This document shows positions 1 to 64,000 of a stretch of DNA of 64,000 nucleotides, in pieces. Under the pieces are notes generated by a model. It saw only the letters and a program-made list of their open reading frames with translations, was not told the DNA's origin and did not search any database. Where the stretch lies: assembly GCA_022478985.1 (NCBI GenBank), contig JAKSZP010009265.1, forward strand, positions 170,766 to 234,765, given 5' to 3'. Within the stretch, counting starts at the first letter, position 1; each line of letters opens with the position of its first letter. Both the position numbers and the translations under genes were made by a program. This DNA comes from Massospora cicadina (Eukaryota > Entomophthoromycota > Entomophthoromycetes > Entomophthorales > Entomophthoraceae).

Positions 1-1001
1 AACCCATCAAACCCCCACTCCCTGATGAAATACCTGGCATCACACACATCAGCCACAGGTCCTCACGGGACAAAAACCCACTACAAACGAATCCTACTCT
101 CCATGCGAAGCGCAGAGTGGAGAATTCGTATTAGTGGACATACAACCCAAAGAGGCCGCCCCTCTCCTCAGTTCACACAAGAGGTACAGGGGCTACCCAT
201 CCGTGATGGCGTGATCCCCATTCGACCCCAAGTCCTATCCAGGGTGGACTACCTGGACATGATGGACATCCCTTATTCCACTGAGACCCAAAAGACTATC
301 TGGAAATACGCACACCATCCTCTGTTGCTGCCTCAAGTCCGTTCCCATGTGTGGCGCTGCCTGAGGCGGGTGTATCGTACAGCTGAGCGCTCTAATGCTT
401 TACACTCATCCTGTGTCGTGTGTGGCCAGTATGGAACGCTGTTCCACCGCCTGGAGAAGTGTCCCACCTCTAAAGTAATATGGCGCGAAGTCCAACGTCT
501 GCTAGGCCAGGATCAAACACATCCCTTCAGTCTGTCAAGAGATATGTTTGCTTCATCAATGGCCTCCCCCTCCCACCCTCCCTTCGTGCTCTGGTGGTTG
601 CAATCGCCATGTGGACTATCCACACGATTGTCTTGGATGCCATCGCCGGATCCATCCCCACCCTCCCTGAAGCTGTCCACAGATTCCGGTCTCATTTGGT
701 GGATCACTTTCAAGCGTGGATGTTTGGATATCTTCCACCACGTCGCCGGCAGCTGGTCTCCTCCTGGTTCCCAGTCTGGTTCATCAAATCAGACCCCTTC
801 CTCCACACGTGCTCAATAGTGGCTACGCCCCCCCTACACACGTTCCCTCCCCCTCCCCATAAGTGGCGTTCCCGCTGGCAACAAGAGATAGCATCGCTTC
901 TCTGGGGTGCCTCACCTGGTAATGAGTTTTGTCTCGTCTGAGTCATATTCGGAAGTGTCCGTCCCATGGTCAGCCTTCCCCACAATAAATTAAATTAAAT
1001 C
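1..1001 (+). mobile_element. LINE-B, 3' end of a non-LTR retrotransposon
   Basis: The 3' part of a LINE that begins left of the window. It holds the end of ORF2, then a short 3' UTR ending in a simple A+T tail (about 981-1001). The last 40 bases read gtccgtcccatggt, then cagccttccccacaataaat. This tail recurs, diverged, at the ends of the elements at 37.2, 55.1 and 61.4 kb and of SINE1. That makes this the only RT-encoding member seen here of the 'tail B' group. The 3' target duplication cannot be paired because the 5' end is outside the window. Confidence 0.8.
25..941 (+). pseudogene. LINE-B ORF2 C-terminal region (post-RT, CCHC zinc motif)
   Basis: Encodes the region after the reverse transcriptase of a LINE ORF2. 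The first frame (25-819) contains VWRCLRRVYRTAERS and a cysteine-histidine motif CVVCGQYGTLFHRLEKC, followed by an IW.EV.RLL segment. The same arrangement occurs in LINE-A near 50.4 kb (CVEPIDSHLHHFFTC). At about 530-580 the conserved reading passes to another frame (480-941), which has AIAMWTIHTIVLDA, matching AYATAIWTIHNSFLRAA in LINE-A. A frameshift is therefore present. The C-terminal zinc motif is typical of L1/Tx1- and Tad-like LINEs and is thought to bind nucleic acid. No RNase H domain is visible. Dead copy, moderately old. Confidence 0.75.
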
Positions 1002-1749
1002 TTGGACTACCTGTGAGGTGAACTTAACCATTGTCTGAAAGTAAAGTTTGTGGGTTTCCCTGCTGGGTTAAAACAGATCAGATAAGAAATAGAGCCATAG
1101 CTTTTGCAGTTGCAGTGGAAATGAAATTCGCTTTGACCCATTTTTTCAGATGAATTATGGCTAGAGGTTATATTTATGACCATGCAGCTAGGTGGGAAGA
1201 AGGCCTACTACATCAATGTTAATGATGTTGTAAAGGCTCGTCAGGGAAATGACTGAGTGTTGATATCAAGGACTGGCCCAAACTTGGGATCAGCAAGTAA
1301 TGCAAGCTTCCAGGATATCTTAGATAGTTTTTACCATTCAGTCCCACTAACATCATGTCTTTAGATACTCTTAAGTCTTCTTTACAGCCCCTTGTCCCAC
1401 ATTTGCTTGTCCCTCTAGGATAACATTGGTTTTTCAAAGAAGGGCAGATGTTTGGGGAAGCCATTTTGTATTGACCCTTTTATATAGCAACCCATCCTTG
1501 ATCTTTGTATCTTGGGCCATCTTTTGGATCTAAGTCTCAACCTCTGGAGTTTTTTAATTCCCAGTTTTCAGGTTGGGCAATTAGATCATACAATTTTTTT
1601 TCTCATTATGATAATTTATTACAACTAATTTGATTCAAGAAAAACTAAGTTTGATAATCTCTTTGAGGAGCTTAGTGTGCACCCAATTTCAGATAAAGAT
1701 TAGGCTAGTGTTAAAGGGCACATAACTGGTCTTCACACTGTCCAAAATT
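1002..1749. other. No gene seen; A+T-rich spacer
   Basis: No convincing frame, RNA gene or repeat boundary found here. The minus-strand frame at 1219-1464 has no recognisable motif. Confidence 0.5.
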
Positions 1750-2055
1750 AGGAAACGCCCCGGTGATACTGGTAGCCAGGTCAAAAAAGATAGTGGCAGT
1801 GAGTATCTCGCCGGAGTTTTTAGCTTGGCAAACCAAATGCAACCAATACATTAAAAATCCACAATAACAGCCCCTGTCGTCAGTGGAGCACAGGATTCAA
1901 GTTTTTTTTGGATAAGAATTTGAAATCACCATAAGAAAAATCTGTAGCTTGTCACAAACACTTCCCGTTTTACATGTATGTAGCACCTCATCCCATGACA
2001 TGGGTTACATAGACCTCATTTTAAAACTTCTTAAGTAGCGGACAAAACTTCACAG

Positions 2056-2803
2056 GTGAGTGTGATGGTAGATCTTCCATATGGTCATTGGGTGGTTAAA
2101 ACAAAGTGCACTCAATGGACCAAATCTAACCAAATTTTCGTTACTTTTGACTTCCTCCCCACTACAGTAAATGTACAGTACTTGGAAGTTGCCTCTCAGA
2201 TGGATCAAAAAGGTATGGGGAATTACACTCTTTCAAAATGTAGCGCTTCATGCTTATACTGGAGCTTAGAAAGACAAAGTAATAGCAGTGATAACCTCAT
2301 CTGTGGCTATAGCAGAAGACTTGACCCTAATTTCACACACCGCAGTGCTCAATATTAATGGGCAAAAATCCTGCCCATTCTGCATTAAGTTGGATAGCAC
2401 ACCCCCTATATGCACCTTCTGTCATGATTTTGGCCATAAGGCACGCACCTGCCCCTCCAAAGAGGGAATTGATTAGAATGAAATCCTTCCCAGCGCGATG
2501 TGAAGTGCTGACTTCCATCACAAACCAGCCATTGACTCTGACGCCGCATTCCCTTGGGGTAATCAAAGATGTTCCATTAAGGTAAAACCTATATCCCTGA
2601 AAGAACGCAAAAAGACCAAACAGGCCCATGTAGCAGTGTCCAAGGAAGCGTCTATGGATGCTTCTGTGATCCCACATGCCCAGACAAAGGATGATATCAA
2701 TACATTCGCAGCTGAAGTGGCTCAAGAATCCACTCACCAATCAGATTGGGCTCATGAACCTTCTAACCAAATGAATGAGTTAGCTTTACACGAGCAATAT
2801 TAA
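2056..2803 (+). pseudogene. LINE-C ORF1-like protein with zinc knuckle
   Basis: Broken frames (2056-2358, 2288-2476 and their continuation) encode a LINE ORF1-type protein. The N-terminal part includes QIFVTFDFLPTTVNVQYL, resembling the RRM-like part of LINE-A ORF1 (WVTFSNLPTTVDPESL). It is followed by a CCHC knuckle CTFCHDFGHKARTC at about 2408-2450, plus an extra CPFC pair just upstream. A charged tail with many E, S and H follows to about 2800. At least two frameshifts are present. ORF1 proteins coat LINE RNA and assist target-primed reverse transcription. The endonuclease remnant starts about 260 bp downstream on the same strand, as expected for ORF1-ORF2 order. Confidence 0.6.
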
Positions 2804-3062
2804 CAAGCACTGATGAATCCAATTCTATCAAACAACTCTTCCTGAGCTTTTGTTGACCTTTAATATTGCACCACAGATGCACACCAAAACAAAAGGGCAA
2901 CCCAAATCAACAAAAACTTAAGTCTAACAATAAACCCACAGCGAAGGCAATACCTATAGACAGTTACAAAATGTGGTGTCTTATTCACAATGCAAGGCTG
3001 CTGAGAAACCTGGTAAAGCAGCACAGGAAGGACAAGGGGGACCATCCCCTAGCATCTTAGGT

Positions 3063-3715
3063 GCAAAGGGGGATCCTTCACAATAGAGACGTTGAACATC
3101 GTTGGACTCAAGGCCTCGCCATCTCAGGCTACTAATTAAGTTTTAAAAAAATTAATTACCTGTGGGCATCCTAGTTAAACAGGAGCCCAACTGTTCACAC
3201 AGTGCCGAGGAAACATGGGCAACCATGCTCCTCCCCTCCCTTTACTTTTGGTCACCGTATTGTGGGGTGCTTATATGTGTGACCCATAGGTTTAAATTAA
3301 TTTCTAAAATTTTGTACAAAAAATGGATGTGTGCTGGTTGTTCCCTTTTCATGGGATGATGAAGTGCACACTATCATTAGTATTTATGCATCAACCTGTT
3401 CATGGGCTCACTGGGAATACCTTTCAACTGTAACTTTGTTACCACTTCCACCTGATTTGTTTGTGGTGGGTGACCTGAACTGCTGGCCAAACTGGCCACT
3501 GACCACTGACCTTCAACGCCTACCCCCCACAGGGGCACATCAAACTTCACGTTCTAAAAGCCACCTTGGGTTTTTAATACCCTCCTCAGGCATGTACTGC
3601 TGCTTCCCAACATGTCCCATCACATGTGCACAACAGTAAGCTTAGGTGTAAGTCCCACAGTGCCTTATTCTTGTCACGTTGAACTTTTGGCACCAGATTG
3701 CACACTTTATGTTGA
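3063..3715 (+). pseudogene. LINE-C ORF2, apurinic-type endonuclease remnant
   Basis: Frames 3162-3359 and 3331-3639 carry pieces of a LINE endonuclease. The clearest piece is FVVGDLNCWPNWPLTTDLQ (about 3460-3518), the GD.N active-site segment of the exonuclease III-like fold, preceded by IISIYAS. LINE-A has the equivalent LLGDFNTTISR. The domain stops abruptly where the G1 LTR begins at 3716, so G1 appears to have landed in it. Matching reverse transcriptase pieces of a LINE resume on the same strand at 14.6 kb. Whether these belong to one copy is inferred from order and strand only. Confidence 0.6.
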
Positions 3716-4565
3716 TGTCATAGTTGGAAAATTACATCATCCTTAGACCAACATGAAAGACAAAGCTGCATGCAGGGAGGACAAAGAGGTGAAATAACAG
3801 GCCTCCCTGACCTCAAGCATACCATAGAACAACATTGTTTGAAGGCAAAATATGCTAAGTTGGTCCTATGGAAGCAAGCAAAGTTCAGCCCTGCATGAGA
3901 GCAGGAGCGTTAAAACAAAATAGCTTTGTAATAGATAAAAATGGTACTTTTCAGTTTCTAGGAGAATGGGGACTTGAAACCCGTTTTTTTTGAACTTTGA
4001 GCTTGGGTCAGCTGCTTTTACAATTAATTACCCGAGTTTGGTCAATTACCCAGTATAGTGTATTCCCTAATGGAAGCGTGCACCTATTGGCATGCCTCGG
4101 CTTAGACCCACTTCCCTTGATTGATTGCCTTTCTGAAATCCCTTAAATATCTTTTGTCCAGACCAATCTCTCCTGTTGGTCAACTTCTCTTAAAAAACCC
4201 TCATTTAGTACATCATTTTATACTTTTTATGTTATCTTGAACGTTTCCTGTGCACGGACCTGTTTAAGAAGGTCTTGCGCAATGTTGACCATTTAATTTT
4301 TACAGCGATAAATCTATCCACTTGTACACCGTTGGGCTGCCTAAGTTCCCTCAACCTAGGACGCTTATACCTTACCACTCCATGCATTGCTTTGCTCCCT
4401 TTGGGTTTCTACATCTAATAATAACCTATATTAACTGAGTTATTTTAGCTCTCACACCCTCTGCTTGGCTCTGGTAAATTTTGTACTTGCGACTAGTTCC
4501 CTGGCATTGGCCCTGTGCACCGTGAACCTCCACGCTGGGAACAGGAGAGTTATAGACATTCTCCT
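3716..4565 (+). repeat. G1 5' LTR
   Basis: Starts TGTCATAGTTGG and ends around gagttatagacattctcct. It aligns along its whole length with 8811-9661. LTRs carry the promoter, polyadenylation signal and integration ends. The usual terminal CA is not clear, so the right edge was set where similarity between the two copies stops. Confidence 0.85.
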
Positions 4566-5330
4566 TAAATTAATTGGCCAACTGCTTTCTTTTACGTGCA
4601 TGAACTTTTTTCTTCGTGGGACTTTCACAAAGTGTAAATGGTGTGCGCCAGCTGTGGGCGTTGGCTGTGTTCAGTCGCACCACTGTTTCCTCTTTTCCCC
4701 AAAGGTTGGAGCATTTCAGCATTAATTTAGCTGTCTCTTATTGGAAAGTACTCACACTTCTTGCTCATACCTGGTGGATATGGATGCTTCGCGGTCCAGA
4801 AGTCATGATTCACCAACTTTGCATTAAATTAATGAAAAATTGATTTCAATAAGTGGGGTTTACTTCAGCAGCAGGTTCAGACAATGTAGGCGGAATCTTC
4901 AAAATGGGCCTGGGGGTGATGGCCTTGGATAATGTTGGGCAATCCATTGCTGTAATGGCATCAGGGTCATTCACAACTAAAACCACATTCTATAAAGAAA
5001 ATAAATATACCTACAAACCATATTTACTATTCTATGGCTCATATATGGAACCTACTACTGTGTATCAAGTTACCCCAAAGAACCCCTGTTTGACCTATTC
5101 CATGATCCTCAGCACTCAGTAGGTTGAAAAAGAACTACATTTACAATATGAAAATGTTTATGCCCCTGCTGAAGATATGATAGGATATGGGGCCTCAGTA
5201 GTAAGAGTGGCTAAATATACCTCTCCATTCTTTGATTTAAAAAATACCAGGGTGACATGTTAATGCCAGATAAAGAGTTTTTTGGTGAAGTACTGCGTTT
5301 TCTGTTTTAAATAAAGAACATTCGGGTTAT
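4566..5330 (+). pseudogene. G1 gag-like leader region, degenerate
   Basis: The region between the 5' LTR and protease holds broken frames (4853-5122 and onward). The stretch around 5155-5260 reads YAPAEDMIGYGASVVRVAKY in frame, and G2 has the equivalent YVTAEDMLVYVASVVRVIKY at about 30210-30270. A conserved segment upstream of the protease in two copies suggests a gag-pol coding region, but I do not recognise a capsid or zinc knuckle. Confidence 0.45.
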
Positions 5331-5359
5331 TTTCACTGACTGCTACCCTTTCCCCCTTT

Positions 5360-5690
5360 GGGGAAATTCAGAACCACTATTTTGGTGGATACTGGAGCCT
5401 CTGAAAAATTTTATGGACCAAATCCTAGCCGACTATATTGAGATGAGTTATGTACCAGGTGTTATGGTTAGAGGAGGGGCGTCCCAAGATATTCCCATGC
5501 TGAGAATTTGGGGTTCAGTGGACTATCAAGTTAGCAACTATCATTTTTCTGACCACTTTCAAGTTGTCAAAAACCTCTTGTACCCCATTATTTTGGATGT
5601 AGAGTGGTGGCGAAAGTTTGATGTCAGGATTAACTTGAAAAAAATACCCTATCCCTCACATTATAAAATGATCGCACATTAGTTGTTCCT
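5360..5690 (+). pseudogene. G1 aspartic protease
   Basis: Contains TILVDTGAS (about 5377-5403), the catalytic D-T-G of a retropepsin. It is followed by a body with GVMVRGGASQDIPML and a conserved FSDHFQVVKNLLYPIILDVEWW segment seen also in G2 (30590-30660), here trimmed by frameshift near 5400. The protease would cleave the Gag-Pol polyprotein. In the readable frame the body runs 5413-5682 and ends in a stop. Confidence 0.7.
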
Positions 5691-5859
5691 TCGTTTGAGG
5701 CTAACTTCAAGGAGATTTTCCCACTGGCCCAACATCCACACTCTTAGTCTCGCTCCATTGTTAAAGCCCTCGCTGGAGGTGCCCTACCCTTCTTGTCTAC
5801 AGGGTTTGGGATATTCATTTGATGCAGCTTCAGCTAATGAATTACCTGCTCATTAAGAG

Positions 5860-6620
5860 TTTGATTGTGAGTTCAAGCTCACTGTTGATCTGGTGCACAT
5901 ATCTTCCCTGATTTACCCATTGTCTTTACGGGAGGAAGAATCATTAGATGTGTGAGTTAAGGAGCAGTTAGCCAAAGGCATGACTTTCAGCGTACCTCCC
6001 CGGTATGCTCCCCACTTCACTTTGTGGTGAAAGCCAATGGAACTTTATGCCTTTGTGTAGATTATGGGAACCTGAACAATGTTACCGTATTAGACCTCCA
6101 TCACATCCCTTTGGATTTTCAGATTGCGCGCTATGTAGAGAAGGCTAAAGTATTTTCTAAACTGAATTTCCTCAATGCGTTCAACTAAATCTGGATTAAG
6201 AAGAGGCAGGAGTGTTTAACAGCATTCCATACCAGAAAAGGGATTTTCCAGTTTTGGGTCATGCCATTTGGGCTTAAGAATGCCCCTGTTATCATTCAAC
6301 GCCGCATTGATGCAGCTTTGGGGGACCTGCTGGGGTATGCGCGGTTGTCTAACTGAATGATATTCTGGTGTTTGCCCCAATCATAAGTCCCATGCACTAC
6401 ACCATCAGCAAGTGGTGGAGAGGTTAATGGCAGCCCGCCTTATGCTGAAGATCAGCAAGTGTAAATTCTTCATGTCTTAAGTTAATTTTTCTGGGAAATG
6501 TAATGTTTGACCAAGGACATATTATAACTCCAGACAAGGAGAAGGCAATTCGTGAGTGGGCCACCCTTAATCCAGTATAGAAATTAAGGAGTTTTTTAGG
6601 ACCTGACAATTTCTCAAGAA
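5860..6620 (+). pseudogene. G1 reverse transcriptase
   Basis: RT blocks are readable across several frames: IYPLSLREEESLDV, NGTLCLCVDYGNLNNV, an FSKLNFLNAFN segment, and VMPFGLKNAPVIIQRRIDAAL. The catalytic YMDD box near 6342-6365 is ruined: a stop stands before it and the first aspartate reads as asparagine (LNDILVFA). Stops and frameshifts every 100-300 bp show the copy is dead. Domain order protease-RT-RNase H-integrase is that of Ty3/gypsy. Confidence 0.75.
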
Positions 6621-6624
6621 GTTA

Positions 6625-7175
6625 ATGCCCAATATTTCCGAGGTGGCAGCGCCCTTGTATAAGGCTAGTGGTGCAAAAGTGCTTCAGTGGTCCCCCATTT
6701 TGGAGAATGCTTTCCAAGCAGTGAAGTGCACCCTGTTGTCCACGTCCATCCTTTGCCATGTTGATCCTTCAAAAAAGTTCATTGTGTCTACTGATGCCTC
6801 CAACTTCGCCATAGTGGCTGCCTTGTTACAAGTAGGCAAAGATACATAGAGCATCTGGTGGGATATATTTCTAGAAAAATGTCTTTGCCTAAGCTAAAAT
6901 ACGCTGTTTATGACAAAGAATTACTAGAAGTGGTGGAAGTGCTGACATATTGGCAACATAACTCGCATGGCTCTTCCCAACCTTTCTGTGTATGTACAGA
7001 TCACCGTGCTCTACTGTACTACCACGCTCCTCATGTCTTAACTCCAGAGCAGACCCGTTGGTATGAGACCATTGCCCAGTTTTCATTTTCTTATGAGTTC
7101 ACCAAGGACAAGGAGAATGGGTTAGTGGATGATTTGAGCCGCAATCATGAATTAGTCCCGATCCAAAGGAGGTAG
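6625..7175 (+). pseudogene. G1 RNase H region
   Basis: Frames 6625-6849 and 6858-7175 encode the connection and RNase H part. Visible are KVLQWSPILENAFQAVKCTL, then FIVSTDASNFAIVAALLQV with the first catalytic aspartate (TDAS). LPKLKYAVYDKELLEVVEVL supplies the glutamate, CVCTDHRALLYY and VDDLSRN the later acidic residues. One stop (6847) splits the domain. Confidence 0.75.
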
Positions 7176-7374
7176 AAGTCCACAACACACAGGTGATGAT
7201 TTCTCCAAATAAAATTTATGTCTCAACTGACCTCTCCCCAGCCTATGAGCCAGCACTTGCACCCCTGAAAAAGCGGAGGGCTACAGTATGTTCAAAAAGG
7301 TAGTCCTTATCAGCCGCTATCAGCTAAATATACAATGGTACTTGCTAAGAGCGCTCTGAATCAGAAGGATCTAA

Positions 7375-8417
7375 TTGGGGGTTTACCATGTAAAGGATGA
7401 GATGGTGAGATTTCAGGGGCGCCTATGGGTTCCTGCTGGACCACTTCGCCTGGGAATCATCCGGGACCATCATGATGGAATCACCGTTGGTCATCCTGGG
7501 AAAGCGAAGACCTTGGAGTTAATTCGATGCGCCTACAATTGGAAGGGCTTACCTGCTCAAGTGGGACGGTATTGTAAAGAGTGCCTGATCTGCAATCAAA
7601 TGAAACCAAATCGTCAACCTTTAGCGGGTTTGTTTGTACCAGACCAAAATGATGAATGGCCCTGGACTTCCATATAGATAGATTTCATTGTTTAGTTACC
7701 TTTTTCTGATGGTTATGAAGCCATCATGGTAGTGGTGGACAGTTTTAAAAAGTTCGCCCACTTCATTCTTTGCAGAAAACAATAACCGTGGCTGAGATGG
7801 CTAGGCTCTCGTCCTCATGTGTTTGCGCTTCATTGGGTTCCCCAAGAAATTATTAGTGACTGGGGACCCCAGTTTACCTCCATCTTTTGGTAAGAGTTGT
7901 GTAAGACTCTTCAGATTCGCACCCCCATTAAACTGCTTATCACCCCCAATTAGATAGGCAGACCAAACGAGTGAACCAGTGCTTAGAACAGTTCCTGTGG
8001 TGTTACACTGCCGCAGATCATTCAGATTGGGTTTCTCAACTTCCTATGGCCCAGTTTAGCTACAACAACACTTTACATTCTTTGATTGGTTCTTCACCAT
8101 TTTTCGCCAACCATGGTTTTAATCCCGCCTTTAACATGGAGCCCAGCTGTTGAAAAAAAGTTGAAGCGGTGGTGGACTTTACCAAGACTATCAAGAAAAT
8201 ACACCAGGTGGTTTCCAAGAGTTTGGAGGAAGCAATGCAAGTATATAAGGAGAACACTGATGGTAAGCGGTGTGTGGTTCCTGCGTACAAAGAAGGGAAT
8301 CTCATGATGCTTGATGCCCGTAACATCCTTATCAAGCAGCCATGCAAAAAACTGGAACCAAAGAGGATTGGCCCTTACCGCGTGGTTAGAAAAGTGGCCA
8401 CTCCTCATACCAGCTAG
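7375..8417 (+). pseudogene. G1 integrase
   Basis: Integrase inserts the element's cDNA. The N-terminal HHCC zinc site is clear: DHHDGITVGHPGKAKTLEL then YCKECLICNQMK (7468-7605). The catalytic core follows over stops: IDFIV (about 7678), IISDWGPQFTS (about 7850-7880), and RVNQCLEQFLW with the glutamate (about 7965-7998). RIGPYRVVRKV at about 8365-8400 is the GPY/F module found before the chromodomain in chromoviruses. Several stops and a frameshift near 8100-8170. Confidence 0.8.
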
Positions 8418-8475
8418 ATATTCCATCTTCATTTTGGACCATTTCTGTTTTTCATGAGAGTAAAATTGATGTTGT

Positions 8476-8665
8476 TTGAGGGCCTTCATCGAGTCTCCTG
8501 AGGCTTATCTTGTGGATGGGGTGCCAGAGTGGGAAGTGGAGAAAATAGTAGCCTCCCACAGAGTAAAGAGAAGAATTGAGTACCGGGTATCTTGTAAGGA
8601 GTCAATGCAACGGAGAACAGTTGGGTACCATTGCATGACTGTGTGCATGCCTGATACCTGATTTA
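8476..8665 (+). pseudogene. G1 chromodomain at integrase C-terminus
   Basis: The frame 8476-8661 reads VPEWEVEKIVASHRVKRRIEYRV, shown here only in part because a shift after CKES moves the C-terminal half (ENSWVPLH) to another frame. The W/Y-EVEKI...S and EY.V.WKG-type spacing matches chromodomains that direct chromovirus integration toward particular chromatin marks. This places G1 in the chromovirus branch of Ty3/gypsy. Confidence 0.7.
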
Positions 8666-8792
8666 AGCTTTCCACAAGCGTTTCCCTCAGGCCGCCAGAT
8701 AATAACCAAAGAAAACAATTACCTAAATGAAGTTGGCCCCATCCCATAAGAACTTTTCCCTGGAGCAAGCCCCTGGAAGGGGTTTGATCCCT

Positions 8793-8810
8793 GAAAGGAG
8801 GAGAGGGCAA
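8793..8810 (+). promoter_or_regulatory. G1 polypurine tract
   Basis: The purine run gaaaggaggagagggcaa lies directly against the 3' LTR start (TGTCAT at 8811). This is the expected plus-strand primer site. G2 has the equivalent aaaaggatgagagggtaa before its 3' LTR. Confidence 0.75.
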
Positions 8811-9661
8811 TGTCATGGTTGGAAAATGACATCATCCTTGGGACCAACGTGAAAAGACAAAGCTTCATGCAGGGAGGACAAGAAGGTGAAGTTAGCAGGC
8901 CTCCCTGACCTCAAGCATACCATAAACCAACACTGGGTGAAGGCAAAATATGCCCAAGTTGGTCCTATGGATGCAAGCAAAGTTCAGCCCTGTATGAGAG
9001 CAGGAGCGTTAAAACAAAATAGCTTTGTAATAGATAAAAATGGTACTTTTCAGTTTCTAGGAGAATGGGGACTTGAAACCCGTTTTTTTTGAACTTTGAG
9101 CTTGGGTCAGCTGCTTTTACAATTAATTATCCGAGTTTGGTCAATTACCCAGTATAGTGTATTGCCTAATGGAAGCGTGCACCTATTGGCATGCCTGGCT
9201 TAGACCCACTTTCCTTGATTAACTGTCTTTCTGAAATCCCTTAAATATCTATTGTCCAGACCAATCTCTCCTGTTGGTCTACTTCCCTTACAAAAAACCC
9301 TCATTTAGTACAACAATCTATACATTATGTTATCTTGGACGTTCCTGTTCACTGACCTGTTTGAGAAGGTCTTGCGCAATGTTGACCATTTAATTTTTAC
9401 AGCGATAAATCTATCCACTTGTACACCGTTGGGCTGCCCAAGTTCCCTCAACCTAGGACGCTTATACCTTACCGCTCCATGCATTGCTTTGCTCCCTTTG
9501 AATTTCTACCTCTAATGATAACCTATTTTACTGAGTTATTCTAACTCCCGCACCCTCTGCTAGGCTCTGGTAACTTTTGTACTAGAAACAATTACATTGG
9601 CGTTGGCCCTGTGCACCATGCACCTCCACGCTGGGAACAGAAGAGTTATAGACACTCTCCT
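8811..9661 (+). repeat. G1 3' LTR
   Basis: Second copy of the G1 LTR, starting TGTCATGGTTGG. It is nearly collinear with 3716-4565, with scattered substitutions and short indels. Apparent frames inside it, such as 8886-9092 and 9327-9515, are incidental. Confidence 0.85.
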
Positions 9662-10339
9662 CGTTGGAGATACAACTAAGATGACTGAAATTACTTCAGA
9701 TCTGGAATTGATATTTCAGTCTAATGAAAATAAAAAATCCACGGCGGGTATTTCCAATTCATCATTTGACTGAAGAAAGACCCTTTGGAGTTACCAACCT
9801 CCTATGAAGGGTGAGGCTAACCAATCTGCGGAAGCTCAGCAATCTGAGATGACTAAGAAATCTAAATTGACCAAGTATTTTAAAGGGGCTAAGCCCTCGC
9901 TAAGAAGGTCAATCGCATCTAATAAGAGCTCTATTAGATATGATCATCACAAGTATTTTAATAATAGTGATGATCAGCCATATTGGTCCTATGGTAGAGA
10001 AGATCTTACCTCAGGTGAATCATGGAAATTTTCGTGAAGAACCACAAAATTTTTTCTATAAATATCTATGGTTTTTAATTAATAAAGTATCTCGATTCTT
10101 GTCTCATGTAGCCTAATTTTGATCTATTTAATACATGATTCTGTATTTCCAAGTTGATCCATATTTAGCAATGGAACTAATAACTTCGTTGCAATTGTGT
10201 TAATATTTGCTAAGGCCATAAAACTAATAATTTAATAGCCTTTGTAGCGCCTGCTTATTGAAATTTCTCACAAAATTGCAATACTGGTGCTTTCTGCCAG
10301 GTCTCCTATGAGGCTACCTGTTAAAATATACTTTCACAA
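9662..10339 (+). other. Unassigned stretch with one short frame
   Basis: A frame at 9804-10037 (77 codons) encodes a lysine- and serine-rich peptide (KKSKLTKYFKGAKPSLRRS...). A preceding in-register stretch from about 9680 reads MTEITSDLELIFQSNENKK and stops at 9771. I do not recognise it. It could be the start of G3's coding region, since G3 gag follows on the same strand. No second LTR for G3 was found here. Confidence 0.35.
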
Positions 10340-12666
10340 TGATGAATATGGCTAGTGAAGAGAGCGCCTCTTTGGAGGAATCTTTGAGTATCACCCAATG
10401 GGTACACTCTAACCAGCAAGATTTGCCTTCCGCTTCTATAAATAATCTACAAACCTCAAGCTTCAATATACTTGACCATTGAGGGCCCTGACCAATCTAA
10501 TTATCAGATTCAAGCCGCAAATGTTGAGGAAACCGTCAAAAGCTTGATCAGAGGGGCTATTCAGCCTGATGCTAGCCCTAATCGTGACTGAGCATCTAAA
10601 GTTGCTGATAACATGATGAACTTATATAACTGAGCGGTGTTACAGCCTACTGAAGTTGGTTTGGCTAGAACTGAGCAGTATCTCCAGCATTACGTACATC
10701 CTGTTATTCACCATTTACTCCATATTTTGGGGTTGCATCATCTTTAAATCCATCGCCAGTTGACTCTTGTGCAAGATTTAACTCTTAACTATCCTCAATT
10801 TATGTAATTGCATCCAACTTTGGAAACAATCATGAGGCATTCTCATTAATAGAGAGAAATTAACAATATTCATAATCAGTTAGTGAGAATCGATATTGTG
10901 GTTGTGGGATTCATTGTCCAAGAAGTATCTTATCAAGTTAGCAATTCCACTAACCCTATTCACCACTAGACTACCTCCATGGAGGATAAAATTAAGAGAC
11001 AACTGGATCAGCTGCGGATTGAACATGAGAAGAGCTTGGGGGAGTTTAATGGACTAACAAATATCTTGTCCAAGTGGTGGGTAATAGTAGAGAAGTTGAA
11101 CCCGGCCCTGTTGGTCCTCCTGGACCACCGGGACCACCTAGCTCACCATCGGTAAACCCAGGACCTCCTAGTGAATGTGGTCTCCCTGTTCCAGTGGGTT
11201 AACAATGCCTGCTGGGACCATCAGGTAGAGATGGGTCGCAAGGACTCCAGAACCTCCTGGTCCCCCTGGCTCCTCATTTCCAAGGTTCAATTCTGAACTT
11301 TTGAGGCTCCTAGTATCTCAAGTACAAGCTTTACAAAACACTGATCTGAGCCATAGCTTAAGGGTGTTTCTTATCCTTGGAAAGTCTTCCAACCAATCCG
11401 GACTATCCTTAATCAATTTACTGGATGGCATTGAGAATGCACATCATCTATGCGATGCAAATCTAACTATGCAAGAAACCCTGTTTGCTTTTTTGACAGC
11501 GTCCATTAAGCGATTGGCTGCCAAATGTGAAGTACTCAAAACTAAGCAAATGGAGATGGTTACTATGACTTACAACTTAAACCGAGCCCTTACATATGAT
11601 AATCTTAACCAATACGTTCAAAATTTACAAGATAAATTTTGAACCTCTTAAGACAAGTTGACTAAGTTCCCCCTCATGACCATTTCACAGAGTCTGAACC
11701 CTCCGATGATTGACCAGTTTTTAGATCAGGTGTACACGTCTTGAACACTGAAGTCACCCCTTTCAAACCTACCTTTAAGGATAAGTTTGAACTGGGTTAA
11801 GGTAGCATCCATTATTTTCTTTTCATTTATGAACGCGCAATGGATGGAGCTACTGATCAACAGAAAGTTCTCCATATTACCGCTTGCCTAAGCCAGTTCG
11901 CTCAAGAGATCATGGTTCCTCATTTTAAGGTTTGCACTACGTGGGCTCAAGTGAAAACTGCCCTCATAAAGGAATTCAGGAGTGATCAAATCCTTTCCAA
12001 TCAAAAGCAAGCCTTTATGAGTATTCAAATTAAACGAGGAGAATCTATCCAGGAATTTACTAACTGATTCTACCATGAGGCCCAGACACTTGCTACTTGT
12101 GACTGGATTACTGGTGATGATGCTATCTCAGCTGTAATGAGTGCATTCAGTCCTCGCACTCAGTTACTACTTCACTTGAAATCACTTAAAAGAAATTTCA
12201 GCTCCATTATCGACATCAAGGAAGTGCTTATGGAGATCCCTAATGGTGTGGTACATCTGACCTCCTCCTGTAAACCTCGTCTCACATTCATGCGATGCTA
12301 CCTAAACCCAAATCCAAACTGAAGAAGGAGCTGTGTACTTATTGTGGTCTCGTAGGTCATGTGGTGTCTCAATGTTGGAAAAAGCAAGTGGAGGAATCGA
12401 AAAAGAGGAGAAGCATAGGGCATGAGGCTCCCTGTGCTGACCTACCTCAGGTGCCTCAGTCAAAACCTTTTGGTTCTTCTAAAGATTGTTATGTGGTATC
12501 CGCTCCTTATGAGCTTGATATCCCTGATGAATTATCCAACAAAGACACTATTTCTGCTTATGCTTCCTCTTTTTCTTCTAATTCCATTCAAATGATTAAT
12601 CCCTCAGTGTTCTCCATCCCAAACTTTGGCACTGATGTAACCCAGGCGGAAGTCATTGTGCCTTAG
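10340..12666 (+). pseudogene. G3 gag with collagen-like stretch, capsid and zinc knuckle
   Basis: Broken gag of a Ty3/gypsy element distinct from G1/G2. From about 10341 a frame reads MNMASEESASLEESLSITQW. At 11097-11160 it has a collagen-like VGPPGPPGPP run, and another Gly/Pro-rich piece near 11215-11280. The capsid core lies at about 11790-12290 (YERAMDGATDQQKVLHITACLSQFAQ, trimmed; IQIKRGESIQEFT). A CCHC knuckle CTYCGLVGHVVSQC lies at 12334-12375 and binds RNA for packaging. It is followed by a basic KKRRS segment. Frames change at several places and in-frame stops are common. Confidence 0.7.
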
Positions 12667-12980
12667 GTGAAAGTTTTGGCTATCCTTGATACAGGATCGC
12701 CCATCAATGTAATCTTGCCCAAAATTATGAAGAAAACCAAATTGGCTCCACACTAAATCGTTCCCAAAACTATAGAACTGCTGGACTTTCCTATAATAAA
12801 TCTATAGGAGCCTATTCCTCTCTTCCAATGCACTTTGGAAAGTTGGTTATGCCAACCCCTGCAGTGGTATTGGATAACAACTGCTATGATTTGCTCTTAG
12901 GAACAAAGTTTCTCACCGATTTTGATGCGGTAATCAGTCTTAAAGACAAATACCTTTCTTAAATTTGGTACCAAGTACAC
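12667..12980 (+). pseudogene. G3 aspartic protease
   Basis: Directly after gag (separated by one TAG) the reading VKVLAILDTGSPINVILPKIM has the retropepsin D-T-G at 12688-12696. A conserved DLLLGTKFLTDFDAVISL-like end follows at about 12885-12945 in a shifted frame. The arrangement gag-zinc knuckle-protease is standard. At least two frame changes. Confidence 0.7.
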
Positions 12981-13106
12981 TGGATCTTACACAATGTTCC
13001 CATTAGCAAAGGCAAACTCAACTTAAGTTCTTGTTTACTGGAATATCCCACTTCTATCTCACATCTCAAATACTGAAGCCTAGGTCCAAGGACTATACTT
13101 CAACCT

Positions 13107-13430
13107 ATGTCAGCTTGTGCCTCTGAGGGTATGCCATTATATCCTAACACTCCAATTACTATTCCTTTCAAAGCTCAAATCATTGTTGATACGGGAGCAC
13201 AATTATTTGTACCCCCTGATCATGTATTAGATATCTTTGGTAATCAAAAATCCCTTTCATTTGGAGGCCTTACCCTGCCTAGGTATCCTTGATCCTGCCT
13301 ATGATGGGACTATTTTATTCTACTGGATAATCTCACTTCCCAACCTATGTTATTGAATCGCAATAACTCCATCACCTATGTGCGGCCTATTCCTGTGAGT
13401 GACATAGTATACGTCTTAGGATGTGTAAAT
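13107..13430 (+). pseudogene. G3 dUTPase-like domain between protease and RT
   Basis: Frame 13107-13292 reads ITIPFKAQIIVDTGAQLFVPP (I at 13158), then HVLDIFGNQKSLSFGGLTL. A shift follows, and GILDPAYDG is at 13282-13308. This matches trimeric dUTPases motif by motif: the 'P....LV.TG..L.VPP' segment, the GRSSL-like segment, and the G-I-D-x-x-Y-x-G nucleotide-binding motif with its aspartate and tyrosine kept. A further reading with IPVSDIVYVLGC follows at 13390-13425. The VDTG here resembles a second protease site, but the surroundings fit dUTPase better. In retroelements dUTPase limits uracil entry into cDNA. The arginine/serine of the motif-2 R-S-S is not preserved (N-Q-K). Confidence 0.65.
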
Positions 13431-13479
13431 TTATGCGATTTTGGGCTGGAAAATCTCCCTGTCATTGCTAGAATTGACG

Positions 13480-14340
13480 TCAAGTTTGGAAGCTCACTTA
13501 CTTCAAAACAACAGCTTGAAGCTGAGGCCCTGATTGAAGAATATGCGGATATCTTTTCTCAAGGTCCTGGAGATTTTGGCCTAATGAAATAGGTACAGCA
13601 TCATGTGAAAACTGAGATACTCCCCTATTTGCGTTCAACTATATCACAAATCCGAAGTTGAAAGTGCTCAGGTCTCAGTGGAACTTAAACAACTCCTCGA
13701 TGCTGGGCTACTAGCCTTCTAAGAGTCCATGGGCTTCCCCTCTATTACTTATCCAAAACAAGAATAGGGTCACCAAGTGGTTGTGTACTATCATCAACTT
13801 AATGCTGTTACTCAAAAGGATTCTTATCCTTTACATCGCATAGATGATCCATTGAGATTATTATCTGGATCACAAAACTCCTTGGCTATGGACCTTGCAA
13901 GTGGTTATTGGCAAATTGATCTTGCCCCGGAAGGTCATCAAAAATGTGCTCTAATTTCTAGTTAGGGGCTATTTGAGCCAACTCGTATGCTGTAGGGGTT
14001 TTCAATGCCCCTTCTACTTTATAATGAGCCATGGATGGCTTGTTTGGGGATTTGAAACTTTCCTTGCAGTATTATCTACACTTTGAAGTTCATTTGGCAT
14101 ATTTACATTTGGATTTCAGTGCAAAATCCAAAGCTTATTATATCCAGCCTGCAGGAACCTCTGAACCATCGCTAACTGGTTAAGTTCCAACAATAAAGAC
14201 TTTATTTGGACCTCTGAACCTCTAATAAAGGGTAAGCCCTATATTATTTATATATTGGGTTTCAGTGTGATATTCACATCTTTCCATAATCTTAAGTGAG
14301 CTTTGAAGGACCTGACTCAATTTATTATCAGATTCTGTAA
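13480..14340 (+). pseudogene. G3 reverse transcriptase, truncated
   Basis: Starts with LTSKQQLEAEALIEEYADIFSQGPGDFGLM (trimmed), the lead-in to a Ty3/gypsy RT. Then come VVYYHQLNAVTQKDSYPLHRID and SLAMDLASGYWQIDLAPEGH at 13777-13950, the first catalytic aspartate region (MDLASGYWQI). Around 14000-14060 a decayed FNAPxTF-like piece is seen. No YMDD box, RNase H or integrase is recognisable. A piece resembling the connection segment (SSNNKDFIWTSE) appears at about 14180-14220. The copy ends near 14340, so its 3' half is missing. Confidence 0.65.
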
Positions 14341-14349
14341 AAATTCTAA

Positions 14350-15310
14350 CACTCCTTGCAGATGATGAAAATCAATTTCCCCAACCATAGGATGGTATCA
14401 ATTCTCTTCACTTTGTCAGACCCAGCAGTACAAGTGTCAAAGTGTGCAAATTAGGTCCATCTGAGATTACGTCAACCAAGTTTTCTTCATGTGTGGACGC
14501 CACAACTTTGGCACCAGAGCTCACAACATCATTATGTGCAAACCCACTTTCTACTTGGTCAACCTTCAAAACAAACACCACCTCTTGAGCATGACATCTC
14601 TCATCACGTCGCTTTCATGCTTTGGTAGTCATTAAGCACACACTTGAAGAAGTAAACCTGGAGTCTAATATCCCTGACGCAGGCTACATCCTGGCTTGGG
14701 GTTGTAAGTGGGCAGATGTGTCTGCTAGTCCCAACGTACTGGTAAGACAGCACAAACTTCACGTTTGTGTTCAGTTCATTGCAAAAAATATAACGGCGGG
14801 TGACACACGCTCCATCTTACTTTATGCAACTTTTTAATGCCATGACAAAGCTTGGCCTGCACACCGGTGAGTCAACTGGACCACTCCGTCTTAAAAATCC
14901 AGCCAAAGTTGCAATCAAAGTTTCAAACTATTATTCTGAATTGTATCAGAACAATCCAGTCAAATCAATTGAAATTGATGAGTTTCTTGATGGCGCATAT
15001 TTCTGCACCATTTGCCATTATCTGAAGTTAGTAAATTCAATTTCTTGTGATAAACCCTGGTATGCTGTTTGCTCTGCAACGCACAGGAAGTGCCCAGGTC
15101 CTGATGGGTTTCCATATGAGTTTTATAAGAGTTATTTTAGTTTTTTTCTCCTCTTTGTTGCTTATCTCAATGAACAAGTTTCTGTTTAAAAGCGCCTTCT
15201 TCCTGGGGGCCAGGAGGCTTACATGATAAAGATATATACAGAGGGGGACTATCTGGGTTTGGCCAACTGGCACCCCCTATCACTTACTAATACAGATGCT
15301 TAAAATTATT
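14350..15310 (+). pseudogene. LINE-C ORF2 reverse transcriptase, 5' half
   Basis: Frame 14800-15189 includes VSNYYSELYQNNPVKSIEIDEFL and KCPGPDGFPYEFYKSY, the RT block found in LINE-A as KAPGPDGIPFEVY. It is followed in another frame by YLGLANWHPLSLTNTDAK at about 15250-15305, matching NWRPIALINTDHKL of LINE-A. This is clear LINE RT, in the same strand as the ORF1 and endonuclease pieces at 2.0-3.7 kb. Gypsy elements G1 and G3 now separate the blocks. Stops and frameshifts throughout. Confidence 0.7.
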
Positions 15311-16450
15311 TACTTAAATTATGTCCAAATGCCTAAGGGAAGTTGCCTATGATGTAATCTCATCTTAAATTTGGTTTTATCTCCAAGCGGTCAATATGGG
15401 ACAATATAGAAACTGTAGCCAACTTCTGCCAATCCCTGTCTACTGGCGTGCTTATGTTCTTATATCAGCATAAAGCTTATGTTAGGGTCAACTGAGATTA
15501 CCTCAAAGTCTGCCTCCAAAAGTTCCACCTCACCCATCAGTTCATTAATTGGGTGATGTTGCTTACGGAATCCGCCAAAATTGCTGTGCATGGCCCTGGT
15601 TTTAACACTGATGGGGTTACCCTCGAAGGGTTCTCCGCCAAGGGGACCCTTTAAGACCAATCCTGTACAACTTCAGTGGAGATTTACTTTTTATGCAATG
15701 TGAATGCTCACCTTAGGGGTGTCCATGTGCAAGGCCAAGCACCAGTTAAGATGCTGGCTTTTCTGACAATTGTGTAGTTGAGGTGTCTAACAATTAAGAT
15801 GCACGTGTGCTGGAGGCAACTATCCAGGATTACTCCAGGGTCAATAACGCCGCACTTAACGCCTCTAAAGCCAATATCATTCACCTCCGCTAGTACCAGG
15901 ACTGCTGGTCGCCCGCATCCCGTTACTTACCTGCTTCAATAGCTAGCTCGCAGGTTCTCTTGCCACGCCCACACCATAATATCCATTTGTGTTCCCTTTC
16001 TTATCAAGATCCACTGCGTTCGAGTGCACCATTTGTGAGTGTGGTTCGTGGCTGGAGGGTACGCCTCATTGGTAATGAAACACCACATCATCAACAATAT
16101 CCCAAAGTGAATCGCTTCCCTAAGAGCCCACTGACTACACTCTCAGGTTGGGTGGTGCTTGTCAACTCTACGATCCTTTCCAAAGTCTGGTTTGTTGCCC
16201 ACGCCATCGCCTTTTCCCCCTCTTTCTTCAGTCTTTGTACGCACTCCTGCAAGGGTTTTTGATTAGGTCACCCTCCCCCTGTGTGCTTGGATGTCATGTT
16301 TGCCTTTGCCATAGTGGTGGTATGGCCTGAGCAACTTCGAAGCCCATGCTTCCAAAATACTTGGCACCTGGGTCGCTACGGTCACCAACCCCACACCCCT
16401 AGACCACTACTGACCATACATGGATTGTGTCCCTTAAATGTTGTTGGGAT
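15311..16450 (+). pseudogene. LINE-C ORF2, later RT and thumb remnants
   Basis: A more decayed continuation. Frame 15960-16262 contains KVNRFPKSPLTTLSGWVVLV and STILSKVWFVAHAIAF, equivalent to MANVFLLSKVWFLAHVCPF of LINE-A at 49672. Between 15311 and 15960 pieces such as SQYGFIxGR- and FADD-equivalents are not clearly readable. The right edge near 16450 is where the composition turns A+T-rich. No defined tail was recognised. Confidence 0.55.
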
Positions 16451-17789
16451 CTTAGGTTGATACCATAGATTTTTTTTGTTGTTGAGGGCCAGTGACTTAA
16501 AGCTCAAGGGTGTTTGGATACTTACCTGGTTTTTCCTGGTCAAGAAGTCTTATTAATCCAGATTATCAAGTCTGGTGTAGTAAATTTTAAATTGAAGACA
16601 ACTTTTCACTTAAAATTGTGAAAAGAGAGAAAAGGCGTAATGTTTATTTATGTAATACCAACTATAAATGGGAAAGCAGGGAGGTGTTTTGGGGGAATCT
16701 AAGCTGCCCAAGCCTAGATCTAATAAAGTTAACTAATAAAAGATTCAAAAAGCACAATTATCCTAATTAATCTGCTTGTGCTCATCTCATAGCTTAAGTT
16801 TGAACCCCAATAGAAGATTAAGCTTTTTTGGTCAGTTCAGATTGATTCCCATTATCTGATACATCTGAAGCAGCCATTTGATGGGAATCCTGACAGATGT
16901 AACCATATGATATTTTATAAAGTATAATTTAGACCCACTTTGGTTAGTCTAGTAATTTTTATCATATCTAAAACTTTAAATTGTTTTTATGGATTCAATC
17001 ATCAGATAAAAAATATAAGTCTTATAGAACAGTAGTGATTAATGGTCATACTAGCTTTCTTCAATTAGATAATTAGATGATTACTGAGTAATGCTGAAAA
17101 CTTGACTCATGTTAGTACTTAGTATTCAGTAGAGAGCACTTTATAATACTCTTTGGAAGATGATGAAATATATTAGCATAAAAATATAGCCACCATTCTT
17201 ATAAAACGTTAAAATTGTATATAATGAAAAGTTTGATCCATTAGCTGGAAAAGGTATTTTTTGATTTTACAATATATAATGGAAAACTTTAAAGTAGCAT
17301 AGTCATAAGTTTTCATTACCCCAAATTTAATCTCTTTGATGTACAATGGGTTTTTTATATGCTTACCCACATCTTATATTTTTATGATAAGTATATCTTA
17401 AAATTTAAGCCAGATATCATAAAAAGATAAGAGATGTAGATTGTATTATATTATTTTATATTATAACACATCCCAGCACATGTTTTAATGCAGGGCTTTT
17501 TAAGCTGGATTTTATGTATCTGATATGCTGAACTTATATTAACACTAGTTTTAGCCTATGAACTCACGTTTGTAAAAATTCACAAATTCATGAAATATAT
17601 TAACACGTTTGAATTTAGATTGGTGTATATGCAATAAATTTAAGTTGAATATCCATATTTTACTTTAAGTTTTATTATTGACTTTAAACCCCCTATAGTA
17701 ACATATTATCATATTACAGTAGCTAAATTAACAATTACTATTCAAAAAATAAAATAAAAGACAATGAAAAGATAACTTAAACTCTGGAA
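16451..17789. other. A+T-rich stretch, no gene seen
   Basis: Very A+T-rich sequence with no coding frame of note, no tRNA-like boxes and no clear repeat boundary. Confidence 0.5.
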
Positions 17790-18900
17790 GCTTCTTTTTG
17801 GGATATTATTGTATAAGTTGGTTTGGAAAGTCTCTTTGCAAGTTCCAGAAGTATCTTCCATCTTATGAGTATCCCATATTCCCTTGTGATGGTCCTCTAC
17901 TGTTTTGATATCTTGTTGATATATCTCACCTTGTTCTTTGCTAATATTTTTATATTTTTGTGGAAAGGATCCAAGTGATTGTTTAAGAAATAAACCTTCA
18001 TACTCATGTTATATCCAAGGTCTCAAAAATTGTTGAGTATATTGTTAACTAGTTCCTCAAAGCTTTCAGCTTTAAAGTTACCCATAAATTATATGATAAC
18101 TAAGATAAATAACATTCATGACTTTTGCTCTGCCTCATTCATAGAATCAGCAAAATGAGGATAATTTATAAAATGGTTGTTTGAAGGCCATTAAAAATTC
18201 AGAAGTATATTTTCTGTTGTTAGCCCAGATATCATTTGGCAAATGTATGCAAAGCATGGATTATCAGTGATCAAGAGCCTTCAAAATCTTCAAAAAATCA
18301 AGCTTTATATACATTATATCAAGGTGATTTTTTCTTTTTTACTAAGGGTTTATTAATAACATTTATCCCAACAACCATGTTCTCCCTTGTAGGACAATCT
18401 CTTCTTACCAAGAGATATTGTTTTGCTATAGTATTAAAAGGCAAAAAGTAAGAATTTTTCTATAGCTACCTGCTGACCAAGAAAAAGCTCACCAATATTA
18501 AGTCACATAACACTTTGTTAATAATATCAAGTTTATCCAAGACCAAAGCTGTGGTATTGTAGGCAAGTTTTTTTTGATTGAATGAGAAATGTGCTATTGT
18601 TTCAACTTTGTTGCTATTGTAGTCATTAATGTGATATCTGGGAAAATTGGCTAAGCCATTGGACAAAATTTAACTCCTTCTTTTTCTACTAATTCACTAA
18701 CATAGGTTTTATTACAAGGTTTACAAACAACATGTAGACCCACAGTTTATATTGGTCTCCAATCTAAACGCCAAAGTATCAATGGTACGCTCTTTCACAA
18801 AAATCAGAAATAGTTTTATTTTATTTGGTGTGTACTTTCCACATAAAAAGTAAAGTACATCAGCGTGATAATACATCTCCTTCAACTGGTATACATCTCT
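17790..18900 (-). pseudogene. Decayed member of a dispersed animal gene family (tentative)
   Basis: On the minus strand, across changing frames, run pieces that read in order like one protein. They include MDYFTFYVESTHQ-like N-terminal fragments near 18.8 kb, HLDIMYIKLDFLKILKALDH near 18.3 kb, GYNMSMKVYFLNNHLD (17967-18016), and KEQGEIYQQDIKTVEDHHKG followed by IWDTHKMEDTSGTCKETF (about 17828-17950). The spacing 'NMS.K..FL..HLD.F' then 'EQGE...QDI..ME.....G.WD...M.D' is what I recall from a large family of uncharacterised proteins scattered in arthropod and cnidarian genomes. I know of no assigned function. Many stops and shifts make it a dead copy. Identification is by memory of the pattern, without a search. 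Confidence 0.45.
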
Positions 18901-19183
18901 TTATTTCTAATAGGACTATAAAAAAGAACTTAGAAGTTATGGTGGATGCAAATACAAGGTTATATAAATAAATATGGTTTCTTAGTAAAGACTACAGTCA
19001 GCTGAATGTTGACATGGCAATACAAAATTGACAGACTTATAATATAAAGTTCTTAAAAGTAAGTAACATTACATATCAAAAAGTATAGCTGGTACAAAAA
19101 CAGTTTTTATATTTACAATCAGCATAACAAATATAGCTAGACCAGCTATAAAGTCTTAGGCACAGATAACAAATTTGGTAAAT
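18901..19183. other. A+T-rich spacer
   Basis: No feature seen between the decayed gene and the LTR element. Confidence 0.5.
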
Positions 19184-19188
19184 CCTGG

Positions 19189-20250
19189 TGTCGTGAAATC
19201 AACCATGGGCTCTGCTAGTGTGCCAGGACAACCAGTATGAAGACTGGTGGCCCTTTGCTATTTTGCCTTCATTGGCGTACCAACCCCTACAAGTCCTGCG
19301 TCCAACCTACCAACTAACCACCAATGGCTTTGCCTTTAGTCCCAGGCGTCCTCGGTGTGTGCCCCAGCAAGTCCTGCCCCTTCCTGGGCAGCTCAGGCTT
19401 TCCACGCTTCCCCACCCTTGTGACCCTTCACCAACCCATCTGGGCATGCCCCAGCGAGTCCATCCCCCTCCTTGGGTGGCTATGGCATCTCCCGCGCTGC
19501 ACCCTGCTAGGGTTGGTGGCTATGCAGCTCATCCTCTGGTAGCCAGCTGTCCAGGTTCCCACTGGTTCCTCAAAAGGAGGAGGCATGGGAGCTGGTAGCG
19601 CCAGCCACTCCAGGTGTGATCACCTGCGCCTATTGGGGATCTCCTATACCATCTTCCCCACTCTAGTTGCACCAAGCTACTTCAAACAAACAGGAAAGAT
19701 GGCAAATGAGAGATGTTTATTGGGAGTGAATGAATGACTATTTATACTACTTTCAGGGCTTTTTCACCCAAGTACTCTTTGGCCAATCATCTGCCAGAAA
19801 ACCCATCAGCCTCTTGATTCCAAACCTCTATCAGATTGTAAAATCTTCATTCATAATTCATAGCAATTCCCTCTTTAGATCTGCTCATCTGATCATCAAA
19901 TTAATATTAGGTCAATTCATCCTCAGCATAAGTCGTTGGTCAATCATATATAAACTCATAGTTAATAGAAATTCAAGCATCCTTGGTATGAGTCACCAAT
20001 GCTCTAAATTAGTTGGCAGAACCATTTCAGATGATTCATAATGGATTCATCAGCTTTCCTCTGAAAATCCCCACAACGATCTTTGGATGGCAATTCAGCG
20101 ATGAATGCAGCTTCCAACAAATCTAAACTCAATTAAAAATATAACATTAAATAGTATTGAACTAGGTGATTAGCTGGCAATTACACCCAACTAACTGAAA
20201 CCTCTAACTAAGATACTATTGGAAGGATTCACCTGGTTAAAATCCTGACA
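19189..20250 (-). repeat. LTR (3' LTR in element orientation)
   Basis: Begins tgtcgtgaaatcaacc on the plus strand and ends aaaatcctgaca. Its outer TGTC/GACA ends are short inverted repeats. Open frames inside (for example 19218-19598 and 19324-19542) recur in the other LTR only as diverged shadows and are not genes. Confidence 0.9.
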
Positions 20251-20269
20251 TTGCCCTCCACTTAACCAG
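20251..20269 (-). promoter_or_regulatory. Polypurine tract
   Basis: On the minus strand ctggttaagtggagggcaa abuts the 3' LTR. The end agtggagggcaa is purine-rich like the tracts of G1 and G2 (gagggcaa, gagggtaa). Confidence 0.65.
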
Positions 20270-20410
20270 ATGATATCCTTCTTTGTGACCCACCCCAATG
20301 GTGGGTCAAGGCCTCCCAGCACCCCCACAAAGGAGCGCTGGTCTTAACCAGTGGCTTTTGCCACTCCATAACAAAACCTCCAACTACTCAAGCAGCCCAC
20401 TAGTGAAACC

Positions 20411-20428
20411 CCCTGTAGTGAGCACCAA
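20411..20428 (-). promoter_or_regulatory. tRNA primer-binding site
   Basis: On the minus strand TTGGTGCTCACTACAGGG follows the 5' LTR end directly. TGG matches the CCA of a primer tRNA, and the following bases imply a tRNA ending AGTGAGCACCA. The gypsy G4 has nearly the same site at 51856-51871. Confidence 0.7.
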
Positions 20429-21490
20429 TGTCACAAAATTGACCATGGGCTCTGCTAGTGTGCCAGGCCAACCAGTATGAAGACTGGTGGCCCTTTGCTA
20501 TTTCACCTTCATTGGTGTACCAACCCCTGCAAGTCCTGCATTCAACCTACCAACTAACCATTAATGGTTTTGCCTTTAGCCCCAGGCATCCTCAGTGTGT
20601 GCCCTGGCAAGTCCTGCCCCCTTCCTGGGCGGCTCAGGAACTTCCACACTGCCCCACCCTCATGACCCTTCACCAAACCATCTGAGCATGCCCCAGCAAG
20701 TCCATCCCCCTTCTTGGGTGGCTATGGCACCTCCCGCGCTGCACTCTGCTAGGGTTGGTGGCTATGCAGCTCATCTGCTGGTAGCCAGCTGGCCAGGTTC
20801 CCACTGGTTCCTCATAAGGAGGAGGCATGGGAGCTGGCAGCGCTGGCCACTCCAGGCGTGATCACCCGCACCTATAGGGAATCTCCTATACCATCTTCCC
20901 CACTCTAGTTGCACCAAGCTACTTCAAACAAACAGGAAAGATGGCAAAGAAGAGATTTTTATTAGGAGGGAATGAATGACTATTTATACTACTTTCAGGG
21001 CTACTGCACCCAAGTACTCTTTGGCCAACCATCTGCAGAAAACCCATCAGCCTCTTGATTCCAAACCTCTATAAGATTGTAAACTCTTCATTCATACTTC
21101 ATAGTGATTCCCTCTTAGATCTGCTCATCTGATCATCAAATTATTATTAGATCAATTCATCCTCAGCATAAGTCGCTGGTCAATTGTATATAAACTTGTA
21201 AATAAATAGGAATTTGAGCATCCTCAACATGAGTCACCAGTGCTCTGAATTAGTCAGTGAAACCATATTGGATGATTCATAACAGATTATCAGCTTTTCG
21301 CTGAAAACTCCCACAACAATCTTCAAATGGCATTTTGGCAGCAAATGCAGCTTCCACCAAACCTAAAATAAATCAAACACATAACATTAAATAGTAATGA
21401 ACTAAACAATTAGCTGGCAATTATGCCCAACTAACCAAAACCCCTAATTCAGATACTATCAGAAGTATTTATCTGGTTAAAATCCTGACA
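20429..21490 (-). repeat. LTR (5' LTR in element orientation)
   Basis: Second 1062-bp LTR, starting tgtcacaaaattgacc and ending aaaatcctgaca on the plus strand. It is followed by the CCTGG duplication. Confidence 0.9.
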
Positions 21491-21495
21491 CCTGG

Positions 21496-22844
21496 TATAT
21501 ACATTGATTTAATAAGAAACTTCTCAATTCCTACTGAGAAATTGAAGGACAATTTATGTAAAGAAAGTTAATGATAGATCAGTTTATGAAATGGCTTATG
21601 AAGATAAGAACCCTAAGATTTAGGAGTGAATCTTATCCAGCAGAATGGTATCCTGGCATTCTGAACACTCCAAATAATGATAAATGGGAAATTGAGTCTT
21701 TTTGGACAACTATCTGGTCATTACTTGAGAGCTTGGGTCAGGAGAAAAACTTAATTAATAGTAATTGTAACAGATGTATCAAGAAGAGTGCAAGACCTAA
21801 AAGGTTAGCTTGATCTTTTAAGGTACTTAAATTTACAAATAAACATTAAGGGCATATCTGAGAGATTTTAAGATTCTATATCAGATATATTTATAAATTT
21901 GAATCTGTGATATGAGCTCAAATAGTGAGCTGGGCCAAACAGGTTGACCTCATTCATGGCGTTTTCCTGGGGCCAAACCATGCTGTTGGCTTACAGTGTC
22001 ACTGGAACATTCATTTGATAGCATGTCATGACATTCAGACATGGCACATGGGTTCATGGATTGGGCTTGGTGGCCTATCTGTTATGTGGTCACTTACCTG
22101 TCTGATGCTGCCCAATTCATTTGTGTGTGTACTGGTGCAAACCCATTTATTATAGCATTAGAAAGATCCTTTTGTTAAAATTGTGTAACTTATTTCTGAT
22201 GGAGCATTTACCAAGATATTACTAAACATAATGGGCTTAGTATATCTATATTCTTTTAAGGAACTCTTAGTATTAGTCTTTAAATTGTTTGTCGCCATGT
22301 TACCTATATATGGGTGACAGGTATGCTTCCATGGGGCCCAGTTACCCAATTATGGGTGACAGGTGATGAATGTGTTAATGAACAATTCATAGTAGAAGTA
22401 TCACTAATAGCAATTTCAAACATGACGTCTTAAATGAAATTGAAATGGTAAAAACACCCAAAACAACCATTGGAGCTTAGAAGGTATACATAAGAAAAAG
22501 GCATGCAAAACAAAGTTCCTAGCTGCATGGGTAGAGTTAATTTTATTTAGATACAAAATAAAAATATTAAAAATTGTATTATACTAAACTTTAATTAATC
22601 TATATATGATAAAATATTATTTATATTACAGTATAGTATTTGTTAAAATAGTTCAAACACATTTGTGATAATTTTGGAAATTGAGACAATATATTATATT
22701 TTTAAGTTTTTTTATCACTTTCTAGCATTTAACAATTTGTTGATATTCACATTTGGGCCCCATGAGAAACTCAACTGAATTATGCTAAATGATAAACATG
22801 TTAAGTGTATTAATATTAATATTCTACTATATATTAAAAGTATA
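21496..22844. other. Spacer with two unrecognised short frames
   Basis: Frames at 21571-21813 (80 codons, tryptophan-rich: WEIESFWTTIWSLLESLG) and 21925-22155 (76 codons) are open but match nothing I recognise. They lie in otherwise A+T-rich DNA. Two imperfect palindromes of type GTTACC...GGGTGAC lie at about 22299-22322 and 22340-22363. No confident gene. Confidence 0.4.
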
Positions 22845-22978
22845 TAAGGTGGGTCAACCTTAGAACAAATATACCACACCAAGATTTTTTTAGCTAGTAC
22901 AGGTTTGAACTTGTATTAACCAAAACCTGCACTAGGGTGGAAGCTAAGGACTACCCTGCTAGGCTAACCACCCTTCTT
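22845..22978 (-). repeat. SINE3 copy, tRNA-headed short retroposon
   Basis: On the minus strand the 5' end has a Pol III A box in tggttagcctagcaggg and a B box in aagttcaaacc about 50 bp later. The 3' body reads ggtgtggtatatttgttc and ends aggttgacccacctt, close to the tail of SINE1. Length about 134 bp. A+T-rich flanks (atatattaaaag and atatattaag) may be the target duplication. Confidence 0.6.
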
Positions 22979-23315
22979 CTAATAATATCATATATTAAGA
23001 TCTAAAGTTAATATTAATTATTTTATTGAATATACATAGTAGTCAATAGTTTAATTTTGGTGGTTGTAGAAGTACCATGTAGATTTTGATATTTTATGGC
23101 CTCATGAGTGAGTTTAAGAATCTGTGCCTATTAAAGCCTGTAAAAGTGTAGTTTGTAGGTCTATTAAAACATAGTAAACACTCAAAAGCCCTATGCTTCT
23201 AATCATCAGAAACACATGCTACTTATATTATATAGTGACATATAAAATAATGATATAAAGTAACCCTTTTACCAACCTAAATATGATTTTAATATAATCT
23301 TATGGCCTGGGTGAG

Positions 23316-23602
23316 GGTGCCCCAGTAGTAGAGTATATAATCAAAGAACTTACCTCCAAGTTCAATCATAATAGATGAACTTTGGGTAGGGGACAATTTA
23401 TGACTTTGTTAGCATTGCATACCCTTGCTCCAAAATGAGATAGTGAATAGCAAGATGGTCTATGGAGTTCCTGGCCTATTAAAATGCCATGATGGAGGTT
23501 TATGGATTATTGTTCCTTTCCTATTGATTTTAATTTCACACTTACCTATTAATCACTGCGGTATTGTCCCTAGGTTGGCCACCTCAAAAATGCCAAATAA
23601 TT
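23316..23602 (+). repeat. SINE1 copy a, full length
   Basis: Plus-strand copy of the SINE1 family. The head gtgccccagtagtagagtat carries the A box and ccaagttcaatc the B box. The body includes gaactttgggtaggggac and tggagttcctggcctat, shared by all copies. The 3' tail is gtccctaggttggcc plus acctcaaa. Flanked by a 16-bp duplication with two mismatches (ttatggcctgggtgag 23300-23315, ttatggccttgatgag 23603-23618). Frame 23425-23688 overlaps it and is not a gene. Confidence 0.85.
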
Positions 23603-23855
23603 TTATGGCCTTGATGAGCCTACATAGGTTATTTGTTAGTCTATCCCTTGGCTATGATGTCAAACTTTCTGTAAAAGTGCTTTCTTAGGAAAATGCTATT
23701 ATTGGGACTTGTACTATAATAAAATAAATATTTATGTTCAGTCAAACTTAGGTGTAAGAACTAGTATATCTAATTGATTAGAGGAAAGATTGACATACCA
23801 TTATATTTTCCTATTTTAGAATTTTGATATTCACAAAAAAGAAATTAAGTATCTG

Positions 23856-23927
23856 CACTCTTAAGCGGAATCGAACCACTGACCTTCCCTTACTAGGGGG
23901 ACGCTCTGCCATCTGAGCCAAAGAGGC
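23856..23927 (-). tRNA. tRNA-Thr(AGT)-like gene, probably decayed
   Basis: 72 nt on the minus strand. D-arm GCTC...GAGC, anticodon loop CTAGTAA (anticodon AGT, threonine), T-arm AGTGG-TTCGATT-CCGCT and a good B box are present. The acceptor stem does not pair cleanly in register: CTCTT on the 5' side can pair AAGAG on the 3' side only if one base is bulged. The anticodon stem has one C-A mismatch. No T-run terminator directly follows. Either a tRNA pseudogene or a copy with an indel in the acceptor arm. Confidence 0.6.
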
Positions 23928-24610
23928 TTGCACCTTTTATTCTAGGTGCTTACACTTTAAAAATTCTACCTTTATTCAAGTGTTGATTTGGCCATATTAA
24001 AAGAAAACAATAAAAAGAAAGAGTCGCTTTTGAAAGTATACATTTCTGATTTGATTCTCTAAGAAATTTTACTGAAAACAATGATAGAAAAAATGTAAAA
24101 ATATATACCATTTTTGAAAATATATAGGGCTGATTTTTTCTGTTTTGAAGGCTTATATCATGTTGAAATTTATATCTACTAAAAAGAATGCATAAAAACA
24201 ATACTGTCAGCATAGTAGTATTTTCACAAAAAATATTAGTTATAATTAGATGCTAAGGCTTAGTGGTATGTCTATGCTTTTAATTTTCATTGATTCCATT
24301 AAATGTCCCGATCATATTTTATTCCAGCATTAATGTCATATAATATACAGCTAAAACTAATTAGTAACTCTTGTTTTGTTACTTGCAGCTAAGATGATAT
24401 AACTTGAATCTTATTTAGTGCCTCAATACAAAAATCCCTAAGAATTTTTTTACTTTTTATAAGGCTTGAACATCAGTTATGAAAAAATACATTATCATAC
24501 GCTATTCTTTTACACTGATTTAATTTTATAAAAATCATACACTAGCTACTGTCTAAAATTAAAGCAACAATGAACTAGGTATCAAAACAGAAAGAGGAAT
24601 GTACTCTCAT

Positions 24611-24621
24611 TAGTACTAAAA
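24611..24621 (+). repeat. Micro-insertion of LINE-A tail, 11 bp
   Basis: tagtactaaaa lies between two perfect 13-bp direct repeats aatgtactctcat (24598-24610 and 24622-24634). The insert equals the last bases of LINE-A (ctagtactaaaa). It is the shortest of five such insertions. Confidence 0.6.
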
Positions 24622-26170
24622 AATGTACTCTCATAAATTATAAATTCAACATAGCTTAACACTTACAACGTCATGCTTTCCTTGTTAAATTTTAAACAAA
24701 AACAACAAACCAGTAATAAAAAGTTTAAAATTATTTTGTATGATTTATATAATATTATTTAAGCCTTTTTTTCATATATGTAGTCAGTTTTTATTAAAAT
24801 TTTTTTTAACTACACTAGTTTATAAGTGTTTATAAGCTTTGAAATATGCAGGCAGTACATTTCTCAGTATCAGCATCCACTTCATCTAGCAAATTTTCAA
24901 ATTGATCACAGTGCAATTTTAACTTTTAAAGCACAATAGCAACCATATAGTTCATAATCATCATTATAATATTTTTCATGCCTTTAATATGCATTTATAA
25001 AAAAGATAAAGCTACTATAAATCTTAGATAATTTTGTGCTTCCTATATTAAGAATTAGATATTATGCTGTTAGGAACTATAGTGTTAGAACTATGAAAAT
25101 AATTTATAGTGAACTTATTCAAAAAATACTTAGATAATTAATGAAAAGTGGATATCATGGTGTGAGATGTGAGTCCAATTAATTTAAAACATTGATTTCT
25201 TACTAGACTTTGATAATTTTTCTCCAATTATAGCATACTTTTGAATTCATTTTTATTAATAAGAGACAGCATATAATTTTTTATACTATTTATACATATA
25301 AGCATGTACCTTAATTCCCCAAATTATGCTAACTTAAGTTAGATTATATGTATAAAGTATTTTATATTGAAAAAATAGTTTTTGGTAAAAGTAATTTTTA
25401 TTACATAATAGCCATATTATATCGAGGAATAGGTATTATAGATACTTAAATTATAATTACAAATTACTCAATTAATATAAAAAATGATTTAAGTACAAAA
25501 GTAGTGATACACTGCTCATATTATATTTTATAAAGTTTTAGTCCAGGCAAAGTATTTGCTAACTATTATATATATGCTAAGCATCAATTGTCCATATATT
25601 AAATGATATATAATATATGGACTTATCTATTTAAAGTTCTAGTAATTTTTTTTGGATGTATGCACTTTACATTAAAATACTTTTCATTATTCAGATACAG
25701 TTTAGTATCTTTAGTGTTAATATAAGATTTATCTGTGTAATCTACCATGACTAGTATAACTGTATACCCATTATTGCTAAGATTAGATTAACCTTAAAAT
25801 TCTGCACCTAAAACAAGCACTTTTTATATTGATATATTTGTTGTTCTATATTATCATTACTAATTAAGAAAAATGAAAAAAAGAAGATGATATAGTATTA
25901 GCAGCATAAGCTTTATAAAACTGAAAATTTTATAATTTATGACTATGTTTTGATATATAATAATATTAAGTCTTAGATACTTAACCATAAGCTAAATATC
26001 AGTAAATCATTTTTAGATAAATAATTGTGTAGTATGTGTATATGGTTAATAAATCCAGTTTTAGATTCACTAATCTGTGTTGAAGCCACAGCATGATTTG
26101 ACATTCCATATATAATTAATCTTAAACTAGTTAGTAAGATTCTTTTTATAAATAAGTGTGGTTCTGTATA

Positions 26171-26460
26171 CCCTTTTAAATTTTATCTGAGGTGGGCCAA
26201 CCTGGGGATGACACTGCATTGATTAAGGAGAAGCCAAGAAATGAAGATAAGGATAAAACCCAGAAAACCTCCATGCATGGTATATGATAGGCCAGGAACT
26301 CCATGAACTGCCTTGCTATTTGCTATCTCAGTTCAGAGCATTGGCGCACAATGCCAACACAGTCATAATCATCCCCTACTCCAAAGTTCATCTTCCAGGT
26401 TTGAACTCTGAAAGGCATTGGTAAAGTGTATATACTCTATCACCTGGGGTATCCTACCCA
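26171..26460 (-). repeat. SINE1 copy b
   Basis: Minus-strand full-length SINE1. The A-box region is in taccccaggtgatagagtat and the B box in agagttcaaacc. The 3' tail is tgtcatccccaggttggccc plus acctcagataaaattt. The flanks tgtggttctgtata (26157-26170) and tatggttctggtata (26461-26475) are a slightly diverged target duplication. Confidence 0.85.
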
Positions 26461-26475
26461 TATGGTTCTGGTATA

Positions 26476-28140
26476 AAGTTCACTAAATTATACTAACACT
26501 AGTATATTATAAGTTGATTGTAGCATTGTGCTAAGTTTTATCAATACTAACTTTTATAATTTTTAGATTATCAAAAAGGTGTTTTAGGTTAAATAGTTTA
26601 AAAAAATAATGTAATGCATTGTTTTAAGTATTAAGCAAATCCAGGTATTTTTTTAAATATTAAGGCTAAACTTTTCTGAATTTTTTTGATCCTTCCTTTT
26701 ATATGCTTCTTTAATTTTTAAATTGCCGTTTACTAGTATAAACAAAGTTTAACTGATTTGATCTTTATGTTTTAAAACTAAACCTTTTTATAGCATAATA
26801 AATATATTATAATCCCCTTATATATTTATAGCTAGATTATCAGATTATGTCTGTCAGAGTTTGAGATAAGGAACAAATCAAACTCCCCATGCCATAGCTG
26901 ATAGTTAGTAAATTAGACTATAATTGACCAATCTTGAATCCCTAATTCTATGGCAAAATTCAATAAAGAGAAAACAATTTGGAAGAATCACATGACGTTA
27001 ATCAGCCAGAGCATCTCAAAGATTAAGTCAAAAGTAGACTAAGCAACTTCCATAAATAGATACAGAAGACCTAGAATAATGAGCATCTAGTACAAAAAAG
27101 ACCTAGAATAATGAGGTTACAATGCTTTTGATGGCATAGAATAACAAAGACCTTTTCTTGGCTCTCAATACAGAATGATTAGGAATATGCTATATAGGCA
27201 GAGACTGGAATAATATTTTTGTTATATGGTATGTTATAATTAATTTAAACAACCATCAGCTTATATTTTTATGCAACTTTATATTAAACTTATCTTTATA
27301 TAAAGAATTTGATTTGATCATAGTAATTAGTATGGCGCATGACCCATGTTTTTATATAAAGTTGGTCACATAATAATTTTCTATTGCTCAAATCCCTAAT
27401 TTCCACTAACACATTTCTCATTACCTTACATTAGAAACCACTGATGCTGGGCTTTGGTCACTTAATCACCTCCTATTTTAATTTACCACAAATATGCTAT
27501 TTTGCCACACTCAGCATAAAATATCATTAATAAGGTCTCTTAAAATATTTTGTGGCCAGCCACTGGTAATCTGACTAACCTGGCATATCTTAACCACAAC
27601 TGGCATATTGATCTTAGTTTGGAAATGCTCTAAGCCCTATTTAATCATTTTTATGGCCTAATTTGGATTAAGCCAGTAGTTTACCAATCTTAAGTGATGC
27701 TTAGTAACCAAAAAAGCTCCAATGAGAATGTGGGTCATAAGAGCGTATCTGGTTAAGTTAAGATATGTAAGGAAGTCCTTTATAAGTAGATAGTTTTTAG
27801 TCTGCTAAGTTTAGTATAGTGAGCCACAGAGTCAATGGGAAGTATTAAATACTACAGTGTACTCTAATTTTTATCAATAAAAACCCATTCCTAAAAACTA
27901 AGGTTTCATATAATGATCATTTTTACCCATATTGCTGTCCTCAAACAATAACTGGTTTGGGTAGTTATTTGGACTCGTGCATCTGAAATATGACGCCTAA
28001 GCGCCAACTTCAACAGGCTACCTATGCACCATATATTTATGATAACTCTAACTTTGTAAACTATTTTTAAATTCTATACATATTATTACTGCATAATTTT
28101 AGTATATTATCTTGTTAAGTTTAGAACATAGCAGATCAGA
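26476..28140. other. A+T-rich stretch, no gene seen
   Basis: No frame, tRNA box or LTR recognised, except the micro-insertion at 27084. Confidence 0.5.
27084..27097 (+). repeat. Micro-insertion of LINE-A tail, 14 bp
   Basis: catctagtacaaaa sits between perfect 18-bp repeats aagacctagaataatgag (27066-27083 and 27098-27115). The insert is the LINE-A 3' end with one base missing (ctagtac-aaaa). Confidence 0.75.
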
Positions 28141-28848
28141 TGTCATGGTTATATGACATAATTGAGGGGACAGACTGTAAGGATAAGGCTGGACGTCAGG
28201 GAGGCCAAAAAGGTCAAGTTACAAGGCCTTCTTGACTTTTACCATACCCTGGACCAACGCTGGGTACAGATGAGATAAGCCCAGGTTGATTCTGGGGATA
28301 TGCGTGATGCTCAGCCCAGCATTACAAACCAGGCGTTAAAACTGTACCAGCTACATTCTCAACTTTACAGTTTGTTATGGTTACTTGAGGAACATGGATT
28401 TAAACCCATTCCCTTATCATTGCAAAGTCAGGATGAATCAATTTACAATCAATAACTAAAATTCAGACAATCTCAAGTTACAGGACCCTGGCCAATGATA
28501 GCATATGCCTATTGATTTTGCTTAGGCTTAGCACCACTTCCAGCAATCAACAACTCTCCCAACAGTATTAAATATGTTTTTGAAATGCTAACTTTCCTCA
28601 TTGGTCATCTTTTTATAAAAGACCTCATTTGTTTTAGTATTTTATGTGCGTATAGATATTGTTCTGTTTGCCAACCTCCAAGGGATCCCAATTATTCAAA
28701 TGAGTGCCATCCTTTCTTGGGTCATCCTGTGCACCACCCTTCTGGGTGGTGTTTTATTTACCCTTTATTCAGAGGAGGGTTCCATAGCAGGGGTGGGCCC
28801 TTACCCCTCCATAATAGGAACTGGAGCGTTACAGACATGCACTTGACA
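28141..28848 (+). repeat. G2 5' LTR
   Basis: Starts tgtcatggttatatgacata and ends cacttgaca, aligning with 33868-34573. Frame 28585-28866 inside it is incidental. Confidence 0.85.
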
Positions 28849-30400
28849 TTAGATGACCAAGCATAAGTTTGGTCTTTCCAAAACTTATTCCAAGTAAAAG
28901 TCTTCATAGTAGTATCTAGGTGATTAAATTGTGCACCATGCTTGGGATGCTCTTGTCCATGGTGGTCTCATTCTTGTTGGCATTGTGATATCTAGGCGTT
29001 TCTCTTTTTCTTCTTCATGTGGCATTACTTCCACCCTTTTGCCAAGTACATGGTGGGTATGGACTGTTCAAAGCTTAGTTGCTTAGGCCTCCAAGTTTTC
29101 CACCACCTCTTCTCATTATAATAAAACTAGCACTGACTCCCCTCCTCCAGGAGTTGAAGGCTGCATCAGCTTCTACCTGGGACCCTGCATGGGTGTTTTA
29201 CATTTATAAAGCTGTGTTGTGGGTGTTTGAGAGTATAGAGAGTGTGAAGAGACCATTGGTAGCAGGGAAACCTTGTGCTACAGCTTTCAAACGTTCCTGT
29301 AGGTTACTTGTGCACTGGGGTGTTGGGTGTCTTGTGTTCCCTGATTTTTATAATCTCCCTGTGTCTCAGGCTTACCTGTGTCCAACGTTTTACAAATAGC
29401 ATTTTTCTGTGCCACTGTGGATGCCCATGTGATGGACACTTGAGTAAGTCAAGCATTTCCCACTAGCTTCAATCATCTGATTAAAGATTTTGAGACAATT
29501 TCCCCACACCAACCCAAAAGGGATCAGGTAATTTGTTCATCATTGTTTTACCCCTGGCAGCCCTATATATACAGGCTCCAAAAACTTGCACATGCCTCTG
29601 AAAAAGAAGAAATTTTAATATTCCATTCCTTTTTTTAGCAGAATTTGAAGGTGAGCAGGGGTCCAGCCTTAAAGTTAAATTAAATGTCTTGGTATATTTT
29701 ACCATGATGATATTACCTGCTGCTGCTCCTATAAATATGGCATCCAAAACTTAAGATTTTCCCCCTTGAATGGGACAGAGCTCCCCACCATTCTCTCCCT
29801 GTTTTGGTGGAATTGGAGAGTCCAGGTAAGTCTAGCCCCACAATTTATATAAGCAATTTAACTAAAATGAATTTCTCTCTGTACCACATTTGGATGGTGT
29901 AGACAGGATCATTTTTTTTAGTACTAGATGGTGTGTAGACAGGATCATCAATGAAGGACCTGGGGGTAATGGCCTTATATAAAAATGTACACACAGCCAC
30001 AAAATTGGGTATAGGGATGTTCACACCCATAAAACATGTTTTATAATGCAAGTTATATACAAAAACAAGTCATTTATTAAATCTTTCAGCTTTAAGGTGA
30101 AACTCATTTTGTGTATCAGATTACCTCAGAAAACCCGCGCTTGACCCCTACCATGATCTGCAGAACACAGGAGGTGGAGAAAAAGTTAATATTAATATAT
30201 GGAAATGTTTATGTAACTGCTGAAGATATGTTAGTATATGTGGCCTCAGTAGTGAGAGTGATCAAATATCCCTCTCCATTTTTTGATACAAAAACCTATC
30301 CTGGAGGCATGCTTATGCCTGATGAAGATTTTTCTAGTGAAGTGTTGTCATTGTCTTCTATGAATAAAAGATTATTATGGATATTTTGTTGACTGTTACA
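28849..30400 (+). pseudogene. G2 gag-like leader region
   Basis: Frames 29079-29399 and 30111-30392 are open. The latter contains YVTAEDMLVYVASVVRVIKY and SPFFDTKTYPGGMLMPDEDF, conserved with G1 just upstream of its protease. A capsid or zinc knuckle is not recognisable. A micro-insertion of LINE-A tail lies inside at 29913-29932. Confidence 0.45.
29913..29932 (-). repeat. Micro-insertion of LINE-A tail, 20 bp
   Basis: On the minus strand accatctagtactaaaaaaa, flanked by perfect 16-bp repeats gtgtagacaggatcat (29897-29912 and 29933-29948). It lies inside G2, so it is younger than G2. Confidence 0.85.
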
Positions 30401-30780
30401 CTTTCATCCCCTTTAGGAAAAATCAGTACAACAATTTTGGTGAATACACAAGCCTCTGAGAATTTTACTGACCAAGACCTAGCTGACTATCTTGAGTTGA
30501 GTTAATTTTTAGGTGGTATGGTTAGGGGAGAGAGCTTCCCAAGGTATTCCCATGCTGAAGGTTCTAGGGTAAGTGGACTATAAAGTTGGCAAATATTATT
30601 TGGCTGACCACTTTAAAGCAATCAAAAATATCTTGTACCTCATAATTTTGGAAGTGGAGTGGTGAAAGTTTGATATCAGAACTAACTTGAAAGACAATAC
30701 CATATCATTAACTTTAAAGAAAGGCCATGAATTAGTTATCCTCATGTCTAAAGCAAACTCTTAGAGAAATTTGCCCCAAT
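30401..30780 (+). pseudogene. G2 protease remnant
   Basis: Around 30425-30480 the reading ...TTILVNTQASENFTDQDLADY corresponds to G1's VDTGASE.FMDQILADY, so the catalytic D-T-G has become N-T-Q. The conserved YLADHFKAIKNILYLIILEVEW segment, trimmed, follows at 30598-30665. Confidence 0.6.
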
Positions 30781-31912
30781 GGCCCAAGGTCAACAAACTC
30801 AGTCTAACTCTGTTGCTGAAGCCCTCTTTGGAGGTACCCTTACCTTCCTATTTGGAGAAGATGGAATCTTTGATGTGGCTTCAGCCAATGTACTGCCAGC
30901 TCATTAAGTTTGATTATGAGTTCAAACTCACAATTGATCTAATATGTATATCTAATCCCATTTATCCCTTGACTGTACAGGAGGAAGCAGCGTTGGATGT
31001 GTGGGTCAAAGAGCAGTTAGCTAAAGACACAATATTTTAATACCTCTCTGGTATGCTCCTCACTTCTCTTTGTGGATAAAGCTGATGGTAATCTATACCC
31101 ATGCATAGATTATGAAAACCTAAATAAATTCACAATACCAGATTTACATCCCATCCCATTGAACTTTCAGATTGCTTGCTATGTGGAGAAGGCCAGATTC
31201 TTCTCCAAACTGGATTACTTAAATGCATTCAATCAAATTCAGATCAAGAAGGGCCAAAAGTGGATCATCATGTTCCAAACCAGAAAAGGAATTTTATAGT
31301 TTCAGGTTATGCCCTTTGGGCTTAAAAATGTACCTGCTATATTTCAAAGTTATATAGATGTAGCCTTGGGGACCTGCTGGGTGTTTGCGCGGTGGCCTAT
31401 ATGGATGATATTCTGGTTTTTCCCCTGATCATAGTTACCATGCACTATACCTGAAGCAAGTGGTGGAGAATTTAATAGCAGCCAACCTTACGCTGAAGAT
31501 AAGTAAGTGCAAGTTCTTTAAGTCCCAGATCACCTTTCTGGGCAACGTAATATTTAATCAAGGTCACATGATAACTCAAGTCAAGGAGCAGGCAATCTGT
31601 GAGTGGCTCACCCCAACTTTGGTCAAGGAATTGAAGTTTTTTTGGGGGACGTGTATGTTCCTTAAGAAGTTTATACTAAATCTTTCTGAGTTAGCTGCGC
31701 ACTTGTATAAGGTGAGTAAAGCAAAGGTGCTCCAGTGGTCTCCCATCCTGAAAAATGACTTCCAAGTGATAAAGTGCACCCTGTTGTCTACATCCATCCT
31801 TTACCATATAAGTCCTGAAAAAGAGCTTATTGTTGCTACTAATGCCTCTAACTTTGCCATAGTGGTTGCTTTGTTAAAAGTAGGCGGAGATGGAATAAAG
31901 CATCCATTGTAA
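30771..31912 (+). pseudogene. G2 reverse transcriptase and RNase H
   Basis: Frames 30771-31040, 31072-31299 and 31460-31912 cover RT. They show IYPLTVQEEAALDVWVKEQL, NLYPCIDYENLNKFTIPDLH, FFSKLDYLNAFNQIQIKK, and an intact YMDD box at 31398-31409 (AVAYMDDILVF). The thumb is TLKISKCKFFKSQITFLGNV. The connection KVLQWSPILKNDFQVIKCTL and RNase H start IVATNASNFAIVVALLKV follow, with the RNase H aspartate changed to asparagine (TDAS to TNAS). Stops and shifts separate the frames. Better preserved than G1 at the RT active site. Confidence 0.75.
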
Positions 31913-33660
31913 ATATATTTCAGAAAAATGTCTTTAACAGAGTTGACTATGCCATTTATGACAAAGAGTTATTATCAGTGATTGAGGTGCTGAACTATTG
32001 GCGTCATCACCTGTACGGCTCATCTCAACCTATCTTAGGTATGCATAGACCACCATCCTTTGCTGTACTACTGCGCACCTTATTTTCTGATCCCATGGCA
32101 AGCCCGCTGGCATGAGACTTTAGCCCAATTTGTGTTTTCTTATAAGTTTACCAAAGGCAAGGAGAATGGTTTAGTGGATGCTTTGAGCTGAAGCCCTGCA
32201 TTAGCTCCAGATACTAAGGAGGTGGAGATACACAATAACCACTTGATGATTCTGCTAGGTAAGATTGTGTTCCAACATTCCCCCTCTCAACCCATGGGTC
32301 AGCGCTTGCTCCTCTGGAAAATGAAGAGGAATATGTTATTTTTAACAAGGTGGTCCTTTCACATCCCTTGTCAGCAGAATATACTATGGTCCTCACCAAT
32401 AGCAAGCTGGATCAGGAAGATATTACTAGAGGGTACCATGTGAAGGACAAGATGGTGTGGTTTCAGGGTCACCTATAGGATCCTGATGGACCACTTCACC
32501 TGAAAATTATCCAGGACTATTATGATGGAATCACCATAGGACATCCTGTGAAGAAGAAAAAAGACTCTAGAACTAATTTACCACACTTATAATTGGAAGG
32601 GGTTAGCTGTACAGGTTGCCAAGTATTGTAAGGAGTGCCTGGTCTGCAAATTAATGAAACAAAATTGCCAGCCTCTTGTGGGGTTGCTGTTCCAGTTCAA
32701 AGGGCTGAAGGACCTTGAACTTCCTTATTAGTGGATTTCATTGTAAATTTATCTGCATCTGATAGCTACAATGCCATCATAATAGTGATGGAACATTTTA
32801 CAAAGTTTGTCCACTTTATTCCTGTAGAACTACAGTAACTGCGGTGGAGATAACTAGGCTCTTTGTATTTTATGTGTTTGCCCTTCATAAGGTGCTCCAG
32901 GAGATAATTAGTGGTTGGGGGCCCAGTTGCCTCTGATTTTTGGGAAGAGTTGTGTAAGACTCTTCAAATTTTCCCCAGACATTCAACTGCCTATGATCCT
33001 CAATTATATGGGCAGACAGAACAAGTGAACTAGTGTTTTTAACATTTTCTGCAGTGTTACACTGCACAGATCGTTCAGATTGGGTTTCTCACCTTCCTAT
33101 GGCCAAGTTTAGCTATATAACAACACTAAACATGTGTCTATTGGCTGTTCCCCAGTTTACGCCAACTATGGGTTTAACCCTACCTTTAACATGGAGACCA
33201 GCTGTGAAACTAAAGTTGAAGCAGTGGTGGTTTTTCTAAGACTATCAAGAAAGTACATCATGGGGTTGCCTCAAATTTGAAGGTGACAATGCAAGTTTAT
33301 AAAGGAGAATGATAATAGAAAAAGATGGATAGGTCCTGCATACAAGGAAGAGAATCTTATGATGCTTAATACTCAAAACGTCCCTATTAAGCAGCCATGC
33401 AAAAGCTAGCACCAAAGAATATTGGTTTTACTGAATTGTCAGAAAAATGGGACATACCTCATACTAGTTGGATTCCCCCCCCCCCCCTAATTACAGATCA
33501 TTACAGTTTTTTATAAAAGAAAGCTGACGTTGTTTGAGGAGCTCCCCACCAGAGACCCCAGAGGCCTATCTTGTGGATGGGGCACCAGAGTGGGGTGGAG
33601 AGATTGTAGCCTCCCTCAGAGTAAGAAGAAGGCTTGTGTACCTAGTATCCTGAAAGGGAT
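31913..33660 (+). pseudogene. G2 RNase H end, integrase and C-terminal region
   Basis: Broken pieces continue the G1-like order. They are the RNase H end (about 31930-32190), the integrase zinc region (KYCKECLVCKLMKQN-type reading near 32620-32665), and core pieces around 32730-33070, including YTANCTDRSDWVSHLPMAKFSY-like text at 33033-33120. A region equivalent to the G1 chromodomain lies near 33560-33660 (EAYLVDGAPEW reading). A run of C at 33475-33487 interrupts it. Frame 33033-33239 is one of the few open pieces. Confidence 0.6.
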
Positions 33661-33867
33661 TTGATGCAGTGAAAAACAGTTAGGTACCAGCGTGTAACTG
33701 TGCCCATGCCCAAGATCCTGTCTGTGTTTTCATGAGCATAGTCCTGAGGCTGCAGAACTCAAGTTGCAGCAAACCATTGCTGCCATGAAGCTGACAGGCC
33801 CACAAGAACTTTTCTATGGCAAAAGTCCCTGGAGGAGGGGTGGAGCCCCAAAAGGATGAGAGGGTAA

Positions 33868-34573
33868 TGTCATGGTTATATAACATAATTGAGGGGACAG
33901 ACTTCAAGGACAGATCTTGTCATCATGAGGCCAAAAAGGTCAAGGCTTTTCTGAATTGAAACATACTCTAGATTGATGCTGAATATAGGCAAAGTATGCC
34001 CAGGTTGGTCCTGGGGATGTGCGTGATGCTTAGCTGGGTGTTACAGCCAGGGCATCAAAAAGCACCAACTACATCCTCAACTCTGACAGTTTACTGTAGT
34101 TAATGGAAAAACAGAGATTCAAAACCTGTTCCATTTATAATATTGCTAAGTTGGGTTGAGTCAATTTACAATCTATAACTTGAGTTTGGAAAATCTCAAG
34201 TTATAGGACCCTGGATGATGGTAGTATGCACCTATTGGTTTACCTAGGCTTAGCATCACCTCCGCTGATTGATAACACTCCCAACAGTGTTTAATTATGT
34301 TTTTGAAAGACTAACTTTCCTCTTTGGTCATCAGGTTTATCAAAAACCCCATTTATCTTTGTATTTTATGTGCATATGTTTTTCTTGTTTTGCAAACTTC
34401 TACCTGGTCCAATTTAGACAAATGTGTGCCCTTCTTGCTTGGGGCTTTCTGTGCACTGTCCTTCTGAGTGGTGCTTATTTACATTTTATCCAGTGGTGGG
34501 TTCTGTAACATGGGAGGGGCCCCTCAACCCCCACCACTACTGGAACTGGAGCATTACAGACACACTCTTGACA
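33868..34573 (+). repeat. G2 3' LTR
   Basis: Starts tgtcatggttatataacata after the purine tract aaaaggatgagagggtaa and ends cactcttgaca. Confidence 0.85.
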
Positions 34574-35117
34574 AGAGTATGATAATTATATATAGCTTTC
34601 TTGCATGTTTATTACACTAAATCTTTGAACTTTTTATTAATTTGTATTATAGATATAATACATACTGATTTTACTAAAGTTTATCTATAAAGAAAGAACT
34701 ATTAAAAGTTATATCTATCCATTTGACTCAAATTAATACTTGTTAACCCTTTCAATTATTTGATGCATATAGCATAAAAAATAAGGGTATATGTAAATCT
34801 AATCTGATAAAAATAATTCTTTTAAGAAACTTCTTTTCTTAAATAGAGAAAATAATAAAAAGTTAAAAAATAAAAAGTTAATAATATAGATTAAAAAATT
34901 AAAAATTTAATAAAAAAGTCACACTAAAGTAAAAAAAATAGTTTTTTACCAAATAATTTAAACTTTTTTGTTTATGTACAACTGTAAGAAAAGCAAGGCA
35001 TGCACACTTATATACAATCATATATACAATAATACAAAGTATATAAATATATATAATATATACTATATATAATATTTATAATATTATATATATATAATAT
35101 TAATATATTTGTGATAT
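34574..35117. other. A+T-rich stretch, no gene seen
   Basis: Homopolymer-like and TA-rich sequence with no features I can support. Confidence 0.5.
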
Positions 35118-35134
35118 TTATAATATTAAATATA

Positions 35135-35453
35135 AGAATTTTTTTTTTTAAATAACCTTTTGGAACAATATACCACACTGATAGAAGGGATGGGAGTAGG
35201 GAATAAAAATATAGGAGTTGAGGACAAAAACCCAAGTACTGGGGATAAAACCTTCCTACACATGTTCTGATAGGCTAGGATTATATGATCTAACTTCACT
35301 AATCTGCTTGGTTGGACTGAGGCAAAGGTGCACAAATCCATATGTATTGCTATCCTCTTGGCACAGAAATACAATTTCTGCCTCAAGTGGATTTGAACCT
35401 GAGTTATGAGGGGCAATAGTGGCATGCCTATCCCATTATACTGCAGCACCCCC
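35135..35453 (-). repeat. SINE2 copy, tRNA-headed, with perfect target duplication
   Basis: Minus-strand retroposon of 319 bp flanked by perfect 17-bp repeats ttataatattaaatata (35118-35134 and 35454-35470). Its head ggggtgctgcagtataatgg holds an A-box-like segment, and caggttcaaatcc is a consensus B box. The 3' body ends gtgtggtatattgttccaaa, then aggttattt and a run of A. The body shares the GTGTGGTAT..T..TCC motif with SINE1 and SINE3. Frame 35218-35409 is incidental. Confidence 0.85.
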
Positions 35454-35470
35454 TTATAATATTAAATATA

Positions 35471-37229
35471 TTGATATATAATAATTATACATATATTATA
35501 TAATATAGATTTATAACATATTGTATATGATATATTTTTTAGTACTAGATGGTCCCAACCTGATTGTATATGATATATTTAATACTATATATAATATTAA
35601 ATACATAAATTAATATATACAGTGTGTATACAATATATACATATACAACATGTGTATATATTATATAAATATATATTAAATATTATAAGTATATATAATC
35701 ATAATATATCATATAAATGTATATAGATTGTATGTATAATTGTATGTAAATGCACACATCTTGCTTTTTTCAGTTGTATATGAATAAAAAATTTTTGAAG
35801 TAATTATTGGCAAAAAGTTGTTTTTTACTTTTTAGTGCAACTTTTTTATTTTATTTTATTTTTTGTTTTTTTAATTTATATTGTTTACATTTTATTTTTT
35901 AACTTTTTATTATTTTCTCTCTTTAAGAGAAGCAAGTTTAAAAAAAGTATTTTTTATTTTGCTTTTTTTGTCATATTTTAATTAAATTATTATTATACAT
36001 TGCATAAGTAAAATAGTAGGTTAATTTTTATTTTCAAAGAAAATATTATATATTGAAATTTTTAATATGCTTATAGTTAATATTAAACATATTTTTACAA
36101 AGTTTTACCAAGCAGAGTAATCAAATAGCGGTAAAGTTTGATTATCGAAAAATACGAAATGTATGTTAACAAAAATTTTCTTGTCACTTATGGTACATCT
36201 TTTGTTTCAGTTGATAAATTAGTTGATTTGGCCAATTGGCTGGTGTTTTTGGTTGATCGATAAGCTCATTTGGGGTCTAGCTGAATGTTTGGTGGTATAT
36301 TATTTGGTTTGATACATTTATTTTTTCAATTTAGGATTGATTTGATAAAATTGACTACTTCTTAAACTGTGTAGCCATCTACCATTATAAAAGCTAACAA
36401 TAAGCCGAAGCAAAAGCTTGGGAAACGTTTTTGAACTTTTAAATTAACTACAAACTAAAACCACCAACACTATCAAAACCAATTAACTTACCAAATCAAC
36501 CAATCACTAACCACTTACTAAAACTATCAAGTCTGATGAAGCCCATTGGCAAGCGCTTAAGACCAATCTTCCAGCTCCAATACCATATTAGAATTACTCA
36601 GGTTTATTCACTAACTGCTCTATTTATACTGTTGCTTCCTTCCCCGCTCTGGGGTATTGTGTTTGGCATTTTTGACATTTCAATTTCTCTTCCCTAGTCG
36701 CTTTCTCTCAGAGATATGAACCAGCTCAATGAACTTGGTTTTGTGTAGGTCTAGCCCTTTCTAGCATCCAATCTAACATAGATTTTGATGGGTTATTTGC
36801 TCCTACTGTGATTCATTCTCCCTCCCCCAAGAGGTGACATAGGCGGAATCATCCCCAAATTGATGATAACCAATAAAATAATAAAAATCATAAAAACATA
36901 TTGTTTTTTCTTATGCGTTTTTTTATAGTTTTTTTCCCATATTTTTATCAATCTTTTATTTTTTTCTTCAGTTCCATGGTACTTAACCTTTTTTCAGTTC
37001 AGCGGCCCATCTTTTTATTTTATTCCTCCAAACTAGATCCTAGGTATACTTAGACCTACCAGTTTTCTATGGTTCAGAGGTCTTACTTTTCTAAGACTTA
37101 ACCATCTAGTTTGGTTCAGTAATCCTTTTTTTGGACTTAACTAAATCAACAGGACATAACCAACTTAATGATTCAGCAACCTTCAGGAACTCTTTTTTTA
37201 TTATTATTTTTAGTCAATCCATTGCTTTT
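35471..37229. other. TA-rich low-complexity sequence, no gene seen
   Basis: 35455-35760 is dominated by TA and ATAT runs, and 35800-36100 by T-rich sequence. The remainder shows no frames or boxes of note. Contains the micro-insertion at 35538. Confidence 0.55.
35538..35562 (-). repeat. Micro-insertion of LINE-A tail, 25 bp
   Basis: On the minus strand the insert reads caggttgggaccatctag then tactaaa, 23 of 25 bases matching the LINE-A end at about 50862-50884. It is bounded by perfect 18-bp repeats attgtatatgatatattt (35520-35537 and 35563-35580). The longest and most diagnostic of the five. Confidence 0.9.
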
Positions 37230-37244
37230 AATACTTACCATGGA

Positions 37245-39183
37245 GTTCAAGCTCTCTTTCCACTCGGCATAACTTCCAAGCAAAATTACATAAATTTTTA
37301 AAACAAATAGAATTCACCCATAGTAGTTTCACTCTGATATCCTCAGATTCTCCGCCAGCTGCTCCAGCATGGGGCAGCGGCGAAACTCCCCCGCCATTTT
37401 CCATCCAGCAGGAAAACGCGCTAGGACTGGTTCACCCAGTCATTCTAAGCCTATGGGCCAATTTGTTCCATCCAAGGATCTGGACGCCCACCTTTCTCAT
37501 ACCCAAGCAGTACCACGCTGCCCCCTAATGCTCCCCCAGAGCAACATGTGCTATGGCCTAAGGGTCAAATATGGGAAACTATTATTATACCATGACCAAG
37601 CCATTATTGAAATGGCACAGGCGGTGATGACGCCTGCTGGCTTTATCAATTTCTGCCCCTACAAGGGGTATTATGACCTCGGCTTCACCTGCAAAGCTGA
37701 TACTGCCACTGCAGCAACTGTGCCCCTGGTATTCCAGGGCACCCCTCTCCCACAACTCATACTTGGCTCCCAGAGGACACCATTTTGGTGGTCCAGTTTG
37801 CTGGCCTGCCCACCCACCTCCCCCTGAAGTGCTCCACCAGGAGCTGATGGACAGTTTGGCAGCCTATGGCTCCAACCCCATCTTACAATTTGTGGTCCCA
37901 AATGGGGCCACACATGACTTTCTGGGCCTCAGGCATATACCATGATAAGCCCTGAATTAATAAAATTGCGGTGGCAATTCCGCCATTCACCATTATTCCC
38001 TCAGCACCTGACCATCCATTTTGGGTCCACGCCAAGGGCGGGCAGATGATCTGTCTATCATGTTTCAAGTTAGACCTCTCAAGATGCAAGTGCCCCTACT
38101 CAACCACTTCAGATGGATCAGATGACTCATCCACTGACCTCCAATCCGCTGCCCACCCTGTACAATTTCAGGCATGGGGAACAATACTACCTCCTCCACC
38201 CCCAAAGCCTGCTGCTGCAGCTACACCTGCAGCCACCAATCAGCCTCCTCCTCACCCCAATGCCATAAATAATTCCTCCAATTAAGCATCAGTTTGGATC
38301 CCAGTTTGATCACATGCTTCCACAAATGAATCAAACAAACCTCAACTGTACGTTGATTCCCTAATCCAATTCAACCAAAACCCATGGGAATTATTGGCTG
38401 AAATTGACGAATCAGGTAATTTCATTGAAGAACCATCTCTGCAAATTGAGTAGTTCATTAATGCATAATGGGACGCCAAATACCTCCCTCAACTTTATAC
38501 CCCACAGCCAAATGCCAAATCATTTCGCAGTTTTCACCAGCTTGCAGTCAAAGCAGCTGTAACACCAGATTGTCATCCCCTGCATAAAGCTGTCTCCAAA
38601 TCAGTAGTGATACTCAAAGGAGGAATTCCACCTCCTGTTATCCCCACAACCTTAACCCCAAAAAGCAAAATATTTGTGAAAAAGTATTACAAAAATGCAA
38701 ACGATGCTATCCAGAACGTGGCAACTATAGCATGGAATCCAAAAGCAAAAATAACCTAAACCAACATTGCCACGTTTGTTTAACTCCCAGACGCCCAAAT
38801 TAAAGCTGAAAAAGCTTTAACTGAATATCTCAGTGCCATTTACCTAGCTGGCAATTTCCATGAAATTCCAATTATTAGAGATATTGAACCACATACCACA
38901 GATGCCCCAACGCCATTACTGACATCCGCGACATGCACTTTACTATGGGAGAAAGAAGCTGCTGCTGAAGAGGCTGCCAAAGATGAGCCCTCTGACCTCC
39001 CCTCCCCTTCCGCCATAGAGGGATAAGCAGCTTCTGCTGCCCACCTGGTTGGTCATTTTTCAAAGCGTTTCACTCAATCCGCTCATTAGAGCGTTTTGTT
39101 TGAACCAAATAGTTACATTTTTTAGTATATTTTTAGTTTTGGTAATGTCCGTCCCCTGGTTGGCTTGCCTCAAATAAATATCA
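37245..39183 (+). mobile_element. HAL-type element 1: LINE derivative encoding only ORF1
   Basis: About 1.94 kb. A single, broken ORF1-like frame runs 37369-39027, followed by a 3' UTR ending gtccgtcccctggttggc plus ttgcctcaaataaat (tail B). No endonuclease or RT is present or ever was in this span. The flanks aatacttaccatgga (37230-37244) and aatacttactatga (39184-39197) look like a diverged target duplication. It aligns from end to end with elements at 55.1 and 61.4 kb, so the RT-less form is a real mobile unit. Confidence 0.75.
37369..39027 (+). pseudogene. ORF1-like protein of HAL-type element 1
   Basis: Frames 37369-37827, 37673-37945 and 37971-38285 give the N-terminal and middle parts. 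They include GKRARTGSPSHSKPMGQFVP, GFINFCPYKGYYDLGFTCKA, and a zinc-knuckle relic CLSCFKLDLSRCKC whose histidine has become leucine. Then NPWELLAEIDESGNF (about 38377-38425) and a C-terminal HTTDAPTPLL...LPSPSAIEG ending in TAA at about 39025. The same blocks occur in the 61.4-kb copy. The F.G.FDVGF and SFANLP pieces align with LINE-A ORF1, so the protein is a LINE ORF1 relative with an RRM-like core and CCHC knuckle. Confidence 0.65.
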
Positions 39184-39199
39184 AATACTTACTATGAAC

Positions 39200-40209
39200 T
39201 CAATTTTCTATTCTTCCATCCAAGAGGTTTATGATGGAGTAGGCATTCGTCGCCATCTTAGCAATATTCTTTAACAGACCTGACTACAATGCATCCAATT
39301 TGTTTCTTCTTCTGAAACCAGACATATCACAATAGGCAACTCTTCTGCCTATTCAGTATTCTGATAAGACCAGTCAGTACTTATTGTCCATCATTTTTGC
39401 TCAAATCCTTTTCTTCAAAGTAGCATCAAATGTTTATGATTGCATTTCATTCAGGATATTGATCAATCAGTTCAGGTAATGCTCAGCACTCATCCCTGAT
39501 GTTAGTTCAACCACCAAATATAAAATCGGTGGCAACGCGACCTTCCTTTCATATAGTAACTTGAATGGCATTTTTCCCATCACCATTGATGATCAATATT
39601 GTAGACAAGCGTCGACAAACTCAGATATGTTCCCCATCCAGAAGTTCTTCCTGTGACCAGCTTCCTCAGCGGCATGGCCAGCGTCCAATTAACTCGTTCT
39701 ACCAGTCCATTTGTCTCTGGCCAGTATGGTACAGACATGACTCCTCAGATACCCAAAATTTCATTTAATAAAGGGATCACATGAGATGTGAAATTTTTCC
39801 CATTGTCGCTCAGCAGGACCTGCGGGCATCCATGTCAGTATACTACTTGATCTAGGATAAACTTCACAGTACTGGTAGCATCTACTTTCACCAGGGCCTT
39901 CGTCTTGACCCATCTCATCAAACAATTAACTGCAACTATTATATACTTGACACACCCTGTGCTCATCATCAGTGGTCCCATCACATCAATGGACACCATA
40001 TGCCAGCAAATCCAGGGTGGACCAGTTGGTATCCGGTCATATGTCTTATGTGTCTTGTGCAACTGGCACTCCACATAATAAGCCAGATAGTCTGCGACAT
40101 TGTAGTTGATGGACTCTCAGTATTACTGGTGAATATGGTTGGTCATTTTTCTCAGGCCTTCATGCCTGACAACTTTATAAGCAGCTTGAACAATTGCCGC
40201 TCGTTTCAA
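39200..40209 (-). pseudogene. G4 integrase
   Basis: Frame 40074-39835 (minus) gives WICWHMVSIDVMGPLMMSTG with the first catalytic aspartate. QVLLSDNGKNFTS (about 39830-39790) gives the second. NGLVERVNWTLAMPLRKLV in another frame (about 39700-39640) supplies the glutamate. CQLHKTHKTYDRIPTGPPW upstream is the end of the zinc region. The C-terminal part reads MPFKLLYERKVALPPILYL near 39570-39510. One or more frameshifts near 39780. No chromodomain was recognised, which differs from G1. Confidence 0.7.
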
Positions 40210-40229
40210 TTGCTTTGAGAATAGTAATT

Positions 40230-40508
40230 TAATTTTTATTTGAGGTGGGCTGACCTGGGATGATACCACACCAATTAGGGAAGTGAAGAAAATGGGAAAG
40301 GAGGATAAAACCTGGAAAACCTCCATGAACGGCGTATGATAGGCCAGGAACTCCATGGACCGCCTTTGCTATTCGCTATCTCAGTTTGGGGCATTGGTGC
40401 ACAAAACCAACACAGTCAAAATCGTCCCCTACCCAAAGTCCATTACTGGGATCAAACTCGGGAGGCAGTGGTAGAGGGTCCATACTCTACCACTGGGGTA
40501 TCCTCCCT
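40230..40508 (-). repeat. SINE1 copy c, inside G4
   Basis: 279 bp, minus strand, flanked by 20-bp repeats ttgctttgagaatagtaatt (40210-40229) and ttgctttgagaacagtaatt (40509-40528), one mismatch. The 5' head is ggataccccagtggtagagt and the B box gagtttgatccc. The 3' tail is atcatcccaggtcagccc plus acctcaaataaaaatt. Because the duplication lies within G4, the SINE arrived after G4. This copy gives the cleanest SINE1 boundaries. Confidence 0.92.
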
Positions 40509-40529
40509 TTGCTTTGAGAACAGTAATTG

Positions 40530-41930
40530 CTTTCCATTGAGCATCTTGAAAACTTGTCCAGCCATGGTCTCAGTGTTTTCCATCACTTTTCAAAGCGCAC
40601 CTTGGATTTCTTGGGGCTCTTTTCTAATTTCTCCATCAACCATTCTCTGGAATAGCTCATCCGTCTGCTGGTATACCATCTGGACCATTGGTAACTGCAA
40701 TAAGCCATCCTCATTCTGTTGAGAAGCCCCCACTCAGCGGACTATCTCATAATTATAAGCCTGTAACTTCAGTGCTCATCAGGCCAGTCATCCTTCTGGT
40801 TCTCATAAATTGTGAAGCTAACTCAACAGAGGAGTGGTCTGTCACCACTTTGAAGTGCATTTCATAAATGTACACCTGAAACTGTTTATAGGCGTAAATG
40901 ACTGCAAGGCATTCACTCTCAGTTATGGTGTAGTTCTTCTCAGTGGTTGAGAGTATCAGGCTCATATATGGTACCTGATTTTCATCCCCAAGTTCGTCTA
41001 CTTGGCTCAATATGGTGCTGATTGCTATCAATGAATCATCAGTTTGTATCATAGATTCTCGGCAAAAATATGGATATTTCAAAATTGGAGAACCTATTAA
41101 GTGCTTGCATAACTTATTGAAGGGTTTCTGTGCTTCTTCATTCCATATGAATCCTTTCTTAGGATCCTTCAACAGATGGAATAGGGGCTTGGCAATTCTT
41201 GCAAAATCCCAAATAAATCTTCTATAGTATCTGACCATTCCAAGGAACACTTTGATATCTTGGACACTCTTTGGCACAGCCATTTGCTCTATGGCTTTGA
41301 TCTTCTGAGCTTGCGGCTGCAGTCCACTAGAGTGGATCAAGAATCCCAAATATTCTAACTCTTTCTTGATGAAGTGACACTTCCTATGCTTAAGCTTCAG
41401 GTTGGCCACAGATAGTCTCTTGAACACTTCCTCCAACAGGTGCAAATAACCAGTAAACGTCCTACTGAACACATTGATATTGTTAAGTACACCAAGATGC
41501 ATGACAACTTTAAGTCATTTAGTATTGCATCCATGGCCCTCTGGAGCGTCGCAGGTGCATTGCGCAGACCCTTAGTCATCTTTGTCAGTTGATATAGCCC
41601 CTGCGCAGTGATAATTGCGCATTTTACTTGGTCTTCTCTTGGCAAATTGATTTGCTAATATCCAATATTAGATCTATCATGTAGAAATACTTTACTTCTC
41701 CCAATCAATCTAGCACATTGTCAATTATTAGTAGTGGGTATGGATCTTTCTTCATAATCTTGTTCAACTTCTGATAATTGATCACCACCCAATTAGAGCC
41801 ATCCTTCTTCTTTATTATAAGAATTGGACTCGCCCAGGGACTCACCGCAGAACTAGAAGTCCACGCTTCACTAGTTTGCTGATTTCTTCCTCCACTTTTA
41901 TTTCAGCTGTCTTTGACTGTTGAATCAGTC
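40530..41930 (-). pseudogene. G4 reverse transcriptase and RNase H
   Basis: The upstream RT part (minus, about 41880-41650) reads SPWASPILIIKKKDGSNWVV and INYQKLNKIMKKDPYPLLII. Then MTKGLRNAPATLQRAMDAIL, and the catalytic box as VLNNINVFS, both aspartates changed to asparagine. The frame 41502-40753 (249 codons) is long: HRKCHFIKKELEYLGFLIHS, FLGMVRYYRRFI, FIWNEEAQKPFNKL, the RNase H stretch SMIQTDDSLIAISTILSQ, EKNYTITESECLAVIYAYK and VVTDHSSVELA. A good Ty3/gypsy match with the RT site inactivated. Confidence 0.8.
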
Positions 41931-42179
41931 TCATCCTGATCAGCAAATTTTCCCCGGTATCAACCTTGTGGATTACATCTCTCACACATCCCAAATTGTA
42001 ATTCTGGGCGAATACTTCCCAATATTTTTGAACAATTTGAGCACCTCCTATTGCTGTCCTTCCATCAGATCAGCGTGTTTCTCTCAATCAACTAATAGAT
42101 TAATAATCTCAGACACCCCTTTCAGCAATCCCATCTCATCAAGGGTCCCAAAACCATGGAATCTCCTCAGTTCAGCTGT

Positions 42180-42480
42180 CAGAAGTAAATAGACAAATGT
42201 GACAATTAGATATTTTTTAATCTTCATCAGGTTTTCACTCAAATTCTCCAGAAGAATCAAAAGTCTCCATGGCCTGGCATAATTATTCCAGGAGCCACCC
42301 AAGGCTCTACTCTGAACTTCTTTCAGGGGCTTTTGACCTCCCCATACAGCATCTCTGGTATCTCTAATTTCAACCCCTTGTTGACTATTTTTTGTGATCC
42401 CAGCGGTATGGTTCTCACATTCTTGATCCTCAGTGGAATTCCCCAATTTTCTAGGATTTCCGTCAGCATCTCTTGTCACT
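42180..42480 (-). pseudogene. G4 dUTPase-like domain between protease and RT
   Basis: Minus strand, in two frames. The first reads ILENWGIPLRIKNVRTIPLG, then SQKIVNKGLKLEIPEMLYGE (about 42465-42345). Next comes RVEPWVAPGIIMPGHGDF (about 42325-42270), then in the other frame ILLENLSENLMKIKKYLIVT (about 42262-42200). The order IP.G...IV..GL.L.IPE..YG, PGII.PGH.G and LENLSE..MKIKK matches the substrate-binding, G-I-D and C-terminal motifs of trimeric dUTPases. The family aspartate of G-I-D reads methionine here, so this copy is inactive. It sits in the same place, after protease and before RT, as in G3. Decay makes this a tentative call on its own. Confidence 0.55.
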
Positions 42481-42736
42481 TTTGACCAACTAGTTGGTAT
42501 TGAATTGGGACAATGCCATCTTTATATATCAAGTTGATGAAGTTATTTCTCCTAATCAGTGGAGCTTCCCCATCCTTCTGATAGACCAATGGTAACGTCT
42601 GACTCAATATGGTCAACGTATTATCCTCAAATTTACATTTAAATTCATACTTTCATAGAAATTCTGTCCCAATCAGAATGTCATAGTTTTAGTTAGCTAA
42701 AACTATTGCTAGAGAAGACACCACTAAGGATCCAAA

Positions 42737-42934
42737 TCAAAGTAGTAGAGAACTATACGCTCCACATAAGTTGGTGGTATTTAGCCCAGCTGCCCTGTAC
42801 TCCTTCTTGTGTTCCAAGTCAGATGAGATCTTCATCCCTTTCACCAACTTGGTTGAGACAATATTAATGGGCGCTCTACTGTCAACTTCACCCTCACCTG
42901 TACTCAATTCACTAGTATTTCTATATATGTACAC
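42737..42934 (-). pseudogene. G4 protease
   Basis: Minus-strand frame with GEGEVDSRAPINIVSTKLVKG: the retropepsin active site with D-S-R in place of D-T/S-G. A NLCGAYSSLLL end follows. The position after the zinc knuckle and before the dUTPase-like domain fits. Confidence 0.6.
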
Positions 42935-43399
42935 TCTGAGTATTGTAAGATATTATTTAATGAGTGTATAGCAGCATTATTAGCTGAATCAAGGGTGTGA
43001 ATTATTTGTGCTAATAAATCAGGGAATGATTTCTTTATTGCGCTGAGGGGATTGACAGGTTTGCCTCATCTAATTGAACTTTGGTCAATTCTTTGGGATT
43101 ATTTGCAGCTCAAATCTTGTCCATCAGTTTTCAGACATATGGCCAAGCAACTTCTTTAATTATCTCAGGTCAATCCCTTTTCCCCAGATCTTGTTACTGC
43201 GTTCACATCCAATTTGACTATTTAATTCAACTGATCTTACACGCCTTCATCCACGAACAGATTACTGATGTCAATTTCCTCATGCATAATATTGGGAGGA
43301 ACAGGTTTCTTCGCAGCTCTAAACTGTCCCCATCTAGGATGCAGGCCCTTTTAATAACTCCTTTGAGGGTGCAGACTCTTTCACTTGGACCACATTAAT

Positions 43400-43666
43400 T
43401 TGATCTTTGGGTTTCTTACAGTTCAAACAAAATGGCATTTTCCTCCACACTGGTAACATACTTTCTCCTTCTTATTAATCCGTTTAAAGTCTTTGGGCTT
43501 ATTCCCCAGAACGGTTCAATTATTCATCTCCTTGGCGTCCTCATTCCCCTTTGTGGGATTCAAAATTTCATACTGGATTCAATTTGAAACTTCTATTTGG
43601 GGCATTGAAGGTAGCTCCCAAGATTTCAAATTGTCTACCATCTTTGAGGTAGTAATTTTTGTCATG
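43400..43666 (-). pseudogene. G4 gag C-terminus with zinc knuckle
   Basis: On the minus strand just left of LINE-A the gag reading resumes (HDKNYYLKDGRQFEILGATF). It ends with a KEKVCYQCGGKCHFV knuckle at about 43460-43418, followed by a stop in the knuckle. It is the continuation of the gag frame broken at 50904. Confidence 0.6.
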
Positions 43667-43780
43667 AACACAGAAGACATCAGAAAAACAATTCTCTTTC
43701 TGCTAAGCATCACTTTTCGAAAATCAATTCAGCCTGAAATTTAGCTCCACTAAAGAGATTTACGAAAACTATTAGCAAAT

Positions 43781-46700
43781 ATGGCGGGAAACCCCGCAAA
43801 AGAACCCGCAGGCTATGCCAAACGAGCCAGCACCACCCCCAAACGAAGCAACCCTCGGTTACCCACCTCAGGGTCAACCAGAATCACCCGCTCTCAAGCA
43901 GCAGCCATGAAAGCAGGCACCACCCCCCAACCTGGAGCTACTCCAACTAGCGCCAGTTCACCTGATCGCACTTCTGCAACCTGCACGCCTAACAGCTCTG
44001 TGTGCGCTGCCTCCCACCAACCTGCTGGGCCCCTCCAACCAAGGAGGCCATCACCCACGCTGTTTTAATGGCGTCTGCTCATTTGAATGCAACTCAGCCC
44101 ATCCAGACATTCACCTCCCCCATTGTGTCAGCTAATTCAGCCCCATCTATTATTGCTGACGCCGTGTTTCTGGCTCCCTCCATGAGGGGCGATACCCAGC
44201 TACCTGGCCCCCAAATCCTCAGATGTAAGGTTGGATTAGCCGCACATTCTGGTTCACTAAGCACCAAATTGGGACAATCTACTCTTCCCAATGAGGATTC
44301 AAATGGTTCTGATTTTGGAACTTCACACCAGTTCCAAACTCACCCGTCCCATTTAAACCCCATAATCGGCACTTCTCAAGTCGGCACTTTATCTCAATAT
44401 GCTGAAAACGACCAATTCACCAATCAGCCAATGAGTTTTGCCCACGAAATCACAGCAAATACTCGGGCTGAATTTACCCAAATAGATTGGGATGGTGATG
44501 AAACATCGCCCTCCTCCCAATTGGCTGGAGTTAATTCCAATCTGGATGGGACTCCCCAATTTAGCGAGGACCAACAATCACCTGGCCCCCAAACCCTCGG
44601 ATGTAAGGTTGGATTAGCCGCACATTCTGGTTCACTAAGCACCAAATTGGGACAATCTACTCTTCTCAATGGGGATTTAAATGGTTCAGATTTTGGAACT
44701 TCACACCAGTTCCAATCTCACCCATCCCATTTAAACCCCATAATCGGCACTTCTCAAGTCGGCACTTTATCTCAATACGCTGAAAATGCTAATTTACCAA
44801 TCAGCCAATGAGTTTTGCCCACGAAATCACAGCAAATACTCGGGCTGAATTTACCCAAATAGATTGGGATGGTGATGAAACATCGCCCTCCTCCCAATTG
44901 GCTGGAGTTAATTCCAATCTGGATGGGACTCCCCAATTTAGTGAGGCCCAACAATCACCTGGCCCCCAAACCCTCAGATGTAAGGTTGGATTAGCCGCAC
45001 ATTCTGGTTCACTAAGCACCAAATTGGGACAATCTACTCTTCTCAATGGGGATTTAAATGGTTCAGATTTTGGAACTTCACACCAGTTCCAATCTCACCC
45101 ATCCCATTTAAACCCCATAATCGGCACTTCTCAAGTCGGCACTTTATCTCAATACGCTGAAAATGCTAATTTACCAATCAGCCAATGAGTTTTGCCCACG
45201 AAATCACAGCAAATACTCGGGCTGAATTTACCCAAATAGATTGGGATGGTGATGAAACATCGCCCTCCTCCCAATTGGCTGGAGTTAATTCCAATCTGGA
45301 TGGGACTCCCCAATTTAGTGAGGCCCAACAATCACCTGGCCCCCAAACCCTCAGATGTAAGGTTGGATTAGCCGCACATTATGGTTCACTAAGCACCAAA
45401 TTGGGACAATCTACTCTTCTCAATGGGGATTTAAATGGTTCAGATTTTGGAACTTCACACCAGTTTCAATCTCACCCGTCCCATTTAAACCCCATAATCG
45501 GCACTTCTCAAGTCAGCACTTTATCTCAATATGCTGAAAACGACCAATTCACCAATCAGCCAGTGAGTTTTGCCCACGAAATCACAGCAAATACTCGGGC
45601 TGAATTTACCCAAATAGATTGGGATGGTAATGAACATCTCCCTCCTCCCAACTGGCTGGAGCTAATTCCAATCTGGATGGGCCTCCCCAATTTAGCGAGG
45701 CCCAACAAACCGCCCCTCAATTTAATATGACGCCAGCAACTGCTGTAACATTCCAGAAACAAGGGAACTCTGCAAACTTGTCCAAACCACCAGCTCACAC
45801 TCAACCTGCAATTGCAGCCCAAAGCAAACACAAACGTACCAAAGGAGCCACTGGGGCGTGGCAAAACCTCTGGCACCAACGCTACCCAAAGCTGATCCGC
45901 GTGAAGTGGCGTTTATTGCTGATGTTAAGAAGAAATGGGCCGAAACTAGAGCGCAAAAAGCTCTACCTCGCTCAACCCTCTCCCACGCAATTCGCCTTTA
46001 TTATGGGCATAACCCTGTTGAATTCTATACAGAGGATTACTTCTCATACTTTGCAGCGATTGCGGAGACATTCCCAATTAACACCACCATCCATGAATCA
46101 GTGGAGGGCCACTACATCGATGTGGGCTTTACTGAAGCTGCCCTTGCTGACCATGCTGCCACCCTCCAGGTCATTATTCCACGCGGATCTCTTCGCATCT
46201 CCCGCACACGCTCTCACCTGGAGAAAATTTCATGGGTTACTTTTTCCAACCTACCAACGACTGTTGATCCTGAGTCTCTTAAACTGGCACTCCATCGTGG
46301 TTTAATGGAGTTTGGGTCTGTTCTTTCAGTGGACTTTAGCGTCCCCTCTTACTATGCTCCCACTCAAAGAGCTCGCACTGCTAGGGCGTCGTTCATCCCC
46401 TCCCCCACTGTATCCCGCAACATTGAGGTTATTCCTCGTGTGGCGGTAGTTGGGGCATGCCCTGAGATCTTTTTGTCGACCCTGATCAGGCGCGCCCCCG
46501 GTGTTCATGGTGCAACGCCCTTGGACACTTGTATAGTGGCTGCACAGCTCGAAAACAAGCCCTCTTAGCCACCACCCAGGGGCCTAAACCAGGCCAAAAA
46601 CGATCCCACGTGGCTGCAGCAGCAATTCCACAACCCACACAATGGGTTCCCGTTCAAGACCTGTCCCCTGAGGCCTTACGCCTAGCAGTTGAAACAGCTA

Positions 46701-47254
46701 ACCCCACAATTGGTATGGGATACCTTCGCGCTCATGCCCCCCTTCCAATGAGCACCCCCTCCAATCTCCCAGAGTCAACTCCCTCTCTCACCAAGCGCAA
46801 GGCATCTCCCACAGGGTGCCCCTCGTCAGCCACCCCCACACAGGGCTCCGCGGCACCCCCACCAACCTCCACCAGCGATTTATCGCATCAACCCTCAGCT
46901 CCCAATGGAGCTATGCCCACCAGCATGGACTGGCAACTCGCGGCCTGCGGTAGAAGTGCCACCTCAAAGAGTCCTACCCCAACCCCACAGTCCATTTCGC
47001 GCGGATCCTTTGCAGTGTTGGAGGAAGTGAATATGGACTCAGACTCATCAAATGGGGACACCGCGGAGGTCACCATTGAGCACCCTCAGGTCCTTCCCCT
47101 GCAACGGAGTGGGGGCAGCATCCTAGGCTGGCTTACTGGGTCCTCCACCCCCCACCCTCTCCTTCCCCTCAGAACCCTCGACGCTCCTCACGGATTGCAG
47201 CTAATAGTCAAGCTAAAGGACTCAAAACTAGCCGCCTCACAGCAGCAGGTTTAA
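43781..47254 (+). pseudogene. LINE-A ORF1: repeat-bearing N-terminus, RRM-like core, CCHC knuckle
   Basis: Starts 98 bp inside the element (MAGNPAKEPAGYAKRASTTP), with a basic, Ser/Pro-rich N-terminus (STRITRSQAAAMK). Frames follow one another: 43781-44068, 44002-44811, 44808-45188, 45185-45730, 45858-46568 and 46529-47254. The core at 45858-46440 has GHYIDVGFTEAALADHAATL and KISWVTFSNLPTTVDPESL (RRM-like). The knuckle CSWCNALGHLYSGC lies at 46502-46543, in another frame from the core. The switch falls in the T-run at 46470-46474, so a one-base indel there is likely. A Pro/Ser-rich C-terminus reaches 47254. ORF1 products bind the LINE RNA. Confidence 0.75.
44197..45690 (+). repeat. Tandem repeat of 377/378 bp within LINE-A ORF1
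   Basis: Nearly identical units start at 44431, 44808 and 45185, with partial units before (from about 44197) and after (45563-45690). Unit sizes are 377, 377 and 378 bp. The 378-bp phase encodes a 126-residue repeat (MSFAHEITANTRAEFTQIDW...). In the units ending at 44807 and 45184 one base is missing in aatgctaatttacc, compared with aacgaccaattcacc elsewhere. The frame then ends at TGA overlapping the next ATG (ATGA). Confidence 0.92.
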
Positions 47255-47297
47255 GCGCTGGCAACCCCCCAGGACATGGAGGGGAACAGCTATGAGT

Positions 47298-48150
47298 CCC
47301 CATGGCAGCACCCTGGCCCTGCAATCCATCAACGCAAATGGGTTGCGGGACTTTAAGCGGAGAGCCCGCCTCCTCTGAAACTTCAGGTCAGCACAAATTG
47401 ACATCACTGCTGTCCAGGAGCCCCATATCCTCCCCCACGAACAATCTGCATGGAATGAACAGTTTGGAGGCAACTCCTTCTGGACAAACTATGCCGCCCT
47501 TATTGTTTTGAATCCCCGGGTTAAAACCCATTCTTTTTCACAATATCTAGGTGGCCGCCTCATACTGGCCAAACTCACCACTCCTGACTTCTCCTTCTTC
47601 GCTGCAAGCATCTAAATGCATAATGCAGGTCAGGAGCAAAATCAGCTCTTGGAAGAGCTCCTCCAACTCAATCTCCCACGGAATACAGTCCTCTTAGGAG
47701 ATTTCAACACAACCATAAGTCGCGTCCATGACTCTTACCCCCTGCAGCAAAGGAACGCCCTGGATCAAGTCGCCTCCAGGATTTTCTTCGCCTGAGTGGC
47801 TTTATAGATGCGCTTCCACCCTCCGCGTCTGGCCTAGGTTGCATGACTAGGATCCAGTATGATGGAGGAGCTTTCCAGTCAGCGTCACGCATAGATATGG
47901 CACTGATTGGCCCCCTGCTAATTGGCCGCGTCTCCTCTCCCATCTCTCATGACAACCATCTTAGTGATCACAGGTCACTCATCGTTGTCCTCACCACCAC
48001 GCTTAGACCGTCGCGTAGGTTCTGGCCTAGGGTTGCCCCAGCTCTTCTCAACAACCCCTCCACTAAGGAGAAGCTGTCTATGACCATCCGGGAGACTCTC
48101 ACCTCCCCCCACCCCACCTGCTTGACCACAAGGCTAACTGGGCGGTGACC
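47298..48150 (+). pseudogene. LINE-A ORF2, endonuclease domain
   Basis: Reads LALQSINANGLRDFKRRARL and then QIDITAVQEPHILPHEQS (catalytic glutamate in QEPH, about 47413). FILLGDFN equivalent LLGDFNTTIS follows at about 47690-47718, and LSDHRSLIVVL (47960-47990) holds the D-H pair at the end of the fold. All key exonuclease III-type residues are visible. Breaks: TGA at about 47377 where CGA is expected, a TAA near 47612, and a shift near 47760-47800. The endonuclease nicks target DNA to prime reverse transcription. It starts about 45 bp after the ORF1 stop. Confidence 0.8.
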
Positions 48151-48194
48151 AAGGAGGCATCACCCGCATTGCTTACAACTGTGCCAAAGCCCAG

Positions 48195-49672
48195 ATGACT
48201 GCAGCTCGCGCCAGAGTCAAAAGGGCGGAAGCCAGAATCAGACATCTAGAGCGAAACTGCCAGCCTTCGCCCTCTCCCAGATGGTTGGAAGACTGGGAAG
48301 TGGCGCAGGAAGCACTCCGCTTGGAGCTCACACTGCAGGAAGAACGGGCAGCAAACTTTACAACATCTCGTTACTATGCTCAATGGGAATGCCCCACCCA
48401 CTTCTTCTTTCAGAAACAGAAAGCCCGGTCAACAGCGCAGGATATTACTGCACTGAAGATTGGCACTATAACCACTTCAGATAAGGAGGAAATCACGCAG
48501 GAACTACACCGCTTCTACTCCAGCCTCTTCCATGCCACCCAGGTGGACCCATCGGACATCCAAGACTTCCTGTGGCGGGCTCCAGAGCCGCCCATTGACC
48601 CACGGGCTGATGAGGCTCTACTGGCGCCTATTTCCATCCAGGAGGTGACGGAAACCCTTCTGAAATCCCCACGGCTTAAAGCCCCAGGCCCAGACGGAAT
48701 ACCCTTTGAGGTGTACCTTCTGGAACCTGCAGTGATAGCCAGAACCCTCCGCGACCTCTTCGCTGCACTCTTGGTGAATGGCGAGGTCCTCCCCGACTCC
48801 AGAGGCTCAATCACGACCCTCATTCACAAGAAGTCAGACCGTGAGAACCTGGCGAACTGGCGCCCCATAGCGTTGATCAACACAGACCACAAGCTCTTCA
48901 CGAAGCTTCTGGCCAACCGCATCACCAAATGGGTGTCACCTCGCCTCTCCCCATCCCAGTACGGTTTTATTCCGGGGAGGTCGTTATGGGACAACTATAA
49001 TGACCTTCACGTGACTTTGACTGCTAACTCTCATAAGGTGAATGGCTTTGTGGCTCTCCTGGATATGGAGAAAGCATATGATCGGGTAGCCTGGAAGTAT
49101 ATTGATGCTTCCCTGGCCCGCTTCCATCTCCCAACCGCAGCTAGGCGCTGGATATCAGCGCTCTATGACCAGCTCCACACCAGAGTCCTGGCGCCAATGG
49201 GCTTTACAGTGGCAGTACCAGTTGGACAAGGTCTCCGGCAAGGGGACCCCTGAGCCCTATCCTTTTTAACATCACCCTTGACCCCCTCTTGGCCTCCTTA
49301 CAGGACAAGCTAACAGGGATTCTGGTCCCAGGTAAAGCCCTCACACGCACCATGGCATTTGCAGATGACACTGCCATTGCATTTGGCTGCCCTGGGGATG
49401 TTGCCCTCGCTGCTGTGACCATTGAGAGGTACACCAAGGCGTCCAACGCCATGGTCAACACCTCCAAGACAACAGTTGTACAGGTCGGCTCCCCCACTTT
49501 CCCCCCACCATTTGGTATTGAACCTGAGCGCGGTACCTTCCGTCACATGGGCGTTCTCACCAACCAACAAGGAGTTGCGCTAAAAGACAATGAGGACTTT
49601 CTCCTTGCAGCAGTTAACTCCAGGATTGCCAGCTGGAACCGGCGGCACATCACCCTCAGGGTCGAGCTCTAA
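48195..49672 (+). pseudogene. LINE-A ORF2, reverse transcriptase
   Basis: Frame 48195-49253 (352 codons) covers a coiled N-terminal linker (RARVKRAEARIRHLERNC), PGPDGIPFEVY, NWRPIALINTDHKLFTKLLA, QYGFIPGRSLWDNYNDL, GFVALLDMEKAYDRVAW (first catalytic aspartate) and VPVGQGLRQGDP. It then hits TGA at 49252, because the C-run in gacccctgagcc is one base short. The next frame (49289-49672) continues directly with AFADDTAIAFG, the catalytic FADD box at about 49356-49385. A single-base loss therefore separates two otherwise well-kept halves. Confidence 0.88.
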
Positions 49673-50841
49673 TGGCCAATGTGTTCCTCCTCTCCAAAGT
49701 CTGGTTCCTAGCGCACGTCTGCCCATTCACAGATGCCTTTTATACGCGGCTCAATGTACTCCTCCGCTGTTGGATCTGGGGCTCAAACCATCCACCAATG
49801 GCCCTCTCAACCATTGCCCGACCCTGCAATGAAGGGGGCCTAGGGCTTCTGGACACGCGATCCCACGCCACCACAATCTTCCTGAAGTTCCTATGGCCGA
49901 TTGTCTGCTGGGACGCGACCCCCATGCCCCAATGGGCGCCCGCCCTCCGCCAGTCAGTGTCAGCAGCTCTGGGTCTTCCTAGAGCATCTCTGACCTCATT
50001 AGGGGAGTGGCTCACAAACCACCCAGGCCATCGCCTAAAACCATCCTCATCCCCCTACTGGAACCAGGCTCTCCTTGCCCTGAAACGAGTAGGCGCGCGG
50101 ATCCAACATGCCTTCCCATACAGAAGGGAAGGCCCTGGCCTCAGCCCACGTCGCCATGCAATTGTGCACAATGGACAAGTTGTCACAACTCGCCTCAACC
50201 CCCAAGATCGTCCTCCCATCTGCCCAAGACTCCTTGAGCTCCTCCCTCCCTCCGTGAGATTTGACCTTAAGGAATTGTGGAAGGACGTCTATCACCCCAT
50301 CCTGTCAGCAAAGGTGTCCAACACCTTATGGAGGGTGCTCCACTGTTTATACAGGACAGGGGACCAGACTGGCCCTACCTTCTAGCACCGAAGCTGCCCC
50401 CGCTGTGTGGAGCCTATTGACTCCCACCTCCATCATTTTTTCACCTGTCCAGGTGTCGCCGCATTTTGGCCAAAGGCCCGCGCGCTCCTCCATGCTCAGC
50501 CCTGGTCTGGACACCCTGTGCAAGACCTCATGTTTGAGCAGACATTGCCTGGTTGCCACCGACCCCTCCGTGTCCTCGCCTATGCCACAGCCATCTGGAC
50601 CATCCATAACTCCTTCCTTCGTGCTGCCTTTGACCAGCAGGTGTGGACCCTTTCACACATGATCACCCACTTTCAGGTACACTTTGAGATGGCCCTGAAG
50701 GTCTGCACTATGTCGCCAACCCTCCCCCGCTCAGTTGTCACTGCAGAACGGCTCTGGAGCGCAAACCCCCTCCCTTTCTCGATGCCTCCTCCCTCCCTTC
50801 CCTCGCCTCAGGCTCTTAGGAGCCCAGGCGTAATTCAATAA
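49672..50841 (+). pseudogene. LINE-A ORF2, thumb and C-terminal zinc region
   Basis: Frame 49672-50385 encodes MANVFLLSKVWFLAHVCPF, LNVLLRCWIWGSN, CNEGGLGLLDTRSHATTIFL and NTLWRVLHCLYRTGD. It ends at TAG (50383), where a coding triplet is expected just before the CxxC. The next frame (50407-50841) has the CVEPIDSHLHHFFTC zinc motif and AYATAIWTIHNSFLRAA, and runs to the end of the coding region. No RNase H domain. Confidence 0.82.
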
Positions 50842-50887
50842 GCATCGATGAATCCCCCTTGGGTTGGGACCATCTAGTACTAAAAAA
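50842..50887 (+). other. LINE-A 3' end (tail A)
   Basis: The terminal segment reads catcgatgaatccccc, then ttgggttgggaccatctag, then tactaaaaaaa. Pieces of its last 11-25 bases occur alone, each between target duplications, at 24611, 27084, 29913, 35538 and 59293. A diverged form ends the element at 60158-60745. This is presumably the part recognised by the LINE-A reverse transcriptase. Confidence 0.8.
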
Positions 50888-50903
50888 AACACAGAAGACA
50901 TCA

Positions 50904-51600
50904 TCCAATGCAAATTCCGGTAGGCTGAAAAACTGCTTTAATGCAATTTGGGCATCAAAATCATCCAGCACTTTTGCTCCAACTAAGATTTGCAATTTCT
51001 GGAGGAAACAATTGGAAAAGCATGATAAAGATTCATCTTTATGGAATTGAATGCCCATAAACTCTTGTTTGCGCTTCAACATGTGCGCCAGGCTTCCAAA
51101 TTCCTTCAAGTTGGCCGCTTTGGCCTCTGTGTATGACCATCTATCCCCCTCCAGGTGGGGCAACACTAGGTTTTGACAATCAGTATCTAGGCAATTCATC
51201 ACCATCAATGCCTTTTGACAATCGCCATATCTGTACATTGTCATATTGAACAATCAGAAAAATCGCTGGGGCATTATCACAATGGAAATTTGGCAATTTT
51301 GGTGTCACTTTGAATTCCTCAGAGCTTTCTCTAGCCACCTCTCTTGGTTCAGCTACTTGGCTCACTTGAGGAGTAATTTCAGGCGCCATCTCCAAAATAG
51401 CAGTAAAAGTGGGCGGCATGTTTCTTGGGGTAATCATCTTTCCAACTAGCATCTGGGAAGTTCTTTCTTCAGCATCAGTCACTGCATATGGCTCACATTC
51501 ACAGTTGTGAGTCTTCAACTCCTTAACCTTTTCAATCAGCCACTCAATATCTGCACTGAATGCTCTTAAACAAATGCAATCCGCTTCATGCTCCATTTTC
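50904..51600 (-). pseudogene. G4 gag, N-terminal and capsid part
   Basis: Frames 51602-51180 and 51253-50816 (minus; the last part of the latter enters LINE-A). Visible are an N-terminal region with a leucine-rich IEWLIEKVKELKTH helix, TPKLPNFHCDNAP, and a capsid core DCQKALMVMNCLDTDCQNLV, LKEFGSLAHMLKRKQEFMGI, DESLSCFSNCFLQKLQILVG and ALKQFFSLP. This pattern (pol-type capsid with KQ...I.....ES...F...F) is typical of Ty3/gypsy Gag. One frameshift near 51240. Confidence 0.7.
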
Positions 51601-51855
51601 AAAAATAAGACTCCTAGAAATAAGTCCCTTCTTTCTTCTTCTATGAAGTTACTTTTCCAAGTAACTCATTATCAAAACTCATGGCATTATTGACCCCTTC
51701 CTTGATCTTGGCAACTCAATCCTCCAAGGCAGCAAATTCTTGATGATCTTCTGTTTTCAGGGCGTTCTGGTTAAGGGTTGCCAACTCTGTCTATATTTTC
51801 TTATTTCATCTCTATACAAAATCTTGCTCTAATATCTTCTACTCAACTACACCCC

Positions 51856-51871
51856 CATAGTGAGCACCAAT
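51856..51871 (-). promoter_or_regulatory. G4 primer-binding site
   Basis: Minus strand attggtgctcactatg next to the LTR end. It shares TTGGTGCTCACTA with the miniature element's site (20411-20428). Confidence 0.65.
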
Positions 51872-53003
51872 TGTTAAAATTTATAGGTTTTCTGATTATT
51901 CTCGGTTAATAGCTCCTATAATTGTATTAACTGCACAGGTTCAGTTGTTGTGCAATTCTCTGTATTTTATGATAGTAGTTGATATAATTGTTGATAATAG
52001 TATGGAGACTATTACCTGTAGTTGAAGTAAAGTACTAGAACATGGTCCAACTCTCAGCCAGTATTTCCTCTCAAAATACTTATGATGTTCTGAATAGGGA
52101 TTTATTCCATGGTACTGCCTAACTTAATCTATGTTCAGATCCCTGTTTACGGTTTTTCCTTGTTGACACACTGTTGGCAGCAATCCCCTGATTTGATTCA
52201 GCTTCTTCACTGGATCCTCGCTCAGATCCTTATTCTTTATCCTAAAGAGTCTCCCAATTAGAGCACACAGCGATAATTTTATTGAGAAAGAATAGAACTC
52301 AAATGGATTCTGCTAAAGTATACTAAGATAATACTCTAGTAATAAGTCTGTAAAGTGGTGTTTTTATTAGTGAATTCTTTAGGGAATTTATAGTCGGGAA
52401 TTTGGCGTCCACCCTCAGTTGGCATTTCCTCAATGAAATGGCAGCCATTGCCATTGTATACCCATCCTCATCTCAGCAGCGATGGTCTTACCCATCCTGG
52501 CTAGGATTCCATCATTGGACATCCTTGAGACCTAAATTGGAAAGAGTCAGAAAATGTGTCCCTAACGTTTTCCTCTTGATCCCAGCAAACCAACCATATT
52601 TTGCAAGCAACCTGCTTAGGTAATAGACTGTTACCCATTAAGAAAGGTCACAAACCAACTGATCAATTTGCTAGTTGCAGGAGGCATCACTCACCTCGCA
52701 ATTTGATCCTTAAATTTTCAATTGGTTGGTGATGAACCCTAACTGATCCCAATTGGTACACCTGATAGTTGATCAACTATAAGATGCCCCTATTTCATTG
52801 GCAACTTTGCCCGATGAGATCTTAACATTCATTCTTGATCAATCCCTGACAAATCTGACCTAGGCAAATACCCTAAAATCACCCAAACATTATTACCATG
52901 AAATCAAGGTCATCCAAAATTCAATTCACTTTGCATTAGGGAATTATCCCCTAGCAATCCCTGGTAATCTAGTCAGCTGGGAATATGGGCAAAAATCCCA
53001 ACA
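51872..53003 (-). repeat. G4 5' LTR
   Basis: Proposed LTR of 1132 bp with ends TGTTAAAATTTAT and AAAATCCCAACA (TGTT/AACA inverted ends), placed between the primer site and a change in sequence at 53004. The ends resemble those of the miniature element (TGTC...AAAATCCTGACA). No second copy is in the window, so the outer edge rests on the terminal bases only. Confidence 0.6.
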
Positions 53004-54385
53004 GCATGATCATTACTTTTTATTTTTTGTATGTCTAATAAGACAATAATCACCTTTTTCAATGATCAATTATCCTGATGTCTCTTTGTTGAATGGCATT
53101 ATCTAAAATAATATGATTTTGGATACTAGCTTGCTTTAGTATTCTTTAATATTTAGGCTTAGGTGGTAGCTATTAATCCCAATGGGGTGTCACTGCTAAA
53201 AGATCTGTGGTATTAATCAGTTGCAAGTTTATTGATGATGTCATCAAGAATATGCATTTGGAAGGTCTAGTTTAAAAGCATAAACAAGTTCTTGGCTATT
53301 CTTGACATGCGCCAGATATAGTAAATTGGGTACAAGTGTTTGATGGCATGTGGATAAATTTGTTATTTAAAAACTATTAATTAATAAAATAATATTTAAT
53401 ATAACACTTATCTGGAACTTTTTCAGCCTTGTGGAGCAACAAAATAGTATATAATATTTTTCTATAAATTTTGTGGCTGCAAAAAATATTTTCATATAAT
53501 GAAAAAATGATTTTAGCCTTTCCATAATAGTCATAATTAGTGATATGCATATTTGACCATTATAAATAATGATATTTAAAGCTAAATGTATTTGTTCTGC
53601 TCTATTGTTATCTTCTTTACAACAATATTCTAATTTATTGGTCTCAAAAATGGAAAAAAGTATCCTTGTAAATGCTTCTGTGAAAATTATTAGCTTCAAT
53701 ATTAAGCATATGTGTATTAAGAGCCTGTTGGGGCTTTAGTATGCCCACATCATCCAGCTCATTTGATTATATTTAAGATCTGCTTTATCCGCTGAGAGTG
53801 ATTTACTATAAAGAAAATCCATAGTGGATATGGGAGTTATTATTTTATATGATAACTATTGTTAGTTTTTATTCCTTATGGGACTTTTAATTAATTCATT
53901 GGGATTTGATTACTTTAGTTACTGATGTTCTGTCTGGGAGGATTCATGACAATGTTTTCAAGTGGTTCAATTACTAATTTAATGAGTAATAATTTAATCA
54001 TCTTGTATGAGACAATCAGTTTGTCACTAAATGATGAGGGTTTTTTGGTAGTTGATAGCGTTGAAAACGCTTTAGTTGGAAACAAATTGCATGTTAACCT
54101 AATAAGCAACGCTACCTGCTGTCAATGGGTAAAAGGTCAAATTACATAAGCAGTTTGTTTGCTTAATAAGGATAATCTGCTGCGGTTGAGTGAAGGCTTT
54201 GGGACACATTCTTCATATACTCAACCCTGGAGGGGTCATGTTCTAGTCAGCAATGAAATCAAACTAGACAGATTAAGTAATCATTATTTTGGGATGACTC
54301 CTGAAGCCTAATTTATTAGCGATGGTTACTGTTCCTATTAGGGTGCTAACAGAAGAGTTGGGTGTCATATTTCCCTATATAAATC
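53004..54385. other. Spacer with unrecognised frames
   Basis: A minus-strand frame at 53367-53699 (110 codons, very A+T-rich, hydrophobic) and a plus-strand frame at 53925-54149 (74 codons) are open. Neither shows a motif I recognise. The second has VVDSVENALVGNKLHVNLIS, faintly like a protease region, which is too weak to call. Confidence 0.4.
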
Positions 54386-54405
54386 TCTTGTTTTTTATTA
54401 ATAAA

Positions 54406-54695
54406 TTTAAATTTTATTTGAGGTGAGCTGATCTGAGGATGATTTCACACTGATGAAGGATGAAGGGGATTCAAATTAATGGGAAAGGAGGATAAAACCT
54501 TGAAAACCTCCATGCGTGGCATATGATAGGCCAGATACTCCATGGACTGTCTTGCTATTTTCTATCTCAGTTTATGGCAATGATGCGCAATGCCAACACA
54601 GTCATAGTCATCCCCTACCCAAAGTTTCTGTACCAGAATCAAACTTAGGAGGCAGTGGTAGAGGGTCCATATTCTGCCACTGGGGTATCCTCCCT
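54406..54695 (-). repeat. SINE1 copy d
   Basis: Minus-strand full-length copy. Flanks tcttgttttttattaataaa (54386-54405) and tcttgtttcttattggtaaa (54696-54715) are a diverged 20-bp duplication. The head ggataccccagtggcagaat, B box aagtttgattc and tail ctcacctcaaataaaattt are present. The B box has a substitution relative to copy c. Confidence 0.85.
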
Positions 54696-54715
54696 TCTTG
54701 TTTCTTATTGGTAAA

Positions 54716-55126
54716 ACAGTAGAATATATTTCACTTGAAATAACCACTAGATAGGTTGGCAATTTATATTTTGTGATCTTTTGATTAGAGTAAAAAAGAA
54801 AAGGTTTTTTTTTTTTTTTTGTTTTCCAACTCTTGGGATTAGAGTTGAAGGGATAGTTTTTTCCTTGTCCAAGTGTTTCTCAGCTACTTGAAAGTAAGAG
54901 TTGAAGGGAAAGGTTACTTTGTTTTTTAGCAATACCTTAAAGTAATAGAAGGAAGAGCGTTAGCATCTGTCTAGCGTTGAGGACATACTCAATTTGGATG
55001 TGAAGAGCTCAATTAGGATAATATTCTTCATATTATTGTCAACACATTCCTTTATTATATCAACAATCTATCAAGTGCACACCTAGAATTTGTGCAGTAA
55101 GCCTAAAAAGCTTACTGGGCCATATT
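54716..55126. other. Spacer, no gene seen
   Basis: Contains a T-run (54806-54821) and a 13-bp direct repeat agagttgaaggga (54841-54853 and 54897-54909). No gene. Confidence 0.5.
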
Positions 55127-57060
55127 ATACTTTTATTCAACTGAGGCAAGCTGACCAGGGGACAGACAATACCAAAACTGAAACTCCAAAATCAAACTGA
55201 CTAAAAATTAAACATGAATTGACTGCCCTTTTTTAGGAAGTGAGACACAAAAAGAAATGATAAAATTACTTACCAGGTGGTATAGCGGTGAGCCACTTAT
55301 CCCATCATGGTGGAGGGGGAGGGGGGATTGGGCGGGTCATCTTCAGGCTCAGCATTGTAGAGGCGGATCAATGCTGAGAGTAGGGGGGTTGGAGCATCCG
55401 TGGGATGAGGGTCAAGGTGGAGTAGGTAGTTGTTGAGATCGATTATTTGGGCTTGGATTAGAGCCTCTGTGAGTTCAGCAATGTGGTGTTCAGTCTAGAT
55501 GCAAGCATCAAGAAGTTGTTCAAGTTTTTCAGTTTTTATTCTTGTGGTACATGTGGATGGAAAAAATATACCAATTCAGAAACATGCTTGATGGCGATAG
55601 TGGCAGTTTTATGGAGGCGTTAGATTTCCTCTTTTGTGTTGGGAGGAAAATTGGAGGGGAACAAGGGGGTGTGCAGCCCATTTTTGAAGTCCATGACCAA
55701 TTTTGTACATAGTATGTGAGTACAGGGAATATTGGGATTGGCCACCGCAGCTGCAGCAAGCTGGTGGTCACTTTGGAAAAAAACACCAGGTTTGCAGACA
55801 TATCAGTTGTTTGTGGCTGGGGTATCAAAGTCTGAATTCAGGTAAGGTGCTAAATCAATTTGAATAGCTCAGTGGTGGGACAATTTCACCCAATTCAGTT
55901 ACTTCTTTCAATAATTTTTAGGGATTTAGATTGATTTGGGAGGATATGCGGGTAGGTGATTTTGATTTGGTAGTTTTTGGGACGGGTGATTTCTGGATTA
56001 AACAATGGCCCAATCCTGCACTCAATTGGCTTCAATGGGTGTGCATTGGCCAGCTTGGGTTTGAGGTGCTAGATTTTGCTTCTGATTCAAGTGCATGGCC
56101 TGTGGGGTTGGGGGCAGCCAAAATCCCCACTCAAAGGCTGTTGGTGTGGCCTCATTGGTGGTGTTGTCCATGTTTGCAGGGTGTGAATTACAATGACATA
56201 CCTTTTTGGTGTGGTCCAATTCATAGCAGAGGTGGCAAATTGTGTGATAGTTATTAGTGCAGGCCCAAAAGAAATGGTCAGGTGTGGATGGGATATAGGC
56301 ATGCGATGGGATGTGCTGGCTTATGTTCATCTGGTTGGGGGTAAAAGTGGCCAATGCCTGAGGTGCTGCGAGGCATTCAGCACCGCTTGGGACAACAAAT
56401 TGGAGGATAGGGTTTTCACCTTAAGTGGACAACCCCAACATCGACTCATCATATAGTTTTTTTGGGGGGGAAGCTGTGAGGGGAGGTTTGCAAAGGTTAA
56501 TACAAGTGTGGTATCCTCTGGGAGGCGTGTTTGGGTGGTGGTAATGGGGGTATTTTTATAAATTAATTGTATATCTGCTGCAGCGGCTGCATCCTCTTCA
56601 GTGGGGAATCCAATATCAAAATAGCCCTTGTATGGGTGAAATTTAATAAACCCTTCTGGTGCAAAAGTGGCTGTTGCCAGCTCAATTATCACTTTGTCAG
56701 CATATGGGAATAGATGTCTGTACTTAACGCAGAGGCAAAATCAAATATTGGATCAGGGTAGGGCTAGGGGGTGGGGCAGGTTGGGTGGGCTTGTGTGAGG
56801 TGGAATGCTAAGTCCTTTGGGGGGACATAATGACCAGAAGTATTTGGCAGACTGGACAAGCTAGTCCACACATGTTTGCCTGCTGGGTGGTAAACGCTAG
56901 TGGGTGGAGCACCGCTGCCCCATACTGGGGCAGCTGGTGGTGGATCTGAGGACATAAATTTGGAGATTGGTGCAGTGGGGCAGTGGTGGAAAATTGACTC
57001 ATTTTCCAAAATTGCTCAAAATTGATGTTGAGCGGAAAGAAAAGTTTTCATAGTGCATAT
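55127..57060 (-). mobile_element. HAL-type element 2: ORF1-only LINE derivative
   Basis: Minus-strand copy of about 1.93 kb. The 5' end (near 57045) has ctttccgctcaacatcaa, like ctttaaccgctcaaagtc of element 4. The coding region runs from 57009 down to about 55300. The 3' UTR ends gtctgtcccctggtcagc plus ttgcctcagttgaataaaa at about 55170-55130 (tail B). I could not pair a clear target duplication; the right edge is uncertain by some tens of bases. Confidence 0.75.
55300..57009 (-). pseudogene. ORF1-like protein of HAL-type element 2
   Basis: Frames from 57009: HHQLPQYGAAVLHP / PPAAPVWGSGAPPTSVYHPA, HYVPPKDLAFHLTQAHPTCP. Then 56692-56327: TATFAPEGFIKFHPYKGYF, DIGFPTEEDAAAAADIQLIY, LVLTFANLPSQLPPQ. 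Then 56354-56022: PSTPDHFFWACTNNYHT and a complete CCHC knuckle CHLCYELDHTKKVC. Farther on come FFQSDHQLAAAAVANPN and a C-terminal HPTDAPTPLLSAL...PSPSTMMG. The frame shifts at least four times. The histidine lost in element 1 is kept here. Confidence 0.68.
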
Positions 57061-59275
57061 ACTGTTAGTGGGATATGTAAATGGTATATACTTTAAAACA
57101 AAACATCATATAGAATTAATGCTAGAAAAATTTACCCACAAGCATCTTTGTGAAATATAAAATAAAACTAAGTTACTTTTCACCTACTATATGCTTGTAT
57201 TTTGTTGATAATGCTAAACTCATATAAGATGTTAACGGTTACATGAAAATTGAATCTTATTTAAGCTTGTATTATAGAAAGTATTCTTTTGGCATTATAA
57301 GTTACTTTAAGTTTTAACTACAGTCAAGTTTTAAAGAAAAAAATGTTTTAAGAGCACTGTATAAAACTTAAAACATCTTGTAAACTCCATGCTTTATTTA
57401 AGCTTGAAAAATGTTATTAATGAAAGAGGTAATGGCGGAATTAGAAGTTTTGCCATGAAATAAGACTAGGTCAGATGCCACTTATCAGATAGCATTGTCA
57501 ACCATTCCTGATTGATAATTGACATTGTTAGCCACAGTTCTAGAATTGATAGGCTTATGGGCCAAAGGATCTTTATTCATAAGGTTACCTCATTGTATAT
57601 GACAATTGATCAGGCAGGAAAATACAGGTGTGCAGCTTTATAGAATTCTGGTGTCACAGATTTAGCACACCACAAAATTGGCAAATCCTTGACTTCTGTT
57701 AGAATTGAGGAAATTTTGATCAAAGCACAAGAGTTCTTAGTATGAAATGGGTTTAGCTCCAAAAATGGTAATATTATAAATCAAATTGGCTGTGAAAGTG
57801 GGATAGCAATAATGTTGTGGACAAAATGACAAATGATTCAATCATCAAAGAGATATGCTCTGAAAAGGAAATAGTTGTTTGAGTAACGTTGAGAAGGAAA
57901 AGAACAATTTAGGTGTATAATTGTGCACCAAAAAGGAAAACAATTGAAATGAAAGAAAAATGGTGCTATCAAGCAACCAGGAAATTAAGTTCACCAATGA
58001 TAGTGAAAATTCGGACTCCACTAAAGCTCACAGAAGCCATGGAGCTGATGACCCTGATAACGCAGGCTCCACACACTGCTGCCGTGCACAAATTCAGGAA
58101 ATTGAGAAAATGAGTACCCAAGAGAGAAATCAATTAAAGAAGAGACTGCACCAAAGTTCCTAAAGAAGATTCATTATTTTCAATCCACTATTTAATTTAT
58201 CACTCAATTTATTATTTTACATCCAGTATTTTTAGTATTTATTATAAAAAGAATAAGTTTTTTCTATTATAAACAGTATATTTCACAGAATCTTAAGTTT
58301 GTCCTTTATTCAGTTTTTTACTTTAACTAAGTGAAAATTAATACTGCAAGTAACCAGTCTTGAGTACACTACAGTTGAAGACACTCATTTTGGGGAGGAC
58401 TCCTTGTAAGTTTAGGCTTGCAAGGAAAGAGGTTGAGATAAGCTCTGTTGGGTCAAGTGAAGATTCCAACGTACACAGGATTAACCTTAAAGAAGATGCA
58501 CAGTTCACATGTGAGTGTCAAGTTTACAGCTCTCTAAGGAAGTATAAGCCTATCTGGTTAGTGTCAGATCTGTGCAACAGATTACCCCTTTTGACGCCAC
58601 AAGTTCAAAATCCCCAGAGTTAAGCAAGCAGAACCCAAGGTGGAAAGACCTGGGATCAGATGCAAAAAACTGAGGACCAAACAAGCTGATAATAAAGAAA
58701 AAAGTTTGGCTTCAGAAAAAGATTTTTGTAATGGGGCACTCATGGCTCAATTGATTGGCCACAATTGCTGATTGTACTAACCATATACAATAGTGGTATA
58801 AGAATACTCAGATCTGGATTGGGGAGTTTCTCAGGGTTTTTGCAAAGAAAAGGTCCTGTGAGGGTATAGCTCCACTAACAATTGTATGCTGGAAAGGAGG
58901 TGTCATATTGTAGACTAATATTTCTTAAAGATAGCACACCTAAAGTATCAGTTTCCATTGTCTGCTTCTGCTTCAGTGAAGATGGGGCAGTCCTTGTATA
59001 GTTAATCTGGCTTTCAATATTTTCCAGTTTATATTGCTTGGTGAAGGATATGCTAGGTACTTGAATGGATATTAGAAGAGACCAATCTAGAATTTAGGCC
59101 TGACACCAACTCCCTGAGGTTACAGTTAGTGTAATGCCCTTCTCCGCCAAATCATTGAGAATTCAGGAGCAAGTTGGTAGGTTTAGAGCAGATTCTGGGA
59201 TCAGTTTCCCATATTTCTGTATTGAACTTTTTATAAATTAACCATATCTAAACTGTTTGTTATTATATGTATAAT
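57061..59275. other. A+T-rich stretch with short unrecognised frames
   Basis: Frames at 57960-58163 (MVLSSNQEIKFTNDSENSDS..., hydrophilic) and 58360-58623 are open without recognisable motifs. At 58547-58621 the plus strand has tctggttagtgtcagatctg and, 40 bp on, aagttcaaaatcccc, which resemble A and B boxes of a decayed tRNA-like head. No terminator or target duplication supports it. Confidence 0.4.
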
Positions 59276-59292
59276 AATGTTGTATGCCTATA

Positions 59293-59310
59293 CCATCTAG
59301 TACTAAAAAA
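59293..59310 (+). repeat. Micro-insertion of LINE-A tail, 18 bp
   Basis: ccatctagtactaaaaaa between perfect 17-bp repeats aatgttgtatgcctata (59276-59292 and 59311-59327). The insert is an exact match to the LINE-A end. Confidence 0.9.
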
Positions 59311-59493
59311 AATGTTGTATGCCTATAAATAGTAAACTATTTTGGTGTCAGTTATACACTTGTAAGCTTAGTTATCTACTTAAAGTTAAAAAATTAGTGG
59401 TAGCAGGAACCACTCCTCTAACCAACCACCCTATTTTTCTATTTCTAAATCTTATATCTTCATCTAAATGAAAATAATGATAATAGGGGAGTT

Positions 59494-59656
59494 GAGCCTC
59501 ACTATTGCTAAAAAAATAAGAGGATAGGGGAGAAAACAACGTTTCGTTCTACTTTTTCAAGCCAGTATGGGTTTCAAACTTGTTATGGACCAAACCTGCA
59601 CTAGAGAGCTAGCAGGAGGAATCATCCTGCTGGCTAACCACCATTTAACCAACCTT
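59494..59656 (-). repeat. SINE3-like copy
   Basis: Minus strand: A box in tggttagccagcagg, B box in aagtttgaaaccc, and between them ctagtgcaggtttggt, shared with the copy at 22.9 kb (ctagtgcaggttttggt). Flanked by ataatgataa (59484-59493 region and 59657-59666), a possible short target duplication. The 3' part is diverged and its tail is unclear. Confidence 0.5.
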
Positions 59657-59695
59657 ATAATGATAACTTGACATAAGACCTTAAGTAAAAAATAA

Positions 59696-59778
59696 GGCAA
59701 CTTGGCCGAGTGGTCTAAGGCGCTGCGTTCAGGTCGCAGTCTACAATGTAGGCGGAGGTTCGAACCCTCCAGTTGTCA
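59696..59778 (+). tRNA. tRNA-Leu(CAG)
   Basis: 83-nt tRNA with a complete cloverleaf. Acceptor GGCAACT pairs AGTTGTC, discriminator A at 59778. The D-arm begins GCCGAG; anticodon stem CTGCG/CGCAG encloses loop TTCAGGT (anticodon CAG, reading CUG as leucine). The variable arm is long, as in type II tRNAs. The T-arm is GGAGG-TTCGAAC-CCTCC. A T5 terminator follows at 59780-59784. No intron. It decodes leucine in cytoplasmic translation and looks functional, unlike nearly everything else in the window. Confidence 0.96.
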
Positions 59779-59807
59779 CTTTTTGTTGAAATTATCTATA
59801 TTTCTAG

Positions 59808-60078
59808 AAAATTTAAAATTTAAAATTTTATTCGAGGTGGGCCGAATTGGGACGGTACTGCACCGTTCAGGGGAATCGAAGATTTGGGAAAGGAGATAAA
59901 ACACGGAAAACCTCCATGCGCAGCGTATGATAGGCCAGGAACTCCATGGACACCTTTACTATTCACTATCTCAGTTCAGGGCATTGGTGGACAATACCAA
60001 CACAGTCATAATCATCCCTACCCAAAGTTCATCTACCTGGATCGAACTTGGGGAGGCAGTGGTAGTGAGTATTCTGAA
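59808..60078 (-). repeat. SINE1 copy e, 5'-truncated, next to tRNA-Leu
   Basis: Minus-strand copy beginning about 30 bp after the tRNA-Leu terminator. The tail taccgtcccaattcggccc plus acctcgaataaaatttt and the body tggagttcctggcctatcat are clear. The 5' head is lost beyond gaggcagtggtag (about 60066), so the A box is missing. Flanks tatttctagaaaa and tattctgaaaaa may be the target duplication. Confidence 0.75.
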
Positions 60079-60157
60079 AAAAAGGTAAATATATTATGGT
60101 TGTTTGCTACTTTTAGAACTAGTTAAAATCTAACAATTATAGACTTATTGCCACTTT

Positions 60158-60745
60158 TTTTAGCACTAGTGGTGCCCAACCCAAAAGGGGGAGCTGCCAT
60201 GCATCTTTATTTGTAAATGGGCCAAACAAAGGGATTAATATAAATTAAAAAAATCCTAATATAGCCCCTAGGTTACCAGCCTAGGAAGCCATATCAGAAG
60301 GTGAGGAAGCTTTGGGGAAACTTTTGTCTGGCACCCGCTTTAGCTGGTGGACCATGGCGGATAACATAGGGGTAAGGGTATCAGTGACATGGGGCATAAG
60401 GAGGTATAGCTGCATGTTTTCTTCATCTATGAGGCCAGCGGTGTCCATCACCTCAATATATTGAGCAAGTTGATGCTCAGCAAAAGTGATGAGAGCCAGC
60501 ACACAAGTGAAAGACTTGCTGCGCTGGTGGGTTTGGTGATAGTTGGGGTCAAAAAGAGAGGTTTTTGCCACATTGATGCAAGCTTGGCTTGCACCAAAAG
60601 TGAGCTCCTCAATCTCATGTTTTGCAACTTCCTCAAAATCATTGGGGAAATTGTGGATAGGAATACCCTAACCAGAGGTTCCATCACTCCATGGAGTTGC
60701 TGGCATAGTAGGGTGTTGGCAGGAGCAGCAGCGGCTTCAACTGCC
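60158..60745 (-). mobile_element. HAL-type element 3: 5'-truncated ORF1-only copy with a tail-A-like end
   Basis: 588 bp on the minus strand, flanked by 17-bp repeats agacttattgccacttt (60141-60157) and agacttattgccagttt (60746-60762), one mismatch. It encodes the C-terminal part of the ORF1-like protein. The 3' end, however, reads ctcccccttttgggttggg then caccactagtgctaaaaaa, resembling the LINE-A end and not the tail of the other ORF1-only elements. 5' truncation and the A-run are typical of LINE-type insertion. Confidence 0.85.
60281..60745 (-). pseudogene. ORF1-like C-terminal region of HAL-type element 3
   Basis: Frames 60687-60448 and 60571-60281 (minus). The second reads AEHQLAQYIEVMDTAGLIDE, ENMQLYLLMPHVTDTLTPML, then SAMVHQL and ASSPSDMAS before the stop at about 60284. 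The H.TD..TP.LSA...PS.M pattern is that of the C-terminus in elements 1, 2 and 4. One frameshift lies around 60550. Confidence 0.65.
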
Positions 60746-60762
60746 AGACTTATTGCCAGTTT

Positions 60763-61424
60763 TAAGCATACTATTACACTAAAATTTAACTTAGTCTTTA
60801 TATATATAAGTATTTTAAACTAAAATATTATAAATTTAAAGTTGATCAACTAATGTTAATAATGCAAAGGATATCAGACAATTACAAGTCTGATATTATA
60901 ATAAGAGCATTTCAGGTGATAATAATGATAATATTGGCCAAAAGACCCTAGCTGATTAGTGGTGGAACCCCTTGAATCAGGGTAATACTTTTGTAAATAC
61001 TTCACAGCAAAATAGCTCAAGGTTGGGTAGTCAGGTTGCACTGACCCTGCAGCAGAATCAGACAAGTCATTCAGAAGTCCCACCATCTGATTGGATAAAA
61101 TATATTTAATCCTTACCCCACAGGTTTGTCTTGCCTACAATTGACCCTCCATCAGCTGTTCCATCAAAGTGAGGTGAGTTTCAAAAGCTCTGATAGGTCA
61201 AACCCCCATATTTCCTAATTAGGTTTGAATCTAATAATGAATTTATGCCTATCTCACTTTGAGCCTCAAGTTATTTTTTACTAAGCAGTAAGATCATAAT
61301 AGGGTTCACTTTTAACCCTCTCACCACAACTAGTAAGCTATATAAAAACCAGCTTTATAGTATTATTAGAGCTTTATTATTTTTATTTAAGTGGTCTGCA
61401 AAGTCCCCTAAAAAGTAGTTATTT
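60763..61424. other. A+T-rich spacer, no gene seen
   Basis: No frame or repeat boundary recognised. The minus-strand frame 61086-60874 has no motif. Confidence 0.5.
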
Positions 61425-61440
61425 TAGCAATAGAGATTGA

Positions 61441-63330
61441 TTGAGAGTTCTTTAACCGCTCAAAGTCACTTTTGAGTGATTTTAAATTTAAGTTTATTTA
61501 TCCACAGCCATCTGCCCAAACCTATTCTTTGATGTCCTTGGCTCTGCCGCCTGCCACCCCAGTGTGGGGCAGCAGTGCACCCCCATCTAGCGTTTTCCGC
61601 CCTGGAGGCAAGTGTGTTTGGATGAGCTCAAACAGCCCGCCCACTACTTCCAACCATTTTGTCCTCCCACGGGACTTAACGCTCCACCTGGCGCGCGTCC
61701 ACCCTTCTCACCCCCATCCTCTCGCCCTCCCTCGCTCTGCTATTTGCTATTGCCTCAGAGTGGACTATGGGCGTTTGTTCCCATATGCCAATAAGGCAAT
61801 TATTGACCTAGCCACTACAGCCTTTGCGCCAGCTGGCTTTATAGACTTCCGCCCTTTTAAGGGCTACTTTGACGTTGGGTTCCAATCTGAGGAGGATGCT
61901 GAAGCGGCAGCATAAACTCCTCTAATTTATAAAAAAACCCATTCCCACAACCCGTACTCGCCTCCCTTCAGACACCACGCTAGTGGTATCCTTTGCAAAT
62001 CTCCCATCCCACCTTCCACCCCAGGTTTTGTATGACCAGTTGGTCGCGGGGCTCATGGCTTATGGCACTCAGCCCAACCTCATCTTTGCCATTCCATCTG
62101 GTGCGGAACGCCTTGCTGCTCCTTGTGCAACAGCCACCATCATACCACAGCACCCTACCATAGCCCAACAAATCCCACCCCGCGCTAGGGTGGCTGCAGC
62201 GCCTGATCATTTCTTTTGGGCTCAGGTTGATAATGGTAGGCAGATTTGTTCTCTCTGCTTTGGCCTCAACCATGCAAAAAGAGTGTGCCCAAAGGCCAAA
62301 TCCGCTGCTGCGGCTTCTGAGCCCCCTCTGGAGGTTCAGTATGGGGTGCTTTGCTGCCCCCTCCCACCCTCCAATCTCGTTCAGTGGGCCCACATGGAAA
62401 ATAAGCCCCCCCAAAACCTCCATCCTCACTCTCCCACCTAAATCTACACCAGCCAATCAGAGCAATGCTTGGACCACCATTAGCACCCAAGCAGCTGCCC
62501 ATTCGCCCAATCCTACCCACTCAAATCTAAACGCCACTATTCCAGTGAACCAAAATCCATGGGATATATTGGCTGAAACTGACGAATCAGGTAATGTCCT
62601 CATTAGTAAGCATACAGGTCAACCTTTCTGCCATGGCAATTATGGTCAGGCAGAATTTTTCCTTCCCAACTTTGATGAAACCCCTACCCCTCGCCATTTT
62701 GCTCCTCTACCCAATACAGCCCCCTTCCAAAGTGACCACCAGCTCGCCTTAGCTGCGGTGGCCTCTCCTCATTGCCCAAAACTATGCACCGTGGTGGCCC
62801 AGTCAGTGGCTCAGCTCCAGCATGGCCTGCCCACCATCTTCTTCCCCCCACTTCCCTGAATCTCCCTGCAGTGACATCTCAAAACTATTCGATGATGCTG
62901 AAATTGCTGTTATGAATGTCACAACGCTTGCTGCATTCAACCCCTCAGCCAAAATCACCTGCCACAGTATCTCCCTTTTCACCCAACTTCCTGAAGCCCG
63001 CAAAGAAGCTGAAGTTCTCCTCGCAGCTTTTGTTGAAACACTTTCCCATCATTATCTTGATGCAGAAGGGAAAACTCCTACTACGCTGACCTCAGCCCCC
63101 ACTATGCAGGTGCCCCAAAGCCCTGGCTCTCTGCTCTGATCTGGTACTGTAACCAACACCCCTTGATCGAGGTGAGTCTTTCTGAAAACCAACCTACCAA
63201 CCCCTTCTCACCCTCTGCCATGGTGGGGTTAAGCAGTTTCTGCTTCCCACCTGGTTAGTAGTTTGTTTTGCCGTTTTGAGTGTTGTGATCATTACTATCC
63301 ATCCCCTGGTTGGCATACCTCGAATAAATC
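61441..63330 (+). mobile_element. HAL-type element 4: ORF1-only LINE derivative, complete
   Basis: 1890 bp between perfect 16-bp repeats tagcaatagagattga (61425-61440 and 63331-63346). It has a short 5' UTR (ttgagagttctttaaccgct), one ORF1-like coding region, and a 3' end tccatcccctggttggc plus atacctcgaataaatc (tail B). No space for endonuclease or RT exists within the duplication, so the RT-less form itself transposed. Best-preserved and best-bounded member of the family. Confidence 0.92.
61472..63232 (+). pseudogene. ORF1-like protein of HAL-type element 4
   Basis: Successive frames 61472-61915, 61983-62441, 62227-62859 and 62822-63139 make up one coding region with about four shifts. In order: LPPATPVWGSSAPPSSVFRP, NHFVLPRDLTLHLARVHPSH (a conserved H...H segment), AFAPAGFIDFRPFKGYFDVG, VSFANLPSHLPPQVLYDQLV, a CCHC knuckle CSLCFGLNHAKRVC (about 62249-62290), NPWDILAETDESGN (about 62552-62593), and a C-terminal APKPWLSALIW...PFSPSAMVG ending TAA at about 63231. 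FDVGF/SFANLP/GLMAYG align with LINE-A ORF1, giving an RNA-binding ORF1 relative. Cellular role unknown. Such a protein could help package its own RNA for a LINE reverse transcriptase. Confidence 0.72.
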
Positions 63331-63346
63331 TAGCAATAGAGATTGA

Positions 63347-63736
63347 ATTTCTCCTGCACATATTGTTGTAATTCAGGTTGCAAAGCACCAGCAAACAACC
63401 AAAACCCCTGAATTCCAATGAAGGATAAACAGTGGAAGTAAAAAGAACTTTTTTGCTACAAACTTCTTATATGTGGTCTCTAGAGCAAATGTCATATACT
63501 CTTGTTGTATATCTAAGATATACCTGACTTATATATTTTTTATCCTATATATTTTGTTGCTATACAAGAAAAATTAATTTTTGACTTTATTTATCATTTT
63601 TCTGCAAAGAACATTTAATGAATTAAATTTTGATAAATTATTTTAGTAAGACTTTTCTTTCCAATTACTATCACTTTTAGTAATACAATTCAATTCAAAC
63701 AGCACAATTTGATAATCAATACTTGGTGAGATAAGT
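63347..63736. other. A+T-rich spacer, no gene seen
   Basis: No feature recognised. Confidence 0.5.
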
Positions 63737-64000
63737 ATGAATAATAAAGTAAAGAGCTGGGAAAACGCGGTAAAGGGCAGTGGACCCGGACCTGCACTGC
63801 CCAAAGGTACCAAGCGCACAGGTACAAACAAAAATCTCAGTAAAAATAAAAAACCCAAGGTGGCGCCCCCCACAGGTTTTGTTAATTTTTTTGGTAAAAT
63901 ACTGCAGCTATTTGAAAGTATCCCAATCGCAACCACTGTCATTGGTGGAACATGGGATATATGTTTTTTTGGGTGTAGAAACATCAACAATGTGGGAAAA
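63737..64000 (+). CDS. Open frame running off the window, unrecognised
   Basis: An ATG at 63737 opens 88 codons without a stop to the window end. The product begins MNNKVKSWENAVKGSGPGPA, is lysine- and proline-rich (KGTKRTGTNKNLSKNKKPK), then turns hydrophobic (FGKILQLFESIPIATTVIGG). Codon composition is richer in G+C than the A+T-rich flank, which argues for coding or recently coding sequence. It could be the start of another retroelement Gag or ORF1. I recognise no domain. The minus-strand frame 63990-63643 is its shadow. Confidence 0.4.
   Translation, partial: MNNKVKSWENAVKGSGPGPALPKGTKRTGTNKNLSKNKKPKVAPPTGFVNFFGKILQLFESIPIATTVIGGTWDICFFGCRNINNVGK

Follow-up and report, generated by a model that had tools for sequence, protein, structure and literature searches.

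The non-LTR retrotransposon LINE-A appears to have left thousands of insertions of only about 10–50 letters in the genome of Massospora cicadina, against a few thousand long copies. Five of these micro-insertions lie in the 64-kb stretch of DNA analysed here (the window), together with LINE-A itself. We consider it likely that they are products of LINE-A target-primed reverse transcription which mostly aborts within a predicted 3' stem-loop and is then joined to the target in the normal way. Truncation of LINEs and even tail-only insertions are already known, and what appears to be new here is that the short pieces, or stubs, form the majority of the sample and that the length spectrum has two states. 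A search of the literature on short and abortive LINE insertions, covering few of the subscription journals, returned no description of stubs as the main LINE product or of a two-state spectrum. LINE expansion in M. cicadina has been described as distinctive among the species compared (PMC11105155), and the origin of LINE truncation was called unclear in a LINE paper of 2009 (PMC2666801).

LINE-A and its isolated tails in the window

LINE-A is recognized as a 7.2-kb insertion because it is flanked by 16-bp duplications (Table 1). Profile matches identify its reverse transcriptase as LINE-type with broken frames: two RVT_1 (PF00078) matches at 48138-49250 and 49169-49669 lie in two frames (E 2.7e-19 and 5.3e-09), and a frame-broken piece at 47616-47792 gives a weak match to the endonuclease profile PF03372 (E 0.0061, 16.8 bits vs a cut-off of 24.5). 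For the C-terminal piece at 49618-50382 the protein database contains two relatives, each from M. cicadina: P0121 (96% identity over 76% of the query) and P0122 (92% over 49%). A protein search with ORF1 returned zero hits. Long terminal repeats are absent from the element, since self-comparison at E 1e-3 yielded solely an internal 377-bp tandem array. This array occupies 44202-45708 in the 5' part of LINE-A and holds four copies with 97% matches. At its 3' end the element is A-tailed, with six A ahead of the duplication, and a scan of viral and prokaryote collections gave no match to the tail. Judged by its letters, an 8-bp palindrome in the tail (TAGTACTA, 50875-50882) that extends into the A-run might permit tail-tail pairing.

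Table 1. LINE-A, its micro-insertions and one empty target, with coordinates in the window
Feature	Coordinates	Strand	Description
LINE-A, 7,205-bp non-LTR retrotransposon	43683..50887	+	within Ty3/Gypsy-like sequence; frames interrupted
LINE-A left target-site duplication, 16 bp	43667..43682	+	exact match to 50888-50903
LINE-A right target-site duplication, 16 bp	50888..50903	+	exact match to 43667-43682
LINE-A 3' UTR	50842..50887	+	46 nt past the stop codon; source of micro-insert sequence (sequence, anatomy)
Predicted terminal stem-loop (GAUG...CAUC)	50847..50874	+	holds most micro-insert ends; from folds, weak
Micro-insertion 1	24598..24634	+	13-bp repeats 24598-24610 and 24622-24634; insert 24611-24621 (11 bp)
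Micro-insertion 2	27066..27115	+	18-bp repeats; insert 27084-27097 (14 bp)
Micro-insertion 3	29897..29948	-	16-bp repeats; insert 29913-29932 (20 bp)
Micro-insertion 4	35520..35580	-	18-bp repeats; insert 35538-35562 (25 bp)
Micro-insertion 5	59276..59327	+	17-bp repeats; insert 59293-59310 (18 bp)
Gypsy-like paralogue in which the target of micro-insertion 3 is empty	4843..5029	+	about 61% identical

The first-pass annotation had claimed that the LINE-A 3' terminus occurs alone at 24611, 27084, 29913, 35538 and 59293, in both orientations, and that each copy sits precisely between direct repeats of 13-18 bp, the size class of LINE-A's own duplication. All of this was confirmed at the five sites, where every repeat pair is exact, as is the 16-bp duplication of LINE-A. 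Its description of the inserts as the last bases of LINE-A holds for all five tails and needs amendment at two of them, because the insert at 27084 is without one tail T and that at 35538 begins with two extra 5' bases foreign to LINE-A.

The association of tails with repeats also emerged when the window was scanned blind to the motif. The scan took exact repeats of at least 13 bp with a gap of at least 4 and a spacing of at most 80, and excluded low-complexity pairs (3 of 10, all in an AT-rich stretch near 35.05 kb). The window yielded seven pairs, where 200 dinucleotide shuffles in 500-base blocks averaged 0.195, and four pairs of at least 16 bp, where the shuffles averaged 0.005; LINE-A tails are enclosed by five of the seven and by all four. 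Tail-like sites with at most three mismatches number 25 in the window (10.8 expected from shuffling). Their flanking-repeat scores are 13-18 at the five named sites and at most 8 at another 19, and the parent element scores 5, its repeats being 7 kb apart. Scores of 13 or more were reached by 15 of 3,000 random positions. When 350 dispersed 10-mers were tested, flanking repeats of at least 13 bp turned up at one or more sites of 12, and each of these sites coincided with a LINE-A micro-insert. A chance origin of the flanked tails is rejected by the shuffles, the random positions and the dispersed 10-mers.

Abundance and length spectrum across the assembly

The assembly analysed comprises 1,469,884,898 bases (1.47 Gb) in 16,968 contigs, the published genome size being 1.488 Gb (PMC9584336). 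The tail 14-mer ATCTAGTACTAAAA occurs in it 35,980 times as an exact copy, or once per 41 kb, vs 35 times for the reversed control. As a genome sample we took all 73 matches of CTAGTACTAAAA that have GAATCC, a right anchor chosen arbitrarily, no more than 10 bases further on (the reversed pattern gave 3). With a fixed detector, 56 of the 73 sites proved to be inserts of 11-51 bp between target duplications with a mode of 16 bp, and the identical detector reached its cut-off at 2 of 438 random A-runs from the same loci. The expected genome-wide excess of duplications over control motifs was therefore found in the sample, alongside a roughly 1,000-fold excess of the tail over the reversed word. 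A second anchor, CAGTTG, gave 94 matches vs 29 for the reversed pattern; four of its loci were fetched, which represent three distinct places, and duplications were visible by eye at all three.

Seven of the 73 sampled sites are long copies. At 93.7-97.6% identity to LINE-A they extend for 1.36-2.0 kb, as far as the retrieved DNA reaches, and have their 5' ends beyond it; one of them (L055) is without some 56 bases close to the 3' end. The other ten sites fell below the duplication cut-off. Their LINE-A alignments are at most 42 nt long, several show imperfect duplications by eye, the tail has diverged in two (L059 and L072), and another two (L035 and L049) are the same sequence sampled twice. 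In none of the 66 loci that are not long does the tail alignment exceed 47 nt (BLAST vs LINE-A, E at most 1e-3, 1.5 kb upstream). At L069 it covers 18 nt, and a distinct LINE piece of 65% identity lies far upstream. A motif-blind search of the sampled loci (282,980 bases) for exact repeats of at least 14 bp off the central site found 13 pairs; six enclose LINE-A tails and seven enclose other sequence, two of these seven being one overlapping tandem repeat. At L076 and L077 (~1466-1534), which are one place, the micro-insert with its duplication is itself tandemly repeated as a 34-bp unit, and micro-insertions might thus seed minisatellites.

In the sample, the distribution of lengths is split into two states. 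At 0 of the 73 sites does the LINE-A sequence break off at a length between 52 bp and 1.36 kb (upper 95% bound 4.9%). Across the assembly, exact-word counts fall from 35,980 for tails of at least 10 nt to 19,101 for at least 16 nt and 5,662 for at least ~37 nt. Exact LINE-A markers placed further from the 3' end give 2,950 at 0.28 kb, 2,813 at 1.4 kb, 2,141 at ~3.2 kb and 1,973 at ~7.1 kb, near the 5' end. Because such counts conflate truncation with mutation, which lowers them, the real decay along long copies is probably less than these figures indicate. A graded truncation of the L1 kind, with lengths continuous from stub to full element, is not what is seen, as intermediates number 0 of 73 and the markers are near-flat from 0.28 to 1.4 kb. 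If each of the 66 short sites among the 73 is counted as a stop, the stop rate is about 5% per nt across the first 43 nt; between 0.28 and 7.1 kb the apparent loss amounts to about 0.006% per nt, a rate lower by roughly 900-fold. Among the first 100 tail sites listed (contigs C1-C6), 8 have a long-copy marker and 12 have a tail of at least ~37 nt with no such marker. Among 90 listed copies bearing the 0.28-kb marker (C1-C166), 79 also carry the 1.4-kb marker in register and 58 the 3.2-kb marker; 85 carry one or other of these and 5 carry neither. We estimate some 33,000 stubs (35,980 x 0.92) vs about 3,000 long copies.

The first-pass annotation had proposed to check its reading at orthologous empty sites in related strains or alleles; uninterrupted sites that lack the motif exist as paralogues for 11 of the 56 sampled micro-inserts and for the window insert at 29913. 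In the former, a query with the flanks joined at one target copy aligns without interruption to paralogous sequence among the DNA retrieved, the best hits having 61.9-96.0% identity. The joined query of 29913 matches 4843-5029 at 49.7 bits across the junction, and the filled query at 46.8 bits over the right flank only; over a wider stretch the two score alike (filled 191, joined 190). What these paralogous empty sites show is how a repeat family looked before insertion, as distinct from an empty allele. A word search of the assembly for an exact 27-mer of the empty target of L008 found none, the neighbours at that target differing within the word. By eye, five loci (L008, L012, L029, L042 and L063) hold different inserts at the same position of one repeat family, and L048 and L057 share one further target; since different inserts occupy one target position, sites seem to be reused independently. 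The spread of a single insertion through duplication of its host repeat was rejected, as the sampled duplications are nearly all different, the exceptions being L035/L049 with their identical sequence and L048/L057 with a common target and different inserts. An assembly artefact was likewise rejected, because inserts of various lengths occur in both orientations and uninterrupted paralogues of the sites are present.

Insert anatomy and how the stubs may arise

For the anatomy of the inserts, the 56 sampled and 5 window cases were combined into a set of 61, all found by a detector seeded on tails. Their duplications measure 13-21 bp, with 15-17 bp in 47 and exact copies in 51. The A-run is 7-8 long in 45 of the 61, and since the published M. 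cicadina assembly was built from Nanopore reads and polished with Illumina data (PMC9584336), single A-run lengths are not trusted. The first base of the duplication is A in 57 and the first two are AA in 45, figures that are inflated in part by the ambiguity of the A-run. The non-A part is most often 12-14 nt long (25 inserts), with smaller groups at 18 (6) and at 40-43 nt (4). In duplication size, A-run and TT nick, the full-length LINE-A of the window resembles the micro-inserts. At L073 (~2000), one insertion holds two LINE-A tails with 13-bp repeats on either side, an arrangement such as template jumping would give. The claim of the first-pass annotation that the inserts are LINE insertions made by target-primed reverse transcription is thus, as far as sequence features can tell, well supported, because they comprise the extreme 3' end, stand in the right polarity at the A-tail and have the duplication size and often the TT-type nick in common with LINE-A.

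The insertions may accordingly be pictured as a series of steps. The LINE-A endonuclease would nick the bottom strand, often after TT, and the nicked 3' end would serve as primer where LINE-A RNA ends in its short A-tail. Copying would mostly halt 5-43 nt into the RNA, chiefly inside the predicted terminal stem-loop; the second strand would still be cut about 16 bp off and the stub joined, giving a normal target duplication. At about one insertion in ten, copying would pass ~43 nt and then usually continue over kilobases, in many cases almost to the 5' end. The order of these steps, an abort of the enzyme as the stop, and the stem-loop as its cause are what we infer from the traces. In fold models the predicted GAUG...CAUC hairpin begins about 8 nt and finishes about 37 nt away from the final non-A base, and its stem appears in all seven long copies; most micro-insert ends lie within the hairpin or just past it. 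Over the last 46 nt the fold does not exceed shuffled sequence in stability (z 0.13), and for that reason its part in stopping the enzyme is offered as a hypothesis.

Reverse transcription that aborts has a serious competitor in the copying of short templates, in which the LINE-A machinery would take short 3'-terminal RNA fragments, either decay products or pieces shielded by the enzyme, and copy them to their 5' ends, so that the insert is a complete copy of a tiny template. Such copying would leave a trace nearly identical to that of an abort, and the tight size range agrees with it, as does a common start at one point right after the stop codon in three inserts (L007, L053 and L057; L052 starts one base later). 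The 5' junctions bear on it most directly. They could be scored in 49 inserts (non-A part of at most 24 nt, m2 excluded); 41 are fully templated and 8 carry 1-4 unmatched bases. Microhomology of at least one base is present at 13 of the 41 templated junctions and absent from 28, near chance by a rough expectation, and is thus low as in full-length human L1, whereas it is reported at nearly 80% of 5'-truncated human L1 (PMC2912911). The junctions therefore resemble reading to the end of an RNA and not a stop in mid-template, and this low microhomology, which points to short templates, is the main evidence against an abort; the ten sites of 73 below the cut-off and the 5 of 90 listed long copies lacking upstream markers also count against it. 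On the other hand, the insert starts are spread across 5-43 nt and not confined to one or two processing sites, and 8 of 49 junctions carry extra bases. An abort is favoured because the ends are spread and because an escape step would produce just such an abrupt drop in stopping, from frequent to rare, at around 43 nt, and we hold short templates to be an unlikely, though weighty, source of the stubs.

Two other explanations fare much worse. The very high copy number (35,980 tail words) would suit a minute non-autonomous RNA family, a kind of nano-SINE, that consists of the LINE-A tail only and has its own source gene. A SINE has a constant body and its own promoter, whereas the micro-inserts, with their scattered starts, have no constant body or 5' end; they match the LINE-A 3' end together with its variants CTTGGG, CTCAGG and CTCGGG, which occur in the pieces and in longer tails alike. 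We find such a family very improbable. Still slightly less credible is filler DNA, by which the repair of staggered double-strand breaks would fill them in and use captured LINE-A DNA or cDNA as a patch, with no primed reverse transcription. Fill-in of staggered breaks likewise creates direct repeats, the unmatched bases at 8 of 49 junctions would agree with it, and so would the seven of 13 flank pairs that enclose sequence other than tails. It predicts any part of the element in either polarity, however, and all 61 analysed inserts consist of the 3' end and have their A-run next to the duplication (by the tail-seeded detector), while in the motif-blind scans the tail fills every window pair of at least 16 bp and six of the 13 flank pairs (the seven others apparently hold different sequence).

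Returning to target-primed reverse transcription that aborts, we give even weight to a broader formulation, in which LINE-A reverse transcription passes from abortive initiation through an escape point, as RNA polymerase does at a promoter, about nine in ten completed insertions are stubs that fail at the 3' stem-loop, the rest are processive, and the genome holds some 33,000 mostly young hidden insertions. That the stubs are mostly young is taken from their duplications, which are exact in 51 of the 61. If this formulation is true, cleavage and joining would be uncoupled from the extent of copying.

Known systems and other repeats of the window

RNA polymerases pass through abortive initiation and promoter escape, releasing many short stubs before they copy processively past an escape point. 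The comparison is an analogy only, as the enzyme is a different one, and each LINE-A stub persists as an insertion. Closer to hand, mammalian LINE-1 shares with the micro-inserts 3'-anchored copies, target duplications and target-primed reverse transcription, and the duplications of full-length human L1 peak at 14-16 bp (PMC2912911). Mouse L1 lengths are graded, with about 60% below 400 bp, 26% at 0.4-1 kb, 9% at 1-2 kb, 3% at 2-5.8 kb and 2% longer (PMC11084082), in contrast to the empty interval between 52 bp and 1.36 kb in the LINE-A sample. Poly(A)-only insertions in human disease, like the stubs, show extreme 5' loss with the 3' end alone left. They occupy rows 121-124 of a table numbered to 124, three of them with deletions and no duplication and one with AAGAAA (PMC4859970); thus they are four rows in that table, whereas LINE-A stubs are the majority of the sample and have full-size duplications. 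In stringent-type LINEs, for example those of zebrafish, a protein recognizes the 3' tail RNA (PMC4176376), and LINE-A would share with the type a fairly constant short A-tail and a 3' stem-loop, the latter as predicted by folding.

With very many natural stop points seemingly less than 50 nt from the start and a gap before the long copies, the switch from start to elongation in a LINE may become readable from a genome. Inserts of 20 bp are unlikely to be visible to standard repeat masking, and LINE mutation would then be undercounted.

Other repeats were also seen in the window. Pieces resembling ORF1 of other LINE families lie at 37327-39190, 56197-57041 and 61445-63264, and a Pfam search of the three gave no matches. 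A dispersed family of about 280 bp is present at 23313-23588, 26175-26458, 40210-40529, 54404-54696 and 59817-60070; it has a SINE-like look, with a 5' end that is tRNA-like by eye and a 3' end like CCCAGGTCAGCCCACCTCAAATAAA, and its copy at 40 kb has a 20-bp duplication with one mismatch. The element at 37-39 kb carries CCCCTGGTTGGCTTGCCTCAAATAAA, which resembles the tail of this family, so the two are a possible LINE/SINE partner pair. ARAGORN found a tRNA gene in 0 of the 5 copies. The family might inflate tRNA gene counts in the genome. Rfam tRNA matches were obtained at 23856-23927 (-, 33.1 bits) and at 59696-59778 (+, 53.4 bits), the latter 39 bases from a SINE-like copy.
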